Source: an uncultured Caldilineaceae bacterium (GTDB lineage: Bacteria > Chloroflexota > Anaerolineae > Caldilineales > Caldilineaceae). From it: a stretch of DNA of 64,000 bases. Shown one piece after another: positions 1 through 64,000 of this stretch. The position numbers and the translations under genes are program-made. The DNA lies in the NCBI GenBank assembly GCA_951812725.1, contig OX638330.1, positions 4,381,405 to 4,445,404 of the forward strand, given 5' to 3'. The notes under the pieces were generated by a model. That model had not been told where the DNA came from and did not search any database. It saw only the letters and a program-made list of their open reading frames with translations. Within the stretch, counting starts at the first letter, position 1, and the number at the start of each line of letters is the position of its first letter.

Positions 1-138
1 GAATCGCGGCAGAGGGTATTGACCGACCGGCCATGGCGCCTTCCTTTCATTCCCGATCCGTAGCAGGTCTGGCGTGAAACAGAGAGGAGGAAAAAGTGAG
101 ATTTGCCTTTTCTCCCTCCCCGGGTCGGCCCCTGCCGT

Positions 139-897
139 CTAGTCCTGTTTGCGCCCGATGAACAGCCCTTCTTGCAGGTGAAAGAGCGTGCGGCCGTCCT
201 CGCTGCGGGGATGGAGGAACTCTTGCGCCTCGGGCGGGCCGTGCCCGAGGAGAGCCCGCAGGTAGGACTGCATCACTGGACCGTGGCGTGCAGCCCAATC
301 TTCGAAGACCATCTGTTTTTCGAGGATTTCGTGCTGGGTCAGTTCCAGGCCGGCCTGCGAGTAGCCTTCCAGCCACTCTTCGGTGCTGAGGCAGCGGCCG
401 TGGCTGGGGTCGCGCAGTTTCTCGAAGGCGTTGACAAAATCGCCGGCGACGCCCGCTGGTACGACGTTATCCACGACCGCCAGGATGCCGCCGGCGCGCA
501 GCACGCGCACGGACTCGCGCAGGAAAGCGCCGACGTCAGGGAAGTGATGGGGCGCGATGCGGCAGGTGAGGAGATCGAACTGGTCGTCTGCATAGGGCAG
601 GTTGTCGGCATCGGCGTGCTCGACGGTTACGTTGTCGATGCCGCGTATCGCGGTCTGCTCGCGGGCGACGGTCAGCATCTCCGGCGTGATGTCGGTTGCT
701 CGCACGTTGGCGACGTGGGGGGCGAAGGCGAAGGCGGTGTGGCCGGCGGCGGTGGCGATGTCCAGCGCCTGCCAGTGCGGTTGCGGCTCGACCAGCTCGA
801 CCAGCCGTTGTAGACTGGCGCCCTTGGCGTGGGGCCGGCTGGTGATATAGGTCCGGGCATGGGCGCCGAACTGCTCTTGCACTGATCTCTTGTCCAT
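139..897 (-). CDS. Class I SAM-dependent methyltransferase
   Basis: This 252-residue protein has the Rossmann-like methyltransferase fold. Motif I is the ALDIATAAGHTAFAFA stretch near residues 44-59. The acidic residue that would hold the SAM ribose follows in VRATDITPEML, and a later motif reads HADADNLPYADDQFDLL. It resembles the UbiE/Coq5-like Methyltransf_11 group, but the substrate cannot be read from sequence. An AGGA lies three bases before the ATG. It is the last gene of a minus-strand operon behind the phosphatase-family and PH-like genes, with an 18-bp gap. It is probably a cytoplasmic methyltransferase for a small molecule or lipid-like substrate; that role is inference. Confidence 0.85.
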   Translation of the reverse strand: MDKRSVQEQFGAHARTYITSRPHAKGASLQRLVELVEPQPHWQALDIATAAGHTAFAFAPHVANVRATDITPEMLTVAREQTAIRGIDNVTVEHADADNLPYADDQFDLLTCRIAPHHFPDVGAFLRESVRVLRAGGILAVVDNVVPAGVAGDFVNAFEKLRDPSHGRCLSTEEWLEGYSQAGLELTQHEILEKQMVFEDWAARHGPVMQSYLRALLGHGPPEAQEFLHPRSEDGRTLFHLQEGLFIGRKQD

Positions 898-915
898 TTG
901 TCCTAGGCCTTTCTG

Positions 916-1785
916 TCAGTTCTGGTCGAACTTCCCTGAACGAGCCTCTTGTATTGCCTTCAGCAATGATTTGTGGACGCCCGGCTGGCCGTTGCTGGCG
1001 ATGATGCTATGGTCGGTCAGGCGGAAGGGCGCGCCGGCGTAGTTGGTGACGAGGCCACCCGCCTCGTTCACGAGCAGGACGCCGGCCGCGACATCCCACG
1101 GTTGGATCCATCCCTCCCAGTAGGCTGAGAAGGCGCCGGCGGACACGTAGGCCAGATCGGCCGAGGATGCGCCCATGCGCCTTACGCCGCGGCAGATCGG
1201 CATGATGCGGGCGAATTCGGCGGCGTTGTTGTCCTCGTTGACCGCGCGGTGGTAAGGGAAGCCGGTTGTGAGCAGCGCGTCCGCCAGCGAGGATGCCTGG
1301 CTGACCTGCAGGCGCTGCTGTTCGCCATTCTGCCGGCGGAGAAAGGCGCCCTGGCCGGCCTGCGCCCAGAAGAGATCGAACTGCGGCAGGATCAGCGAGA
1401 GTCCGAAGAGAGTCTTCTCACGGTGGATGAGGGCGATGTTGATGCCGAACCAGGGCACGCCGGCGGCGAAGTTGATCGTGCCGTCGATGGGATCCACCAG
1501 CCAAAAATACTCGTCATCCGGCTGTTCATCGCTTTCTTCGCCCCAGAAGCCGAAATTGGGTGTGAGGGAGGCCAGACGGTCGCGAATCAGCGTCTCGCAG
1601 GCGAGGTCGGCTTCGGTGACCAGGTCATTAGGGGTTGACTTGGAATGGATAGAACGCAGGCCATCCTGTTGCATCGTCAGGGCCAGTTCGCCGGCCTGGC
1701 GGGCTAATTCGAAGAGCGGAGTTTTCGCGACCGGCATCTCCTCGTCCTGGCGTTGCGTCTGTTTTGCAGGTGCCGTGGAGGTCAC
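916..1785 (-). CDS. Inositol monophosphatase family protein
   Basis: This 289-residue protein carries the signatures of the Mg2+-dependent, Li+-sensitive phosphatase family. They are GEES near residues 82-85, DPIDGT at 98-103, and the C-terminal WDVAAGVLLVNEAGG block, which together supply the metal ligands. Such enzymes dephosphorylate myo-inositol phosphate, histidinol phosphate or related sugar phosphates, and the exact substrate is not determined here. The start is a GTG eight bases after GAGGAG and only two bases after the stop of the preceding gene, so translation is probably coupled. An internal ATG 16 codons later has no properly spaced ribosome site. It lies in an operon with the PH-like gene and the methyltransferase. 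Confidence 0.9.
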   Translation of the reverse strand: MTSTAPAKQTQRQDEEMPVAKTPLFELARQAGELALTMQQDGLRSIHSKSTPNDLVTEADLACETLIRDRLASLTPNFGFWGEESDEQPDDEYFWLVDPIDGTINFAAGVPWFGINIALIHREKTLFGLSLILPQFDLFWAQAGQGAFLRRQNGEQQRLQVSQASSLADALLTTGFPYHRAVNEDNNAAEFARIMPICRGVRRMGASSADLAYVSAGAFSAYWEGWIQPWDVAAGVLLVNEAGGLVTNYAGAPFRLTDHSIIASNGQPGVHKSLLKAIQEARSGKFDQN

Positions 1786-1787
1786 CG

Positions 1788-2420
1788 CTACATCTCCTCG
1801 CGATAGTGGAGGCCGCTTCGCTGCTTTTCCAGCATGGTGGCCTTACGGATCATTTCCCGCACGCCCATGGGATCCTTGACGTTGTGGAGTGTGAATTCAG
1901 GATGACTGGGATCGGCGCTGGTGATCGTGACATCACCCACGTTCAGTGCCCTTTCGCCGAGATGCTGGGTCACCGAAGTATCGCGTACGCGCACCAACTC
2001 TATCTCGTGGTAATTGCGGCCAAGCAGACCACGAATTAGCCGTACCCGTTGGGTAGTCAGTTCATAGCGGGTACCGATTGAAAGGTAGGGCCGGCCTGAC
2101 CAGAGCAGTTCCTCGGATTCGAGGTCGTCGGTGGCGGCCTCGGAAGAATACGCTGCAGGGGATTCCGATTCACTTTCCTCAGGGCCACTCGCGCGCGATT
2201 CTGTGGCGGTGAAGGGATGATCGGCTTCGGTTTCCACCTCATCGAGAACGGCAAAGACGCCGTCGGCCAGCGCGTTGACGATGGCTTGCAGCTGGGCTTG
2301 AGGAATTGCGGTGATTTCGACATCACTTTGGGCCAGCGACTGATAAAAGCGGGCAGTTACTGCTTGACGCACAGACTGTTCGTCCATAGAGGGTTTCTCC
2401 GACGTAGAGCGCATCACCAT
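1788..2420 (-). CDS. PH-domain-like protein (bacterial PH family)
   Basis: This protein of about 210 residues has an acidic, Ser/Glu-rich N-terminal half and a C-terminal domain of roughly 100 residues. The latter starts at EELLWSGRPYLSIGTRYELT and continues RVRLIRGLLGRNYHEIELVRVRD. That pattern, with a GRP turn, paired beta strands and an I-E-L-x-R-V-x-D segment, is typical of bacterial PH (DUF304-like) domains. No transmembrane segment is seen, unlike many relatives. An in-frame extension reaches 2519, but AGGAAG before the ATG at 2420 favours this start; another ATG at 2387 with GGAGA upstream is also possible. It is first in the operon with the phosphatase and methyltransferase. Function unknown. 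Confidence 0.75.
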   Translation of the reverse strand: MVMRSTSEKPSMDEQSVRQAVTARFYQSLAQSDVEITAIPQAQLQAIVNALADGVFAVLDEVETEADHPFTATESRASGPEESESESPAAYSSEAATDDLESEELLWSGRPYLSIGTRYELTTQRVRLIRGLLGRNYHEIELVRVRDTSVTQHLGERALNVGDVTITSADPSHPEFTLHNVKDPMGVREMIRKATMLEKQRSGLHYREEM

Positions 2421-2528
2421 TTTTTCGCGCTTCCTGTTTTCAGTTGCCAGATGAGCGACTACCAAGAGCAGAAAACGGTACAGTGCGGTTATGATAGTGC
2501 TTGGGCAGACAATGAGCAAAGAAACGCC

Positions 2529-3018
2529 GTAACTACAAAGCCATATACAGTGTCTGTCGCGGCCAGCCGGTGGTCTCCGCCGCGGTTCAGGCTAGCTGAT
2601 TGCGGATGCGGTTGGCAGCCGCCAGGTTGGATGTGACGCACTGCCGGCATGACGCAGTGGTGGGTAGACAGAGGGGGGCGTTGCGGGGGCGCAGCCCCTG
2701 CACAAGGGAGGGCCGAAGGCCCGACCGCCCAGAACTGCAGTGGTCGGTGGTCGGTGGTCAGTGGACTGAGACTGCAGGTGGGGTAGGAGACATTGTTGGC
2801 TAGACACGTTGCTGGAGCGGCACTGCTGGAATGCGCACACACGGTCGGTGAGCAATGGTTTTGGAGGGGGGCGTTGCGGGGGCGCAGCCCCTGCACAAGG
2901 GAGGGCCGAAGGCCCGACCGCCCATATGCAAGGAAAGAGTATGGAGGGGTGAGGAGTGACCAAACAGATTCGCTCGAATCGTTCGGGGTTGTGAGTCGAT
3001 TGCGGCTGAGCAATTTGG
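2529..3018. mobile_element. MITE-like element, copy A (internally duplicated, 490 bp)
   Basis: The left end reads GTAACTACAAAGCCATATAC and matches the left ends of the other copies. The right end (about 3000-3018) is a degraded form of the shared right terminus ending GGCTGAGTAGTTAC. The interior holds two copies of the G-rich core (about 2672-2730 and 2864-2923). The sequence between the cores has GGTCGGTGGTCGG repeats and a block like that in the 42-kb copy. No transposase is encoded. Reading frames inside it are repeat-derived and are not called. The rest of the gap to 3233 holds no recognisable gene. Confidence 0.65.
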
Positions 3019-3233
3019 CAACGCCAGAACGGGCTGCGTTGGAAGAGGTGGTCGTCTGTGGAGATCGCCCGCGCTTTGGGGGGAGGCGTACAGGTGATGT
3101 ATGATCGTTATGCGTTACGAGCCTGGTTCCGGACTGCGGAAAGACAACAGCGGGCGCGGCGACGCTGCATTATTCAGAGAGCGGCTCTGCGCTGGATCAT
3201 CAGAGCTTTTGGCACTTAAGAAAGGACAGGACT

Positions 3234-3887
3234 GTGGACATCACCTGGTATGGTTTCTCCTGCTTTCGTCTGCGAGAGCGCCGCGTTACCGCGATCTGCG
3301 ACCCGTTAAGCAGGAAGGCCACGGGCATCCAGTTGCCCAAGATGCAGGCCGATATTGTGACCATCAGTAATGACTCGTCAGCCCAAGTTCAAGATACAGG
3401 TGTCGGCGGCGGGGAGCCGAAGATCCTGCACAGCCCTGGTGACTACGAGGTGAAGCAGGTGCTGGTGACAGGCCTGTCGACCTCCCTGAACGGTACACGG
3501 AACGTCGTCTTTTTTCTGGACTTCGACGGCCTGACAGTCGGCCATTTGGGAGAGCTGGGACAGGTCCCGGCCAGCATCGGCGGGGAGGAGCTGGGCGATA
3601 TCGACGTGCTGCTGGCGCCTGTGAGCGGACCGCATATTCCGGACGTTTCGCGTATTGCCGAGGTGATCAGCCAGCTGGACCCGCGCATCGTCGTACCGAT
3701 GCAATACCGCCACGAGGATCTGCGCGGCGAGTTGTCTGAATCTTTGGAGCCGGTGGACCGCTTTCTCAATGAGTTGGGTATCAGCGATCCTGAAGTGACG
3801 GATACGCTCAAGCTGACGAAGAGCAGTCTGCCGGAGGAGACGCAGGTGGTGCTTCTGCGCCCGACTGGAGCGGCCCGCTCCGGATAG
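3234..3887 (+). CDS. Metallo-beta-lactamase-fold protein lacking most metal ligands
   Basis: This 217-residue protein aligns along its length with the small Lactamase_B_3/UlaG-like family. It starts MDITWYGFSCFRL, has ICDPLSRKATG, then SPGDYEVKQVLVTGL, GLTVGHLGELG and DPRIVVPMQY. The expected HxHxDH zinc motif after ADIVTIS is replaced by NDSSAQ. The usual HLGD reads HLGE, and the PMHY histidine is a glutamine. Most catalytic metal ligands are therefore gone and hydrolase activity is doubtful. The start is GTG, preceded by AAAGGA. It lies alone between two MITE-like copies. It may be a structural or regulatory pseudoenzyme; that is inference. Confidence 0.8.
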   Translation: MDITWYGFSCFRLRERRVTAICDPLSRKATGIQLPKMQADIVTISNDSSAQVQDTGVGGGEPKILHSPGDYEVKQVLVTGLSTSLNGTRNVVFFLDFDGLTVGHLGELGQVPASIGGEELGDIDVLLAPVSGPHIPDVSRIAEVISQLDPRIVVPMQYRHEDLRGELSESLEPVDRFLNELGISDPEVTDTLKLTKSSLPEETQVVLLRPTGAARSG

Positions 3888-3937
3888 TTGCGGTTGCCGG
3901 TCCCCGGCAACCGTGCAAGACGCTTCGAATAATTCCT

Positions 3938-4239
3938 GCAACTACCAAGCCATATACAGTGCCTGTCTTAGGCAGCTCTTCATCCCTGCCGACATTCGGG
4001 CTATCTGATGGCGTATTCGGTTGGCGGCAGCCACGTTGGTGGAGCGGCACTGCTGGAATGCGCACACAAGGTCGGTGAGCGATGGTTTTGGAGGGGGGCG
4101 TTGCGGGGGCGCAGCCCCTGCACAAGGGAGGGCCGAAGGCCCGACCGCCAAAATTGCAGAGGACCGTGATCGCAAACTGTCAGGGCACCAAGGCGCGGCT
4201 GCTCTGCATGGTCGCGCATTGTGGATGGATGCGTTGTAC
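3938..4239. mobile_element. MITE-like element, copy B (about 302 bp)
   Basis: The left end GCAACTACCAAGCCATATAC matches the family terminus. The middle has GCACTGCTGGAATGCGCACA and GGTCGGTGAGCGATGGTTTT, followed by the G-rich core at about 4092-4149. The right terminus is degraded (TGTGGATGGATGCGTTGTAC) but lies where the family length predicts. The element ends about 10 bp beyond the stop codon of the convergent transglutaminase gene. No coding capacity. Confidence 0.6.
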
Positions 4240-4248
4240 CTATTTCCT

Positions 4249-6792
4249 CTAATTCTGCCCGGCAGAGGCGCGCCAACTGAATCTTCGCTGCAGCCATGCC
4301 TTCAACAGCACGGGGCGAAGTTGGCGCCAGTTGTCGTTCAGCTCGTGCCGGACTTCGTCGCCAAGATGCTCCGGGCGGGGAGCATAGCGGAACTGAACGT
4401 AGATTTCGATGATACGGCGGATGAACGGGCTGCCCTGGGGAAGACCCTCTGCAAGTTGGGCCTCGCGTTCATAGGGCGTCAACGCCTGCTCGGCGGGCGC
4501 CCGCCGCAGAATCTCGCTCGGCATCTGCTGCGGGTTTGGGACATTCGGCGAACGTGAGAGAACTTGCGGCTGCCGCTGGCGCAGCGGCATCTTCAGCCGC
4601 GCAGTCCAGTTCAGCAGCCGTTCATAGTAGATTTGCGGTTCCTGCAAAAAGGCTTTGGGACCCTGATACATGCGGCGGCGCAGTAGCCAGACGCCCGCAA
4701 TAAGTGTCAAAATTACTACGGCCAAACTGGTTGTGACGAGAGGGGAGCGAGTTTGGAGGCCGCCGATACCCGTAACCGGGCCGGCGATGTCCTGGGGAAA
4801 CTCTTCTTCAAAGTCCAGCGCGTCATCAAACAGAAAATCCTCGTCTTCGAGTGAGATGTCATCCATACCGGGGATCAGCCCGCTGTCCTGGAGCTCTGCT
4901 CCCGAAGGGCGGTCCAGAATGCTCTCGCCGGCGGTCGGCTCGAACTCGATCCAGCCGTATTGGGGGAAGTAGACCTCCACCCAGGTATGCGCGTCGCGTT
5001 CTGTTATCAGATAGGTGCCGGTCTCCGGATCGAGGGTTCCTTCGGCGTAGCCGCTGGCCGTACGGGCGGGTATGCCCTGGCTGCGCAGCATGGCCGCCAT
5101 AGCCGAGGCGTAGTAGTCGCAATAGCCGCGCTGGATGTCGAACAGGAAATACTCCAGCGGGTCTTCATCCGCGGACGGCGCGGGAATCCCTTCGTCGTAG
5201 TCGAAAGCACGCAGAAATCGCTCCAGCGCTTTAACCTTGTCGTAGGTCGTGGACGCGTTGGCCATTTCCCGTTCGGCCAACTCGGTGATGCGGGGCGAAA
5301 AGCTGATGGGGAGCTGGAGGTAGCGGGTAAGAACCTGCGCTGGATATTCGACAATGCCCGCCTCGCGTAACTCCCGCACGGTGACGGTGGTATAGTTACT
5401 GACGACCTGGTAGCTGTCGCCCTGCTCCAGCGTGATTCTGGAGCGCGCCCACGTCAGTTCGGTGTCATCCTGGTTTGTTGAAGCCGAATCGGCCGGATTG
5501 GCATAGGCAAGCGGCTGCTCAAGCGCGGCCAGCGGGATGTCGGCCTGCACGACATCCGGCATGGCGAGGAGGATATTCCCGGTTGGCGTACGAATGGTGA
5601 TGGTCTGTGTGACCGGAGCGCGGGCGGACCACAGCGTCGTTGGGATGGACTGGTTGGAACGGTAATTGACCTCGCCCTCGGCGGTGTTGATCCACTGCCG
5701 GCCGGTGAAACGGTCGAAGGCAACGGCCCGCCAGTAGCGACCTGTGCCCGCGTCCACTTCCATGATAAGGCGGTCGCCGACGACGCGTTCGCCGCCCAGG
5801 GTCAAGGTGCGGCCAAAACCTGTCTGGACCGCCCGGGTCTGCCGATTCAGTCCCTGGTAGAGGCGGTTCCACTCCTGCATGGCCGCCTCCCAGCGCATGT
5901 TGACGGGCTGCAGCAGGTCATGGAAAGGGAGACTGCGCCCCATGTTGGGCGCGATGAAGGCGAGAGCGATCACGGCCATTGTATACATGAAGCCGGAGCG
6001 CATAAAGTCGAAGTTGATGTCCTCGCTGAAATAGATGCTATCGGCGCGCCAGCGTTGGCGATGGTCGATGAGAGTGGTCCAGGCGAGGAGCAGCAGCGCG
6101 GCAATGCAGTATGCAACCAGGAATCCCATCACCGATACCGGTGCGTAGTGCGTGTTGACCAGGAGCGCGATGCCGGCCATCAGGACGCCGCGCCAGACAT
6201 GGCCGTGCCGGAAGACCGACCAGACGCCCAGGTAGGTGAGCCACCAGACAAGAAAGCCGATTTCGAAGATGAAGACAACGTTGTCGTTGCTGGCTTGCTG
6301 GTTGATAGCGGCTTCGATCCATTCGAGCCAGCGTTCCAGCAGGAAGTAGGCCCTGGCCTGCAGGACGGGGATTCCCTTATCGATGAAAGCCTGCACCCGC
6401 TGCTCGTCTTCCACGAGAAAGGTCATCAGATAGAAGACCCATGCCAACCCGGTCGCAAAGCTGTGGGAAAGCATGAAGAAGCTGTCAAAGCGGCTGAAAG
6501 AGATCAGTGCGCCCATTGCCAGCGCGCCCAGGACGACAGCTACCAACATGCTCATGCTCATAGCGCCCGTCCAACCGGCAGCACTGAGTGAGAGCGCCAG
6601 GATGAGATAGATGCCGCCGAGCAGCAGGAGTGTGATCACCCGCCCTTCACGGAAATAGGCGAAGGGCGCGTTGGCCAGTTCGCCGGATTCGTCGCGCTCG
6701 TCTATCAGGGTATCGGCAGCATCGTCAGGGGCGGCGGGACGCGCGGGTTCCTGCGCATTTGGGAGATGTGAGGTGCTCTTTTGATCACGCAT
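4249..6792 (-). CDS. TgpA-like membrane transglutaminase
   Basis: This is a protein of about 847 residues. An acidic N-terminus is followed by several hydrophobic segments (roughly the first third), an extracytoplasmic region with a transglutaminase core, another membrane segment (SLAVVILTLIAGVWLL) and a C-terminal DUF4129-like cytoplasmic region. The core has the catalytic cysteine in RGYCDYYASAMAAML, the histidine in RDAHTWVEVYFPQYGW and the following EFEPTAGE. This layout is the DUF3488/TgpA family, membrane enzymes with cysteine-protease or cross-linking chemistry outside the cell. A GTG at 6894 gives a 34-residue longer form, but that extension looks noncoding, so the ATG at 6792 is preferred; neither start has a clear ribosome site. 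It follows the secreted gene at 6905 and probably shares its transcript. Confidence 0.85.
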   Translation of the reverse strand: MRDQKSTSHLPNAQEPARPAAPDDAADTLIDERDESGELANAPFAYFREGRVITLLLLGGIYLILALSLSAAGWTGAMSMSMLVAVVLGALAMGALISFSRFDSFFMLSHSFATGLAWVFYLMTFLVEDEQRVQAFIDKGIPVLQARAYFLLERWLEWIEAAINQQASNDNVVFIFEIGFLVWWLTYLGVWSVFRHGHVWRGVLMAGIALLVNTHYAPVSVMGFLVAYCIAALLLLAWTTLIDHRQRWRADSIYFSEDINFDFMRSGFMYTMAVIALAFIAPNMGRSLPFHDLLQPVNMRWEAAMQEWNRLYQGLNRQTRAVQTGFGRTLTLGGERVVGDRLIMEVDAGTGRYWRAVAFDRFTGRQWINTAEGEVNYRSNQSIPTTLWSARAPVTQTITIRTPTGNILLAMPDVVQADIPLAALEQPLAYANPADSASTNQDDTELTWARSRITLEQGDSYQVVSNYTTVTVRELREAGIVEYPAQVLTRYLQLPISFSPRITELAEREMANASTTYDKVKALERFLRAFDYDEGIPAPSADEDPLEYFLFDIQRGYCDYYASAMAAMLRSQGIPARTASGYAEGTLDPETGTYLITERDAHTWVEVYFPQYGWIEFEPTAGESILDRPSGAELQDSGLIPGMDDISLEDEDFLFDDALDFEEEFPQDIAGPVTGIGGLQTRSPLVTTSLAVVILTLIAGVWLLRRRMYQGPKAFLQEPQIYYERLLNWTARLKMPLRQRQPQVLSRSPNVPNPQQMPSEILRRAPAEQALTPYEREAQLAEGLPQGSPFIRRIIEIYVQFRYAPRPEHLGDEVRHELNDNWRQLRPVLLKAWLQRRFSWRASAGQN

Positions 6793-6904
6793 AGTTATGT
6801 TATCAGGTTGCCAGGCAGACGACCACCAGTCGATTTTATGTTTACGAAGTGGTAGTGGATCGGAGCCTGCCAATCCGGCAAGCGCTTCAATCACAGTTCA
6901 GACG

Positions 6905-9028
6905 TCAGAGCAATCGCCACAGCAGGCCGGCAAACAGGGAACTGAGGAAGATCCCCAGGGCGATGGCAAGCCAGAGCCGCACTGTGATAATGCTCTCAAA
7001 CTGGTTGGTCAACCGCTGCGGCGCATCTGTCAAGCCCAAAAGCCAGACCCGTTGCGGAGATGTCGGGTCGGGCGAATCGCCTATTACGACCTGGACGGTG
7101 CTGTCGGAGACAAGGCGCCGCCAGCGGGACGCTTCGAGCCGATGCTGCGCCGCCCGCAGAGACTGACGGATTTCCAGCGCGGCGGCTTCGGCGCGACTGG
7201 CTGCGGGTGCGGGTGCTTCCGCGGCTGCGGTTGCCTCTCGTTCCAGTGACGCAGCCATACTGTACCATTGGTCCCCAACAGGTCGAAAGTCCACATCGAT
7301 CGACTGGGTGGTACGCTGCCACAGGAGGCGGGTCTCTTGTCGTGTCTCCTGTTCCGCCGCCAGAATGGCACTGCGCAACAGTGCCCAGTCGGGCTGTTGG
7401 GGTGTGTTCTGAGCCAGAAGCCGACGTTTACGGGCGTCGAGTCGATCCAGTTGGATAAGGAACCCGCCGGCCTCCTCGGTAAGTAGTACATCTGTCACTC
7501 CGGAAGCAGACCAACTGTTCAGCAGAGTGTTCAGGGCGCTCTCGCTATCGACGCGTCTCTGAAAGATGGGGTGCGCGATGGCATTGATGGACACGTCATT
7601 ATGGTTCAATGTAACTGTAATCTGCCAATTGGCAAAAAGAGCGCGATACTCCGGTGAGGGCAGAGTCTCGCCAGTAAGGACCTCTTCTCCTACCAGGGAA
7701 ACAGCGGCCTCTTCGTTGCCTTCATTCAATTGTTGCAGCACTTCGTGCAGGATGAGCGCGCGCCGTTCGGCTTCGAGGGTGGCCGGATCGACGACGTCGG
7801 CGGGCAAACGAGCCAGCCGTTCGGTCAGCAGCAGAGCCTTGGGCCAGTTTTCCTGCAAGCGGGCTGTCCGCAGTTGTTGCAGCAGACCTTGGGCAACCCA
7901 GTTCTGCAGTTCGAGGCGGGTCGGCCCTTGCGGCATAGCTGGAAGCGCTCTCTCCGCTTCCGCAACCATGAGCGCGACATAGACGCTATCGACGGAGCCA
8001 TCTGCGGCGATGGCGCGTCTGCGGTAGAGGGCCGCCAGCCGGTAACGCACAGAGGCGTAGACAGCATCCGACCGGGTGTGTTCTTCGGCCAGTCGCAGCG
8101 CTTGTGTGTAGGCGGCCAGGGCTTGTTCATAGAAGCGTTCGCGGGCGGAGGCGCCGAGTGCGGGTGCCTGGTGAAGTTGCGCGTACAGATCGCCCAGATG
8201 CTGTTGAGATTCGACCTGGTTGTTTGCAAGAATTTCGTTTTGGGCAGCGCGAATCTGCTGGATCCACTGTGGATGAAGCGTCTGGAAGAGTACATCTGTG
8301 GTCGGTGGGCGCTCCTCACGCAGCCACTCCAGTTGGTTGGCGCGCACTTTCCAGCCGCGGGGCGATATTTGCAGCCAGCTGTCCGATGGGGCCAGCCATT
8401 GTTCCATGTTGGCGAAATCGATGGTTACGCGCCAGCCACTGATATCGCTGGACCACGCGAGCAACTCGGAAATTGGGTAATGGAAGTCGAAGGTTTGGGT
8501 TACGGCCAGGGGCAGCTCGTAACTGAGGGTGAGGCGGCGGCGGGCATCTGCTTCGAACTCTGCCTGAACGCTCTGGCCCACGTTCTGGCCGGCGGGTTGC
8601 AGAACGAGGGGTTGTCCGTCGAGCGTCACTGCGATATTCCGAGGCAGGGGGCGCTCGCTTGCGGCGGCGCCGGCGGGCTGTGCGACGAGCAGGGTTGCGG
8701 TGATCGCCTCGTCTTCGTCATTATGCAGGCGGTAGGCGGCTTCGATTTGGAGTGTTAGCGAGCGGCCGTCAACGGTGGCGACGCGAACATCGAGCGTGTG
8801 GGTAAGGAGATCCAGCGATGTTTCGAGCGCGGGTTGCAGGAGCAGATGCGAAGCGTCCGCTGACTGTGACTGGGGCAGGCGATAGGGGATGTGGTTTTCG
8901 GAAGGGGGCGCGGCCAACAGGAGATCGGGCCCGCCGAACAGGAAAAGTTGGCAACAGAATATACAGAGAAAAAAGCGACATAGAAAAGTTGCGATCTTAG
9001 AGGACTCTTGATATGATGTCATGCGCAT
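6905..9028 (-). CDS. Secreted, membrane-anchored protein of unknown function
   Basis: This protein of about 707 residues has an N-terminal signal (hydrophobic FLCRFFLCIFCCQLFLFG) and a single C-terminal transmembrane segment (VRLWLAIALGIFLSSLFAGLLW region). The body is therefore extracytoplasmic. The first third is beta-rich. The middle, around EILANNQVESQQHLGDLYAQL and SARERFYEQALAAYTQALRLA, is helical and resembles tetratricopeptide repeats. I do not recognise a catalytic domain. It lies just upstream of the TgpA-like transglutaminase with a gap of about 110 bp to the preferred start, so the two may act together at the cell surface. An in-frame extension to 9139 precedes the ATG at 9028; the signal peptide favours 9028 or 9022. 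Confidence 0.7.
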   Translation of the reverse strand: MRMTSYQESSKIATFLCRFFLCIFCCQLFLFGGPDLLLAAPPSENHIPYRLPQSQSADASHLLLQPALETSLDLLTHTLDVRVATVDGRSLTLQIEAAYRLHNDEDEAITATLLVAQPAGAAASERPLPRNIAVTLDGQPLVLQPAGQNVGQSVQAEFEADARRRLTLSYELPLAVTQTFDFHYPISELLAWSSDISGWRVTIDFANMEQWLAPSDSWLQISPRGWKVRANQLEWLREERPPTTDVLFQTLHPQWIQQIRAAQNEILANNQVESQQHLGDLYAQLHQAPALGASARERFYEQALAAYTQALRLAEEHTRSDAVYASVRYRLAALYRRRAIAADGSVDSVYVALMVAEAERALPAMPQGPTRLELQNWVAQGLLQQLRTARLQENWPKALLLTERLARLPADVVDPATLEAERRALILHEVLQQLNEGNEEAAVSLVGEEVLTGETLPSPEYRALFANWQITVTLNHNDVSINAIAHPIFQRRVDSESALNTLLNSWSASGVTDVLLTEEAGGFLIQLDRLDARKRRLLAQNTPQQPDWALLRSAILAAEQETRQETRLLWQRTTQSIDVDFRPVGDQWYSMAASLEREATAAAEAPAPAASRAEAAALEIRQSLRAAQHRLEASRWRRLVSDSTVQVVIGDSPDPTSPQRVWLLGLTDAPQRLTNQFESIITVRLWLAIALGIFLSSLFAGLLWRLL

Positions 9029-9107
9029 AAATAGATTCACCCCATTGAAAAGAGGGGTGGTTGCAGGTTGCGTTTTGACGCTCCTGCCAGGTGCAGCCAG
9101 AGTACAT

Positions 9108-9410
9108 ATGGTACGTTTGTTGATGCAGTGGGACATCAAAATGGGACACGAACAACCCTATTTTGAGTTTGTCATGCGAGAGTATGCACCAGGACTCATG
9201 CGGTTGGGAATTAACCCTGCCGAAGTCTGGTATACCATTTATGGAAATGGGCCGCAAATGCTAACGATTGGAGAAGTGTCCGATTTGGAGCGGCTGCGGG
9301 CGATTCTGCAGAGCGAAACCTGGCAAAATATGCACCGAAGGCTTCTGAGGCACGTAATAAACTATAGTCAGAGGGTTGTAGACGACAATAGCCGCACATT
9401 TCAGTTGTAG
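9108..9410 (+). CDS. Small conserved protein, possible dimeric alpha-beta barrel
   Basis: This 100-residue soluble protein contains MQWDIKMGHEQPYFEFV, then MREYAPGLMRLGINPAEVWY and the basic segment HRRLLRHVINYSQRVV. From recall of similar Chloroflexota proteins, I believe this is a conserved hypothetical family of the dimeric alpha-beta barrel kind (compare Dabb/NIPSNAP-like folds). The reaction is unknown. An upstream ATG at 9021 would add 29 residues that overlap the divergent gene's start region, so the ATG at 9108 is preferred, although no clear ribosome site is seen. The gene lies divergent from the secreted protein gene and 67 bp before a helix-turn-helix gene. Confidence 0.65.
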   Translation: MVRLLMQWDIKMGHEQPYFEFVMREYAPGLMRLGINPAEVWYTIYGNGPQMLTIGEVSDLERLRAILQSETWQNMHRRLLRHVINYSQRVVDDNSRTFQL

Positions 9411-9477
9411 AGAAAGGATTTGTTCGCCGTCCCCGTTCGGGCGGGCAATTGCCGGCGGACAATAATGGAGAGAATTC

Positions 9478-9939
9478 ATGGCACTCTATGTTCGAAAATT
9501 GGAGGAGGAAGAGTGGGAAGAGTTGGAGCGTATAATCCAGAATATGGAGAATGACGTTTCAGTTCAACGCCTTATGATCATCCTCCTGTCTGCTCAGGGG
9601 CACAAGGTCCAGGAAATCAGCCGCGAAGTCGATCTGCATCCGATCAACGTGCGGAAGTGGATCCATCGCTACAATACAGATGGACTCGATGGTCTGCGCA
9701 GCGGAAAATCGCCCGGGCGCCCTCCTGTGTTTACGGAGGCGCAGCGTAAGGCGATTGTTGATATTGCCTCTGCCGATCCCACTTCTCTGAATCTGCCGTT
9801 CAAACAGTGGTCGTTGCAGCGGCTGCGCAAGCACCTGATCGATGATCAGATCGTTGACCAGATTTCGGTAGAAACGATTCGTCAGATATTGCGGGCACAT
9901 GGCATGCAACCCCGCTCAATGGGCAGCCAACATAAGTAG
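9478..9939 (+). CDS. Solo IS630-type helix-turn-helix protein
   Basis: This 153-residue protein consists only of the paired DNA-binding region found at the N-terminus of IS630/Tc1-like transposases. It has [20 protein letters not shown] (helix-turn-helix 1), a GRPP hook, and [12 protein letters not shown] with [13 protein letters not shown] (helix-turn-helix 2). The DDE catalytic domain that should follow is absent: the frame stops 10 residues after the second HTH, and the next 108 bp to the convergent gene show no DDE motifs. GGAGAG lies upstream of the ATG. It could be a transposase remnant or a domesticated regulator. The intact frame and ribosome site slightly favour a retained gene. Confidence 0.75.
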
Positions 9940-10047
9940 GCGCGCGAAGGGGCGCGCAAGGGGACCTGACGCATTACAGGAAGCTCTGAACAGCATCCTT
10001 CGGAGCATTGAACAGCGGCCCGCGGCGTACCTGTGGATGGTAGTGAT

Positions 10048-11322
10048 TCACGAGCGACGATTGACGATGAAGCGGGTATCAACCAGTATAGCCGCGCCGT
10101 GCTCGATGGAAGCCCAATCATAGGCGCTGTGCGCGGTGGCGATCACAACACAGTCGGCTTTCTGGATTTCTCCTTCGAGATCGGCGACTGCGGTGAGCGG
10201 CACCCCTTTATCGGCTAGAGATGGAATGAATGGATCGTGATAGGCGGCCTGCGCGCCTTTCTGCAGGAGTAGTTGCAGGATATCGATAGCCGGCGACTCG
10301 CGTGCGTCGGCGATGTCGGGCTTATAGGCCGCGCCGAGAACGAGGACGCGGCTACCTTTGACTGCTTTGCCGGCGTCATTGAGGGCAACCTGCACTTTTT
10401 GCACCCAGAAACCGGGCATCTCGGCGTTGATCTGGTCGGCCAGTTCGATAAAGCGCGCGCTGGCGTTGACCGACCTCATCTTCCAGGAAAGATAATGTGG
10501 ATCTACGGGAATGCAAGGCCCGCCCACTCCCGGCCCCGGCGTAAAGCTGGTAAAACCGAAGGGTTTAGTTGCTGCTGCCTCCAGCACCTCCTTGCTGTCC
10601 AGCCCCAATTTGTCACACATTAGCAACAGCTCATTGACCAAAGAGATATTTACAAAGCGATAGGTGTTTTCGAACAGTTTGGCCATTTCCGCGGCCGACG
10701 GTGAGGAGACGGGCACAAGCGTGTCAAAGACCTGTCCGTAGTAGGCCTGGGCAGCGGCAAGGCAGTTTTCGGTCACGCCGGCGATGATCTTGGGCGTTGT
10801 CTGAATCGTCCAATCGGTGCGCCCGGGGTCGACGCGCTCGGGCGAAAAGGCGAGATGGAACTGCTCACCCACCCGCCATCCCTGCGGTTGTGAGGCGGCT
10901 TCGAGGAGGGGCAGCAGCAGCTCGGTTGTTGTGCCGGGGTATGAGGTGGATTCGAGGACAACGGTCAGGCCGGGATGCAGATGGCGGGCGATCTCTCTGC
11001 CGCTGGCACGAATGGAGGAAACGTCGGGCTGCCCTGTCTGGTCGAGAGGTGTGGGCAGGCAGATTGAGACTGCATCGCATTGGGCCAGGACGGCGTAGTC
11101 GCTGGTGGCGCGCAGGCGGGTGGCCTGGGCTCGTAAGGCGGCGTCGGCAACGTCGGGGATGTAAGAGCGTCCCTGATTGACGGACTCGACTTTGGTCTGG
11201 TCCAGATCGATGCCGACGACTTCGTAGCCGGATGCGGCCAGGGCGGCGGCCAGGGGCAGGCCCACGTAGCCGAGCCCGACGACGGCGACGCGCGCAGTGC
11301 GGTTGTGAAAGCGATCGAACAC
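10048..11322 (-). CDS. Nucleotide-sugar (UDP-GlcNAc/UDP-glucose type) dehydrogenase
   Basis: This 424-residue enzyme has an N-terminal NAD-binding motif VAVVGLGYVGLPLA, the family signatures CLPTPLD and ESTSYPGTT, the central helix with KLFENTYRFVNISLVNEL, and the catalytic cysteine Cys270 in PGVGGPCIPVDPHYL. These oxidise a UDP-hexose at C6 to the uronic acid for polysaccharide synthesis. The PGVGGPCIPVDP form is closer to the WecC/WbpA (UDP-N-acetylhexosamine) group than to the UDP-glucose group, so the substrate is uncertain. The start is GTG 10 bases after AAGGAG. It lies downstream of thyX on the same strand with a 51-bp gap. Confidence 0.9.
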   Translation of the reverse strand: MFDRFHNRTARVAVVGLGYVGLPLAAALAASGYEVVGIDLDQTKVESVNQGRSYIPDVADAALRAQATRLRATSDYAVLAQCDAVSICLPTPLDQTGQPDVSSIRASGREIARHLHPGLTVVLESTSYPGTTTELLLPLLEAASQPQGWRVGEQFHLAFSPERVDPGRTDWTIQTTPKIIAGVTENCLAAAQAYYGQVFDTLVPVSSPSAAEMAKLFENTYRFVNISLVNELLLMCDKLGLDSKEVLEAAATKPFGFTSFTPGPGVGGPCIPVDPHYLSWKMRSVNASARFIELADQINAEMPGFWVQKVQVALNDAGKAVKGSRVLVLGAAYKPDIADARESPAIDILQLLLQKGAQAAYHDPFIPSLADKGVPLTAVADLEGEIQKADCVVIATAHSAYDWASIEHGAAILVDTRFIVNRRS

Positions 11323-11373
11323 AGTCAGCGCGCTCCTTGCGGGCAGGGGATCATCAAGAGTTGCCCGGCGCGG

Positions 11374-12465
11374 TTACGTGGACGCGGAGAACTTTTCCCG
11401 GTATACGTCCCAGTGTTCCTGGAAGACGTCGGGAGCAACGGCATAGAGCATTTCCAGCACGAGTTGGCCGAGGCGGCGGATCTCCCACTGGGCGGCTTTA
11501 TCGACGGCGCGCAGCCAGAGGAAGTGGCTCCAGGCGGCGTAGTTCATGCTGGTGACGATGCGGGTCTCGGTTGCATTGGGCAGGAGAAAACGGGCGTCCT
11601 CTTTACGGATGCCCATCTGCCGCAGCTCCATGTAGAGTTGCTGTATAAATTCCCAAGCTTCATCCAACTTGACCTGGGCCCCTTTGTTGTCTTCGAAGGC
11701 CGGTGGGACAACGGCGCTCCATTCCCCTTTGTCTAATCCGACATACCGCTGGCTCTCTTGACTGAAGCTGGCCAAACGATGACGCACCAGTTGATGGGTG
11801 CAGGCGCGGCTGATCCCTTCGAAGAAAAAGGTGGCCGATCCATGATGGATCTGGGCTTCGGCATCGTCCAGGCCGGGCTGGGTGAAGGCGAGGAGCGTAA
11901 CCCGCAGGGGCCCTTCTTCGCGCGGGCGCAGGTATGACGGGTCTACGTCAATCATGGGCATGGGTGGGGGCGGCGGGATGGCGACAGGCTCCGGATGGCG
12001 CACGCCGTTGGCGCTAGGGATATCGTCGGCAAATTCGGCGTAGACTTTGGGCGCGATCGATTGCAGAAACGGCAGCGCCTGCAGTCCGATCCCGCGGCGG
12101 AAGAAATCCAGCCAGACGCGGGTGTTGGCGCTGACGAGCCAACTGCCGTCGCCCTCCTGCGTCACTTCGCAGTGGCGGTTGAGCATGCGCCAGCGGAGCG
12201 GTTCTTCGCTGTTGCGCACGCGCACGGTGGCCACAATGTGCTCGATTATATCTTCATGGCCTTCTCTGACGCGGCTGACTATAAAACGCGGCGCGGTGCC
12301 CATGCGGTGGGTGCTGCGATAGCAGACGCGGCCAGCATACTCGATCACATTTTCGGGGTAGGTGCTGGCGCCGTTCCAGATGGTTGCCAGATCGCTTGTT
12401 TCGAGCAGGTCGGCGGGGTCGAGGGCGGGATTGGCTTGGGAGTAGGCTACGAGTTCAATGTTCAT
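11374..12465 (-). CDS. thyX: FAD-dependent thymidylate synthase with extra N-terminal ThyX-like half
   Basis: This 363-residue protein makes dTMP from dUMP with reduced FAD and methylene-tetrahydrofolate. The C-terminal half has [20 protein letters not shown] followed by SQRYV, the ThyX signature, then the [19 protein letters not shown] region. The protein is about 110-140 residues longer than usual. The N-terminal half itself looks like ThyX: it starts [10 protein letters not shown], has [10 protein letters not shown] and [16 protein letters not shown], but its expected RHR motif is degraded to NRHCEVTQ. A Pro-rich linker joins the halves. It has its own promoter and is followed by the sugar dehydrogenase gene. 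Confidence 0.88.
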
Positions 12466-12508
12466 GAGTTCTGTGGTTTCTTAAATCGAAACTCCTTTCA
12501 GGAGGAAA

Positions 12509-12536
12509 TCTATAGTAAGGTAACTTGCTGTGTCAA
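12509..12536 (-). promoter_or_regulatory. Sigma-70-type promoter for thyX
   Basis: On the minus strand a perfect -35 box TTGACA (12531-12536) is followed after 16 bases by TATAGA (12509-12514). The predicted transcript starts about 12502, some 37 bases before the thyX ATG. The leader contains a short CTCC/GGAG inverted repeat. Confidence 0.5.
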
Positions 12537-12826
12537 GCGCCGGAACAGTAGCGCCAGACACCACAGAAAGGCGGGCACGTCCTCATATCTGGGTAGTCAC
12601 TTGGGACGGATCTCCAGAGTAACAGGCCTGAATTTCGTCAGAAACGAGCAGTCTTTCGGGCAATCCGGATGTGATGATGAGCGGGCGCGTCGAAAGAAGG
12701 GGATCGCTATCGTACACACATGGTAGAAATATTGCCCAAGGAGCGTTTGCAGTTCGTCCAGGAGAAATCCGGTAGGGAAACTACATAGGAGACTCAAGGA
12801 AGTCGCGTTGCCTGTAGCGTGTGCAT
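12537..12826. other. Intergenic stretch with no supported gene
   Basis: This stretch lies between the thyX promoter and the small TPR gene. Short open frames exist on both strands, but none has a ribosome site together with a recognisable protein. I see no repeat or RNA gene. Confidence 0.5.
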
Positions 12827-13210
12827 TTAAATCACGCTTTTCTCGATGAAAAGTTCATCATCAAGGTCGTGAAATTTTTCCTTCAGTCTGTCGGGATCGA
12901 CCCCGGGAGCATATTCGCTGCTGTGTGGAATCACCCTAAACGGTTTCACATTCAAGCTATATATATCTTGGTCAATGAACGACAATAGCTCCGTAAGCCC
13001 CTGCTCCTGCGCCAAGTTTCTGGCATGCTCAAAGTCCCTCTTGGCTAATGCGAGTTGTCGAAGAGCTTTTCTGGCCAAGCCTCGCTTGAAGTAGACTTCA
13101 GCATCTCTTGGATTGATGCGTATCGCGGCGTCAAAACTGGCGATCTCCTCCTCAACTCTGCCCAGAGTATTCTTGGTTTGTCCCCGCATTTCGGAAACCT
13201 CCCCGCCCAT
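12827..13210 (-). CDS. Small tetratricopeptide-repeat protein
   Basis: This 127-residue protein contains one clear TPR-like unit, with ASFDAAIRINPRDAEVYFKR followed by GLARKALRQLALAKRDFEHA. The C-terminal part (PGVDPDRLKEKFHDLDDELF) is acidic and resembles no catalytic domain. The first 15 residues are not TPR-like, so the protein may be the 3' remnant of a longer TPR protein or a short adaptor. No clear ribosome site precedes the ATG. It lies alone on the minus strand downstream of the transporter operon. Function unknown. Confidence 0.55.
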   Translation of the reverse strand: MGGEVSEMRGQTKNTLGRVEEEIASFDAAIRINPRDAEVYFKRGLARKALRQLALAKRDFEHARNLAQEQGLTELLSFIDQDIYSLNVKPFRVIPHSSEYAPGVDPDRLKEKFHDLDDELFIEKSVI

Positions 13211-13392
13211 ATCGTTTCACCGGCGCCTCAACCATGTGTCCTTTCCATCAAAGCACATTTTACACCAGCCGGTTCACCTTCGTTTCATTCTCCCAGGCAT
13301 ACGCTTACAGGGCTGCGCGGCTGGAGTCAGACAGAGCTCTTGTCTGCGATACTACAATTGCTCGCAACCGTTTCTCTTGTTACTGAAAAGGG

Positions 13393-14115
13393 TCAGGAAC
13401 CGCCCAGGAAGGCCCGGCGGACGTCACGGTTGTCCAGCAAGGCTTGGGCTTCGCCTTCGTAGGCGTTGCGGCCCAGCTCGAGCACGTAGCCGCGGTGGCT
13501 GGCTTCGAGGCCCTGGCGGGCGTTTTGTTCGATCATGAGGACTGTGAGGCCGATCTCCTGGTTGAGGCGCCGGATGTTTTCGAAGATCATGCGGGTGATC
13601 AGCGGGGAGAGGCCGGCGCTGGGCTCGTCCATCATGACGATCTTGGGCTCCAGCATGAGGGCGCGGCCGATTTCGAGCATGCGCTGTTCGCCGCCGGACA
13701 TGGTGCCGGCCATCTGGCTGCGCCGCTCGGCCAGACGCGGGAACAGCTCGAAGATGTACTGGATGCGTTGGTGGATGCGCGATTGGTCATTTTCGAGATA
13801 CATGCCCATCTCCAGATTCTCCATGACCGTCATCTGCGGGAAGACGCTGCGCAGTTGGGGGACGATGGAGATGCCGGCGCTGAGGACATCCTGGGGGCGG
13901 GCATTGGTGATCTCCTGCCCGTCGAAATGGACGGCGCCCAGGCGCACCCCGACAAAGCCGTAGATCGCCTTGAAGACGGTAGATTTGCCGGCGCCGTTGG
14001 GGCCGATGACACAGACTATCTCGCCGGGATGCACGACAAGCGTGACGCCCTTCAGGATGTCGAAATCCTGATACCCGGCATAGATGTCGTCGACGGCGAG
14101 GAGAGGGTCAGACAT
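13393..14115 (-). CDS. livF: Branched-chain amino-acid-type ABC transporter ATPase LivF
   Basis: This 240-residue ATPase has Walker A GPNGAGKST, the ABC signature MSGGEQRMLEIGRAL, Walker B KIVMMDEPSAGLSP and the LivF-type switch segment VLMIEQNARQ. It pairs with LivG to power import through LivH/LivM. It is the last gene of the five-gene minus-strand operon, 66 bp after livG. Its length and motifs are those of a normal LivF. The substrate may be branched-chain amino acids, but relatives also import amides, urea or aromatic compounds. Confidence 0.92.
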   Translation of the reverse strand: MSDPLLAVDDIYAGYQDFDILKGVTLVVHPGEIVCVIGPNGAGKSTVFKAIYGFVGVRLGAVHFDGQEITNARPQDVLSAGISIVPQLRSVFPQMTVMENLEMGMYLENDQSRIHQRIQYIFELFPRLAERRSQMAGTMSGGEQRMLEIGRALMLEPKIVMMDEPSAGLSPLITRMIFENIRRLNQEIGLTVLMIEQNARQGLEASHRGYVLELGRNAYEGEAQALLDNRDVRRAFLGGS

Positions 14116-14181
14116 TGGTAATGGTCAGTGGCAAGTGGTCAGTGGGCAGAAACTTCAGCAGCAGGTTGTTGGCCACTGGAT

Positions 14182-14931
14182 TCAGGCTCCGAAATAGGCA
14201 TCGATCACGGCTTCGTTTTGCAGGATTTCCTGGGGCGTGCCTTCGGCCAGTTTTTCGCCGTAGTTGAGTACGTAGACGCGGCTGCAAAGATCGGCGATAA
14301 AGTTGATGTTATGCTCGATCAGGAGGAAGGTCTTGCCCTGCTCGTTAAGGGTGCGGATGCGATCTTTGATCGTTTCGATAAGGGTTGGATTCACGCCGGA
14401 GGTGGCTTCGTCGAGAAGCAGGATATCGGGATCGGGCATGAGGGCCATGCCGATCTCTAGCAGGCGGCGCTGTCCGCCGGAGAGGTGGCCTGCCTCCTCG
14501 TCGGCCAGATGCCCGATCTGGAGAAAGTCGAGCAGCTGATGGGCGCGGGCGGCGGTGCTGGCATGGCTGGGTTGGAGCATACGCAGGATCGATGTATCCC
14601 GCCACTGGTGACTGATCAGCATGTTTCTGAAAACGGTCATCTTGCGATAGACGCGCACCGATTGAAATGTGCGCGTCAGCCCCATTCTGGCGACCTGATA
14701 CGGACGCGCCCGCGTCACGTCGCGGCCTTTGAAAAACACCTGGCCGTTGTCGATATTCTGCAGACGGCTCAGGCAGTCGAAGAGGGTTGTCTTGCCGCTG
14801 CCGTTGGGACCGATCAGGCCGACGATTTCGCCGCGGTAGATTGCGAAATCGACGTTGTTGACAGCGGCCAGCCCGCCAAAGTATTTGGAGATGGTATGCC
14901 CCTCCAGCAGGGGCTGTTGGTCAGAAGTCAT
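14182..14931 (-). CDS. livG: Branched-chain amino-acid-type ABC transporter ATPase LivG
   Basis: This 249-residue ATPase has Walker A GPNGSGKTT, the Q-loop region RTFQSVRVYRKMTVFRNMLI, the signature LSGGQRRLLEIGMAL, Walker B DILLLDEATSGVNP and the switch histidine in FLLIEHNINFI. The GLTRTFQ segment is typical of LivG rather than LivF. It lies 42 bp after livM and before livF in the operon. Confidence 0.92.
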   Translation of the reverse strand: MTSDQQPLLEGHTISKYFGGLAAVNNVDFAIYRGEIVGLIGPNGSGKTTLFDCLSRLQNIDNGQVFFKGRDVTRARPYQVARMGLTRTFQSVRVYRKMTVFRNMLISHQWRDTSILRMLQPSHASTAARAHQLLDFLQIGHLADEEAGHLSGGQRRLLEIGMALMPDPDILLLDEATSGVNPTLIETIKDRIRTLNEQGKTFLLIEHNINFIADLCSRVYVLNYGEKLAEGTPQEILQNEAVIDAYFGA

Positions 14932-14973
14932 GGTCGCGGTTTGCGGCTGGTAGTTTATTCTTTCCTGTATCCA

Positions 14974-16032
14974 CTACTTGCTCCTGCCAACGCGGCTGAG
15001 GAGCCGTCCAAGCGATGTGCTGCTGCGGTCTCCCAACGTGCCGAGGATGCCCTCGGGCATGAACAGCACAATCACGACCAGCAGCACGCCAAGCGCCACC
15101 AGATGGACGCCGAACAGATTGCTCCAGAGGAGGTCCTGCAGAAAGTAGATGACGACCGCGCCGAGGGGCGGCCCCCAAACCGTGCCCAGGCCGCCCAGCA
15201 TCGACATCATCACCATTTCGACGGTGCGTGCTTCGACGAAGACCACATCCGGATCGATGTAAGTGTTCTGCCAGGCCCAGAATCCGCCGACAGTTCCGGT
15301 GAAAAAAGCGGCAATCATAAAGGCGACGATTTTGTGGAGGGTTGTGTTGATGCCGCGCATTTCTGCGCCGATTTCATCCTCACGGATGGCGATCAGGCTC
15401 TGGCCGAACTCACTGCGTTGGATCCACCAGATCAGCGCCACGACCAGGCCCATGACGGCCAACATCAGATAGTAGTCGCCCAAACGGTTGAGAATCGGCG
15501 GCAGATTCATTCCGACGCCGCCGCCGGTGATTGGGCGCAACACGCGCGCGACCTCGCGCATCGCCACCAGGGTGCCCAGCATGGCGATGGAGAAATAGGG
15601 TCCTTTCAGACGTAAGGTGGGCAGGCCGATCAGAAGAGCGAAGAGTGCCGCGGCCACCCCGCTGACCGGCAGGGCCTGCCAGAAGCCCCATTCCGGCGAG
15701 ATCAGGAGGGGGCTGCCGGTCACGAGAATGCCCATGATATAGGCGCCGATGCCAAAGAAGACAGCGTGGCCGAAATCGACGTAACCGGTCATACCTCCGA
15801 TCAGATTCCAGTTGGAGGCAAGGGTCACCAGCACAAAGATCTGGCTGCCGACGAGAAGGGCGGCACTGGAGACGCCGGTGTATGGGTATAGGGCCAACAG
15901 GAGCAGCAATAGCAGCCAGAGCGCCAACCCGGCCCAGCCTGCGAGGAGCGAGTGGACAGGAGCGGGAATTGAGATGAGGGGCCTTCGCTTTACTCTGGCC
16001 TCGCTCTCTTTTTGGTTTCGTTCGGTTGCCAT
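14974..16032 (-). CDS. livM: ABC transporter permease LivM
   Basis: This permease of about 352 residues has a basic N-terminus and roughly 8-10 hydrophobic segments. The family signature is GYVDFGHAVFFGIGAYIMGI near the N-terminal third. The cytoplasmic coupling segment is SLIAIREDEIGAEMRGINTT. The ATG at 16032 overlaps the livH stop in a TGATG arrangement, so translation is coupled; a GTG one codon upstream is a possible alternative start. It forms the membrane channel with LivH. Confidence 0.92.
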   Translation of the reverse strand: MATERNQKESEARVKRRPLISIPAPVHSLLAGWAGLALWLLLLLLLALYPYTGVSSAALLVGSQIFVLVTLASNWNLIGGMTGYVDFGHAVFFGIGAYIMGILVTGSPLLISPEWGFWQALPVSGVAAALFALLIGLPTLRLKGPYFSIAMLGTLVAMREVARVLRPITGGGVGMNLPPILNRLGDYYLMLAVMGLVVALIWWIQRSEFGQSLIAIREDEIGAEMRGINTTLHKIVAFMIAAFFTGTVGGFWAWQNTYIDPDVVFVEARTVEMVMMSMLGGLGTVWGPPLGAVVIYFLQDLLWSNLFGVHLVALGVLLVVIVLFMPEGILGTLGDRSSTSLGRLLSRVGRSK

Positions 16033-16922
16033 CACTCGGCCTCCGGCTCGAGCGGGCGCAGACCGCCCATTATCCCCTGTGGCCGCACTATCAGGATCAG
16101 CACCAAGAGGACAAAGCTGGTGGCGACGCCCAGATTGGTGCCGATGCCAGCCACATAGGTGGAGACGAAAATTTCGGTGATGCCGAGGACCATGCCCCCC
16201 ATCAGCGCGCCAGGGATACGTCCCAGCCCGCCGAGTGCGGTGATCGTGACCGCCTTCAAGGTGAACGGGGGACCCATGAAGGGGAAGATAGCCTGCGTGG
16301 GGCTGAGCATGGCGCCGGCGGCGGCGGTGAGGGCGATACAGATCCCGGCTGTGATGGCGTAGACGCGGTTGATGTCGACGCCGACGATGCGGGCGGCAGT
16401 CTTGTTCTGAGCTGCGGCGCGGATCGATTTGCCGAGGCGGCTGCGCTGCAGGAAGAGGTGCAGGCAGACCATGATCAGGAGGGCAGCGCCGAAGATGATG
16501 GTCTTGACGATCGGAAAGGTGACCCCTGCCAGCTGCAGGGAACCGTTATAGGCTACGGCTACATTGCGCGGGTCCGCATCGAAAAGGATTTTGAAGAGAT
16601 TGGCAAGCGCGATTGAGACTCCGAAGGTGACGAGCAGGGTCATCAGGTGGGGGCGCTCGACGATGCGGTTGATCAGGACTACCTGCAAGAGATAGCCGAC
16701 CAGGAACATCAGGGGCACGATCAGCGCCAGCGAGGCGAACGGGTCCAATCCGAACAGGCGGGACAGGCCCCACGCCAGGTAGGCTCCGATCATCAGGAAT
16801 TCACCGTGCGCCAGGTTGATCACACCCATGACGCCCCAGATCACGGAGAACCCCAGCACCATGACCGCGTAGAAGCCGCCGAGCAACAACCCACTGACGA
16901 GAGCCTGCAGAAGTTGATCCAT
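16032..16922 (-). CDS. livH: ABC transporter permease LivH
   Basis: This 296-residue permease has about eight hydrophobic segments. Its signatures are GFYAVMVLGFSVIWGVMGVI with NLAHGEFLMIGAYLAWG, and the coupling helix GKSIRAAAQNKTAARIVGVD. Length and motifs are normal for LivH. It lies 140 bp downstream of the substrate-binding protein gene and overlaps livM by one base. Confidence 0.92.
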   Translation of the reverse strand: MDQLLQALVSGLLLGGFYAVMVLGFSVIWGVMGVINLAHGEFLMIGAYLAWGLSRLFGLDPFASLALIVPLMFLVGYLLQVVLINRIVERPHLMTLLVTFGVSIALANLFKILFDADPRNVAVAYNGSLQLAGVTFPIVKTIIFGAALLIMVCLHLFLQRSRLGKSIRAAAQNKTAARIVGVDINRVYAITAGICIALTAAAGAMLSPTQAIFPFMGPPFTLKAVTITALGGLGRIPGALMGGMVLGITEIFVSTYVAGIGTNLGVATSFVLLVLILIVRPQGIMGGLRPLEPEAE

Positions 16923-17062
16923 AGGCGTAAGCTGCGCGAGTTGAGGAGCACCAGGAGTGAAGAGGGAAGAATTTTCCCTCTCTAGAATTGCCCGTTGCTA
17001 CGTGTTCAAAGCACTGAAATCAGCGGCGGCCAAATTCACTCCTCTGCGCTCACTCCTCCCGG

Positions 17063-18319
17063 TCAGCGATCTTTCCAGGGCGGCGCCGGGTAGTTCAGGT
17101 CGGCAACCGCGGCGTTGGTGGGCGCAACAACGAGGATCTCGCCGTTCTGGATTTGGATTGCCCCCATCGGTTTGCCGGCGTTGCGGCCCTTTTCGTCGAA
17201 ATTGATGGGGCCGTAAAAGGTGACCACATCGAGGTTTCGCAGGGCTGTGCGGACGGCATCGGTGTCCAGCGAGGCGGCCTGCTCGATGGCGATGTGCAGG
17301 GCCAGCGCGGTGGCGGTCGATTCCGCGGCCTGGTAGGTGGGCGGCTCGCCCCAGTGCTTCTCATAGCGGGCCGCGTATTCGGCAGCGGTGCCGAAGTAGT
17401 CGTCGGCGTAGCTCATGGACGCCTCCCACTGCGTCGGGCCGATGACATATTCGGAATCTGCGCCGACCTCTTCGATCAGTTTCGGATTGCTGGGGCCGAC
17501 GGTGATCACCATCGCCTTGGGGTTAAAGTCCAACTCTTTGGCTGCCCGAATGAAGAGAACGGCGTCGTTAAAGTGGCCGCCGCCGACGAAGATGTCGGGT
17601 TCCAACTCCTTGAATTTGGACATGATGCCGCTGACATCGGCTACGTTCACCGGGTAGGTCTCGACGCCCAATACTTCGAGCCCATACTCGGCGGCCCAGC
17701 TCTGGGCGCCATCGGCTACACTGGTGGGGAAGGCGGTGTCTTCGTAGGCGATGACGACCGTTTCGGCACCTTTCTCAGCAAGCAACTGCAAGGCAGACCT
17801 GGTATAGTTCAGTGCCGGCGTCAACACTGCGAACAGGTTTTGGAAACCCCGTTCAAAGAGCGGTTGCGCGGCGCCGTTGCCTTCGATCATGATTTTGCCG
17901 TATTTTTCGGCGATCGCGCTGGCGCTTTGGGTCAGGAATGAGCTGTAGGGTCCCAGGAGGAAGTCAACGCGATCCTCGTTGATCAGTTTTTCCACGAGGC
18001 GGGCAGCCGTATCGGGGTCGCCCTCATCGTCGTACATGATCAGTTCGACTTTATAGCGCTCGTCGCCGACCTTGATGCCTCCGTACTCGTTGTTCACCCA
18101 GTCCAGCCAGAGGCCGTACCCCTGGCGGGTGTCTTTGCCCTCACGAGAGAATCTGCCGGTTTCGCTGACGGCAGCGCCGAGGTAGATGATTTTCTCTGCG
18201 TCTGTGTCTGCAGAGGCCGGGGCCGGTTCGTCGACCGGCGCGGGCGGCGCCAGGCTGCAGGACGTCAACACAAGAGAGACGACCAGCAGGAGCGAGATTT
18301 GTAACAGGAAATGCCGCAT
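17063..18319 (-). CDS. Branched-chain amino-acid-type ABC transporter substrate-binding lipoprotein
   Basis: This 418-residue lipoprotein has the signal peptide LLVVSLVLTSCS, with lipidation expected at the cysteine near residue 21, followed by a Pro/Ala-rich linker. The mature part is a Peripla_BP_6-type binding protein: IIYLGAAVSETGRFSREGKD, then LINEDRVDFLLGPYSSFLTQ and PDIFVGGGHFNDAVLFIRAA. This family binds amino acids, amides or other small ligands outside the cell. It is the first gene of the liv operon, which fits its need for excess over the membrane parts. GGAGG precedes the ATG by eight bases, and a strong promoter lies upstream. Confidence 0.9.
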   Translation of the reverse strand: MRHFLLQISLLLVVSLVLTSCSLAPPAPVDEPAPASADTDAEKIIYLGAAVSETGRFSREGKDTRQGYGLWLDWVNNEYGGIKVGDERYKVELIMYDDEGDPDTAARLVEKLINEDRVDFLLGPYSSFLTQSASAIAEKYGKIMIEGNGAAQPLFERGFQNLFAVLTPALNYTRSALQLLAEKGAETVVIAYEDTAFPTSVADGAQSWAAEYGLEVLGVETYPVNVADVSGIMSKFKELEPDIFVGGGHFNDAVLFIRAAKELDFNPKAMVITVGPSNPKLIEEVGADSEYVIGPTQWEASMSYADDYFGTAAEYAARYEKHWGEPPTYQAAESTATALALHIAIEQAASLDTDAVRTALRNLDVVTFYGPINFDEKGRNAGKPMGAIQIQNGEILVVAPTNAAVADLNYPAPPWKDR

Positions 18320-18378
18320 TTTTCAGCCTCCTTCAGTCCGCGTGATAGGTCAACACGGGTGCATGTAATTTGGAAATG

Positions 18379-18408
18379 ATGATACTGTAAGGGAATTCCT
18401 GCTGTCAA
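18379..18408 (-). promoter_or_regulatory. Sigma-70-type promoter for the liv operon
   Basis: On the minus strand, -35 TTGACA (18403-18408) is separated by 18 bases from -10 TATCAT (18379-18384), about 60 bases before the binding-protein ATG. From here to 18681 I see no gene or repeat. Confidence 0.5.
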
Positions 18409-18681
18409 CATATTGCTGTAGCCAGCAGTTTCACGAATGCAACCGTAAACGGCGGTTTGGTCGGGGGTCCTTAAGTCCCGTTGACCTTGCTTTTGCCGAG
18501 AATGACAGGAAACGAAACGGACCAACTGAAGGCTCTACCTGGATTGCGGTCGCAAGAATGTCCCTTAGTCCAGTCTAGTGGTTTCTCACAGGGGCTGTCT
18601 CGCTCAGATGGGCCAGTTCAGGAACTCCTGCCTCCCAATTGCGGGTTCGTTAGTCAGACAGTCTTCCGAAGAAGGATAGAT

Positions 18682-18975
18682 CGTATCTACAAAGTCATAT
18701 ACGGTGCGTGTGCGGACCAGCCCTTCATCTTCGCCGCCATTCAGGCTATCTGGTGGCGCAATCGGTTGGCAGCAGTTACGTTGGTGGAGCCGCACTGGTT
18801 GGAAGAAGGCGTAACGTTGGTGAGCGATGGTTTTGGACGGGGGCGTTGCGGGGGCGGAGCCCCTGCACAAGGGAGGGCCGAAGGCCCGACCGCCCAAAAG
18901 CAAGCAGTGAGGAGTGGGAGTACAATTTTTTTGCCTCTTTCAAGGTTGCAAAGCAGTTGCGGCGGGGGCAGTTAC
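18682..18975. mobile_element. MITE-like element, copy C (294 bp)
   Basis: The left end is GTATCTACAAAGTCATATAC. The interior runs through TTCAGGCTATCTGGTGGCGC and GTGAGCGATGGTTTTGGACG into the G-rich core (about 18838-18895). The right end, GCGGCGGGGGCAGTTAC, is a diverged form of the common right terminus. The core has a GCGGAGCCCC variant. The next 300 bases up to the DUF1385 gene contain no supported gene. Confidence 0.6.
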
Positions 18976-19275
18976 CTCTGAATCAGGGTTGGAACGGGAC
19001 CAAGAATATGCAGGTGTCGGCAGAAGGGGCGAGACACGCGGAGGCTTCGAAACAAAGGGAGCCGTGCAGAAGCCAGGCATCCGAACGGATTACCCAGTGT
19101 TTGCTACATCCAAAACAGCAGTGCTACAATCACGTTCTCTCTGAGCATGTTCGACCTGTCGATCGATGCTGCAAATTCGATTTTTTCGATTGCAACGGTG
19201 TGCAGCCGCTAGCATCGAAACAACACTAAAGAGCAGTAGTGAATGCGCTGCCGCTCCCATACATGAGCGCGATTT

Positions 19276-20265
19276 GTGAGTAAACAATACTACGGTGGTC
19301 AGGCTGTCATAGAAGGCGTGATGATGCGGGGTCGTAAGGCGATGTCGATTGCCGTGCGCAACAGTCAGGGCACGATCGTCGTCCACGAGGAGGCGCTCAC
19401 GGCCAAGATTTATACGCGCAAGTGGGGGCAGTGGCCGTTTGTGCGGGGCCTGGCGCTGCTGTGGGATGCGCTCGGGCTGGGCATGCGGGCGCTGATGTGG
19501 AGCGCGGACGTGTCGATGCAGGAGGATGATGTTGAGGAGCAGATCGAGTTTTCCGGCCCGGTGGCGTGGACGACGATAGCAGCGAGTCTTACCTTTGCGG
19601 TGGCGGTTTTTTTCCTGCTTCCCACTTTTGCCAGCCGCTGGTTTGCCGGTTTTTTTGAACATAACCCCTATCTTGACGCGGTGGCCGAAGGCGGCATTCG
19701 CCTCGTTTTGTTCGTGGTCTATCTGTGGGCGATCAGTCTCCTGCCCGATATCCGCCGCGTGTTTGGGTATCACGGCGCCGAGCACAAGGCGATCAACGCC
19801 TACGAAGCCGGCGAAAGACTGACGGTCGCCAATGTACAGCGGTACAGTGTGCAACATGTACGCTGCGGCACCAGCTTTCTCCTGTACGTGCTCGTAATCA
19901 GTATCCTGCTATTCGCTCCTCTCACCTTTGCCTGGATAGAGTACCCCTGGCTGGCTCTGCTCCTACGTTTTGTCAGCCGCCTAATGCTCGTTCCTCTGGT
20001 TGCCGCAATCTCCTACGAGATTATCCGCTTCAGCGCCAATCATGCCGACAACCCGCTGATGCGTCTCCTGATTACGCCCGGGCTGCTTCTCCAGCGCATT
20101 ACCACGCGCCCACCCGACGATTCGATGGTCGAATGCGCGATTGCCGCGCTGATTCCGGTCCTGGCTGCCGACGGCATAGAAGGCGTACCGCCGGCTCGCC
20201 TGGGGAATCCCGACGAGGACGCGGCGGAGGCAGAGAGCGCGTACGGCGAAGCAGTAGCCGATTGA
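19276..20265 (+). CDS. DUF1385 (YqhQ-like) membrane protein
   Basis: This 329-residue protein begins [19 protein letters not shown], the hallmark of DUF1385, and contains the family motif [18 protein letters not shown] followed by [13 protein letters not shown]. Several hydrophobic segments occur between about residues 95 and 240. The conserved His/Glu-rich GYHGAEHK segment suggests metal binding, but no reaction is established for the family. The C-terminus is acidic. The start is a GTG; the nearby ATG at 19263 is closed by a stop after six codons. It converges on the tubulin-like cluster with an 86-bp gap. Confidence 0.85.
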
Positions 20266-20351
20266 GCACCAGCAGTCACCCCAATCTTTAGTTATTGGAC
20301 CTTGCTTGCGAATTGCAGGGGTATTTGGCGTTGCAGGGGCAGTGGCAGCAG

Positions 20352-23300
20352 CTATGACCAGGCGGAGCCGGCGTTGCGGTTGTCCTGCTGGTTGTACATC
20401 TCTGCGTGGATGGCATCGGTGAGCAAAATCTGCTGGCGCGAGGCGTTATCCATGCGGCCCAGTTCTGCCAGGTAGCGGGTCATACTTCCCAAATCTTTCA
20501 ATTCAAGACCGTGCACGGTGCGGACAAAGGCAATCTGAAAGGCGTTGCCTGTCAGCAGACGGGGGATGCGTAAACTCTGCATAACGTCCTCTGTCAGGTC
20601 GCTGTCGGGGTCGCCGGAGACTGCGGCGAACTCTACCGGCAGTCCAAAAGCGGCCATCCGGTCCGAAACATCGTAGTTGGCGGAGGGTTTGGCGGCATTC
20701 CACATGTTTTCCAGATAGCGCAGTGTCGCGGCGGACACGGGCGAATACTCTCCTTCGGGATAGAAGGAGGTAAATCCGTCTGGCGAGGAGGCGTCGCGCC
20801 AGAGCAGGCGTTCCAGATTGTACTCCTGCGACAGTGCCTGCATAAAAGCCAAGCGCGCCATTTCGGTTTCGTCATCTGGCATGGATCGACCAGGGTCCGG
20901 TGCGTGATCGGGGAGGTCGGGCTGCCGAGCGGTGGCGGCAGCCTGCGCGCTTTCGCGAACGTAAGAGGAGAGGATATCTGCGAGCGGGCGGGACGACACC
21001 TCTTGGCCGGTGAACAGAGCCGCCAGCCGCTCGAGCCGATGGGGGGCTGTCCAGATGGTGCGCAGGCGTCCTTCACCTGTCGGGTAGGCGCCGGTCGCGG
21101 TGTAGGTAGGGGTGGCGGCGTCACTATTGTCGTCGGCGGTCTGGCGGCCGCGCATAAAGGCCAGGCAGCGTTCCCACATGGCAGGATTGAGATGGGGCCG
21201 GTAGAGATGGGAGGTGATTGCATCCTCGGGCGGGAGGGGCGGCATGTTTTCGCTGACGGACCAGTCCTGCAGTGTTTCGAAGGTCTGTTCGAGAACTTGA
21301 TCCATCTGTTTCAGCATCTGTGCCAGACGATCATGGACGCGGGCCAAGCCCTGCCAGAGGCCGTCTTGCAAGCGGGCGGACAGTTCAGAGCAGGCCAGAT
21401 TGACCCGTTCGCGCCGCAGCTTCTGCACGCGCTGGGCCCTACGGCGGAATGAGGTGGTTGCGCCGAGAAACGCGCCGATCATGAGCCCTATAAAAGTGGC
21501 GGCGTTGGCTTCATTGCCGATGAAACTGACGACTGCGTCCATTGACGCGCCGGTCATCACCTGCATGAGGACGGCGGGATTGGCTTCGCCGTTGACGATT
21601 ACAGCCATATTGCCCACCAATCCGGAACCGAACAGGTAGACCAATGTCAGCAGCACGATGCCGCTGAGCAGACCGAACGCGCGCGTCAGTGAACCGAACA
21701 GGGATGGCTTATCGGCGAGCGTGCGCAAATAGCGGTTGCGCCAGTTGCGCAGTGCCAGCTGACGTTCGACGCGGTTGGCTCCGGCAGTGTGGGGTTGGGC
21801 ACTTTGACTGTCACCAGGTGTGCCAGCCTCTACAGTGTGCTGCAGCCACTGTCTTTCCTGCTCCACTTCAAACAGCCACTGGTGAAGTTGGCGCCGTGCA
21901 TGCATGAGCCCTGACGGTTGGGCGCTGAGCAGGGTGAGCAGGCTGGTGCGCATCTGCTGCGAGATGGTCGGCAGAAAGCGGTTGTCGGTGGGGTTTTGGG
22001 GCAGACCGTCTTCGCGCAGGGCTGTCAGTCCCCAGGCCGTGTCCAGTGCGCCGGCGCCGATATGGTCTTCAAACTGGGCCAGCACGCCCTGGAACTGCTT
22101 GTCGAAGGCTTCCTGCCAGCGGACCGGATTAAGACCTCGCATCTTGCGCGCGGTCGCTGCCGGCAGCACATAGCTCGGGTGAATTGAAAGCTGCTGGAAG
22201 GATTGGGGATTGAGGTCATCGAAGAGGTCGGGCATCTGCTCGATGAGCCGGGTCAACACCTGGTGCGAGGTGGCGCCCAACATTTGCAGCGAGGCCAAAG
22301 GTTCGTTGTTGCCGGCAACGCCCGTGCCGGGCGCGACGTCTGGGCTGCCAGGCTGGAAAAGGACCTGCTCGCGCACGAGGCGTTTGCCCTCATGCTCCTG
22401 GGCGGCCTGGAAGATATAGTCCAGCGGCACATAGTCTGCGGCGGCGCCCAGCAGACTGTATGGACGGTCGCTGGCGTTGCGCAGATCGATACCGACCTGT
22501 TCATCAATGTATGCGGCCCCATCAGCGGAGATGAGCGACTGGAGCGTATTGCCAACGAGGACGGAGAGTTCGTAGCTGTTGCGGGCCAGGGCTTGATTGC
22601 TCTTTTCGCGATCGACCAGGTAGATGCGGTCAAAGAGGGGACGGCCAAGCCACTCTTCCGGCAATGTGCTCTGATTCTTGGTCCCTTTCCAGACGGAAGA
22701 GATGACCTGTTTGAGGTTTGCGCGGCGCAGGCCGGTGAGCGCCTCCATTTCGGCCAAGGCCGCGTAGCAGGAGGCATCCTCCATAATACGGCTGCTGTCG
22801 GTGGCATAGCTGCCGGCGGCGAAGATGCCGACGACTTGGGCGATATGGCGCTGGCCCAGATAGTTGAGTTGGTGCGCAATAGTTGGCCAGATCAACGCCG
22901 ACGTCAAAGGTTCGTAGAGGGGCGCAATCACATACAGGGTGGTCTGTACAAAGGGATCGCCGGGAACATGGGTGTCGGCGCGGATGGGGTCGACGATGTT
23001 GGAGGCGAACAGGTGGGCAATACTGTCGCCGCCCTGTAACGCGGCGCGGAAAGCATGCCGGCGCGTGGGTGGTTCGAACGGGTCCACTGGCGATGCAGGC
23101 GGGATGTCCGGGTTGGCGGGCGTTGCGCCTGCGCCTTTGTTGGATCTGCGGAAAGGCCAGGGCAGTCCTCTGCGACCAGGTTTTTCGGGCGCTTCCCCTG
23201 GAGGATAGGGTGAAGAGGGGGTCGCTTGCCATTGCAGCGGGTGGAGAGAATCAGCGGCCGCCTCCAGCAGAAGGCTGGCGCGCCGCTGGCTCGCGGCCAG

Positions 23301-23654
23301 TCGCCAGTTGTTCGTGGTCTGCGGCGATTCATTGATTTCGGACTGTTGATCAGCGGCCGCTGAGGGTTGAGAGCGCATGAGGCCGTCGAGAAGCCGTTCC
23401 AGATAGAAGGGCGGCAGACGGTTGTCGCGCAGGGTGAACAGATTGAGGGCGAGTTCGTCCTGGTGATTGCGTTGATCGGAGGGCAGGAGGGCTGCAAAGC
23501 GGGTGATGCGGGTCAGATCCGGGCCGTCAACGCCGGTGGCGATGCGCTGTTCCTGGGCGGACTGCAGGCGCGGAGCCAAGTGGAGCATTGTCTGCAAGCC
23601 CCATCCGCCAAAACAAAGTATTGCAGCTCTGCTGCGGGTTGCGCCGGGAATCAT
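20352..23654 (-). CDS. Degenerate tubulin-like protein with membrane segments
   Basis: This 1100-residue protein is not obviously related to a named family, but it aligns by eye with the tubulin-like protein encoded just upstream. AILCFGGWGLQTMLHLAPRL (from about residue 11) matches the partner's VVGVGGMGTNAVRAVKRRL. LYVIAPLYEPLTSALIWP (about 240-257) falls where the partner has its GGTGAG loop, and AQVVGIFAAGSY and SCYAALAEMEAL match the following strands and helix. The glycine loop is gone (PLYEPLTSA, 245-253), so GTP binding is unlikely. Two hydrophobic segments (about 657-678 and 718-735) and a basic coiled coil (about 738-810) follow, then a C-terminal region of unknown fold. It is last in a three-gene cluster with the tubulin-like and vWA genes. 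Function unknown. Confidence 0.7.
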   Translation of the reverse strand: MIPGATRSRAAILCFGGWGLQTMLHLAPRLQSAQEQRIATGVDGPDLTRITRFAALLPSDQRNHQDELALNLFTLRDNRLPPFYLERLLDGLMRSQPSAAADQQSEINESPQTTNNWRLAASQRRASLLLEAAADSLHPLQWQATPSSPYPPGEAPEKPGRRGLPWPFRRSNKGAGATPANPDIPPASPVDPFEPPTRRHAFRAALQGGDSIAHLFASNIVDPIRADTHVPGDPFVQTTLYVIAPLYEPLTSALIWPTIAHQLNYLGQRHIAQVVGIFAAGSYATDSSRIMEDASCYAALAEMEALTGLRRANLKQVISSVWKGTKNQSTLPEEWLGRPLFDRIYLVDREKSNQALARNSYELSVLVGNTLQSLISADGAAYIDEQVGIDLRNASDRPYSLLGAAADYVPLDYIFQAAQEHEGKRLVREQVLFQPGSPDVAPGTGVAGNNEPLASLQMLGATSHQVLTRLIEQMPDLFDDLNPQSFQQLSIHPSYVLPAATARKMRGLNPVRWQEAFDKQFQGVLAQFEDHIGAGALDTAWGLTALREDGLPQNPTDNRFLPTISQQMRTSLLTLLSAQPSGLMHARRQLHQWLFEVEQERQWLQHTVEAGTPGDSQSAQPHTAGANRVERQLALRNWRNRYLRTLADKPSLFGSLTRAFGLLSGIVLLTLVYLFGSGLVGNMAVIVNGEANPAVLMQVMTGASMDAVVSFIGNEANAATFIGLMIGAFLGATTSFRRRAQRVQKLRRERVNLACSELSARLQDGLWQGLARVHDRLAQMLKQMDQVLEQTFETLQDWSVSENMPPLPPEDAITSHLYRPHLNPAMWERCLAFMRGRQTADDNSDAATPTYTATGAYPTGEGRLRTIWTAPHRLERLAALFTGQEVSSRPLADILSSYVRESAQAAATARQPDLPDHAPDPGRSMPDDETEMARLAFMQALSQEYNLERLLWRDASSPDGFTSFYPEGEYSPVSAATLRYLENMWNAAKPSANYDVSDRMAAFGLPVEFAAVSGDPDSDLTEDVMQSLRIPRLLTGNAFQIAFVRTVHGLELKDLGSMTRYLAELGRMDNASRQQILLTDAIHAEMYNQQDNRNAGSAWS

Positions 23655-23873
23655 TGGGAGTTTCTAGTTTTCAGTTTCTAGTTTTTAGTTGTCAAGTCGG
23701 GACAGGCGCCCAAAAATCCATGTTATCAGAGAGCTAGTCAGGGCCGCAAACAGCTTTACGAACTCTTTACATTTCTTGAGCAGTTGTTTCTACATCCGAA
23801 AAGAACAGGTATTGCAAATCTCTTGAGAATATAAGCAGAGATTCCCACTCTGTAGAGGCAAGCACCATTTCCT

Positions 23874-23889
23874 ACGTCCCTTCGGACGT
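23874..23889 (-). terminator. Hairpin after the tubulin-like gene
   Basis: A perfect 6-bp stem (ACGTCC/GGACGT) with a 4-base loop lies 19 bases beyond the tubulin-like stop codon. No run of T follows, so it may only weakly attenuate transcription. The rest of the 253-bp gap has short TTTCTAGTTTT-like repeats near 23660-23690. Confidence 0.25.
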
Positions 23890-23907
23890 GCAGCTGACAA
23901 CGGAAAC

Positions 23908-26382
23908 CTAAATTCCTTCTTCGGTGATTTCGGGCAGGTCGACCCATGCGGGATGGAGATGAAACTCTTCGCGGGCGGGGAAGTCACGCTTGTTTTCATA
24001 CTGTGCACGAAATTCGTCGAGGCGGTCGATCAGCGTCACCGGCAGGCCGTGGACGATCCAGACAGCGTCCATGCGTCCGGTGTCGCCGGTGGGCACCCAT
24101 TTGATGTCCTCCTGGCCTACCATGGCCATGGCCAATTGGGGATCGTCAATGCGGGAGGATGGCGTGGCCGCGAGACGGATATGCTCCAGATTGGCGTCGT
24201 GGAAGCTGAAGCGGTCCGAATCCCAGCGGATGTAGGGGTTCAGGCGATCGAGCCACTGCTGGACGCGGTTGTTGGGTAGAGGCCGGGACTGCTGGGTCTC
24301 TTCGCCATGCTGGACCCCGATAATGTGGCGGATGTCGACGCACTGCAAAACCCTGCCCAACAGCCCTCTTTCGGTGGCGATTGCATTGGTGAGGTTGGCG
24401 AACAACTCCTCGCCGCTGACTGCCTGGTTGTAGTTCAGGATGCGGTCGATAATGGGCCCGAGCAGGCTTTCCCAGTCGCTGGGATAGACGACCTGGGCTG
24501 CGTTGCGATAGAAGTGCTGCAGATAGTCTCGGCCGACTGCGCCGGTCTCCAGTTCATAGTATGTATTGGTGCTGGCGGTACCGTCGGGGATGCGGGGGTC
24601 GATGCGTTCGGCGGACCGCCTGGCGGCATGATTGGCTCGACCCAGTGCGCCGCCTGCATTGTCTATCTGGGCACGAAAAACTTCGCGCAGCTGTGTGCCG
24701 TAGGCGAAGAGACGCTCGACGAGGATTCGCTCCAGAATGTCGCGGCGCTGGTTGAGGCGGGCGCGGGCCTTGCGTTGCCGCATGTCGCGGGCGCGGTCGC
24801 GGGCCTGGCGGGGGTTGAAGGCCGCCAGCATCAGGTCGCCCAAGCCGCCGGCAATCTGGCCTAACTGTTCTGCTGCGCCGCCCTGTTGGGCCAGCAAGGA
24901 GCGCCAGCGGGTGCGATCCTCGTCCATTACCGGATGATTGTTCAACAGAAAGAGTCTCTGTTTGATCAGCGATTCCATCGGTGCGGTGGAGGGATTGGGC
25001 GGCGCCAACAGGTCGGTCAGCGTGAGCGCGCCGCGCAGTCCCGTCTCCAGGATTACCTGGCGGAAGGTGTTGTCGACCGCGGTCTTGAAGCCGAGCCAGG
25101 CGCCGCGCTGTTCCTCGACCTCTTCGGCCAGTTCCTCCAGCCGGTCGTTGTCCAGAGAGAGGTAGCGGGAACGCATCCTGGCCAGGAGCCCCTGCCAGGC
25201 GGTGACAGCCTTTTGGCGGGCCTGAGGCGAGACCGGTTGGCGCGGGTCGTTGAGCTCGGGCCCGGCGGCAAACCGCCTCATGCAGTCGGCCAGAAATGCC
25301 TGCTGCCAGAAGTTGACCAGCGACTCATCGGGCGCCACGATGGCGGAGGCGGCAAAACTGCTGTAGACGAGGTAGTTGCCCTTGGGGGGCTTTCCTGTGC
25401 TGCGTTCGTTCACCACTTCGGCAGCGGCCACGCCACCGGACATGCGTTCGCGTACGACGTTCACCTCGAGCCCGAGGATTTCGCTGCTCAGATGGCTGAT
25501 GGCGGTAAGTTGGATCAGATGCGCGGCCAGGTTTTCGGCGTCGGCTTTGCGAGCCAGGCTGCGGCCGTCGCGGTTGGTGCGCCCGACCAGAAAGATAAAG
25601 TCGAAAGGTGCGTAGGGTGTGTCGGGCAGCGCCCGCTGTTCGCTGGGGTAGAGTTCCTGGAACTGCTGCGTTTCCTGGAAGTAGTTCAGCTCTTTGAGAG
25701 CGGCGTAGGCGTTGGCTTTGATGCGCCTGCGCTGCAGATCGCTGTTGATTTCCTCTTCGAGCACGTCAGGCAGGAAGAAGATGCCGACGACGCGGGCATT
25801 GCTGCGCACGAGCGCGCGCACGCGGTGCGCCACATCCATAAACATGCCGGCGCCGGTGCCGCCGCAGAGGCTGCTGACGATATAGACGAGCTGATAGTTG
25901 CTCATCACGGGAAAGCGGCGATTTTGCGCCATTTCCAGATCGCGGATTTTGTCCAGGGCCGCGTACTTCGTCTCCAACAGCCTTTTGAAGTTGACGTAGT
26001 TGCGGAAGAAGGATAGGCGTCCGATAGGCCGCAGTTGTTTGGCGCCGTTGTGGATGTAGCCCAGCGGGATCGAAGGGTAGTTCCACCAGCGGGCGATTTC
26101 GGGATGGTTTTCGAGGTTATCCACGAGGCGGGTGGCGTCGAACTTACCCATGTAGGCCGATTCATCGGCGTAGAGCGGCTCCTGATCGAGCCGGTTGATA
26201 AGCGGTTCGGTGTCCAGGGCCAGCAGTTGAATCATCGCGGGCAGAGATTCGCCGCCCCACGCTTTGCGCAGGCGTCGTTTGACGGCGCGCACAGCGTTTG
26301 TGCCCATACCGCCTACGCCGACCACGAGGGTCGGATAAATTGTTGGCTTTTCACTAAGAAACGGTGCCCCGTTCTGATCCAT
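23908..26382 (-). CDS. Tubulin-like GTPase-domain protein
   Basis: This 824-residue protein has the tubulin/FtsZ nucleotide fold at its N-terminus. It has a Rossmann-like start YPTLVVGVGGMGTNAVRAVK (about residues 16-35) and the phosphate-binding loop SLCGGTGAGMFMD, with GGTGAG at 174-179, equivalent to the GGGTG(S/T)G loop. VVGIFFLPDVLEEEIN and FDFIFLVGRTNRDGRSLARK follow. The family appears to be Pfam Tubulin_2, whose role is poorly known. The C-terminal 450 residues are helical and Arg-rich, with no membrane segment. AGGAAG precedes the ATG. It sits between a vWA membrane protein gene and a degenerate paralogue; such pairing suggests a membrane-linked GTP-controlled polymer or scaffold, which is inference. 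Confidence 0.85.
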   Translation of the reverse strand: MDQNGAPFLSEKPTIYPTLVVGVGGMGTNAVRAVKRRLRKAWGGESLPAMIQLLALDTEPLINRLDQEPLYADESAYMGKFDATRLVDNLENHPEIARWWNYPSIPLGYIHNGAKQLRPIGRLSFFRNYVNFKRLLETKYAALDKIRDLEMAQNRRFPVMSNYQLVYIVSSLCGGTGAGMFMDVAHRVRALVRSNARVVGIFFLPDVLEEEINSDLQRRRIKANAYAALKELNYFQETQQFQELYPSEQRALPDTPYAPFDFIFLVGRTNRDGRSLARKADAENLAAHLIQLTAISHLSSEILGLEVNVVRERMSGGVAAAEVVNERSTGKPPKGNYLVYSSFAASAIVAPDESLVNFWQQAFLADCMRRFAAGPELNDPRQPVSPQARQKAVTAWQGLLARMRSRYLSLDNDRLEELAEEVEEQRGAWLGFKTAVDNTFRQVILETGLRGALTLTDLLAPPNPSTAPMESLIKQRLFLLNNHPVMDEDRTRWRSLLAQQGGAAEQLGQIAGGLGDLMLAAFNPRQARDRARDMRQRKARARLNQRRDILERILVERLFAYGTQLREVFRAQIDNAGGALGRANHAARRSAERIDPRIPDGTASTNTYYELETGAVGRDYLQHFYRNAAQVVYPSDWESLLGPIIDRILNYNQAVSGEELFANLTNAIATERGLLGRVLQCVDIRHIIGVQHGEETQQSRPLPNNRVQQWLDRLNPYIRWDSDRFSFHDANLEHIRLAATPSSRIDDPQLAMAMVGQEDIKWVPTGDTGRMDAVWIVHGLPVTLIDRLDEFRAQYENKRDFPAREEFHLHPAWVDLPEITEEGI

Positions 26383-26542
26383 TTATGGCTTCCTTCTGAA
26401 GTTATCAGTAATAAAGTCGTGGTTTCGATCTGCTGCGCTCGTTTATGCACATGGCCACTTTGTCAGCTAACGGCCAGCTGGCCGCATCTCCGGAGTGGCA
26501 GTGTGCCCAGGCTGCAGTGCACTGAATACCGAAAACCAAGAA

Positions 26543-29500
26543 TTAAAAGCTATCGCGCGGGCTGCCCCAAGGGTCGTCCGATCCCGCGCCGGCGGGTGCG
26601 TTGTTCTGATCGTCGCCAAATGCTCCGTCGGATGGAGACGGCGATGACCAGCCCCAGTTGTCATCGGACGATTCTGTCCGGCCGAAATCACCGGAACCTG
26701 GAGCGGCAGAGGGGTTTGCCCCCCAGCCTCCCTGGTCCCAACCTGAGTCCCAGGCGGACTCTTGTGTTCCCGCATTGGCATCTTGCCAGCCGTCCGAACT
26801 GCTGGAGCCGGCAAAGCGCTCAGGCGGGGTGTCAGCAATGTTTTCAAAAGCAGGCGAATGGCCTGGCGAACCCGCCGGATGTACCGATCCTGCGACGGAC
26901 GGCGGGTACGACGCGTGCGCTGGGCCCCCGGCCACATTCGACGAGCCAAATGCGGAATCCGGCGCGTTCGAATGGTACCAACTGTCGGATCTTCCGGAAG
27001 CGGCAGCGTACCCAGGCGTCAGCGGGGAGTCCTGCCCAGGCAGGGTCACTGTCGGATCTTCGTCATCATCCATATTGTACCCGCGACTGCGAGCACGCGC
27101 CACCACGATGAGCAAGGCCAACAGCATCATCGGTCCACTGCAGAATACCAGCGGGAAGGTGTAGAAGGGACGCAGCCACCACTCGACGTAGCGTTGATAG
27201 AGGGTTGGGCTGCGGAAGCTGATATCGACCGAGCGTGTTTCATTGGCGAGGCCGGCGATGCTCAACAGCAGTTCTCCACTGTAGAAGGAGCCGCGCAAGA
27301 CATCTTTTGGCAGGTCTTTGCGGGCAATGAGGGTGATGGGGACCTCATAAAATCCTTCGTCATCGGGGGAGTCGGTGACCTCCACCGGCAGGGCTTCGAG
27401 GTAGAGTTCATCCAGAGCCATGACGCCGTTGCCGGTTTCGCCCGATGCGGCGATACCGACTGTTTCGACCACAAAAGGCGTCTTGCCGTTGAAGCGGAGG
27501 TATAGCGTTTGTGTTGTTTTTTCGCCGGCTCGCCCCAGATTGCCGAAATCGAGCGCGCCGGCGACACTCCACTCGACGTCGCGAATCTGCAGACGGAAAG
27601 GCACGATCGCGGATCCGGCCGGACCGGCGCCGGACGACGGATTCGCGGAAATGACATCGAATTCCTGGCTTGGCCCAGCCAGATTGAGGAGGCCGTGGCA
27701 GCTGCCGGCGGACATGGGCCCTTCGCTCAGCAGGCGTACCGGCAGCGCCCAATTTGCAGGCTGTAAATTGTCTGTAGCGGTGGAGCTGGCAGCGCTGACA
27801 TTTGCCGCTTCGAAGGGTTGCAGATCAGCGGCGGTGGCGGAGAGGCCGCTGCAGCTGCTTTCGGTCAGTTCAACCGTCAGCCGAAAGGGAGTGTCGCCGC
27901 TAAAGGCGACGGGCAGCAGGATCTGCTCGTCCAGCCGGAAATTCGGAGACGTATCGAAAAGCAGTGCGCCGAAGTCGGCTTCCTGCACCTGGATGTGCGC
28001 CTGGGAGCGGGGAATGTCCAGGATTACGGGCAGCGAGGGGGCGGGACGAACCTGGACCTCCATTGGCAAGCCGGCGGGACTGAAAGCAGACAGGTTCAAC
28101 TGGCCTTCGTATGCGCCGGAGCGTAACAGATCGAGCCCGTCGACATGGAGGAGCGCCGTCTGGATTCCATTTTCGAGCACTTCTACAGAAAGGCTCACTG
28201 AAGCCTCGCGCACGATTTCGCTTGTATCGGAGCGGCGCAGGATGAGCGAGGCTTCCAGAGTTCCGATCTCTTCGACGGTGGTTGCCTGGACGGTCAGCGG
28301 CCATCCTGCGGGAGGCATTTTCGCCAGATCGATATCGGCCGGCAGGCCCCGCACGTAGATCGCCGGCTCCACTTCCAGGACCGTGCGCGCATAATCGCCG
28401 AAACGGACGCCATCGGTGGCGGCAGTCAACAGGAAGAGCGCCTCGTAGTCGCGTCCGTCCTGCGGCATAAAGCCGTCGTCGGAGCAGTACTGATCACCGC
28501 AGTTGATTTGCTGCCGGTAGACAATCTGGCCGCCGGTGAGATCGGTGACGTAGACGACGGCTTGCATGTCCTGCACCTGAACACCGGGGCCGAAACCCAC
28601 CTTGAGTTGGAGGCTGCCGTCTTGCAGGATTCCGGGACTGTTGGCGGAGGGAGAGAAGACCTGCGCCTTGGGCAGATCCTCCGAGGCTTGAAGGCGGAAG
28701 GTGCGCAGCAGTTGCAACGGCTCTCTATCCTCTCCCAATTGAATCGTCACCTCTTCGGCGCCGCGGTCAAGCTGTTGGGCAGCGACCGTTCGGCCGCTGA
28801 CGGGGTCTTGTCCGAGGATGGGGATCGGTATGTTGCCATTGAGCATCAGCGGTTCGTTGGCGGCGGGGCCGGCGCCGGCAACGATGACGATGGGCGCTTT
28901 GCCGGCAGGATAGTAGCGCGTTGCCGCCGCGTTGCCCTGTACGCTGGGAGGGGGAAAGAGCAGTTCGGGATAGCTGTCCGCCTGAACGACGGCAAAACTG
29001 CTCAGATCGGTCGTTTTGGCCACCCATTCGCCAGCCGCCAGCGGGGCGACAGCGACGTTGAGGTCGATATTGCCGTCGGCTATCAGACTCTGTGTCGACA
29101 TCGGCGCGCCGTCCCGCTCCACTGCCGTGATCGCCGACTGCGGGCTGACGAAGGCGATGCTGCCGGCGCTATGCGCGTTGCGGATCGAGATGGTCAGGTC
29201 GCCGTGCAGGTTGCGGTGGGTGACGATCGAGCGGTCGGACTTCATTTCGGCGAAAATTTCGCCGAAGATAAGCAGGAGATCCTGCGAACTCTTGGCTTCC
29301 CGCGCCAGAGGCGAACTGGTTTTGAGAAAATCGCCCGCGCAGCCGGCATCGGGATTGCAGAGGATCACCGGGTAGAGCAGTGCGCCGGCGTCCTCGATCC
29401 GGGCCAGCAGGTTGGTGATGGTCTGACGCTGGCCGGTAACCTGTAACGGGGCGGTCGGCTCGCCGTCTGTCAGCAGCAGCACGTACTGGCTGCGGTCGAG

Positions 29501-29998
29501 GTCGCCGTGTGCCTCGAACAGCCGCAGCGCCTCCTGCAGCCCCAGATCCATGCGTGTGAAGCCGCGCAGCGCATAGTCGTCCGGGGCCTGGAGCGATGCA
29601 GCCATCCGGCGGCGGTTCTCGGCGCTGCCGATCTCCTGTAACAGGCTCATGGCGCCGACGCCCTCGGCTGTACTGTCGAAACGCAGAACGGCGATGCGGT
29701 CGGCGCTGTCGGCCAGATGGACCAACAGGCGGGCCGCGCTATAGCGCAGCTCGTTGGGGTCGCTGGGCGCGTTGAAGCTGAAGCCTTCGCAGGGGGGGTC
29801 GGAGGGGGGTTGGCCTTGCGGCCAGGGCCAACAGGTGGCCATGCTGCCGGAGTCATCGAGAATGACGATTACGTCGATGGGAGCTGCAACTGTCGCGGAC
29901 TGACTTGGAGGCGCGGACAGGGTCTCGGCATGTGCCGGCGCGGCGGGACTGCCCGTTATCAACAGGAGGAGAAACCCGCATAGCAGACAGGCAGACAT
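26543..29998 (-). CDS. Extracellular vWA-domain membrane protein with cytoplasmic tail
   Basis: This 1151-residue protein has a signal peptide (LLCGFLLLLITGSPAAPAHA) and a vWA domain with a complete MIDAS: D48-x-S50-x-S52 in VILDDSGSM, Thr148 in GFTRMDLGLQ and Asp178 in LLTDGEPT. A long beta-rich extracellular region with several cysteine pairs follows, then one membrane segment (about 947-970) and a tail of about 180 residues rich in Ser, Gly, Asp, Pro and Trp (for example WDSGWDQGGWG). MIDAS vWA domains bind ligands through a metal ion. The tail looks disordered and could contact the tubulin-like partners encoded downstream, 160 bp away. It is first in the cluster. No strong ribosome site is seen. 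Confidence 0.85.
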   Translation of the reverse strand: MSACLLCGFLLLLITGSPAAPAHAETLSAPPSQSATVAAPIDVIVILDDSGSMATCWPWPQGQPPSDPPCEGFSFNAPSDPNELRYSAARLLVHLADSADRIAVLRFDSTAEGVGAMSLLQEIGSAENRRRMAASLQAPDDYALRGFTRMDLGLQEALRLFEAHGDLDRSQYVLLLTDGEPTAPLQVTGQRQTITNLLARIEDAGALLYPVILCNPDAGCAGDFLKTSSPLAREAKSSQDLLLIFGEIFAEMKSDRSIVTHRNLHGDLTISIRNAHSAGSIAFVSPQSAITAVERDGAPMSTQSLIADGNIDLNVAVAPLAAGEWVAKTTDLSSFAVVQADSYPELLFPPPSVQGNAAATRYYPAGKAPIVIVAGAGPAANEPLMLNGNIPIPILGQDPVSGRTVAAQQLDRGAEEVTIQLGEDREPLQLLRTFRLQASEDLPKAQVFSPSANSPGILQDGSLQLKVGFGPGVQVQDMQAVVYVTDLTGGQIVYRQQINCGDQYCSDDGFMPQDGRDYEALFLLTAATDGVRFGDYARTVLEVEPAIYVRGLPADIDLAKMPPAGWPLTVQATTVEEIGTLEASLILRRSDTSEIVREASVSLSVEVLENGIQTALLHVDGLDLLRSGAYEGQLNLSAFSPAGLPMEVQVRPAPSLPVILDIPRSQAHIQVQEADFGALLFDTSPNFRLDEQILLPVAFSGDTPFRLTVELTESSCSGLSATAADLQPFEAANVSAASSTATDNLQPANWALPVRLLSEGPMSAGSCHGLLNLAGPSQEFDVISANPSSGAGPAGSAIVPFRLQIRDVEWSVAGALDFGNLGRAGEKTTQTLYLRFNGKTPFVVETVGIAASGETGNGVMALDELYLEALPVEVTDSPDDEGFYEVPITLIARKDLPKDVLRGSFYSGELLLSIAGLANETRSVDISFRSPTLYQRYVEWWLRPFYTFPLVFCSGPMMLLALLIVVARARSRGYNMDDDEDPTVTLPGQDSPLTPGYAAASGRSDSWYHSNAPDSAFGSSNVAGGPAHASYPPSVAGSVHPAGSPGHSPAFENIADTPPERFAGSSSSDGWQDANAGTQESAWDSGWDQGGWGANPSAAPGSGDFGRTESSDDNWGWSSPSPSDGAFGDDQNNAPAGAGSDDPWGSPRDSF

Positions 29999-30182
29999 TG
30001 CCCAAAGCCGCCGGTCCCAATCTTGCGAGGGGCGGCGGATGAACAGAGACCGCTGGAAAACGTTTCCGGGCAGATGGCGCTCCTGACACCTGTGGCTACT
30101 GCACAGCGGCTAGCAACCGACCACGAATCACTGAACTCAACCGATCCAATAGAGCAACAAACGCGCGCATCGGCTCCGCGTT

Positions 30183-30203
30183 CCCCTGCTGTGGTAGCAG
30201 GGG
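30183..30203. other. Perfect 8-bp hairpin in the vWA leader region
   Basis: CCCCTGCT and AGCAGGGG enclose a 5-base loop. If the promoter at 30323-30352 is used, this hairpin lies in the untranslated leader of the vWA gene. A 15-bp direct repeat (CGCGCGCATCGGCTC) occurs at 30162-30176 and 30291-30305. No gene is seen in 29999-30687. Confidence 0.45.
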
Positions 30204-30322
30204 TGCTGTCCCCCACAGGCCAAACCCGCTGAACGCTCAGTCCCGTAAAGGGAGGCGGTTGGGCGGGGAAGACTTGCAGTGAGCGAAATGCGCGCGCATC
30301 GGCTCTACTTCTATCTAGAAAA

Positions 30323-30352
30323 ATTGTAACACAGCGCAAATTTGTAATACAA
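30323..30352 (-). promoter_or_regulatory. Possible promoter for the vWA/tubulin-like cluster
   Basis: On the minus strand TTGTAT (30347-30352), an 18-base spacer and TACAAT (30323-30328) form a reasonable sigma-70 promoter in an AT-rich island. The leader to the vWA ATG would be about 320 bases. Confidence 0.3.
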
Positions 30353-30372
30353 GAGCCGGGTTGAGGTCCGGA

Positions 30373-30414
30373 TGCCCGCTGCCGGGTCCGTTTTGCGGAT
30401 GCCGGCAGCGGGCA
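30373..30414. terminator. 13-bp inverted repeat, possible terminator after the DsbA gene
   Basis: TGCCCGCTGCCGG and its exact complement enclose a 16-base loop that contains a nested TCCG/CGGA pair. It lies 270 bases beyond the DsbA-like stop codon and just upstream of the possible vWA promoter, so it could separate the two transcripts. No T-run follows on the minus strand. Confidence 0.35.
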
Positions 30415-30687
30415 AATAGTTCCCAAATCGGCTGCGCGCTATCGATTACCTTAAGACTGGCTACACTGGAAATTCGGACAGACCGCCTGATCTTGCAGGG
30501 GTTCTCCAGCATGTGATTTCCGGTTCTCGATACACGCCTGGTTGCGAGGCGGCTGCTGCCAGAGTGCGAATTGACTACCAGAAACTGGTGCTTGGCATGT
30601 GGGCGATTTGCCTACGATCTGCCAATGAAATTCAGACCCAAGCGGCGGGCGGTGGTGCAATCGGCCGTTCTCAAACCACCGGATTTA

Positions 30688-32148
30688 CTAATTGTCTGCG
30701 CCCGCGGCTGAAGCCTCGGCGAGCATCTCTGCGAGCGCGGCGACAAACTGGTCGGCGGGCAAGGCGCCGGGGATCAGCCGCCCTTCGCCGCCGTAAAGGA
30801 CGACGAACGTGGGTGTGCCGCGAACAAAGGGCGCGCCGTCCTGCATATCACTCTGGACGGCCTGTGGGGACTGGTCGCCGGACATGCAGGTTGCGAATGT
30901 ATCCGTATCCAACTCGTATTCAGCTGCCAACTCCATGAAATAGCTGCTGTTATCCGGGCGGGACCAGAGTTCCATATCGACGAACAGGCGATGGTGGAAC
31001 TGCCAAAACGCCTCCTGCTCGGCCGCGCACTCGGCTGCGACCGAGGCGGCAAAGGCAAAGGGGTGGATATTCTGGATGGGGAAGTGCTTGAAAACCCACC
31101 TCACCTCACCCTTCTCGATAAACTCCTGGTCCAGTACCGGTTGTGTTGTCAAGGTGTGGCGGCTGCAGTAGGGGCATTGGAAGTCGCTGAATTCAACGAT
31201 GACGATCGGGGCATCGCTACTGCCCTTATAGATATCGCCTGCCAAAGTATAGCCGGGGCGGTCCGGATCGGGCGTCAGGCCCTCTGCTGTCGCCCAGAAT
31301 GGCAGCTGTCCATCGCCCTGCTGCTGCTGTGGCTGGGCCTGGGCTTGCGCCGCGCCTTGCGGCGTGCCGCCGGATGCGATCGTGTCGATCCAGCCGGCGA
31401 AGGTATCGTATGGCTGCGCGCCGGTGAGGGAGAAGGACTCGCCGGTCTCTTCGCGGACGAAGCGGAAGCTGGGCGTGCCGGTGTAACCAAAGGACTGGGC
31501 TTCGGCCAAGCTATCGTTCACTTTTGCCAGCTGGGTGGCGCTATTGGCCATGCAGGATCCGTATTGGGTGGTGTCGGCGCCCAAATCCTGGACCAGTCCG
31601 GCAAAGAAGGACAAAGCCTCTTCAAGAGGCGCCCACTCCTTCTGGGTGCGGAAGAGTTGATCGTGCATCTGCCAGAAGAGGACGATATCCTGCTCGGCTA
31701 CACAGTTGGCGGCGATGGCCGCGGCAATAGCATTGGCGTGTATAGAGGAGAGGGGCATATCGCGGAAGACGAATTTCACCGAGCCGGTTTCACCGAACCC
31801 GGCGAGGAGGGCCGGTTCGGTCTGGATCACATGGCGGGCGCAGAAGGGGCATTCGTAGTCGCTGTATTCGTAGATGGTGATGGCGGCATCAGGGTCGCCG
31901 CGGTAGGGATATCCCTCCGCGGTGAAGCCGACGGGAACGCCTCTGTGCATAGCAGGTTCTGTGCCGCTGTCAGGGGCAGGAGCGACGGCCGGGGCGACTA
32001 TATTGCCATCGGCATCGGTCGTGCATCCGGCGGCAAGCAGAAGAACGACGGCGAGGAGCGCGAAGAGGCCAAGGCGCAGGCTGCTCCTTTTGTTCGCGTT
32101 GTCGCTCTCTTTCTTTGTGCGGCGCATACGTCTGGCTTGCAAATGCAT
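30688..32148 (-). CDS. Lipoprotein with two DsbA-like thioredoxin domains
   Basis: This 486-residue protein has a lipoprotein signal (LFALLAVVLLLAAGC). It carries two thioredoxin-fold domains of the DsbA/DsbG type, each with its own active site: EYSDYECPFCARHVIQ in the first half and EFSDFQCPYCSRHTLT in the second. Both have the CPxC dithiol and the following H-x-x-x-x-P helix pattern. It should work outside the membrane as a thiol oxidase or disulfide isomerase. A Gln/Ala-rich linker joins the domains. AAGGAGG before the ATG decides the start. It lies upstream of the vWA gene on the same strand; the vWA ectodomain has several cysteine pairs and could be a client, which is inference. Confidence 0.88.
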   Translation of the reverse strand: MHLQARRMRRTKKESDNANKRSSLRLGLFALLAVVLLLAAGCTTDADGNIVAPAVAPAPDSGTEPAMHRGVPVGFTAEGYPYRGDPDAAITIYEYSDYECPFCARHVIQTEPALLAGFGETGSVKFVFRDMPLSSIHANAIAAAIAANCVAEQDIVLFWQMHDQLFRTQKEWAPLEEALSFFAGLVQDLGADTTQYGSCMANSATQLAKVNDSLAEAQSFGYTGTPSFRFVREETGESFSLTGAQPYDTFAGWIDTIASGGTPQGAAQAQAQPQQQQGDGQLPFWATAEGLTPDPDRPGYTLAGDIYKGSSDAPIVIVEFSDFQCPYCSRHTLTTQPVLDQEFIEKGEVRWVFKHFPIQNIHPFAFAASVAAECAAEQEAFWQFHHRLFVDMELWSRPDNSSYFMELAAEYELDTDTFATCMSGDQSPQAVQSDMQDGAPFVRGTPTFVVLYGGEGRLIPGALPADQFVAALAEMLAEASAAGADN

Positions 32149-32524
32149 GTATCCTCCTTGAGGAATAGCCGACTGTAATGTTAACTGTGGCCCTGGACAA
32201 TTGGTTCCAATTGGTTATGTTGGCGCTGACGCGTCTACCGTGTTGACCGTACAGTGAAACATTGCAATCGAGTGGATTTGTCTCGAAAGTTTGAGGTCCG
32301 TTCATTGTAACGGTGAGAACAGGAGAGTACCAATTTGGGGGGTGGTTCGGGGGATTCGCGTTGTTCTCGCCTTGGGTAGTAAAGTTTGGCTGAAAGCGTA
32401 GTTGCATCGTACTATGGAGACTTTGGAAGGGCAGTGACCAACCACAGTGGTCGGCGGTGCGTGGGCAGTGAATAGTGGACGGCGCGCACCATCGACTGCG
32501 AAGCGCTAAGAGTGAGAGACCTGT
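32149..32524. other. Divergent intergenic region between DsbA-like gene and cysD
   Basis: The region has a CAATTGGTTCCAATTGG palindrome-like motif (about 32198-32214) and GTCAGTG-type short repeats near 32432-32470 that also occur in the MITE-like elements. No gene is supported. Promoters for both flanking genes should lie here, but I cannot place them with confidence. Confidence 0.4.
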
Positions 32525-33583
32525 ATGGACGACACGACCCTGGCAGCGGGTGTGGAAGCAACAGGTGTAGAAGGAGCAGAGGCGTCTGGGGCAGCCGGAG
32601 GCCCCAACCGGGTCGGGGACGGGATGCCAGGCCCAGACAGTGCCGCGACCGACGGGCACGTCAGCGCGCGGATTCAGCCGTCCACGCTCCTGCCCGGGCA
32701 CCTGCGGCAGCTTGAGTCGGAGGCGATTTTTGTGCTGCGAGAGGTTGCGGCGCAGTTTGAGCGGCCCTACCTGCTCTTCTCCGGCGGCAAAGACTCGATC
32801 GTGTGCGCGCATCTGGCGCGCAAGGCTTTTGCGCCGGGGCGGATTCCGTTTCCGCTGCTGCACATAGACACCGGTCACAACTTTCCTGAAACGCTGGCCT
32901 TTCGGGACCAACTGGTGAAGAAACTGGATGTTCGCCTGCTGGTGCGATCGGTGCAGGATTCGATCGACGCCGGGCGCGTGCAGGAGGAACCGGACGGCGA
33001 TCCGAGCCGAAACCGGTTGCAGACGGTGACACTGCTGGATGCGCTGACGGAGTTGCGCGTTGATGCGGCGGTGGGCGGTGCGCGCCGCGATGAAGAAAAG
33101 GCGCGTGCGAAGGAGCGCTTCTTCTCGCACCGCGATGCCTTTGGCCAGTGGAATCCCAAGAACCAGCGGCCCGAACTTTGGAACCTTTTTAACGGCCGAA
33201 AGCACAACGACGAACACTTCCGCGTCTTCCCGATCAGCAATTGGACCGAGCTTGACATCTGGCAGTACATTGCCGAGCAGGAGATCAGCCTGCCCAGCCT
33301 CTATTTCGCGCACGAGCGGGAGGTTGTCAGCCGGGATGGGATCCTGCTGGCGGTCGGGGCCTTTGTCAAACCGCGACCGGGCGAAACGGCCAGTCGTGAG
33401 CGGGTGCGTTTCCGTACAATCGGCGATATGACCTGCACGGGCGCGTTTCGCTCCTCTGCGAGCGATCTGGCGGAGATAATAGAGGAGGTTGCCACCGCCC
33501 GCATCACCGAGCGGGGCGACCGGGCCGACGACCGCCGCAGCGAGGCGGCGATGGAAGACAGAAAGCGGCAGGGCTACTTCTGA
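32525..33583 (+). CDS. cysD: Sulfate adenylyltransferase subunit 2
   Basis: This 352-residue protein of the PP-loop ATP pyrophosphatase family has LLFSGGKDSIVCAHLARKAF near residue 83 and later HIDTGHNFPET, VGGARRDEEKARAKER and FPISNWTELDIWQYI, all typical of CysD. With CysN it makes adenosine 5'-phosphosulfate from ATP and sulfate. About 45 extra N-terminal residues rich in Gly and Ala precede the usual start region, so the ATG at 32624 is a possible alternative. It is followed by the cysNC fusion gene after 96 bp. Confidence 0.92.
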   Translation: MDDTTLAAGVEATGVEGAEASGAAGGPNRVGDGMPGPDSAATDGHVSARIQPSTLLPGHLRQLESEAIFVLREVAAQFERPYLLFSGGKDSIVCAHLARKAFAPGRIPFPLLHIDTGHNFPETLAFRDQLVKKLDVRLLVRSVQDSIDAGRVQEEPDGDPSRNRLQTVTLLDALTELRVDAAVGGARRDEEKARAKERFFSHRDAFGQWNPKNQRPELWNLFNGRKHNDEHFRVFPISNWTELDIWQYIAEQEISLPSLYFAHEREVVSRDGILLAVGAFVKPRPGETASRERVRFRTIGDMTCTGAFRSSASDLAEIIEEVATARITERGDRADDRRSEAAMEDRKRQGYF

Positions 33584-33679
33584 CGATAGAAGATAGCAGG
33601 AAATGGATAGTGGCTGGCGAAGAACCTGTTCACAAGCTGCGGGCCACTGATCGCTGATCACGAACCGTTGAGACTTGAC

Positions 33680-35623
33680 ATGGACCTACTACGCTTCTCC
33701 ACCGCCGGCAGTGTCGATGACGGCAAGTCGACCTTGATCGGGCGGTTGTTATACGACTCCAAAGCGATATTCGAAGACCAACTGGATGCGATCGAGCAGG
33801 CGAGCGCGGCGCGGGGCGAGCCAACTGTTGACCTGGCGCTGCTGACCGACGGGCTGCGGGCAGAGCGGGAGCAGGGCATCACCATCGACGTTGCCTACCG
33901 TTACACGGCGACGCCCCGGCGCAAGTTCATCATCGCGGACACACCCGGGCACATCCAGTACACTCGCAACATGGTGACCGGCGCCTCCACTGCGGAGCTG
34001 GCGATCATTCTGGTTGACGCCCGCAAGGGGATCCTCACCCAGTCGAAGCGGCACAGTTTCATCGCCTCACTGTTGCAGATCCCCCACATCGTTGTTGCCG
34101 TCAACAAGATGGATCTGGTCGATTACAGTGAGACGCGATACCACGAGATCGTCGCCGACTATCGTGCATTCGCGGCCAAGCTCAATGTGCGCGACGTCGT
34201 TTACATCCCCATTTCGGCGCTGCTCGGCGACAACATAGTCAGCCAGAGCGAAAATATGCCCTGGTACCACGGGGCAACGCTGCTGCACCATCTGGAAACG
34301 GTCAACATTGGCGCGGGCCGCAACAACGTAGACTTTCGTCTGCCGATCCAATATGTGATCAGGGCGGATAGTAACGGTGACCATGGCTTCCGCGGTTTCG
34401 CCGGCAAGATCGTTTCTGGCCGCATCGCGGTGGGTGAGGAGGTGGTGGCGCTGCCAACCGGTATCCGCAGCCGCGTGGCCGGCATTCACATCGGCGAAGA
34501 GAGCTGTGAGCGGGCCGCGACCGGCGATGCGGTGGTGATTACACTTGAGGATGAGATCGACGTCGGCCGGGGGGACATGTTGGTGCGGGTGCGCAACCTG
34601 CCTCACTCGTCCAACCAGATCGATGCGACGCTGTGCTGGATGAGCGAAGTGCCGATGAATATTCAGGGGGCGGCGGCGAATAACTACAGCGGCCAATGGT
34701 ACTGGTTGCAGCATTCGACGCGGCGGGTACGCGCCTCGGTTCAGGAGTTGAATTACCGCATTGACGTAGACACGATGCACCGTGAGGATGCGCAGACACT
34801 GCATTTGAACGAGATCGGCCGCGGGCAGATTGTGACGACGGAGCCTCTTTTCTTTGATTCGTACCAGATAAACCGTGCCACCGGCAGCTTCATTCTGATC
34901 GATCCCCATAGCAACAACACGGTTGCGGCCGGCATGATCCGGGACCGGGCGCGGCGGGTGAGCGAGCTGGTGCCGAAGCTGGAAGAGAGAGTAACGCCCT
35001 CGCTCAGCAGGTCTCACTCCTCCGATGTCGTTTGGGAACCGGTCGCGGTTACGCGACCAATGCGGGAGGAGCTGAACGGGCATGGGGCGGCGGTGCTCTG
35101 GTTCACGGGGCTGTCCGGTTCGGGCAAGTCGACGGTGGCGAAGGCCCTGGAACAGAGGTTGTACGGCATGGGCGTGCGCACCTTCTCGCTGGACGGAGAC
35201 AATGTGCGTCATGGTCTGAACAGCGATCTGGGCTTTGGCGCGGAGGCGCGCACGGAGAATATTCGCCGGGTGGCGGAGGTTGCCAAGCTGGCGTTTGAGC
35301 ATGGCAATGTCGTGCTATGCACATTTATCTCGCCCTATGCGGCGGATCGGGAGGCGGCGCGAGCGCTAGCTCCGGAGGGCAGCTTCTGGGAACTCTACGT
35401 CAAGTGCGACGTAGAGATCTGCAAGGAGCGGGATCCCAAGGGGCTGTATGCGCGGGCAGAGCGCGGCGAAATTCCGAACTTCACCGGCGTCTCAGCCCCT
35501 TATGAGGAGCCGCCGCAGCCGGAGATGATGCTGGAGACGGACCGGCACAGCGCGGACGAATTGGCGCAGCAGATCCTGGAAGCGCTGGTACGGGCAGGAA
35601 TTGTGCCCGGCGAAGATCATTGA
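33680..35623 (+). CDS. cysNC: Sulfate adenylyltransferase subunit 1 / APS kinase fusion (CysN-CysC)
   Basis: This protein of about 647 residues has two parts. The N-terminal GTPase (CysN) has GSVDDGKSTLIGRLLYDSK, EQGITIDVAYRY, DTPGH and NKMD. The C-terminal APS kinase (CysC) has WFTGLSGSGKSTVAKALEQR, then SLDGDNVRHGLNSDLGF and FISPYAADREAAR. Together with CysD it activates sulfate to PAPS for sulfonation or reduction. A TTG four codons upstream is an alternative to this ATG. The fusion is known from many bacteria (NodQ type). PAPS reductase is not in the window. Confidence 0.93.
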   Translation: MDLLRFSTAGSVDDGKSTLIGRLLYDSKAIFEDQLDAIEQASAARGEPTVDLALLTDGLRAEREQGITIDVAYRYTATPRRKFIIADTPGHIQYTRNMVTGASTAELAIILVDARKGILTQSKRHSFIASLLQIPHIVVAVNKMDLVDYSETRYHEIVADYRAFAAKLNVRDVVYIPISALLGDNIVSQSENMPWYHGATLLHHLETVNIGAGRNNVDFRLPIQYVIRADSNGDHGFRGFAGKIVSGRIAVGEEVVALPTGIRSRVAGIHIGEESCERAATGDAVVITLEDEIDVGRGDMLVRVRNLPHSSNQIDATLCWMSEVPMNIQGAAANNYSGQWYWLQHSTRRVRASVQELNYRIDVDTMHREDAQTLHLNEIGRGQIVTTEPLFFDSYQINRATGSFILIDPHSNNTVAAGMIRDRARRVSELVPKLEERVTPSLSRSHSSDVVWEPVAVTRPMREELNGHGAAVLWFTGLSGSGKSTVAKALEQRLYGMGVRTFSLDGDNVRHGLNSDLGFGAEARTENIRRVAEVAKLAFEHGNVVLCTFISPYAADREAARALAPEGSFWELYVKCDVEICKERDPKGLYARAERGEIPNFTGVSAPYEEPPQPEMMLETDRHSADELAQQILEALVRAGIVPGEDH

Positions 35624-35654
35624 CCACTGGCAGTTACTGTTCGGTGGGCGATTG

Positions 35655-37148
35655 GTGGGCTTGTTGAGAACTGCGATTGTAATTGGCGGCGGCATGGCGG
35701 GACTATTTGCCGCCAATGTGCTCGCCGACCATTGCGAGCGGGTCACTGTCCTCGAGCGGGACGACGAGTGGCGTTCCCCGTCCCAGGCCAGCGCGCAGGC
35801 AGTGGACAAGGAGAGGTTGCCGCAAGCCTCTGGTCGACCCGGCGTGCCCCAGTCCCGTCATGTGCATGTGCTTCTGCTGCGGGGCGTGCAGAGCCTGCGG
35901 AAACAGTTCCCCGGGCTGGAGGAGGAGTTGCTGGCGCTGGGTGCGCCGTCGCTCAACTGGCTGAATGATACGGCTGCCCTGGCCGGCGACAGTTGGTTAC
36001 CCCGTTTCGATTCGAATCTACCTGGCTTCAGCGTGAGCCGCACCCTGCTGGAAAATAAGGTGCGCGAGCGCCTTCAGCGCCGCGGCAATATCGAGTTTTG
36101 CACCGGGCACCGCGTGTTGCATTTAAGCACGGACTGCGAACAGGGGTCAGTGCATGCGCGGCGGGAGAGCGAGACCGGTTCTGTCGACGCGCGCGTAACC
36201 GGCGCGGTCTGCGTCGCAGGAAATGAGACGGTCACGCTGGAGGCTGATCTTGTCGTCGATGCCAGCGGGCGATCTTCGCGTCTGCCTGGCTGGCTGGAAG
36301 AACTCGGATACGCTGCGCCGCAGGAATCGACTGTAAACGCCGACGTGGGATACGCCACCCGCTGGTACAAGATTCCGGAAGACTGGCAGGCGGATTGGAA
36401 GATGGTGCTGCTGGCCACACGCTTCCCCGACGTCAGTGGGGGCGCGGTCGTTCAGCCGGTCGAAGGCAATCGCTGGGTCGTGACGCTGGTGGGCTATACC
36501 GGGAATCACCCGCCGACCGACGAGGCCGGATTCGAGGCGTTCGCCCGCGGTTTGATCGGGCCGCAGGTTTGGGAGGCGATCAGCGCGGCCGAACCGCTGA
36601 CGGGCATCGGGGGATACCAGCGCACCGAGAACCACTGGCGCCACTATGAGAGGCTGAAACGGTGGCCGCAGGGCCTGATCGCGCTGGGAGACTCGGTCTG
36701 CGCGTTCAACCCGGTCTATGCCCAGGGAATGACGGTGAGCGCGCTATCGGCAGATATTCTCGACAGCGTTCTAACGCGTAGCGAGAGCGGCGGAAAGGGG
36801 AAGCTGAAGGGCGGCTCTCTTGTGCCTTCGGGGCTGGCCTTTCAGAAGAAGCTGGCGAAGATGCTGCAGACGCCGTGGCAACTGGCCACCAGTGATGACT
36901 TCCGCTGGGCGGGCCGCAAAGCCGGTGACTCCACTCTCGTTGATCGCTTCATGCACCGGTATATTGAGCATGTGCTGGACCGCATCCACCGACCGGATGT
37001 CTGCCTCGCCTTTTTCAATGTCGCCCATTTGATCAGTCATCCAGCCGCCCTCTTCCATCCCCGCATCGCTCTACCTATCCTGTGGGAAATGGCAAAGACC
37101 AGCTTTAAGCAGCCGGACGCGAGAACAACTGAACGGCAGATTCGGTAA
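35655..37148 (+). CDS. FAD-dependent oxidoreductase, hydroxylase/epoxidase type
   Basis: This flavoprotein of about 497 residues starts with the dinucleotide motif AIVIGGGMAGLFAANVLAD. It has the internal VVDASGRSSRLPGWL and the second FAD motif GLIALGDSVCAFNPVYAQGM. These fit the group A flavin monooxygenase/geranylgeranyl-reductase superfamily. The substrate is unknown. Starts at TTG 35601 (overlapping cysNC), GTG 35655 and TTG 35661 are possible; 35655 keeps the fold intact without a long overlap. It follows cysNC by about 30 bp and may share its transcript. Its 3' end almost touches the convergent comEA-like gene. Confidence 0.8.
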   Translation: MGLLRTAIVIGGGMAGLFAANVLADHCERVTVLERDDEWRSPSQASAQAVDKERLPQASGRPGVPQSRHVHVLLLRGVQSLRKQFPGLEEELLALGAPSLNWLNDTAALAGDSWLPRFDSNLPGFSVSRTLLENKVRERLQRRGNIEFCTGHRVLHLSTDCEQGSVHARRESETGSVDARVTGAVCVAGNETVTLEADLVVDASGRSSRLPGWLEELGYAAPQESTVNADVGYATRWYKIPEDWQADWKMVLLATRFPDVSGGAVVQPVEGNRWVVTLVGYTGNHPPTDEAGFEAFARGLIGPQVWEAISAAEPLTGIGGYQRTENHWRHYERLKRWPQGLIALGDSVCAFNPVYAQGMTVSALSADILDSVLTRSESGGKGKLKGGSLVPSGLAFQKKLAKMLQTPWQLATSDDFRWAGRKAGDSTLVDRFMHRYIEHVLDRIHRPDVCLAFFNVAHLISHPAALFHPRIALPILWEMAKTSFKQPDARTTERQIR

Positions 37149-37149
37149 G

Positions 37150-37893
37150 CTATTCCGTTGTGACCAGGGGTGTGAGTGTCTCGACTGTGCTGGGGCCGAT
37201 CCCGGGGACCCGCTCCAGATCTTCGACCGAACTGTCAGGGCGGCCAGCGACGATGGCGGCAGCTCTGCTGGGACCGATTCCGGGCAGGGCTGTGAGCTCC
37301 TCGGCTGAGGCGGTATTGATGTTGAGCTGTGCGCCGGCTGGCGCGTTGGCGTGACCTGAGGAGGCCGTTGAAGTTGGCGGAACCTCGCCGGAAAGGCCTG
37401 ATGCGGGCTGATTTGCAGGTTGCAAGGCTGTTGACGCACCGGCGCCGGCCTGCGGTTGCGGCAGGGGCACATGAATCTGCGCGCCGTCGAATACGAGCTC
37501 TGCCTGATTCACCAGCGCCGGATCGACATCGGGCAGCAGTCCTCCGGCCATGGCCAGGGCGTCGCCGACGCGTGCGCCCACCGGGAGTTCAACCATTCCG
37601 GGATTGTGTACGCCGCCGCTGACGAAAACGAAGAGCGGGCCTGGTGTCGCGGTGGGGAGCGGCGTCGGTGTAGGCGCTGCGGTGGGCGGAGGGTGGAGCA
37701 CGATGGGTGGCGGCACGGGCCGGCGCAGGAACCACATCAGACCGCCGGCAAGAATCGCGCACAGCAGGAATCCGAACAGAAATCCCAGGCCCATATGACG
37801 CAGAGCAGTTGCGGCATATTCGTCAGGTGTGGCTTGGGGCGGGCTTTCCTTGTCGGGGCTTCGAGTTGGTCGGGGGTCCAACTCTGCGCTCAT
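37150..37893 (-). CDS. comEA: ComEA-like DNA-binding protein with SLBB and helix-hairpin-helix
   Basis: This 247-residue protein has one N-terminal membrane segment (GLGFLFGFLLCAILAGGLMW), a Pro/Thr-rich linker, an SLBB-like domain (FVFVSGGVHNPGMVELPVGA) and a C-terminal double helix-hairpin-helix. The latter has LNINTASAEELTALPGIGPS and VEDLERVPGIGPSTVETL. This is the ComEA layout: a membrane-bound receptor that binds double-stranded DNA outside the membrane during uptake. No comEC lies in the window. It is convergent with the FAD gene with one base between stops. Confidence 0.88.
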   Translation of the reverse strand: MSAELDPRPTRSPDKESPPQATPDEYAATALRHMGLGFLFGFLLCAILAGGLMWFLRRPVPPPIVLHPPPTAAPTPTPLPTATPGPLFVFVSGGVHNPGMVELPVGARVGDALAMAGGLLPDVDPALVNQAELVFDGAQIHVPLPQPQAGAGASTALQPANQPASGLSGEVPPTSTASSGHANAPAGAQLNINTASAEELTALPGIGPSRAAAIVAGRPDSSVEDLERVPGIGPSTVETLTPLVTTE

Positions 37894-37994
37894 ATCAGGG
37901 CCTTTTTATTGCAGAATTTTTGACGGACGATTCTTCTTTTTCAACGCAAAGACAAGAGGCCATCGGTTTACCAGAGTCTGGGGCTGTGTGCTGG

Positions 37995-39224
37995 TCACTG
38001 ACCACCGGTCGCTGCTGTTATGCGCTTCAACGCGTTTCTTCCGAAAATTGTCAGGGCCTGGTCGTCGTTCAACGGGTGGAAGAGACCGGGTCGGACGTCG
38101 CGCAGATAGCGTTCCAATGGCATGCTGCGGGACATGGCCGCGCCGCCGACCACCCGCACCGCGTGGTCTACGGCCTCGATTGCGTTGTTGGTGACGGTAA
38201 ACTTGGTGGCGATCACGGCAGGGGATAGTTCATCCCGGCGCGCGACGAGTTGATCCCAGTCGTTGGCGGTGTTGTAGAGGAGCGCTCTGGCCTGGAGCAG
38301 CAGCAGTTCGGCCTGGCCGAGGCGGCGCTGGATGCTCTCTAACTCGGCGATCGGTTTGCCGAGGGCGGTGGGCACGCGCTTGAGGGCGAAATCGGTGGCA
38401 AAGTCGAGGGCGGCCTGGGCTACGCCGAGGTAGACGGCGCCGACGGTGCAGATAAACCAGGCGTTGGCCGGGGCCTTGCCGGTTGTGCGGGGGCTGGGCG
38501 CGCCGCGCCCGATCATCAGATCTTCCGGCACGCGGGCGTTGACGATTTTGAGATCGTGGCTGCCGGTGGCGCGCATTCCGAAAGCGTCCCAGGTTTCGAT
38601 AATTTCAAAGTGGGGGCCGGCCGGGATGACGAAGCGGGCAACGTGGCCGCTGCTGTCCTGCAGGGCCGCGGGAATGATGAAATAGTCCATCTCCGGACTG
38701 AGGCTGGCGAACGTTTTGAGCCCGTTGACGAGCCATACGGTTTTGCCATTCTCCCGGACCGGTGCGGCGGTTGTTTCCGGGAGTCCGCCGCGGCTGGGGC
38801 TGCCCAGATTGGGCTCGGTGGCGACGGAGTTGATCAGCGCGCCCTGTTCGACGGCATCGCGGCAGATCTGGGCGAAGAGAGATGGGGGCCAGCTGCTGCG
38901 TTCCTCATCGGCTGCGGCGCCGGCGACAATTTCGGCGACGCCGCCGACCACCTGCACGTGCATGACAAAGCTGAGCGCGGTGCTGCCGTCTCCCTGTGCC
39001 AGCGTTTCCATCGTCAAGGTTGATTCGAGCAGATTGGCGCCCCAGCCGCCGAACTCCTGTGGGACCACCAGGGCCGGCAGGCCGACCCGCCGGATGTCAA
39101 CGAAGTTTTCGTGCGGGAAGGTCCCGTCGCGGTCGTGCTGGGCAGCCCGCGCGCGCAACGCGGGGAGCAAGCTGCGGGCGACGTCGATAAATTGCTGCTG
39201 ACGATCGGTTCTCGGGTAAAGCAT
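37995..39224 (-). CDS. Acyl-CoA-dehydrogenase-fold flavoprotein
   Basis: This 409-residue protein has the acyl-CoA dehydrogenase fold. It has the N-terminal helical part (GLPALVVPQEFGGWGA), the middle beta domain with WLVNGLKTFASLSPEMDYF and ETWDAFGMRATGSHD, and the C-terminal helices with VRVVGGAAMSRSMPLERYLR. The end, RDVRPGLFHPLNDDQAL, lacks the usual EGT-type turn of classical enzymes, so it may instead be a DszC-like monooxygenase. GGAGG lies four bases before the ATG. It is divergent from the B12-binding subunit and MeaB genes, which might place it in organic-acid breakdown; that link is inference. Confidence 0.8.
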   Translation of the reverse strand: MLYPRTDRQQQFIDVARSLLPALRARAAQHDRDGTFPHENFVDIRRVGLPALVVPQEFGGWGANLLESTLTMETLAQGDGSTALSFVMHVQVVGGVAEIVAGAAADEERSSWPPSLFAQICRDAVEQGALINSVATEPNLGSPSRGGLPETTAAPVRENGKTVWLVNGLKTFASLSPEMDYFIIPAALQDSSGHVARFVIPAGPHFEIIETWDAFGMRATGSHDLKIVNARVPEDLMIGRGAPSPRTTGKAPANAWFICTVGAVYLGVAQAALDFATDFALKRVPTALGKPIAELESIQRRLGQAELLLLQARALLYNTANDWDQLVARRDELSPAVIATKFTVTNNAIEAVDHAVRVVGGAAMSRSMPLERYLRDVRPGLFHPLNDDQALTIFGRNALKRITAATGGQ

Positions 39225-39422
39225 ACTGCCTCCGAAACTGCGATGGCTAGTACAGTTTCTGACTGCTGATCAAGGTTCACTGTCCACAGGTGATACTGAC
39301 AGCGGTTTTGGCGATGCGCAGCGAGTATTTTAACATAGTTCTGACGGGACTTACTATATTCACTCAGCCTTTTTCCGGTGCACATACGCTGGAATCGCAA
39401 GCGCCTTCGGCATGGGGATTCG

Positions 39423-39824
39423 ATGAAGCATAGCCAGATACGGGTTCTGATCGCCAAGCCGGGGCTGGACGGCCACGACCGCGGCGCCAAGGTAATTGCC
39501 AGGGCGTTACGCGATGCCGGATTCGAGGTGATCTACACGGGTATCCGGCAGACGCCCCTGATGATCGCGGAGGCCGCCTTGCAAGAGGATGTGGATGTCG
39601 TCGGCCTGTCGATCCTCAGCGGCGCGCATATGACATTGTGCCCCAAGGTCGTCGAACTGCTGCATACCCAGGGTCAGGAGGATGTGCTGGTGCTTTTGGG
39701 CGGCATTATTCCTGACGACGATGCCGCCGAACTTAGAGCCGCGGGCGTTCATGCAGTCTTTGGGCCGGGCACGTCCTCGGCCGAGATCATCGCTTTCATC
39801 CAAACTGCCGTGGCCAGTGGATAG
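39423..39824 (+). CDS. Cobalamin-binding (methylmalonyl-CoA mutase C-terminal type) protein
   Basis: This 133-residue protein is a stand-alone B12-binding domain. It has [20 protein letters not shown] with the D-x-H-x-x-G motif whose histidine ligates cobalt, then [14 protein letters not shown] (S-x-L) and [10 protein letters not shown] (G-G). It equals the small or C-terminal domain of methylmalonyl-CoA mutase and relatives. The catalytic TIM-barrel subunit is not in the window. The ATG follows GGGGATTCG. It is probably in an operon with meaB, 117 bp downstream, which protects and reloads such mutases. Confidence 0.9.
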
Positions 39825-39941
39825 CGGCTCTGGCATTTGCGAGCGCCCAGCGGCTGGGATCGCAGATGTCTTCGACCAGTGGTTGGCGCCTGTGCTGTCC
39901 ACTCGCCGCGAACCACTGGATGCTGGCAACCGGTGTTGCCA

Positions 39942-40967
39942 ATGCCCAAACCAAATCCCACCCAGAAACTGATTGATGGCCTCCTGAGGGGGGACCGGCT
40001 CGCGCTTGCGCGCGCTATCAGCCGCGTGGAGGATGACGCGGAGGAGGCCGCCCGGCTTGTGCAGGCGGTCTTCGCGCACACGGGCAAGGCGCATCTGATC
40101 GGCATCACCGGTGCGCCGGGCACGGGCAAGTCGACGTTGGTCTCGGCGCTGGTCGAGAGCTACCGGGCGCGCGGGTTGAGCGTGGGTGTGCTGGCGGTGG
40201 ACCCGACCAGTCCCTTCAGCGGCGGCGCGCTGCTGGGGGATCGCGTGCGTATGACAGGGCACAGCGGTGACGCCGGTGTTTTTATCCGCTCGATGGCGAC
40301 TCGCAGCGGCGCGGGCGGCCTTGCCAGAGCGAGCGCGTCCGCGCTGCTGCTGCTGGATGCAGCAGGATTTGACCGCATATTGGTTGAAACTGTGGGCGCG
40401 GGCCAGGCGGAGGTTGAAATTGCCAGCGTTGCCGATACGGTTGTGGTGGTGGAGGCGCCGGGCCTGGGTGACGAGGTGCAGGCGATCAAGGCAGGGCTGC
40501 TGGAGATCGCGGATATTTTCGCGGTGAACAAGGCGGACCGCAAGGGCGCGGCGCGTACGGTGGCGGCGCTGGAGATGATGCTGGAGACAGGAGGCGCGGC
40601 GGCTCAGACCATTCTCCATCACGGGCAGCAGATGGAGACGGGCGCGGCTGCTTCCGAAACTGAGGCGGCGGGCGGATGGGCAGTTCCTGTTCTGCAGACG
40701 GTGGCGGTCAGCGGGGGCGGTGTCGACGAGCTGCGGGATGCGCTCGAAGGGCACCGGGCATGGCTTGGCGGAAGCGGCGCGCTGGCGGCGCGCGAATGGA
40801 AGCGGCTTGACCACATGCTGCGGACGCTTGTCCAGGCCGAGCTGCTGGCGCGGATGGAACGGGCGTTGTCCCCGGATTTGCGTCGGGATCTGGTGGAACG
40901 GATGCAGGGCAGGCAGATCGATCCCTACAGCGCCGCGGCAGATTTGATGGAGAAAATGGAGGGGTAG
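39942..40967 (+). CDS. meaB: MeaB/ArgK-family GTPase chaperone of B12 mutases
   Basis: This 341-residue G3E-class GTPase has HLIGITGAPGTGKSTLVSAL (P-loop), SVGVLAVDPTSPFSGGALLG, VETVGAGQAE (DxxG-equivalent region) and ADIFAVNKADRKGA (guanine-binding NKAD). MeaB guards methylmalonyl-CoA mutase, gating cofactor loading and removing damaged cobalamin. A longer frame starting at 39837 adds 35 residues unlike the family, so the ATG at 39942 is preferred, although no clear ribosome site precedes it. The B12-binding protein gene just upstream supports the assignment. Confidence 0.92.
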   Translation: MPKPNPTQKLIDGLLRGDRLALARAISRVEDDAEEAARLVQAVFAHTGKAHLIGITGAPGTGKSTLVSALVESYRARGLSVGVLAVDPTSPFSGGALLGDRVRMTGHSGDAGVFIRSMATRSGAGGLARASASALLLLDAAGFDRILVETVGAGQAEVEIASVADTVVVVEAPGLGDEVQAIKAGLLEIADIFAVNKADRKGAARTVAALEMMLETGGAAAQTILHHGQQMETGAAASETEAAGGWAVPVLQTVAVSGGGVDELRDALEGHRAWLGGSGALAAREWKRLDHMLRTLVQAELLARMERALSPDLRRDLVERMQGRQIDPYSAAADLMEKMEG

Positions 40968-41081
40968 AGCGCCGGTCTATTGTTCTCTAATTGGGTTGGA
41001 ACAGTTGCCACTGCTCAGGCTTTGCAAGGGCCAGGCAGATGGAGTCGCATAGGTCTTTGGCATACCCTGGAACCACTCTGC

Positions 41082-41657
41082 ATGAACAGTTCAGAAATCG
41101 CAACCATCTTTTCAAATCAAGGCGCCTGGAGTGAGCAGGAATACCTGGCGCTGGATACCAACCGGCGCGTTGAATTCGACAGCGGCTTTGTAGAGTTACA
41201 CGATCCGCCGACCGATCAGCACCAGGGCATCATTGTGTATTTCATTGTCACCCTTTCAGTGCATGCGAGGCAGATCGGTGGTGTTGTGCGACCTTCCGGT
41301 ATGCGATTGCGCTTGTGGGAGCAGAAGTACCGTGAGCCGGATATTGTCCTTCTGTGCGACCGGGACAGCAGCCTGCGTCAAGAGAATTTCTGGGATGGCG
41401 CTGACCTCGCAGTTGAAATCGTCAGTCAAGGCCGCGAAGATCGCGAGCGAGACCTGGTGACGAAACGGACCGAATATGCGCGGGCGGGCATCCAGGAGTA
41501 CTGGATTGTGGATCCTGAACAGGAAACGGTCACGGTTCTGTCTCTGACCGGCGATGTCTACTCCAAAGGCAATCTCTTCGGACGCGGCGACGTCGTTACA
41601 TCTCCCCTATTGCCTGAACTTACTCTGCCCGTCGCGGAGATCCTGGACGCGAATTAG
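41082..41657 (+). CDS. Uma2 family (DUF820) putative endonuclease
   Basis: This 191-residue protein belongs to the PD-(D/E)XK-like Uma2 family. It has EQEYLALDTNRRVEFDSGFV near the N-terminus, YREPDIVLLCDRD as the aspartate strand, and LAVEIVSQGREDRERDLVTK with the E-x-V and K of the active site, then EYARAGIQEYWIVDPEQETV. Members are common in many copies in Chloroflexota and Cyanobacteria. Their targets are unknown. The longer frame from 40980 is not family-like, so this ATG is chosen. It follows meaB by 114 bp. Confidence 0.88.
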   Translation: MNSSEIATIFSNQGAWSEQEYLALDTNRRVEFDSGFVELHDPPTDQHQGIIVYFIVTLSVHARQIGGVVRPSGMRLRLWEQKYREPDIVLLCDRDSSLRQENFWDGADLAVEIVSQGREDRERDLVTKRTEYARAGIQEYWIVDPEQETVTVLSLTGDVYSKGNLFGRGDVVTSPLLPELTLPVAEILDAN

Positions 41658-41948
41658 GGCCGCGAAGATCAGTTGTTTCCCGTTACTTATTTAAATAGAG
41701 TTTGAGGCCAAGATTTCTCGCACTGGCTGCATCCGGGGATCGCCGGCGCCCCGCCCGCTTTACCGGTATTGGACGTGCGGTCCGGATTGGTCATCTTACG
41801 CTCCGCGCCAATAAAGAGAGCATATCAAACAATGTACCAGTTTCGGGAGTTCGAAGTCCCGAAAGCGATACATTTGAGCGAGACAGGCGCTGCGGGATGC
41901 GCGTAGACTGTTATGTAGAAGTAAACAGTCACGTTTTTTGTTCACTTC

Positions 41949-42851
41949 GTAACTACTAAGCCACAGTACTTGACCAGCCAGTCATCCTTGGAACCATTCA
42001 GGCTCTTGGTGACGCAACCGGTGTACAGCCGCCCCCATGCTCGCCAGCCGACAGGTTGCAAAGAATGCACACGGTCGGTGAGGCATGGTTTTGTAGGGGG
42101 GCGTTGCGGGGGCGCGGAACTGCAGGGGTCAGGGGTCAGTGATCAGTGATCAGTGATCAGTAACTTCTGCGGTTGGAGGTCGGTGGTCGGTGGGTTGAAG
42201 CGGCAAGTGGGGGAGTAGACTCCGTTCGCCAGACACGATGCTGGGGAAGAGTAAACACGGTCGGTGAGGCATGTTTTTGTAGGGGGGCGTTGCGGGGGCG
42301 CAGCCCCTGCACAAGGGAGGGCCGAAGGCCCGACCGCACAACTGCAGTGGTCAGTGGTCAGTAACTTCTGCGGTTGGAGGTCGGTGGTCGGTGGGTTGAA
42401 GCGGCAAGTGGGGGAGTAGACTCCGTTCGCCAGACACGATGCTGGGGAAGTGTAAACACGGTCGGTGAGGGATGGTTTTGTAGGGGGGCGTTGCGGGGGC
42501 GCAGCCCCTGCACAAGGGAGGGCCGAAGGCCCGACCGCACAACTGCAGTGGTCAGTGATCAGTGGTGAGTGATCAGTAACTTCTGCGGTTGGAGGTCGGT
42601 GGTCGGTGGGTTGAAGCGGCAAGTGGGGGAGTAGACTCCGTTCGCCAGACACGATGCTGGGGAAGAGTAAACACGGTCGGTGAGGCATGTTTTTGTAGGG
42701 GGGCGTTGCGGGGGCGCAGCCCCTGCACAAGGGAGGGCCGAAGGCCCGACCGCACAACTGCAGTGGTCAGTGATCAGTGGTGAGTGGTTAGTGAAAATCG
42801 CTTTCGCTCGCCTCGTTCAGCGTCGCGAACTGACTGTGGCTGAGTAGTTAC
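41949..42851. mobile_element. MITE-like element, copy D (903 bp, internally triplicated)
   Basis: This copy shows the terminal inverted repeats best. The left end is GTAACTACTAAGCCACAGT (41949-41967), and the complement of the right end is GTAACTACTCAGCCACAGT (42833-42851), with one mismatch in 19. The interior has one partial G-rich core (about 42097-42118) and three full ones. No transposase is present and no obvious target duplication flanks it. 41658-41948 and 42852-43098 hold no supported gene, but share a 43-bp imperfect direct repeat (41701-41743 and 42860-42902). Confidence 0.7.
42161..42773. repeat. Tandem repeat inside copy D (three units, 201 and 215 bp spacing)
   Basis: Each unit starts TAACTTCTGCGGTTGGAGGT (at 42161, 42362 and 42577), runs through GGTGGTCGGTGGGTTGAAGC, the AGACACGATGCTGGGGAA block and the G-rich core, and ends in a run of GTCAGTG/ATCAGTG repeats. 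Units are nearly identical. The spacing difference of 14 bp comes from the number of CAGTGATC-type short repeats. The near identity implies recent duplication. Confidence 0.85.
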
Positions 42852-43098
42852 ATATTCATTTTGAAGCCAGGACTTCTTGCGGGGGTTGCTTGCAGGGATC
42901 GCGTGTGTCTCGCTCGTTGTGTCGAAATTCGCAAGCTCCTGGTCTCTTTTGGAATGTACTTCAGGAGCCGATCCTGAACAGCTGATTCAGAAAATCGAAC
43001 ATGATGAAAGGCGGTCAAGGAAGACGCTATAGACATTCTGTTATTCCTGACCGCGTCATCCGTGATTTTAGCCAGTCCAATACTCGGGAGAGCCTTCA

Positions 43099-45450
43099 GT
43101 GAAGATCAAGCGCTTTACACCCATTCTTTTGCTCCTATTGCTGGCGGCCCTGGCGCCTGGAAGGGCAGTTGCCCAGCAGGGCTCGACTGCAGACAGTGCG
43201 ACCAGCGGCTGTGATTCTGCCAACACGATTACGCCGGGTGTTTCTGTAACCGGCGACCTCTCCGATGCGCTGGCCGCCCATGCGGACATTGCTGAAGTCA
43301 GCACATCGATTTCAGGGGGGAAGATACTGACTGCCGTCTTCCACCTGAGAGACGTTCCCGAGACCCTGACATTCAACAGGTCGGGCTCGGCGTCTGGCTC
43401 GATCGAGTACAGTTGGGAGGTGTGGGTGGACGTGGACGCCGACCCGGGAACCGGTTTTATGGGAGGTTTTGAATACCTCCTGTCGGCCTATCATACTGTG
43501 TCCGAGGAAGACAGTGGGGCCGAGTTGAAGGCAAGCACCTGGTCGCTGGGCATTGACGGACCGAAACCCGTTCTGAATGCCAAAGTCGAACTGTCTGCCG
43601 AAGCGGACACGATCACGATTACGGGGGGCGTACCAAGGCTCAAACCTGAAGTGAGGCTTGCATTCAAGAGCACTGATGCGCTGGGTGGTTCCGATCAGGT
43701 GGGATGCTTTCCTGCTTTTGGCGAGCGTGTGACACTCGGCGGCTGCGAATCCGGCCCGAGTGCCATCCTGCCCGGCCAAACCGCGGTAGACGAAATCTCC
43801 CATTCGTTACCGCCGCACATCGACATAACTGAAGTCGATACTCATTTGCGCGATGATACTCTGACCGTTGTATTCCATCTGCGGGACCTGCCGGACAGGC
43901 TCACTTTCAATCGAACCGGCGTGGCGGAAGGGCAGATGGAATATATATGGCAGGTATCGGTCGACGTGGACGGTGACAAAGAGACCGGCATTGGGGGGGC
44001 CGACTTTGCGCTTATGGCCTTTCACTTCGCGCCATCATCGGAAGTTGGAACCAATAGCACACAGTCGATCGAGAATGGGACGGAAGCCGCGGGCTGGGTA
44101 CTGTCAACAGATGGCGACGTCAGAGGTCTGTTTTTGGGCAGCGCCACTCTGAAAGCGTCTGCCGAAGCCAACACAGTTACTCTCAGCGGGGCCGTTCATG
44201 GAATCACGCCAGAATCGCGACTTACATTCGGGGTCTACGACTATTTGTATGGGTCCGATACAGTTGGATGTCTCGCGTCGGCTTTCTGGGAAGATACGTC
44301 CAATATGTGCGGTTCCGTTGAACCCTTTAACCCGGGTGATTCCGCGACGGACGACACTTTGGATGTGCTGGAACGGAGTTTTGCCGATTCCGACGAGTCT
44401 GTAGAGGCCGACAACGCCCACATTGACATCACCAGTATCAACACATCATTGTCGGGCGAGAAGCTGACAGTGGTATTCCATCTGCGAGACCTACCGGAGA
44501 CCCTGACTCTCAACAGAACGGATACTCAAAAGAGCTTCATAGAGTACAGGTGGGAGGTGAATATCGATGTTGACAATGACCGGAATACCGGCTTTGGCGG
44601 AGGCTACGAGTACCTGCTGTCGGCATATCATATTGCTTTCCTGTTAGAAAGCAGGGAAAACCATGTAGCCCCAGTCTCATCCGGACTTGCGTCCGACGTT
44701 TGGAGAATTGGCCCCAGAATGTTTGCTGCTTCCGTGGAATCATCAAGCTATGTTGCCTCGGCCGAAGCTGACACAGTTACCCTGATTGGAACCATACCTG
44801 GAATCACTGCGGAATCTCGACTCGTATTCGTTGCAGGCGACGCGTTGAGAGGCCAAGACGAACTGGAATGCCACCCTCCCATGAATGTGATGCTGTTTCC
44901 TGGCCCTTGCGGCGCGGACGAGGCCATGATCAAGCCGCTCCAGACCATAGCCGACGAAGTATCTGACGAACTGCCGGGCCACGCTGACATTATCGGCGTA
45001 AGCACGGCTCTGTCCGGTGAAACACTTGCTGTCATCTTCCAGTTGCGGGACGTGCCGGAAGAGCTCGTGTTCGACAGAGAAGGCGTAGGCGAAAGAGTGT
45101 ACGAGTATGGTTGGAAAGTGTCGATTGACGTAGACCACGGTGAGGAGAGCGGCCAATTGGGGTTGGACTACGAGATGTCCGCCATCCATACTGTCCTTCC
45201 AGAGAACAGAGACAGCAGTACCAGTGCGGCCATTGGTAGCAAAGTGGAAGTCAACACCTCGAGAAGAATTGAAGACAGTTTCAGAAGGATGGGGGAAGCG
45301 ACCATAGTCGTTTCTCCCTATGCCGATACAATCACGCTGATTGGGGACATCCCCGGCATAACGCCCGACTCGAGGCTCATTTTCGATGTATATGACTTAG
45401 GGAACGGTAGCGAATATCTCGGATGCCAAGAGTTGTCTTCGTCGGAATGA
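43099..45450 (+). CDS. Secreted protein with four Cys-bounded repeats
   Basis: This 783-residue protein has a signal peptide (ILLLLLLAALAPGRAVA). Four similar domains of about 165-190 residues follow, near residues 39-201, 215-390, 403-590 and 603-775, each starting and ending at a cysteine. Every domain contains AHIDI-like strands, LTVVFHLRDLPETLTFNR, an IEYxWEVxVDVD segment with D-x-D-x-D-x-x-T-G (calcium-loop-like), and a YLLSAYH or ALMAFHF strand. I do not recognise the domain. It is probably extracellular and beta-rich. The start is GTG after GGGAG. No membrane anchor or enzyme motif is seen. It stands alone between copy D and the AddAB genes. Confidence 0.8.
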   Translation: MKIKRFTPILLLLLLAALAPGRAVAQQGSTADSATSGCDSANTITPGVSVTGDLSDALAAHADIAEVSTSISGGKILTAVFHLRDVPETLTFNRSGSASGSIEYSWEVWVDVDADPGTGFMGGFEYLLSAYHTVSEEDSGAELKASTWSLGIDGPKPVLNAKVELSAEADTITITGGVPRLKPEVRLAFKSTDALGGSDQVGCFPAFGERVTLGGCESGPSAILPGQTAVDEISHSLPPHIDITEVDTHLRDDTLTVVFHLRDLPDRLTFNRTGVAEGQMEYIWQVSVDVDGDKETGIGGADFALMAFHFAPSSEVGTNSTQSIENGTEAAGWVLSTDGDVRGLFLGSATLKASAEANTVTLSGAVHGITPESRLTFGVYDYLYGSDTVGCLASAFWEDTSNMCGSVEPFNPGDSATDDTLDVLERSFADSDESVEADNAHIDITSINTSLSGEKLTVVFHLRDLPETLTLNRTDTQKSFIEYRWEVNIDVDNDRNTGFGGGYEYLLSAYHIAFLLESRENHVAPVSSGLASDVWRIGPRMFAASVESSSYVASAEADTVTLIGTIPGITAESRLVFVAGDALRGQDELECHPPMNVMLFPGPCGADEAMIKPLQTIADEVSDELPGHADIIGVSTALSGETLAVIFQLRDVPEELVFDREGVGERVYEYGWKVSIDVDHGEESGQLGLDYEMSAIHTVLPENRDSSTSAAIGSKVEVNTSRRIEDSFRRMGEATIVVSPYADTITLIGDIPGITPDSRLIFDVYDLGNGSEYLGCQELSSSE

Positions 45451-45612
45451 CAGCGGCTGAGCGTTTTAGATGCCTGGAAAAGCGTTTTGGTCTCTTCGAC
45501 AAAAGCGAGACCGTCGTGACGCTTGAGCGGCCCCTTATGTGACCTGGCTGTTCTACTCAGTTCCTACGGGTAGGGTCACAGTGTCCCAGGGCCAGAGAGC
45601 TACCATCCCGGC

Positions 45613-48600
45613 TCAAGCTGGCTCTCGGGCTGTGGCGGCTGTGAGGAAGTCGAGTGCCGCTTTTTCGGCTTCTTCCTGCGCGCGCGGGAGGTCGTCAATG
45701 GTGATGACGCGACTGGGTTGGAGGAAAAGGAAGGATACCTCCTTCACGTTGACACCGGCGGCCTTGTTCAGAGCGAGCGCGTACACCCCACCCTGCAGAC
45801 GGTACCGTCCCATCGCCCGCTCGATCGCGTCTTCGGAACGGACGGAATCGGTCTTGTAATCTACGATCACGAAGCCGTCTTCTTCCTCGAACAGCAGGTC
45901 GATGAACCCTTCAACGATGCCGTCGCCGACGGGGCCGGCGACCGGCGTCTCGCGCCACCAGCGCGCCGATGCCAGCGCGCGCTGCACGATGGAGCTGTCT
46001 AACGCGCCGCGCACGAGGCGCGCAATTGCATCCGCTTGCGCGGGCACGCCTTCGGCCGCGGCTTGCGCTTGCGCGATGTCGTTGAGGTCGCTGCCCGTGC
46101 TCAGATCGACAACCTGCAGCACGGCGTGAACGGCGCGGCCGATGTTGGTGCCGGCGCGGCCGCGGCGCCAGGGTTCGTCGGGGACATCCTGTTCCTCTTT
46201 CGCTTCCTGGGCGAGACGGGTTGCGGCCGCGGAGATGGGGCGACTGCGGGCCGTGAAGAGCTCGTTCCTCTGTTGTTGCCAGTGCTGGTGCGTTTCGGGG
46301 GTGTCATCGGCGGCGGCCGCTTCTTCGCGGGCGGAAACCGGGGCGCGCGGTGCGGCGGCGGGCGGTGGATCGAATCGCTGCCAGAGATGGTCGGCACCCT
46401 GCATATACTCTTCGATGCGAGCGGCGGCTGATTTACTGCCGCTTTTGTTGCGGTAGAGGCTGACGATGAGGTGATCGCGCGCACGGGTGGCGGCAACGTA
46501 GACGAGCCGCACGCGCTCCTCTTCCCCGCGCGCCTTTTCGAAGTCTGCCAACTCCTCGTATCCGGCCGTCTGCAGGGAGGCTTTGACCTCGATGCGGCCG
46601 CTCTTGCGATCGAACAGCACGGAATCGAGATTGGGGCTTCTTGCCGCGTTCAGCCCGGCAAGGAGAACGATGGGGAACTCCAGCCCCTTGGCGGCGTGGA
46701 CGGTCATCACGCTGACCGCACCGGCATCGGACTCACGGACGACAGTTTCGCGCGCTCTTGCCTGTTCTTCGCGCTGGCGGTTCGCCCAGGCGAGAAATGC
46801 ACGCAAAGAGGCCTCGCCTGTGGCGGCGAAGGCGCGGGCGCGGTCGATGAGAAAGCCGTAACGCGTCCAGCGGCCGCGCCACTGCCATTCATCCAGGGCC
46901 AATTCCCGGAGCCGCCGCGCACGTACGAACTGCTCGATGAGGGCGGCCGGGGCGATCCATTTGCGGCGTTCGTGAAATTCTGCCAGGACCGCCAGCGCGT
47001 CGGCGACGCATCCCGGCGGGGGGTTGTCTGCTGCAAGGTAGTCGAACTGGCCGCCCTTGTCGACGAAAGTGAGCAGGTCGGCGTCGGAGCAGGCGAAGGC
47101 GGGCGAGCGCAGCGCGGCTACGACTGAGACAGGGTCGGTCGGGTCGTCGATGGCGGCGAGACAGTTGAGCAGGTCGCGCGCCTCCTGCGTGTTGTAGATG
47201 AGGGAGGCGCTTTCGAGCCGGTAGGGTATGCCAGCGTCTTCGAACGCGATCTCAAGTGCATCGAAGCCTGTGCGGCGCGGCATCAGAACGCAGATGTCTT
47301 CATAGGCGGCTGGTCGGAGCGCGCCGTCTTCCTCCTCTGAACGCACCTGCCAGCCCTCTTTGATCGCCGTGCGGACGGCACTGGCGATGGCATCGGCTTC
47401 GCGGCGGCGCACGACTCCCATATTGCCTTCGATTTCGCCGCCCATGTGGCGGACCGGGGGAGACTCGCCTTCCTGCGCGACGGCAACGAGGGGGGCATAG
47501 TCGGCCTGGGCTTCGCCCTGCATCCACTGGTTGAATACATGGTTTACCCAGTCGATGACAGGCGGTTGGGAGCGGAAGTTCTGTTGGAGCAGCACGCTGG
47601 TTCCGCCGACCGACGCTCGCATCTGTTCGACCTGTTGAATGTCGGCGCGGCGGAAGCGGTAGATCGACTGTTTGGGGTCGCCGACGATGAAGAGCTTGCC
47701 GTCAGCCGGTTTCACTGCCCGCCAGTCCCGGGGGCGGTCGCCGGGGTTGATGCGACCGGGCGTCACTTCGGCCAGGAACATGGCGATTTCGGCCTGCAGC
47801 GGGTCGGTGTCCTGCACTTCATCGATGAGCAGGTGGGTGTAGCGGTCTCGAAAGTGATCGCGTGCGGAGAGATTGTCCCTGAGCAGATTGCGGGCGAGGA
47901 CGAGCATGTCGAGGAACTCGACTTGGCCGGCGGATTTGCGGGCGGCGGCGTAGTCGAGCGTAAAGCGCTGCAGGAGTTCGAGCACGGGGGGTAGCTCCGA
48001 CGCCTGCTCGCTATCAGTGTCCTGTGAGCGAGGCGCAGCAAAGGAGGCGCGGGCGAGCAGGTCGTGGTTTCTGTGGAAGCTGTCGGCGATCGTGCGCAGG
48101 TGGCCGAGGGTCAGGCCTGCGTTCAGGGCAGGGCCGAGCGCCTGCTGCGCCTCGGGGTCGTCAAGGGTGGTATCGAGCCACTCTTCCCAGCGGTTTTCGA
48201 ATGCGATTTCGGCCTCGATCTCGTCGCGGATGGTGAACCCCGGCGGCAGACCGGCGGCGAGGGGACGCTCGCCCAGGAGGCTGCCGGCGAAGCTGTGCAG
48301 GGTCTGAATTGAGGCTTGATCCAGCTCTTGCAGCGCCTGCTTGCACAGTTCCCGCTGGGTCTGGGGCAGGTCTTTGTTATCAGCGGCCTTTTCGAGGCTC
48401 TCAGCGATGCGGGTGCGCAGTTCGGCAGCGGCCGACTCGGTGAATGTAATCGCGGCGATGCCGCCCAACTGCGCCCGTCCGGTCTTGATGAGGGCGATGA
48501 CGCGATCGACGAGACTGCGTGTTTTGCCGGTGCCGGCGCCGGCCACGACGACCATGTTTTCGTCGAGGCGTTCGAGGATTGCATCGCGTGCCGGCTGGTC

Positions 48601-48615
48601 GGAGAGGGTGCTCAT
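45613..48615 (-). CDS. addA: AddA-like UvrD helicase-nuclease
   Basis: This 1000-residue protein is a UvrD/Rep-type superfamily 1 helicase. Walker A is VVVAGAGTGKTRS near residues 22-34, Walker B is LLIDEVQDTDPLQAEI, followed by GDPKQSIYRFRRAD, QQNFRSQPPVIDWV, VMTVHAAKGLEFPIVLL and YVAATRARDHLIVSLYR. The C-terminus is a RecB-type nuclease with VEGFIDLLFEEEDGFVIVDYKTDS. It should process double-strand ends with its partner. A much longer frame upstream is antisense-like Arg/Pro-rich sequence, so the ATG at 48615, overlapping the addB-like stop by four bases (ATGA), is the start. Confidence 0.9.
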   Translation of the reverse strand: MSTLSDQPARDAILERLDENMVVVAGAGTGKTRSLVDRVIALIKTGRAQLGGIAAITFTESAAAELRTRIAESLEKAADNKDLPQTQRELCKQALQELDQASIQTLHSFAGSLLGERPLAAGLPPGFTIRDEIEAEIAFENRWEEWLDTTLDDPEAQQALGPALNAGLTLGHLRTIADSFHRNHDLLARASFAAPRSQDTDSEQASELPPVLELLQRFTLDYAAARKSAGQVEFLDMLVLARNLLRDNLSARDHFRDRYTHLLIDEVQDTDPLQAEIAMFLAEVTPGRINPGDRPRDWRAVKPADGKLFIVGDPKQSIYRFRRADIQQVEQMRASVGGTSVLLQQNFRSQPPVIDWVNHVFNQWMQGEAQADYAPLVAVAQEGESPPVRHMGGEIEGNMGVVRRREADAIASAVRTAIKEGWQVRSEEEDGALRPAAYEDICVLMPRRTGFDALEIAFEDAGIPYRLESASLIYNTQEARDLLNCLAAIDDPTDPVSVVAALRSPAFACSDADLLTFVDKGGQFDYLAADNPPPGCVADALAVLAEFHERRKWIAPAALIEQFVRARRLRELALDEWQWRGRWTRYGFLIDRARAFAATGEASLRAFLAWANRQREEQARARETVVRESDAGAVSVMTVHAAKGLEFPIVLLAGLNAARSPNLDSVLFDRKSGRIEVKASLQTAGYEELADFEKARGEEERVRLVYVAATRARDHLIVSLYRNKSGSKSAAARIEEYMQGADHLWQRFDPPPAAAPRAPVSAREEAAAADDTPETHQHWQQQRNELFTARSRPISAAATRLAQEAKEEQDVPDEPWRRGRAGTNIGRAVHAVLQVVDLSTGSDLNDIAQAQAAAEGVPAQADAIARLVRGALDSSIVQRALASARWWRETPVAGPVGDGIVEGFIDLLFEEEDGFVIVDYKTDSVRSEDAIERAMGRYRLQGGVYALALNKAAGVNVKEVSFLFLQPSRVITIDDLPRAQEEAEKAALDFLTAATAREPA

Positions 48616-51600
48616 CGGCTTGCCTCCTCTTCGGCCATCGACACGTAGGCGGACAGGCGTGGATCGTTGCTTTTGCGCTGCCAGTGCCGCTCGCGGCGGG
48701 TGGGGCAGAGGTTCTTGAATTCGCAGTAGCGGCAGTTGGCTCCCTCCTTGCCCGGATTGGCTGGGAAGAGGCCGGCGCCGATGCCGTCGGTGATGGTGCC
48801 GACGACGGGGGCGAAAGCGTCGAGCATCTCGTCGAGAGGCGGCGGTTTGGGGGGACGGGTCTTGAAGTTGCCCTTTTCGGTCACGAACCAGTAGGCGACC
48901 TCTATGTCGACCCCGTCGCCCAGCAGCTGACGGGCGGCAAGACCGTACACGGGGAGCTGGAGGAGTTTGCCGCGCTGGACGGGGTCTTTGTTCATGTTTG
49001 CGTAACTGCCCGTCCCGCCGGTCTTGTAGTCGAGAACGAGGGCGGTGTCGCCGGACGGGGAGAGGTCGATGCGGTCGATAAAGCCTCGAAAGCGGAGCGT
49101 ACCGGTCTTGGCGCTCGACCACTTGACGGAGTCGAGCGGCGTTTGATTTTCGTTCCTGGAGAATCCGAAAGCGTTCTCAATGGTGTGGGGTGATACGCCA
49201 TGCTTTTTGCGAAGTTTGGCGTCTTCCTTGAGAAATCTTTCCAGGTCGCTGCGCATTTCGCCTTTGGCCAGCTCCCAGAGGAGTGGTTTGCCGGTGACGC
49301 CGCGCTGCTCGGCCTTCTGAAACTCCTCTTCGGCTATCCTGAAGAGTTGGCGGCGGTGGTCATCGGTCCAGGGTTGGTCGGGCGGCGGGACGGTGCCCTG
49401 CTCCTGCGCTTCTTTGATGAAGCGTTCCAGGATTGCATGCAGCAGCGAGCCCCGCTCCAGGGCCGAAATGGTGGCCAGATCCTCCGGTTGCTCGGGCGCG
49501 GCGATGCCGAGCACGTTGGAGAGGAAGTAGCGGAAGGGGCAGGTTGCCCAGGTTTGCAGCCGCGTCGGCGAGAAGAATTCACGGTTGGAAAGGCCGATGC
49601 GCCCGGTAGGGGAGATTGCCGACGTGAGGTCTCCGTCCCAGTGGGTCAACGGCGCAGCGTTTCTGGCCCGCTGCAATTGCAGGGCGCGGGACAGAACGGC
49701 TACGGACTGGGCGAGATGATGGGCGCCGATTGGGTTGCCGAGCTGCCGCCACTGGGACAGGCGGTGGAGGTCGTAGTCGTGAATGTCGGCGGGCTGCGAT
49801 GCTGAGACGGAGTCGATGCCGTGCTGGGCTGAAACTACCTCGTCAAACCAGGGCTGTTCTCGCAGGGAGGCGAGGTCACGCGAACTGAAGAGCATCGTGG
49901 GATGGACGGGCGCGCCGTACAGGCGGGAAGCCTGCTCGAGAAACCAGCGGGAGGGGTGTTGTTCGCGCTGGGCGATGTTGTTACCGCGGGCGAAGGTGAG
50001 CACGCGGGTGCGTCCGGCGGCGATGGCGGCGAGGTAGTCGTAGCGTTCGGCGGCGGTGGAGGGGGGCGGCAGCCCCGCTTGTTCGCGTTCCCGCTGCGGC
50101 AGCAGGGGATCGTCGGGGCGACGGGCGGGCACGCGGCCTTCGACCATGCCCACGAGGTACACGCTGTCGAAGCGCAGGCCGGCGGCGAGCCGGACGGGGC
50201 CGACGAAAAGGCCTTCGCCCAGCGCGCCCGCTCTTGCGGCAGGTCGACTGAGGGCCTGGTCGAGGGCAGCCCGAAAAGCGTCCAGGCCGGCATCGTCCTC
50301 CATTTCGTCGAGAATCGCCAGCTCCTGCAGAGCGGTAAATAGGGTGTCACGGTTAACTTGCTCGGAAGGTGGGAGCGAACTTTCGTCAAGGTATTGGTCC
50401 AGGAGATCTTCGGTCCATTTGGCGAACACCGCCCATCGTTGGCCGTCATCTGTGCGCGTGAGGGATTCATGCAGCCTGAGCATAAAGTCCCGCAAAGCCC
50501 ACGCTTCTGCGGCGGTCTGCTCCAGGTTCGTTTGCTCGCCCTCGGACAGCTCCTCGTTGTGGTTTGCGGCCGCGCGCTGCTGGCTGGCGGCATAGTGTCT
50601 CAGGCGGTCGCGCCACTGTTCGATTCCAGCGACGACGCCTGCTTCGCGGGAGATAGCGTCCCAGCGCGAGGGGCTGAACCCGGCCGATTGGGTCTTGACC
50701 GGACAGGAGGTGAGCCAGCGCATGACGTCCTCCCTGGGCAGGTTGCTGCCGGCGAGATCGACGAGGCCTTTGAGGGTGCGCCCGACCGGGGTCGCGGCAA
50801 GCAGTCCTGTTGACGGGCCGGCGATGGGGATGTGGGCCTCGGACAGTTGCTCGGCGATGAGCGCGGCATAGGGTTCGCGCTGCCAGTAGAAGATCGCGAT
50901 GCGGTGGAAGGGCGTGCCGGCGTGCGCGGCGGCTGCGATCGACCTGACGACGCTGCGCACTTCTTCGCCGGTGTTGGGGGCGACGAGCAGGCTTTCAGGA
51001 CGCGGGGGCGGCGACGAGGAGGCAGGCAGGGCAGCGGAGTCGGGCAGGATTGCGTCGGCCTCGGCATCGCCGGTGGCGGCCAGGATCGTCGCGCACTGCC
51101 ATGCGGCGCGGAGGGCGTCGAACAGGCGTTGCTCGGCGGGCGTTGGGGTGGGCGGCAGGTAGGCGATGATGGGGCCGAGCGCGGTGAGGGCGGTGTCGGC
51201 GCGACCGGAACGTACAGCAGCGGCGGCGGCTTCGGCGAGCGCTTCGCGGTCGTAGTGTGCCTCGGTGTGGTCGCAGTAGCGTGCGTATAGCCGGGCGATT
51301 TCGGCGGACATCCCCCCGCGTTTTACGAGCGCGTCGAGGGCAGCGGGAGCGGCGCTGCGCAGGTCCTGGAAGGTGGAGCGCAGGCTGGCGTGGAAGGAGG
51401 GATGGGCGCGAAAGGGTTTGAGTTCGCCTGCGGCCTCGCGGGCGGCGCGGCGGACGGCGGCGAATTCGATGGCAGGCTTGAGCGGGCGCTGGCCGGCGGC
51501 GGCCAGGCTGGACGCTCCGAGCAGTTCGGCGACGCGAGCGAGGGGCATGAAACGCACGTTGACGAGGCCGCGCCTGCCGATATCGCGGCGCAGGTGGAGC

Positions 51601-51731
51601 CCTGCATATGGTGTTGGCACGACGACGGTGACGGGTGCGAAGGGGTCTTCGGCCTGATGATCGCGCAGGAGGCTTTCCAGATGCTCCTGCGCCTGTTCGA
51701 TGTGTTCAATGTAGGTGGGGGATTGCTGCAT
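48612..51731 (-). CDS. addB: AddB-like ATP-dependent nuclease subunit
   Basis: This protein of about 1039 residues has an inactivated-helicase-like body with FAPVTVVVPTPYAGLHLRRD near the start and RFDSVYLVGMVEGRVPARRP in the middle. The C-terminal nuclease has RFRGFIDRIDLSPSGDTALV and LDYKTGG. An iron-sulfur binding set is likely, with TCPFRYFLSNVLG upstream of the nuclease and NCRYCEFKNLCPTRRE at the end, as in AddB. It forms a heterodimer with the AddA-like protein for end resection. Extra codons upstream to 52007 look noncoding, so the ATG at 51731 is preferred. Confidence 0.87.
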   Translation of the reverse strand: MQQSPTYIEHIEQAQEHLESLLRDHQAEDPFAPVTVVVPTPYAGLHLRRDIGRRGLVNVRFMPLARVAELLGASSLAAAGQRPLKPAIEFAAVRRAAREAAGELKPFRAHPSFHASLRSTFQDLRSAAPAALDALVKRGGMSAEIARLYARYCDHTEAHYDREALAEAAAAAVRSGRADTALTALGPIIAYLPPTPTPAEQRLFDALRAAWQCATILAATGDAEADAILPDSAALPASSSPPPRPESLLVAPNTGEEVRSVVRSIAAAAHAGTPFHRIAIFYWQREPYAALIAEQLSEAHIPIAGPSTGLLAATPVGRTLKGLVDLAGSNLPREDVMRWLTSCPVKTQSAGFSPSRWDAISREAGVVAGIEQWRDRLRHYAASQQRAAANHNEELSEGEQTNLEQTAAEAWALRDFMLRLHESLTRTDDGQRWAVFAKWTEDLLDQYLDESSLPPSEQVNRDTLFTALQELAILDEMEDDAGLDAFRAALDQALSRPAARAGALGEGLFVGPVRLAAGLRFDSVYLVGMVEGRVPARRPDDPLLPQREREQAGLPPPSTAAERYDYLAAIAAGRTRVLTFARGNNIAQREQHPSRWFLEQASRLYGAPVHPTMLFSSRDLASLREQPWFDEVVSAQHGIDSVSASQPADIHDYDLHRLSQWRQLGNPIGAHHLAQSVAVLSRALQLQRARNAAPLTHWDGDLTSAISPTGRIGLSNREFFSPTRLQTWATCPFRYFLSNVLGIAAPEQPEDLATISALERGSLLHAILERFIKEAQEQGTVPPPDQPWTDDHRRQLFRIAEEEFQKAEQRGVTGKPLLWELAKGEMRSDLERFLKEDAKLRKKHGVSPHTIENAFGFSRNENQTPLDSVKWSSAKTGTLRFRGFIDRIDLSPSGDTALVLDYKTGGTGSYANMNKDPVQRGKLLQLPVYGLAARQLLGDGVDIEVAYWFVTEKGNFKTRPPKPPPLDEMLDAFAPVVGTITDGIGAGLFPANPGKEGANCRYCEFKNLCPTRRERHWQRKSNDPRLSAYVSMAEEEASR

Positions 51732-52082
51732 GTATCGTGTCTCCGATGGGGGCGTTGGGCACGCGGTCGATCTGCTATCTTCCTGAGTATACGTCAGGAT
51801 CTGCAGGGGCCGCACATAATCGTGGAGTGAGGAGGGAAGGGCGCTTCGATCAGGCGGCGGGTAGAATTGCGCTGTTGGCGGATCCTGCTTCCATGCAGAA
51901 TGCAACGTAAGTTGCCACATCTTCAGTTCTGGCAGTGGAACTCTGGGAGGCATTATGGTGGTGGGGATTCGGTGGAGCCAACGCCTGCGCGGACCCACAG
52001 TCTTCATTGAGAGGCTGAAACTGGCGCTCAGGGAGGGGCTTACAGGTCGTTGCGCCAGTCTCCTGCGCCAATTGTCCGGTGA
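51732..52082. other. Intergenic stretch with no supported gene
   Basis: This 351-bp stretch lies between the addB-like gene and the antitoxin-like gene, both on the minus strand. The open frames on either strand lack ribosome sites and recognisable motifs. A toxin partner for the antitoxin-like gene might be expected here but is not seen. Confidence 0.5.
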
Positions 52083-52325
52083 TTAGCAATTCGGCGCCTT
52101 TCCCGCCCGAGCGGCGGCGATTTCGGCGGAAACTTCGTCGATATCGAGAATGTCTAGGTTCTTCTGGTCAAGCCGATCTATGGCGGCAAACAGATTGTCG
52201 ATACGTCGCTGTCGCAATTCACGTTTCAGGAGCGCAACCAGAGATTGAGCGGTGAGCAGACCGGCTTGCCTGGCTTCGGTAGCCAACTCACGCGGCAGAG
52301 TTATTGTCAGGGTTACGGTTTTCAT
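52083..52325 (-). CDS. Antitoxin-like ribbon-helix-helix protein
   Basis: This 80-residue protein begins MKTVTLTITLPRELATEARQ, a beta strand and helix typical of ribbon-helix-helix DNA-binding antitoxins. LLTAQSLVALLKRELRQRRI and an acidic C-terminal tail (DIDEVSAEIAAARAG) follow, where toxin binding is usual. AAGGAG lies seven bases before the ATG and decides the start. No toxin gene (PIN, RelE or similar) is adjacent on either side, so it is either an orphan antitoxin or a small regulator. Confidence 0.75.
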   Translation of the reverse strand: MKTVTLTITLPRELATEARQAGLLTAQSLVALLKRELRQRRIDNLFAAIDRLDQKNLDILDIDEVSAEIAAARAGKAPNC

Positions 52326-52535
52326 AGCCTTACTCCTTAACATGAAAGCTGGGATTCACTCTTGCCATCTCTTACGCGGGTCATTCTAGCGCGACGCGAC
52401 AAGATCTTAAAGGGAAAGAGAGGAACAGGTGCGCCAGCGGTTTGACGCCCGGAAGATCACAATGATACCGTTGGTGTGAGGCAACTTCTTATATTGGAGT
52501 GATGCCGGGCGGACTCGACGGGGAACGGAGCGAAA

Positions 52536-53108
52536 ATGACCACAGACGACAGAGACGGCGCGACGGCTATCAACATTGCGCTGCTGCGCGGAATCAACGT
52601 GGGCGGCAAAAACAAGCTGCCGATGAAGGAGCTCGCGGCGCTGTTTGTGGCGGCGGGTTGCGGGGACGTTAGGACCTATATTCAGAGTGGGAATGTGGTA
52701 TTTCGAACGGGGCCGGCAGGGGGAGAAGATATCTCATCTGTCATCAGTGCGTCGATCTTGGATCACTTCGGCTATCGGGTTCCCGTGATAACGCGCACGG
52801 CCCGGGCGTTTCTGGAGGTCGTGCGGGCAAATCCCTTCCTGGATGCCGGTGCGGAGACGGATAAACTGCATGTCATGTTTTTGGCGGAGCTGCCCGACAG
52901 CGCCAGCGTTGAAGCGCTGGACCCGGAGCGCTCGCCGGGCGACGAGTTCGCGGTGCTGGGCCGTGAAATCTATTTGCACTGCCCGAATGGGGTTGCGCGC
53001 AGCAAACTGACGAACAGCTACTTTGATTCCAGGCTTTCGACGACCAGTACTTCACGAAACTGGCGGACGGTGCAAAAGCTTCTGGAGCTTGCCGCAGCCG
53101 CCAGTTAG
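52536..53108 (+). CDS. DUF1697 family protein
   Basis: This 190-residue cytoplasmic protein has the family hallmark IALLRGINVGGKNKLPMKEL, then RTYIQSGNVVFRTG and a conserved NGVARSKLTNSYFDSRL near the C-terminus. The biochemical role of DUF1697 is unknown. GGAG lies six bases before the ATG. It is divergent from the antitoxin-like gene and monocistronic. Confidence 0.88.
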   Translation: MTTDDRDGATAINIALLRGINVGGKNKLPMKELAALFVAAGCGDVRTYIQSGNVVFRTGPAGGEDISSVISASILDHFGYRVPVITRTARAFLEVVRANPFLDAGAETDKLHVMFLAELPDSASVEALDPERSPGDEFAVLGREIYLHCPNGVARSKLTNSYFDSRLSTTSTSRNWRTVQKLLELAAAAS

Positions 53109-53229
53109 GGACCTGGGTCGGATTGACATGAAGTGTCCCGCCGGGGCTCTTTGGGTTCCAGCCCGGAATAACAGAGTGAGGGAATTGCTCTGAGATTGAG
53201 CATAAAGGCTGGTCGCCTAAACCAAGGAG

Positions 53230-53523
53230 GTGGCTGCTAAGCCAAACACGGTCTCTGTGTTGACCGACCCTACATGCCCGCCGCCATTCAGGCTATATGA
53301 TTGCGTATTCGGTTGGCAGCTGCCACGTTGCTTGAGCCGCACTGCCGGGAAGAAGGCGTATCGTCGGTGAGCGATGGTTTTGGAGGGGGGCGTTGCGGGG
53401 GCGCAGCCCCTGCACAAGGGAGGGCCGAAGGCCCGACCGCCCAGAAAACAGAGAATGAGGAGAGCGTTACCAACTTCACTCGCCTCGTTCAGGGTCGCGA
53501 ATTGATGCTGGCTGAGTAGTTAC
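53230..53523. mobile_element. MITE-like element, copy E (294 bp)
   Basis: The left end is GTGGCTGCTAAGCCAAACAC, and the right end TGCTGGCTGAGTAGTTAC is an excellent match to the common right terminus. The interior has TTCAGGCTATATGATTGCGT, GGTGAGCGATGGTTTTGGAG, the G-rich core (about 53382-53441) and TTCACTCGCCTCGTTCAGGG. The right end directly adjoins the surviving 3' part of a DUF6883-type gene. Confidence 0.75.
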
Positions 53524-53691
53524 CTCGATGCACGAAGGTGCCGCGAGCGAGTCCCATACGTGTCACGCTATCACGTAGATGGGGCGATGGAGACACCTGA
53601 CGGGCTCAACCCGCGGGTGAGGACCGTCTGGCAAATCGACCTTAGGCGCGACTATCCCAGGTTCATTACAGCGCACCCGCGCAGGAGGTGA
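53524..53691 (+). pseudogene. DUF6883-type gene remnant (3' end only)
   Basis: The frame read from the element's right edge ends VPYVSRYHVDGAMETPDG, then RVRTVWQIDLRRDYPRFITA and a stop at 53689-53691. The G-x-x-x-T-P-x-G, R-T-V-W-x-I-D and PRFITAxP pattern matches my memory of the DUF6883 C-terminus. The family N-terminus is not found on either side of the MITE-like copy, so the gene is truncated. It ends three bases before the DUF4926 start, the usual partner order as I recall it. The family match is from memory and should be confirmed. Confidence 0.6.
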
Positions 53692-53694
53692 GAG

Positions 53695-53937
53695 GTGTTC
53701 AAGGAACACGAGCAGATTGTGCTCACAACCGATGTCGTCGGTGACGGGGAGGAAGAACTGAAGCCAGGCGATGTCGGCGCCATCATCCACATCCATCCCA
53801 ATGAAGAAGCCTTTGTTGTGGAGTTCATGTCCTTGGATGGCGAGACTGCGGCGATCGCCACAGTGCTGCCGTCACAGGCGCGTCCAGTAACCAGCGCGGA
53901 CCTCACACACGCGAGAACAGTACCTGCGGCGGTCTGA
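53695..53937 (+). CDS. DUF4926 family small protein
   Basis: This 80-residue protein has VLTTDVVGDGEEELKPGDVG, then AIIHIHPNEEAFVVEFMSLD and IATVLPSQARPV. This is the DUF4926 pattern of short beta-rich proteins often encoded next to DUF6883 genes in toxin-antitoxin-like pairs. The GTG start is well placed after AGGAGGTGAGAG, which lies inside the end of the truncated partner. With its partner broken, it may be a leftover antidote or immunity-like gene. The 252 bp after it hold no supported gene. Confidence 0.75.
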   Translation: MFKEHEQIVLTTDVVGDGEEELKPGDVGAIIHIHPNEEAFVVEFMSLDGETAAIATVLPSQARPVTSADLTHARTVPAAV

Positions 53938-54189
53938 TACGCCGGGCCTTACGTGTGAATTTATGCGCAGGGGGACCGTGCAGGGAAGCCTGCGGACCCT
54001 GACCATCCAACTGAAGCGATTTGGCATCCTCTGTATCCGATCAGGACTTAATTCAGTAGAATCCACCTGTCGCAGGCCCGCCGCTTCATCGATATCGGCT
54101 GCAGTTGCTCGGCGCTACGGTTGAAGCTGCCCGCGCCAAGACCAAAGAGAGAGGATTGAGTAAACGCCTTGACACGCGCAGCGTGATGC

Positions 54190-55929
54190 TCACTCTTCTT
54201 CATTTTCTTCCTGCTCCTCTTCGCTTTCTCCTTGCTCCTCATCCTCCACTGCTTGCTCTTCATCCTCCAGCGCGTCGAGTTCGGTGCGGAGTTCGGCCAA
54301 CTCCGTCTCTATGCTTTCGATGCGGGCCACCAGATCCTCGCGGCGGCGCTCTTTTTGTTCGCCTTCACGGGCGGCTGCTTCGGCCTCTTCATCGACCATG
54401 CTGGTGTCATTGCGGATGGCGAGGAGGTGGACCGCCCAGAAGGCGGCGGCGGTGACGGCGCGCACGAGCCCGTCCAAGGTTTCGGCGGCGAAGAAGTCGG
54501 CGTTGGGGTCGCCCAGGGCCCAGAGGAGCAGACGGTAGACGACCTGCGCCAGCTCGAACAGGATCAGGAGCGCGCCCACCAGGGCGATGCCGTACAGGTA
54601 GACGCGGCGGGGCCAGGATGCCCGCTCCTCGCGGCCGGCCTCGTTGTCCTGCTCGGCGACGCGTTGGGCGGTGCGCCAGTGCAGCGACCAGACCGGCGCG
54701 CCGACGGCAATGAGGCTCACCCCTGAGGCGAACTGGTGGGCGCGAAAGCCTTCCTCAGCCGAAGCCGCGCCGATGATGGCCAGGTCCAGCAATCCCCGCA
54801 GCAGATCGACCAGCCCGATCCACAGCAACAGCAGGCCGGTGGCGGCCACGGCGTAGTAGTAGAGCCGGCGCACGAACTCGCTCTCGCGTGATTCGCCGTA
54901 GCGTTGCGCCTCGGCGGACACCTGCAGCCAGTGCCAGCGCCAGGCGAGCACGCCGACCGGCAGCAGGCCGAGGGGCGTGGTTAGATCATCGATGTCGATA
55001 TCCCCGGTATCGACACCGCCGAACAGATAGAGGACCCCTAGTCGCAACAACATCGCCAAAGGCACCAGGGTAATCGCGGCCGCCAGAACTGTGGCGCCAT
55101 AGAGATAGAGGCGCCGCAGAGCGAGGCGGCCTTCCTCGGGCCGGGCGGTCATCAGACCGTTCCAGTAGAGAGTGTTCAGCCGCCAGGCCAGCCCGCCGAC
55201 AAGAAAGGCGGCCAGTGAACCGGCGAAGCCGCGCTGCCGCCAGCCTGTGCCCACAGTCTCCAGGCTGGCTTCGCCGAACGGCTCGAGAATGATGCGCCAG
55301 ACGAGGTTGAGGGCGTCGGCAGCGCCGGTAAGCAGGAGGCCAAGCCCTACGAGGCCGGCGATCAGTTGGAAGAGGCGCCGCCAGGTTCCGGCCCAGCCTG
55401 ACTCGGCGCCCAGGTCGCCGTCCTGCTGGAGGAGGCGGGCGAAAAACATGGAAAGTGTGATGTGGACGCCGGCGTGGAAAAAGTATGCTACCCAGCGGCC
55501 CGGTCTCAGTTCTTCCTCGGCGGGCGCGGCGCCGAGGATGAGTTCGAGGCTGCCTTCGATGATGTGATAGAGGGAGCGGGCGCTGACAAATGCCGTGGTC
55601 GCGAGCACAGCGTAGAGAAACAGCTTGCGTAAGCCGGCGCGCGACTCGCCCGGTTGCGCGACCAGGCGGCGGATATAGCGCCAGTGGATGAGAAAGATGG
55701 GCGCGCTGACGATCAGGAATCCGCCGGGACGAGCGATGGCTCTTTGCACTGTGGCGGCGGCGTAGACGCCCAGAATCCTGTCGTCGGTGATCCACTGCTG
55801 GACCAGAACGTCGATCAGGTCGTAGGCGGCAGCAAGCCCGGCGATCAGACTGATGAAGGCGATGAGATAGAGATAGAGGCGGCGGATCATCGCCAACCGG
55901 GTCGTTTCTGTAGGTGTCTGCTCAGTCAT
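54190..55929 (-). CDS. Membrane protein with repeated DUF5671 domains
   Basis: This 579-residue protein has about 13-16 hydrophobic segments arranged as four similar blocks. Each block begins RRLYLYLIAFISL, RKLFLYAVLATTA, RRLYLYGATVLAA, RRLYYYAVAATGLL or RRVYLYGIALVGAL-like and ends with a W-x-W-H or W-S-L-H-W strand (HWRYIRR, WRWHWLQ, WSLHWRTAQ). This is the DUF5671 pattern. The C-terminus is a charged coiled coil ending in a Glu-rich tail. No function is known for the family. It is upstream-adjacent to a set of small exported proteins on the same strand. Confidence 0.82.
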   Translation of the reverse strand: MTEQTPTETTRLAMIRRLYLYLIAFISLIAGLAAAYDLIDVLVQQWITDDRILGVYAAATVQRAIARPGGFLIVSAPIFLIHWRYIRRLVAQPGESRAGLRKLFLYAVLATTAFVSARSLYHIIEGSLELILGAAPAEEELRPGRWVAYFFHAGVHITLSMFFARLLQQDGDLGAESGWAGTWRRLFQLIAGLVGLGLLLTGAADALNLVWRIILEPFGEASLETVGTGWRQRGFAGSLAAFLVGGLAWRLNTLYWNGLMTARPEEGRLALRRLYLYGATVLAAAITLVPLAMLLRLGVLYLFGGVDTGDIDIDDLTTPLGLLPVGVLAWRWHWLQVSAEAQRYGESRESEFVRRLYYYAVAATGLLLLWIGLVDLLRGLLDLAIIGAASAEEGFRAHQFASGVSLIAVGAPVWSLHWRTAQRVAEQDNEAGREERASWPRRVYLYGIALVGALLILFELAQVVYRLLLWALGDPNADFFAAETLDGLVRAVTAAAFWAVHLLAIRNDTSMVDEEAEAAAREGEQKERRREDLVARIESIETELAELRTELDALEDEEQAVEDEEQGESEEEQEENEEE

Positions 55930-56009
55930 TGTTCATGCTCTCAATAGCGAGAAGAGGTTAGGACTCACTCAGTCCTGCCCTTTTTTCGCTCAATCCTTGG
56001 TGATTGGCC

Positions 56010-56480
56010 TCAATGGAGGATGTCGTCGGTGTCGATCTTCCATGCGTCATCCTCTCGCACCAGGGGAACTGTGCGCCGGTATGTTGATGTGCCGCTGTCG
56101 AACAGGCCGCCCTGGCGGAAGTTGTCGATCGCGACGGTGACATATGCCTTGTCGCCCTCTTCGCTCATGTCCACATCCAGGATGCGCAGCCGCCGCGCGG
56201 AGCGGCCGGAGTCGTAATAGTTAAATCGCTCGCGGAAACGTATGTTGTCTTCATCTTCGACTACTTCTCGAGAGTAGTGGCTCATCGCCTTGTCCGGCTC
56301 ATTGCGCACGGTGGCCAGGAAGGCGTCGTGGACAACTGCCTCGGGTGTGTCCTCGTTGAGATAGTCGGCGCTCTGCCAGCCGCGGCCGCCGGAGAACGCA
56401 ATCGTGATGACAGCGCCGACGACCAGGAGCAGCACTCCGATAATAATGCCCAACGTAAAGCGATCTATTTTCATGCCCAT
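56010..56480 (-). CDS. Single-pass membrane protein, NTF2/DUF4878-like
   Basis: This 156-residue protein has one N-terminal membrane segment (LGIIIGVLLLVVGAVITIAF) and a soluble domain on the outside with VVHDAFLATVRNEPDKAMSH, then a cone-like beta sheet (AYVTVAIDNFRQ, YRRTVPLVREDDAWKIDTD). The helix plus antiparallel strands ending in a D-x-W-K-I-D strand is typical of DUF4878/NTF2-like ligand-binding folds. GGAAG lies before the ATG. It follows the DUF3108-like gene by 27 bp and is in the M20 operon. Confidence 0.75.
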   Translation of the reverse strand: MGMKIDRFTLGIIIGVLLLVVGAVITIAFSGGRGWQSADYLNEDTPEAVVHDAFLATVRNEPDKAMSHYSREVVEDEDNIRFRERFNYYDSGRSARRLRILDVDMSEEGDKAYVTVAIDNFRQGGLFDSGTSTYRRTVPLVREDDAWKIDTDDILH

Positions 56481-56507
56481 TGGTACGCTTCCTTGTCACT
56501 CATCCGA

Positions 56508-57317
56508 CTACTCGAAACCGGTCAACTCAAAGGTGGCCTGCGAACGTCCGTCGATGAACTTCACGACGGGGAAGGGGGCGGTCTGCGCCACCCACGCTTT
56601 GGTGGTGCGGTCGTTGGACTTCAGCTCGACGACCCAGGTATCGAAGGGGCCGGCCGGGACGGTAACGCTTTCGCTGCGGCGCACTTGCAAAGCTACCCGC
56701 TCCATTTTGCCGGCGACCGGCAGGAAACTGTTGATACGGGTGGCGTAGCCCTGCGCCAGCGGCAGCGCGCGCATGATGAGCAGCAGTGTGCGCTCGTCGC
56801 GTATATCCGAAGTCACCTGGACGCGCTGGTACACGGTTGCGCCCCGGCGATTGGTCAGCGAAATGTCCACCAGTGCGCCCTCGATTTCTGCTTCCACAAC
56901 TTCCTTGACGCCGCCGAAGGTACGGACGAGATAGCTGTGGACGGGGCGGTAGCCGACCGGCTGCATTTCGATCGCGGCCAGCTCGGTTACGCCGGCGTCG
57001 TTGATTTCGCGGGTCAGGGTCCAGCCGCCATCCTGCGGCAGCTTGCCTATCTGGAAGGTGGCGGTACCGACGATGCGGCCATCGCGGTTGGTCACGCGAT
57101 AGGCGCTGGTCTCGCCGTCGGCCCAGACCGGCTCGCCAAAGATGAGCGGCTGCGGTTGGGCGGCAGAGCAGGCGGTGAGAGAGATCAGAAAAAAGGAGAG
57201 AGTGAATAGGAGAGAGGAGAGAGAGAACACCCTCGCGGCCGCGGAAGGGTTTGTTGATTGCGTTATCTCTTCTCGGTATGATCGCTTTGCGTCAGGCAGG
57301 AGACATTCTCTCCTCAC
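56508..57317 (-). CDS. Exported DUF3108-like lipoprotein
   Basis: This 269-residue protein has a lipoprotein signal (LLFTLSFFLISLTAC). The mature beta-rich domain has VWADGETSAYRVTNRDGRIV, LTREINDAGVTELAAIEMQP and VPAGPFDTWVVELKSNDRTT near the end, the last being the DUF3108-type turn. Such proteins are envelope lipoproteins of unknown role. The GTG at 57317 is six bases after GAGGAG and three bases after the M20 stop, so it is translationally coupled. An internal GTG at 57230 would give a more usual short signal peptide but lacks as good a ribosome site. Confidence 0.72.
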   Translation of the reverse strand: MRRECLLPDAKRSYREEITQSTNPSAAARVFSLSSLLFTLSFFLISLTACSAAQPQPLIFGEPVWADGETSAYRVTNRDGRIVGTATFQIGKLPQDGGWTLTREINDAGVTELAAIEMQPVGYRPVHSYLVRTFGGVKEVVEAEIEGALVDISLTNRRGATVYQRVQVTSDIRDERTLLLIMRALPLAQGYATRINSFLPVAGKMERVALQVRRSESVTVPAGPFDTWVVELKSNDRTTKAWVAQTAPFPVVKFIDGRSQATFELTGFE

Positions 57318-57320
57318 TAC

Positions 57321-58550
57321 TTACTCCTCACTATTCGCAGTTTTTTCCTGCATCCACTTGACTGCGGCCGCGGCCAGCGCGGCTGCGCCGATAGGGAGGG
57401 CGTCCTCGTCGAGGCGGAAGGTGGAGGTGTGGACGAAGTAGCGCTGGGGCCAGTCGGGGTTGTGCGTTCCCAGGCGCAGGAAGCTGCCCGGCGCGGCCTG
57501 CGCCATGTAGGCGAAATCTTCGGCGGCCATCACCATTCCCGCTTGCGGCGCGTTCTCTTCGCCGAGGAACTCGGCGGCGGCGGCGAGCGCGATCTGCGTC
57601 GCATCGGGGTCGAGAACAGTGGGCGGGTAGCCCTGATTAATCGTCAATTCGAAGCTGCCGCCCATGGCTTCGACGACGCCGCAGGCCCGGCGCAGCTCCT
57701 CTTGCAGCAGCTGGCGCGCTTCGGGCGTGAAGGTTCGGATCGTCCCGTTGAGATAGACACTGTCGGGAATGACGTTGTTGACGGTTCCGCCGTGGATCTG
57801 GCCGATGGTGATGACGCCCGGTTCGAGGGGGTCGAGCCGGCGGCTGACGATGTGATGGATAGCGTGCACGGCGTGGGCGGCGAGCACGATCGGATCGTTT
57901 GCGACCTGGGGGCGGGCGGCGTGGCCGCCGGCGCCGATGATGGTGATCTTGAACTCGTCGGCAGCTGCCATCAGCGGGCCGGACCTGCTGGCGACGATGC
58001 CCAGATCTTTGGTCGGGTCGACATGGATGCCAAAGACGGCGTCCACGCCCTCGAGGGCGCCCTCCTCTACCATGCGCAAGCCGCCGGACTTGCCCTCGTC
58101 GTCGGAGGCTTCTTCGCTGGGCTGGAAGAGCAGGCGGACAGCGCCGGGGAGGCGGCCCTCGTCGGCCATTTCCTTGAGGAGGGTGGCGGCGCCCATGAGC
58201 ATGGCGGTGTGGGCGTCGTGGCCGCAGGCGTGCATGATGCCGGGCCGTTCGCTGTCGAAATTGCTGCCGTTTTCCTCGTGGATCGGGAGGGCGTCCATAT
58301 CGGCGCGCAGCCCGACGAGGGGGCCGTCGCCGCCGCGGATGTGGCCGACGACGCCGGTCTTGGCTACCTCGGTCTGGGTGTCGATGCCGAGGTCCAGCAT
58401 TGTTTTGTTGACGTAGCCGGCGGTGCGATGTTCGGTGAAGGTCAATTCGGGGTGCCGGTGGATGGTGCGGCGCCAGTTGCTGATGCGGGGCTGGATGGCC
58501 TTGGCGCGGGCGTAGAGTTCGGCGCTGGTAACGGCTTTATCGTTTGGCAT
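57321..58550 (-). CDS. M20-family amidohydrolase (peptidase/aminoacylase type)
   Basis: This 409-residue metal-dependent hydrolase has [51 protein letters not shown] and, near the end, [19 protein letters not shown]. These hold the His, Asp and Glu metal ligands of the M20D amidohydrolases (hippurate hydrolase, N-acyl-amino-acid deacylases). A dimerisation domain ([10 protein letters not shown]) is present. AGGAG lies before the ATG. It is first of a minus-strand run with the two exported proteins. Confidence 0.92.
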
Positions 58551-58896
58551 CGGTTTGCTCCTGGTCGAGTATATTTGACCCTTGCCGCGGGCGCGAGGAC
58601 GCGAGCGGTTCGGGTGGTGCCGGCGGTTAGAGGTCTGGTGAAACGATCATTTCAGTGACCCGTCCTGCGGGTTCGCTTTAGCTTTTATGTCATTATACTA
58701 CGTTTCAGCGCGATACTACGTTTCAGCGCTGTGAGCTCCGCCTGCATCTTCGGAGGGCGCAGGCCACAGTGGGGGCGAGCGAAGGCACCCACAAGGGGGG
58801 CACCTACGGGCGTTTGGGGAGGGGCAGAAACATTGCTGCGGAAGCGGTAAGTCTGGGTGGCACATGGGACGGAGGCTCGCTAGCCGACGCGGGAAA
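58551..58896. other. Intergenic region upstream of the M20 gene
   Basis: This region should hold the promoter of the M20 operon, but none is clear. It contains a short direct repeat, ATACTACGTTTCAGCGC, at 58696-58712 and 58713-58729. No gene is supported. Confidence 0.45.
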
Positions 58897-59345
58897 GAAA
58901 TTACACAGATGATGTGTAATTCTACTGCTGTGGGAGCCCTCGGATTTGGGGGAGAGAAATTGCGCAGGCGATGCGCAAATCTGCTGCTGTGGGAGCGCTC
59001 GGATTGGGGGGGAGAAATTGCGCAGGCGATGTGCAATTCTGCTGCTGTGGGCGCCCTCGGATTGGGGGAGAAATTACACAGCTGATGTGTAATTCCACTG
59101 CTTTGGGAGCCCTCGGATTGGGGGACAGAAATTAGACAGTGGATGTGCAATTCCACTGCTATGCGTTCCCTCGAATTGGGGGACAGAAATTAGACAGTAG
59201 ATGTGCAATTCCACTGCTGTGCGTTCCCTCGAATTGGGGGACAGAAATTAGACAGTGGATGTGTAATTTCACTGCTGTGGGAGCCCTCGGATTGGGGAAG
59301 AGAAATTGTACAGTCGATGTGCAATTTTCGCGGTTTCGGGTACCC
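58897..59345. repeat. Eight-unit 58-bp tandem repeat with a palindrome in each unit
   Basis: Units start GAAATT at 58897, 58956, 59014, 59070, 59128, 59186, 59244 and 59302. Each unit contains an inverted repeat: for example AATTACACA then a 5-base loop then TGTGTAATT in units 1 and 4, and TTGCGCA/TGCGCAA in unit 2. A constant stretch CTGCTGTGGGAGCCCTCGGA then a G-run follows. Spacing is 56-59 bp, not a multiple of three, so the open frames across it are accidental. The stem in unit 2 differs from unit 1 by paired changes on both sides. Confidence 0.88.
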
Positions 59346-59404
59346 TCGCAAGGGGACATCGGGACCCGTTTCAGGGAGTATCATGCGATTATATTTAATT
59401 TCAT

Positions 59405-59700
59405 TGTAGCTATTGAGCCCCATATAGTGTGTGTCGTGACCAACTCCTTATCTTTGCCGCCAGTCGGGCTTTGTGACGGCGTATTCGGTTGGCGGCAGCC
59501 ACGTTGCCGGAGAGGCACGGCTGGAATGCGCACACACGTTCGGTGAGCGATGGTTTTGTAGGGGGGCGTTGCGGGGGCGCAGCCCCTGCACAAGGGAGGG
59601 CCGAAGGCCCGACCGCCCAAAAAAACAGAGAATGAGGAGAGATTAAACACCTTCATTCGCCTCATTCTGGTTCGCAAATCAGTTGTGGCTGAGTAGTTAC
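59405..59700. mobile_element. MITE-like element, copy F (296 bp)
   Basis: The left end is GTAGCTATTGAGCCCCATAT and the right end TTGTGGCTGAGTAGTTAC. The interior has GTGACGGCGTATTCGGTTGG, GGTGAGCGATGGTTTTGTAG, the G-rich core (about 59560-59620) and TTCATTCGCCTCATTCTGGT. Its right end lies 20 bp before the ATG of the frameshifted secreted gene. It starts about 60 bp after the 58-bp repeat array. Confidence 0.75.
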
Positions 59701-59720
59701 CTAAAAACTAAAGGAGTGAC

Positions 59721-60087
59721 ATGGTGAATTTACGACTTTTTCTGACGATGCTGGCGGCTGTGCTGCTGCTGGCCGCGGTCATCGCGCCGCGCATCGGCGT
59801 GGCCGACGGCGCCGGCCCGGCAAGCCCAGCACAGCGGGCTTGTCTTTTCTGAGGAGAATGTCCATGGAAACACTGATTGTCATCTGCACGGTGGGCAGCG
59901 CGACCGCCTGGTTGCGTCGCCGGCAGACCGGCGCATCGCGGACGGACCGATCGCCCAGGTGCAGGAACCGGAGGAGAAACAGCGTCTGGCAGGGAAAACG
60001 AAGGTGCGAAGGCGAAACCCGCGGACGGCGCATGAAAACACGCCTCAAATCCCGGGAATTCCGGCTGCGGTTCAGCCGCAACCGTGA
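59721..60087 (+). pseudogene. Frameshifted small secreted protein gene
   Basis: AAGGAG then an ATG at 59721 opens a 43-codon frame with a clear signal peptide (FLTMLAAVLLLAAVIAPRIG) that stops at 59850-59852. Removing one T from the TTTT run at 59845-59848 would join it to a frame beginning SEENVHGNTDCHLHGGQR and ending at a stop at 60085-60087. The second part is hydrophilic, with DGPIAQVQEPEEKQRLAG and an Arg-rich region. Either a real frameshift or a sequencing error splits one secreted protein of about 120 residues. No family is recognised. Confidence 0.45.
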
Positions 60088-60141
60088 ACCCGGCAAGGGC
60101 AGCGCGGTCTGGCCCGGTTTCAGTCCCCTGTATGACGAAGC

Positions 60142-63100
60142 TCATGGCTTGCAGGACGCGGGCACGGTTGCGGTGCTGCCGAACACTTCCTCGACCAGCT
60201 TGGCGGCCTCCGGGTCGTACTCGGCCAGTTTCGAATAGGTCGCGTCGAGAGGGTATGGCAGGAATTCCTGGAACCGGAACCTTACTGTTTCGGCCCAGTA
60301 TTCTACGGTATTGGTTGCTGCGTACAATCTCTCCCATAGACCCGATTTCAGTGCAGCCTGGTAGGCGACCGTGAGTCGCGTCTCGAACTGCTGACCAACT
60401 GCCTGTCTCCGAATTGCGAAATGTATCAGGTGAGCAAGCTCATGAATTAAGACCCCACAGTGGGGGTCTTCCAGAGCCACACGCGCCACCCACCCGGTGG
60501 CAAGGTCTGCGGCATTTCCGCCGCTGCCATGTATAGAGATCCTGGTACCGTTGTCAGCCAGGAATTGGATCAGATCAGACCGGTTTTCGAGCATGCCGGT
60601 GATGACCCCACGCGATCGAACCATCTGCTCGTCAGATACCTCAGAAGGGGCGACCACGATAATCCCGCCAACCTCTAAGTATTTCTGAAAGAACAGGTCC
60701 AGGCCGAGAGAAGGCGGCGGTGGGGGAAACTGCGTCGACAGTACAGCCGCAACGCGTTCCGACCAGGCGCCGCGAACATCGTTGGCATCGCGGGCGCGCA
60801 CCTGGTAGTAGTAGTTCCTGCCGTCCGTCTGAACGGAATGCGTGTATGTTGTGGTGGTCAAGGCGCCGCCGATGGAGCCCCACTGGCGGTTGATACTGTC
60901 CCATGTCCAGAGATCGTAGTTGACGGCGTTGGACGCCGCGTCCCAACTGATCGTGACCTGACTCCCTCTGATGGTCGTAGACAGGTTCTGCGGCACACCC
61001 GGCACGGCTGCGAGCTCGGCATCTGTGCAGGTTGCAAGACTGAGGCTGTTCAGATGGTTAGTTACAACATCACTGGATGCTGAGAAGTCGTAATCAGCAG
61101 GCAGGCAGAACCGATTATCAGCGAGGGAAAGGGTTTCCAACTTGGTGAGGGAACCCAGATCCGGGACTGGCCCGCTCATCTGGTTGTTATTCAGTATTAA
61201 CTTCCTCAGATTAGTGAGGGCGCCAAAATCGAGGATTGGTCCAGACAGTTGGTTGTTGCTGAGAGAAAGTTCGCTCAGGTTGGTGAGGGCGCTCAGATCC
61301 GGGACAGGCCCGCTCAACTGGTTATCACTGAGGTCCAGGTGCGTCAGGGCTGTAAGGGCGCTCAAGTCTGAGATCTGTCCGGTCAACTCATTGCCATTGA
61401 GGTACAGCCACCTCAGGTTTGTGAGGGCACTCAGATCGGGAATTTCTCCTGATAATTTATTGGAACTTAAGGACAGCCTCCACAAGCTGTTGACGGCCCC
61501 CACAGTCGCAATTGTCCCTGTCAGATCGTTGTCGCTCAGGTCTAGTACTGTGAGGTTTGTGAGGGCGCTCAGGTCTGGAATCTGTCCGGTCAGATCGTTG
61601 TCGTTGAGGAACAGCCAACTTAGCCTGGTGAGAGCGCTCAGGTCCGCGATTTCCCCGGTCAATTCATTAGAGGCGAGAGAAAGCCTCGAAAGATGGGTCA
61701 GTGCGTCCATATCCGGGATCTGCCCGGTCAAACCGTTACGGCTGAGGTACAGGATGGACAGGTTGGTGAGAGAGTTCAGTTCCGGGATTGGCCCGCTCAA
61801 GTCATTGCTGGACAGATTCACGTAGGTCAGACCGGTGAGGGCGCTTAAGGAAGGGATCTGTCCTGTCAGGTCGTTGTGACTGAGAGAAAAGGTCTGCAGG
61901 CTGGTAAGGTCACTAAGGTCCGGAATCGACCCACTCAATTCGTTGTCAGCGAGGTCCAGGTTTGTCAGTTTGGTGAGGGCGCTCAGGTCCGGAATCGACC
62001 CGCTCAATCCGTTGCGAGCAAGGACCAGCTGTGCAACATGACCGTTCTCGTCGGTGAAGACGCCGTGCCAGGTAGCGATCGGCTCCTGGCTCAGCCAGTT
62101 GTCGTTGTGAGTCCAGTTGGCGCCGTCGGTTGCGTTATAGAGCGCGACCAACGCTGCCCTCTCCGCGGCAGGCACCGGCGGCACTGCTGTCGCAGTCGGA
62201 GTCATGGTGGGCGTTGGTGTTGCCCCTGGCGTCGGCGTCAACGTAGGCGTGGCGGTCGGCGTCGCAGTCGGAGTCATGGTGGGCGTTGGTGTTGCCCCTG
62301 GCGTCGGCGTCAACGTAGGCGTGGCGGTCGGCGTCGCGGTCGGGGCGTGTGAACAGGAGGGCAGAGCAAGGCTCTGCAGGTGAGCCAGCACAGCAGCATT
62401 CGAATGAAACAATGTGGCGCCATCAGGTTGGCACAATTGATTGCCATTGAGGGACAGGCTCGTCAGCTTAGTGAGGCCGCTCAGGTCTGGGATCGGGCCG
62501 GTCAACTGGTTGAATCCGATGTACAGCAACGTCAGTTCGGTGAGAGCGCTCAGGTCCGGAATCGAACCGGTCAGCCGGTTGCCTCGCAGGTCCAGGCGGG
62601 TCAAGTTGGAAAGGGCGCTCAGATCAGGAATCGAACCGGTCAACTGGTTATCGGAGAAGAACAGAACTGTCAAGCTGGTGAGACCGCTCAGGTCTGGGAT
62701 CGGGCTGGTCAACTTGTTGGCACCGAGGTCCAGGTCCGTTAGGTTGGCAAGAGCGCTCAGATCGGGAATCGGGCCGGTCAACGCGTTGTTGTAAAGGTTC
62801 AGATCCGTCAGGTTGACGAGGGCGCCCAGGTGCGGAATCGGGCCGGTCAACTGGTTATCTCGCAGATACAGCCGCCTCAGGTCGGTGAGACCACTAAGCG
62901 CCGGAATCGAACCGGTCAACTGGTTGGCGCCGAGGTCCAGCCACCACAGATTGGTGAGTGAGCTCAGGTCGGGAATCGACCCGGTCAACGCGTTAAGAGA
63001 GAGATTCAGACTCGTCAGTTGCGTGAGAGCGCTCAGGTCGGGGAGAGGCCCGCTCAACCCGTTATCGAAGAGGCGCAGTCCGGTCACGTGTCCGCTACTG

Positions 63101-64000
63101 TCGGTGGTGACGCCTTGCCAGGAGGAAAGCGGCTGGGAGGACAGCCAGTTGTCGTTGTTCGTCCAGTTGGCGCCGCCGGTGGCGTTGTAGAGGGCGACCA
63201 ACGCGGCTCTCTGCTCGGCTGCGGTTGCCGCGGACGTTGTGACGGTCGGTGTGGGGGTGACGGCCGGCGTCGCGGTGGCAGTAGGCGTCGCAGTCGCAGT
63301 GGCCGTCGCGGTGGACGTCGGCGTTGGCGTAGACGCGCCGGACGCGGGTGCGGTCACTATCGGGTTGTTCGACCACGGGCCCAGCGGCAGGTTGTTGGCG
63401 TCTATGGCGCGCACCGCGTACCAGTAGGTCGTGCCGGCCGTCAGGGGGCTGTGCGTGTAGGTCGTGCCTGTCAGGCTGCCGTCGTCCAACTGCTGCCAGC
63501 CCAGGGCGTCGGTCCACGTCCACAGCGCGTAGCGCACCGCGCCGGGGACCGCATTCCAACTGAGGTCGACTGCGTTCGCCCCCGACAACGTCGCGGTCAA
63601 CACCGGCGCCGACAGCGCGGATGCGGTCGTCGTCGCCGTCGGCGTGGGCGTCGGCCCGGACGTCGGCGTAGCGGTTATCGTGGGTGTGGACGTATTTGTG
63701 GGCGTGGCGGTGGGGTTCTGCGTCGCGGACGCGATCGCGCTGGCGTGCTCCGACCAGTCGCTGGCTGCGCCGGCGGCCGGCAGCGCGCGCACCGCGTACC
63801 AGTAGGTCGTGCCCGCCGTCAGGGCGCGGTGCGTGTAGTTCGTGCCGGTCAGGCTGCCGTCGTCCAGCTGCCACCAGCCTAGGGCCTCGGTCCACGCCCA
63901 CAGCTCGTAGCGCACCGCGCCCGACACCGCATTCCAGGTCAGCGCGACCTGGCCGGCGCCGGCCGTCGCGGTCAGCGTCGGCGCAGAAAGCGCGGATGCG
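60142..64000 (-). CDS. Giant surface protein: fibronectin III, plant-type LRRs and HExxH metalloprotease (5' end beyond window)
   Basis: The frame is open to the window edge, so more than 1285 residues are visible and the N-terminus is missing. From the N-side: two fibronectin-III-like domains separated by Thr/Pro/Ala linkers (64000-63220), an LRR block of about 10 repeats (63130-62400), a Thr/Pro linker (62340-62165), a second LRR block of about 14 repeats (62120-61040), one fibronectin-III-like domain (61000-60740), and a C-terminal domain. The LRR consensus is LxxLxxLxLxxNxLTGxIPD, the plant-specific type. The C-terminal domain has CGVLIHELAHLIHFAI (HExxH zinc motif, about 60430-60470) and NTVEYWAETVRFRF with a likely third ligand. 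It is probably an exported protease; the target is unknown. Confidence 0.82.
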   Translation of the reverse strand, partial: ASALSAPTLTATAGAGQVALTWNAVSGAVRYELWAWTEALGWWQLDDGSLTGTNYTHRALTAGTTYWYAVRALPAAGAASDWSEHASAIASATQNPTATPTNTSTPTITATPTSGPTPTPTATTTASALSAPVLTATLSGANAVDLSWNAVPGAVRYALWTWTDALGWQQLDDGSLTGTTYTHSPLTAGTTYWYAVRAIDANNLPLGPWSNNPIVTAPASGASTPTPTSTATATATATPTATATPAVTPTPTVTTSAATAAEQRAALVALYNATGGANWTNNDNWLSSQPLSSWQGVTTDSSGHVTGLRLFDNGLSGPLPDLSALTQLTSLNLSLNALTGSIPDLSSLTNLWWLDLGANQLTGSIPALSGLTDLRRLYLRDNQLTGPIPHLGALVNLTDLNLYNNALTGPIPDLSALANLTDLDLGANKLTSPIPDLSGLTSLTVLFFSDNQLTGSIPDLSALSNLTRLDLRGNRLTGSIPDLSALTELTLLYIGFNQLTGPIPDLSGLTKLTSLSLNGNQLCQPDGATLFHSNAAVLAHLQSLALPSCSHAPTATPTATPTLTPTPGATPTPTMTPTATPTATPTLTPTPGATPTPTMTPTATAVPPVPAAERAALVALYNATDGANWTHNDNWLSQEPIATWHGVFTDENGHVAQLVLARNGLSGSIPDLSALTKLTNLDLADNELSGSIPDLSDLTSLQTFSLSHNDLTGQIPSLSALTGLTYVNLSSNDLSGPIPELNSLTNLSILYLSRNGLTGQIPDMDALTHLSRLSLASNELTGEIADLSALTRLSWLFLNDNDLTGQIPDLSALTNLTVLDLSDNDLTGTIATVGAVNSLWRLSLSSNKLSGEIPDLSALTNLRWLYLNGNELTGQISDLSALTALTHLDLSDNQLSGPVPDLSALTNLSELSLSNNQLSGPILDFGALTNLRKLILNNNQMSGPVPDLGSLTKLETLSLADNRFCLPADYDFSASSDVVTNHLNSLSLATCTDAELAAVPGVPQNLSTTIRGSQVTISWDAASNAVNYDLWTWDSINRQWGSIGGALTTTTYTHSVQTDGRNYYYQVRARDANDVRGAWSERVAAVLSTQFPPPPPSLGLDLFFQKYLEVGGIIVVAPSEVSDEQMVRSRGVITGMLENRSDLIQFLADNGTRISIHGSGGNAADLATGWVARVALEDPHCGVLIHELAHLIHFAIRRQAVGQQFETRLTVAYQAALKSGLWERLYAATNTVEYWAETVRFRFQEFLPYPLDATYSKLAEYDPEAAKLVEEVFGSTATVPASCKP
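62192..62335. repeat. Perfect 72-bp tandem duplication in the Thr/Pro linker
   Basis: Two copies of a 72-bp unit (62192-62263 and 62264-62335) encode 24 residues each of a Thr/Pro/Ala-rich linker (for example TPTPGATPTPTMTPTATP). The near-perfect identity implies a recent duplication that lengthens the spacer between LRR blocks. Confidence 0.85.

Follow-up and report, generated by a model that had tools for sequence, protein, structure and literature searches.

What does a bacterium do with an extracellular vWA protein encoded next to two tubulin-like proteins? The question is raised by a 64,000-nt window, the whole stretch of DNA analyzed here, which covers positions 4,381,405–4,445,404 of the single-contig 5.95-Mb genome of an uncultured Caldilineaceae bacterium. 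Its minus strand carries three co-directional genes, which run V (1151 aa), T (824 aa), Z (1100 aa), with spacings of 160 bp (V-T) and 253 bp (T-Z) (Table 1). An initial annotation had listed these genes in the same order, and the predicted ORFs are all present. It had also proposed that ligand binding outside is relayed to a GTP-controlled polymer anchored at the membrane, for shape, adhesion, secretion or defense, and had named no described system of this kind.

Three proteins and their neighborhood

V begins with a signal-peptide-like sequence and has a complete MIDAS, with DDSGS at residue 48, GFTRMD at 146 and LTDGE at 176. The Pfam vWA match is weak (E = 0.0016, under the curated cut-off), and a PDB sequence search with V gave nothing significant. 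A single strong membrane segment (residue 948) is followed by a 184-residue low-complexity tail, in agreement with the annotated topology. Among V proteins, tails are ∼85–185 residues long and mostly poorly conserved outside short motifs. Caldilineaceae tails bear conserved tryptophan motifs: a cluster is found in 30 of 33 distinct tails (shuffles: mean 6, maximum 12), and DPW or DAW near the tail end likewise in 30/33 (shuffles: mean 0.6, maximum 4); the tails share descent, and the shuffles serve as a guide only. In two other groups, Roseilinea (L081; E = 1.5e-7) and Thermoflexales (L150; E = 2e-9), an FHA domain makes up the tail. Judged from these sequences, V tails look like docking sites for cytoplasmic partners.

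T matches Tubulin_2 (PF13809) with E = 5.7e-60. It carries the annotated GGTGAG, a loop of the FtsZl1 GGGTG(S/T)G type, in addition to the N-terminal Tubulin_2 domain. A PDB sequence search with T returned nothing significant, and only the fold search was informative. The T model, built from a 29-sequence alignment, has a pLDDT of 80.8 and a pTM of 0.73, and its best Foldseek match is CetZ2 (E = 4.9e-6). VIA-align placed 301 residues on CetZ 3zid_A with a Z-score of 24.0 (model 15..803, chain 1..346), and tubulins align over 15..822, with identity to CetZ and tubulin of only about 14%. Because ∼300 of 360 CetZ residues align across the span, the model appears to contain both tubulin domains. 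Thus the tubulin fold on which the initial annotation had staked the 824-residue protein is predicted. CetZ, FtsZ and tubulin are the closest solved folds, but T differs from them in having about 330 helical residues (∼375–700) inserted into the second tubulin domain. The modeled helices extend over 386–697 and include a single one from 524 to 594, matching the helical middle/C-terminal part of FtsZl1 proteins. This fold prediction is useful, since the C-terminal tubulin elements of FtsZl1 were earlier unrecognizable by sequence, T6-H7 being described as not identifiable in the main text of PMC2875224.

Z is more divergent. Its Pfam match to Tubulin_2 is weak (E = 0.0037) and lies in the second half of the profile. 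Yet profile-profile comparison (hhalign) gave E = 3.5e-7 for Caldilineaceae Z versus T, and E = 2.7e-16 for Z of other families versus T. For the L081 pair, a BLAST comparison of Z with T gave E = 4e-17 over 489 columns, and this Z matches Tubulin_2 with E = 1e-16. The C-terminal segments of Z and T also match each other (Table 1), whereas no match of the helical middle of Z to that of T was found. To control for chance matches, we scanned 156 ORFs of at least 350 aa from 28 loci with the T profile. Only T and neighboring or fused Z-type tubulin-like proteins scored E < 1e-3; there was one further marginal score (E = 0.002) and nothing else below 0.01. The T matches arise partly by construction, many T sequences being inside the profile, but the Z matches do not.

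At the T4 position, window Z reads VIAPLYEPLTSALIWP where T has VSSLCGGTGAGMFMDV, and the T4 loop is not intact. The T1 region is kept (ILCFGGWGLQ). The same pattern holds more widely, with GGTG intact in no Z examined and the T1 region mostly kept. By sequence, then, Z is a T paralogue that has diverged and lost the T4 GTP signature, and it probably lacks the usual GTP binding. The AlphaFold model of Z is poor (pLDDT 48, N-terminal half <50, no confident tubulin fold; 19 mostly close homologues), so its fold assignment rests on profile homology. Two candidate membrane spans, at residues 662 (hydropathy 2.19) and 718 (1.58), have R-rich stretches on both cytoplasmic flanks and a loop without K or R between them. 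The annotation of Z as a second tubulin-like protein with two membrane segments therefore stands as regards homology and spans, but its GTP signature is missing. The sequences thus give no support to two equivalent GTP-controlled tubulins.

Neither T nor Z is the canonical cell-division FtsZ of this genome: a PF00091 match above cut-off maps outside the window (G000:C1:4799912). None of the three proteins received a name from NCBIfam. Promoter and terminator scans of the locus gave chance-level results only, so the operon status of the trio rests on gene order. The gene list of the initial annotation had omitted a syntenic, co-directional gene, D, which encodes a double-DsbA protein. D lies upstream of V in 28 of the 31 family loci having enough upstream sequence. 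It is a possible accessory for folding the V ectodomain, a role made plausible by the eight ectodomain cysteines of V (56, 70, 214, 220, 500, 505, 716 and 767).

Table 1. Features of the V-T-Z locus, with positions in the window
Feature	Position	Strand	Evidence
V, 1151-aa vWA protein: signal peptide, MIDAS vWA, large ectodomain, one span, cytoplasmic tail	26543..29998	-	
V MIDAS DDSGSM, residues 48-53	29840..29857	-	
V single membrane span, residues 948-966	27101..27157	-	
V cytoplasmic tail, conserved tryptophan clusters (W..W..W; DPW near end)	26546..27100	-	motif counts vs shuffles
T, 824-aa FtsZl1/Tubulin_2 protein: T1 and T4 intact, predicted full tubulin fold and helical insert	23908..26382	-	
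T4 GTP-binding loop GGTGAG of T, residues 174-179	25846..25863	-	
T predicted C-terminal (activation-like) tubulin domain, ∼residues 706-822	23917..24267	-	structure match, model residues 15..803/822
Z, 1100-aa membrane-embedded degenerate FtsZl1 paralogue	20352..23654	-	
Z T1-like loop RAAILCFGGWGLQTMLHLAPR, ∼residues 9-29	23568..23630	-	
Z T4-equivalent stretch VIAPLYEPLTSALIWP, GTP signature lost	22884..22931	-	
Z membrane hairpin, candidate spans residues 662-680 and 718-736	21447..21671	-	
Z C-terminal segment homologous to T C-terminal domain, ∼residues 1030-1063	20466..20567	-	local hhalign E=1.9e-5
D, double thioredoxin/DsbA lipoprotein-like protein, upstream of V	30688..32148	-	synteny (28 of 31 loci) and Pfam match

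Distribution, fusions and relatives

Of 41 related genomes, 22 have orthologues of T, V and Z, always all three, and in the remaining ones the three are absent together. The 22 include every one of the 17 genus members; the others come from 5 more genera in the family. The identical distribution indicates that the trio is more than a chance association. Every complete locus in the genus keeps the V-T-Z order, so the co-occurrence and synteny that the initial annotation had proposed as a check are both observed. Within the genus, identity to the window proteins is mostly ∼94% for T, ∼81% for V and ∼78% for Z, indicating that T is the most constrained of the three.

Farther afield, Tubulin_2 was found in 46 of 400 Chloroflexota genomes. 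The V-T-Z order recurs in Roseilinea/Thermoflexales (L081, L150, L152), at L082 and in the families behind L094, L096, L098 and L099. Z is not universal, as V and T occur with no adjoining Z-like gene in other phyla and some Chloroflexota. In plasmids of Thermus and Meiothermus, the gene that follows T was considered as a Z and rejected, having no membrane segment and no detectable T homology. Within Chloroflexota, as judged from sequence, a GTP-site T repeatedly has as its partner a T paralogue that is T4-degenerate and usually tethered to the membrane. Descent of all Z proteins from one ancient clade was rejected by an AU test (p = 0.0095) on an N-terminal-domain tree from a trimmed, very divergent alignment with very long branches. 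This hints at repeated origin of Z, a lead limited by those branches.

In several genomes, vWA and tubulin-like domains are fused. A 1569-aa protein from another family of the class (L089) has a vWA domain (111–269), a span at 654 and, starting at 739, a tubulin-like domain that has DDAGSG in place of T4. A 3513-aa protein (L092) combines a Tubulin_2 domain (15–390, GGTGSA), a vWA domain (1690–1859), spans, a PD40 propeller and a second Tubulin_2 domain, whose T4 reads GGMSG. Proteins of 2116–2263 aa in three further genera (L189, L190, L191) have the order CAP-vWA-TM-TM-PD40-TM-Tubulin_2, with GGFGSA, GGFGSG or GGMSG at T4, and each is preceded by two other genes, one for a stand-alone MIDAS vWA protein and one for a T with GGTGAG. 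Given this recurrence, assembly error is unlikely. In these chains, a single molecule carries both an extracellular vWA domain and a tubulin-like domain on the cytoplasmic side, the predicted topology is consistent, and it is always the membrane-bound tubulin copy that is degenerate. Such natural fusions support a link from outside to inside. That part of the earlier relay proposal is strengthened, but two equivalent GTP-controlled tubulins are not supported, given the loss of T4 in Z.

How does the trio relate to known systems? FtsZl1 was defined by Makarova & Koonin 2010 (PMC2875224). In the main text of that paper, most FtsZl1 operons include a vWA gene, mostly with intact MIDAS; membrane remodeling is proposed as the function, and Chloroflexus aggregans is among the members. 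The window locus shares with these systems the Tubulin_2 N-terminus with its GGTG loop, the long helical region and a neighboring MIDAS vWA gene. An adjacent P-loop GTPase, protein kinase or OmpA protein is frequent but not universal in FtsZl1 operons (PMC2875224, main text); unlike those, the window has none recognized among the ORFs flanking the trio. A further difference is that the operons in the main text have a single FtsZ-like protein each, together with lineage-specific membrane proteins of unstated kind, whereas here there are two. We found no mention in that main text of a degenerate membrane-anchored second FtsZl1 or of vWA-FtsZl1 fusions.

A second relative comes from Firmicutes: Kaur et al. 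2020 (PMC7159879) described GAP1-N2/DO-GTPase conflict systems whose clusters there combine a pair of tubulin-domain genes with an extracellular vWA protein. The trio has in common with this type the two tubulin-domain genes and the extracellular, membrane-bound vWA protein. However, GAP1-N2 (PF20013) and DO-GTPase2 (PF19993) are both absent from the whole genome under study, with Corynebacterium glutamicum positive as a control for each. Assignment to the GAP1-N2 DO-GTPase systems was therefore rejected, both defining families missing genome-wide. Elsewhere, a methanogen operon of vWA proteins and a tubulin-like protein is reported to be induced by mechanical motion (PMC12008871, transcriptome). 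The earlier view that no such system had been described was mistaken, and the trio is a variant of the predicted FtsZl1 vWA-tubulin system. That system is experimentally uncharacterized, our literature search having found no experimental study of FtsZl1 function, including polymerization. Relative to the literature found, two aspects look new: the degenerate, usually membrane-anchored FtsZl1 partner, and the covalent joining of such a partner to extracellular vWA domains.

What the module may do

We propose, giving it about an even chance, that this is an FtsZl1-type vWA-tubulin module in which a surface receptor, V, and an anchored pseudo-FtsZl1, Z, tether or template the GTP-controlled assembly of T. 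V would hold its MIDAS vWA ectodomain outside the cell and, through its one span, present the tryptophan motifs inside, where the tail may contact T or Z. T would be the cytoplasmic tubulin-like subunit that binds GTP and polymerizes. Z, an old paralogue of T that lost the T4 signature and gained a membrane hairpin, would contact T as a fixed, non-cycling partner, tethering it and probably templating or capping it at the membrane. When V is engaged outside, the state of the T-Z assembly inside would change, and the changed state would alter local membrane shape or adhesion. By analogy only, integrin-type adhesion shares the extracellular MIDAS domain, the one span and a linear-motif tail facing a cytoskeletal protein. 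Integrins differ in that homology is limited to the vWA fold, and in being actin-linked, whereas the trio is tubulin-like.

The same parts could also work without a filament. T and Z might form a discrete GTP-switched signaling complex, with V sensing a ligand, T cycling GTP, Z providing the anchor and output proceeding via phosphorylation or partner release. Such a complex would fit the L081 cluster, where T, Z and an FHA-tailed V are encoded together with a PP2C phosphatase, a Ser/Thr kinase and an FHA protein. It would also fit the protein kinase gene adjoining the L089 fusion, and the large helical insert in the T model could block lateral contacts. But all characterized tubulin-superfamily proteins polymerize (PMC2875224), the T model keeps both tubulin domains, and the window has no adjacent kinase. 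We regard this reading as unlikely. Envelope transport or surface-structure assembly, with Z as membrane core, T powering or gating it and V as outer receptor or cargo clamp, seems improbable. Transport was suggested for FtsZl1 by the reviewer Jekely (PMC2875224), and it would suit the small multi-span proteins that come after Z in some families and the syntenic double-DsbA gene at the window locus; yet the Z hairpin alone offers too few spans for a channel, and Z matches no transporter family.

We think it very improbable that the trio is a phage-defense or conflict system whose tubulin-like protein forms a superstructure upon infection. Tubulin-domain genes with vWA and GTPases have been placed in conflict systems (PMC7159879), and on Thermus and Meiothermus plasmids the V-T pair adjoins brxL, with an Hma-type defense gene also near the Meiothermus pair. 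The trio, however, is syntenic in all 17 genus members rather than patchy, and lies beside housekeeping genes. PADLOC gave no match for V, T or Z, and the control-validated absence of GAP1-N2 and DO-GTPase2 from the genome also stands against defense.

These findings bear on an old objection. A reviewer of the FtsZl1 proposal saw no way for an FtsZ-like protein in the cytoplasm to cooperate with vWA partners located outside it (PMC2875224). The vWA-tubulin chains and the membrane-embedded degenerate paralogue answer this with anatomy, and they give concrete proteins to purify.

More tentatively, and with doubt prevailing, we suggest a general two-subunit rule for FtsZl1 systems. A GTP-cycling soluble tubulin would co-assemble with a GTP-dead, membrane-embedded paralogue of multiple origin, giving a membrane-integral filament wired to extracellular adhesion domains. 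If T and Z do co-assemble, the result would be a tubulin-family filament that includes an integral membrane subunit; we know of no other such filament. The rule, if true, would make these systems a bacterial counterpart of integrin-cytoskeleton coupling, built from tubulin.

Neighbours of the vWA gene and its FtsZl1 partner

In 28 of the 31 family loci with enough upstream sequence, a two-DsbA-domain gene lies co-directional and syntenic 5' of the vWA gene, as in the window. On the Thermus and Meiothermus plasmids, brxL directly follows the gene for a 677–679-residue third protein, itself encoded next after a vWA-FtsZl1 pair, in which no homology to T, the FtsZl1/Tubulin_2 protein of the window, was found. 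An Hma-type ATPase gene lies upstream of the Meiothermus cluster. Separately, a reverse transcriptase gene and cas1 lie a few kb from a vWA-FtsZl1 pair in another Chloroflexota genome (L086).

Features discussed in the text (L-numbers, loci in other genomes with their own coordinates)
Feature	Location	Strand	Source or context
744-aa protein	window 6908-9139	-	adjoins TgpA/transglutaminase protein
Double thioredoxin/DsbA-type domain protein	window 30688-32148	-	upstream of vWA gene, same direction
783-aa protein	window 43099-45447	+	
UvrD-type helicase with PD-(D/E)XK domain, then second PD-(D/E)XK protein	window 45616-52007	-	
1261-aa protein, many leucine-rich repeats, Fn3-like matches	window 60145-63927	-	
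vWA-FtsZl1 pair	L086 8968-17479		Chloroflexota
Gene after FtsZl1, T1-like motif at start	L160 7031-9133		bacterium outside Chloroflexota
Gene after FtsZl1, T1-like motif at start	L161 12777-14852		Fimbriimonadales, Armatimonadota
vWA-FtsZl1 pair, then 677–679-aa protein, just ahead of brxL	L195 7422-15381		Thermus oshimai plasmid
Tubulin_2-like protein	L196 8995-11505		Deinococcus radiophilus plasmid
vWA-FtsZl1 pair, then 677–679-aa protein, just ahead of brxL	L197 2199-15395		Meiothermus taiwanensis plasmid

Other proteins of the window

The helicase and the second PD-(D/E)XK protein resemble AddAB. Their two longest ORFs overlap by ~500 bases, so the true start of the 1169-residue frame is probably further in. 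The leucine-rich-repeat protein is probably a surface protein. Neither the 744- nor the 783-residue protein gave a Pfam match at E 1e-5.

Tubulin-like genes beyond Chloroflexota

The Deinococcus protein, encoded near a chemoreceptor-like gene and an OmpA family gene, has no readable GGTG loop. At L160 and L161, the genes following FtsZl1 begin with a motif resembling T1, the first glycine-rich loop of the tubulin-like domain, and the L160 protein matches a profile built from T proteins (E=6e-6). These sequence features suggest that a degenerate FtsZl1 twin may also occur outside Chloroflexota.
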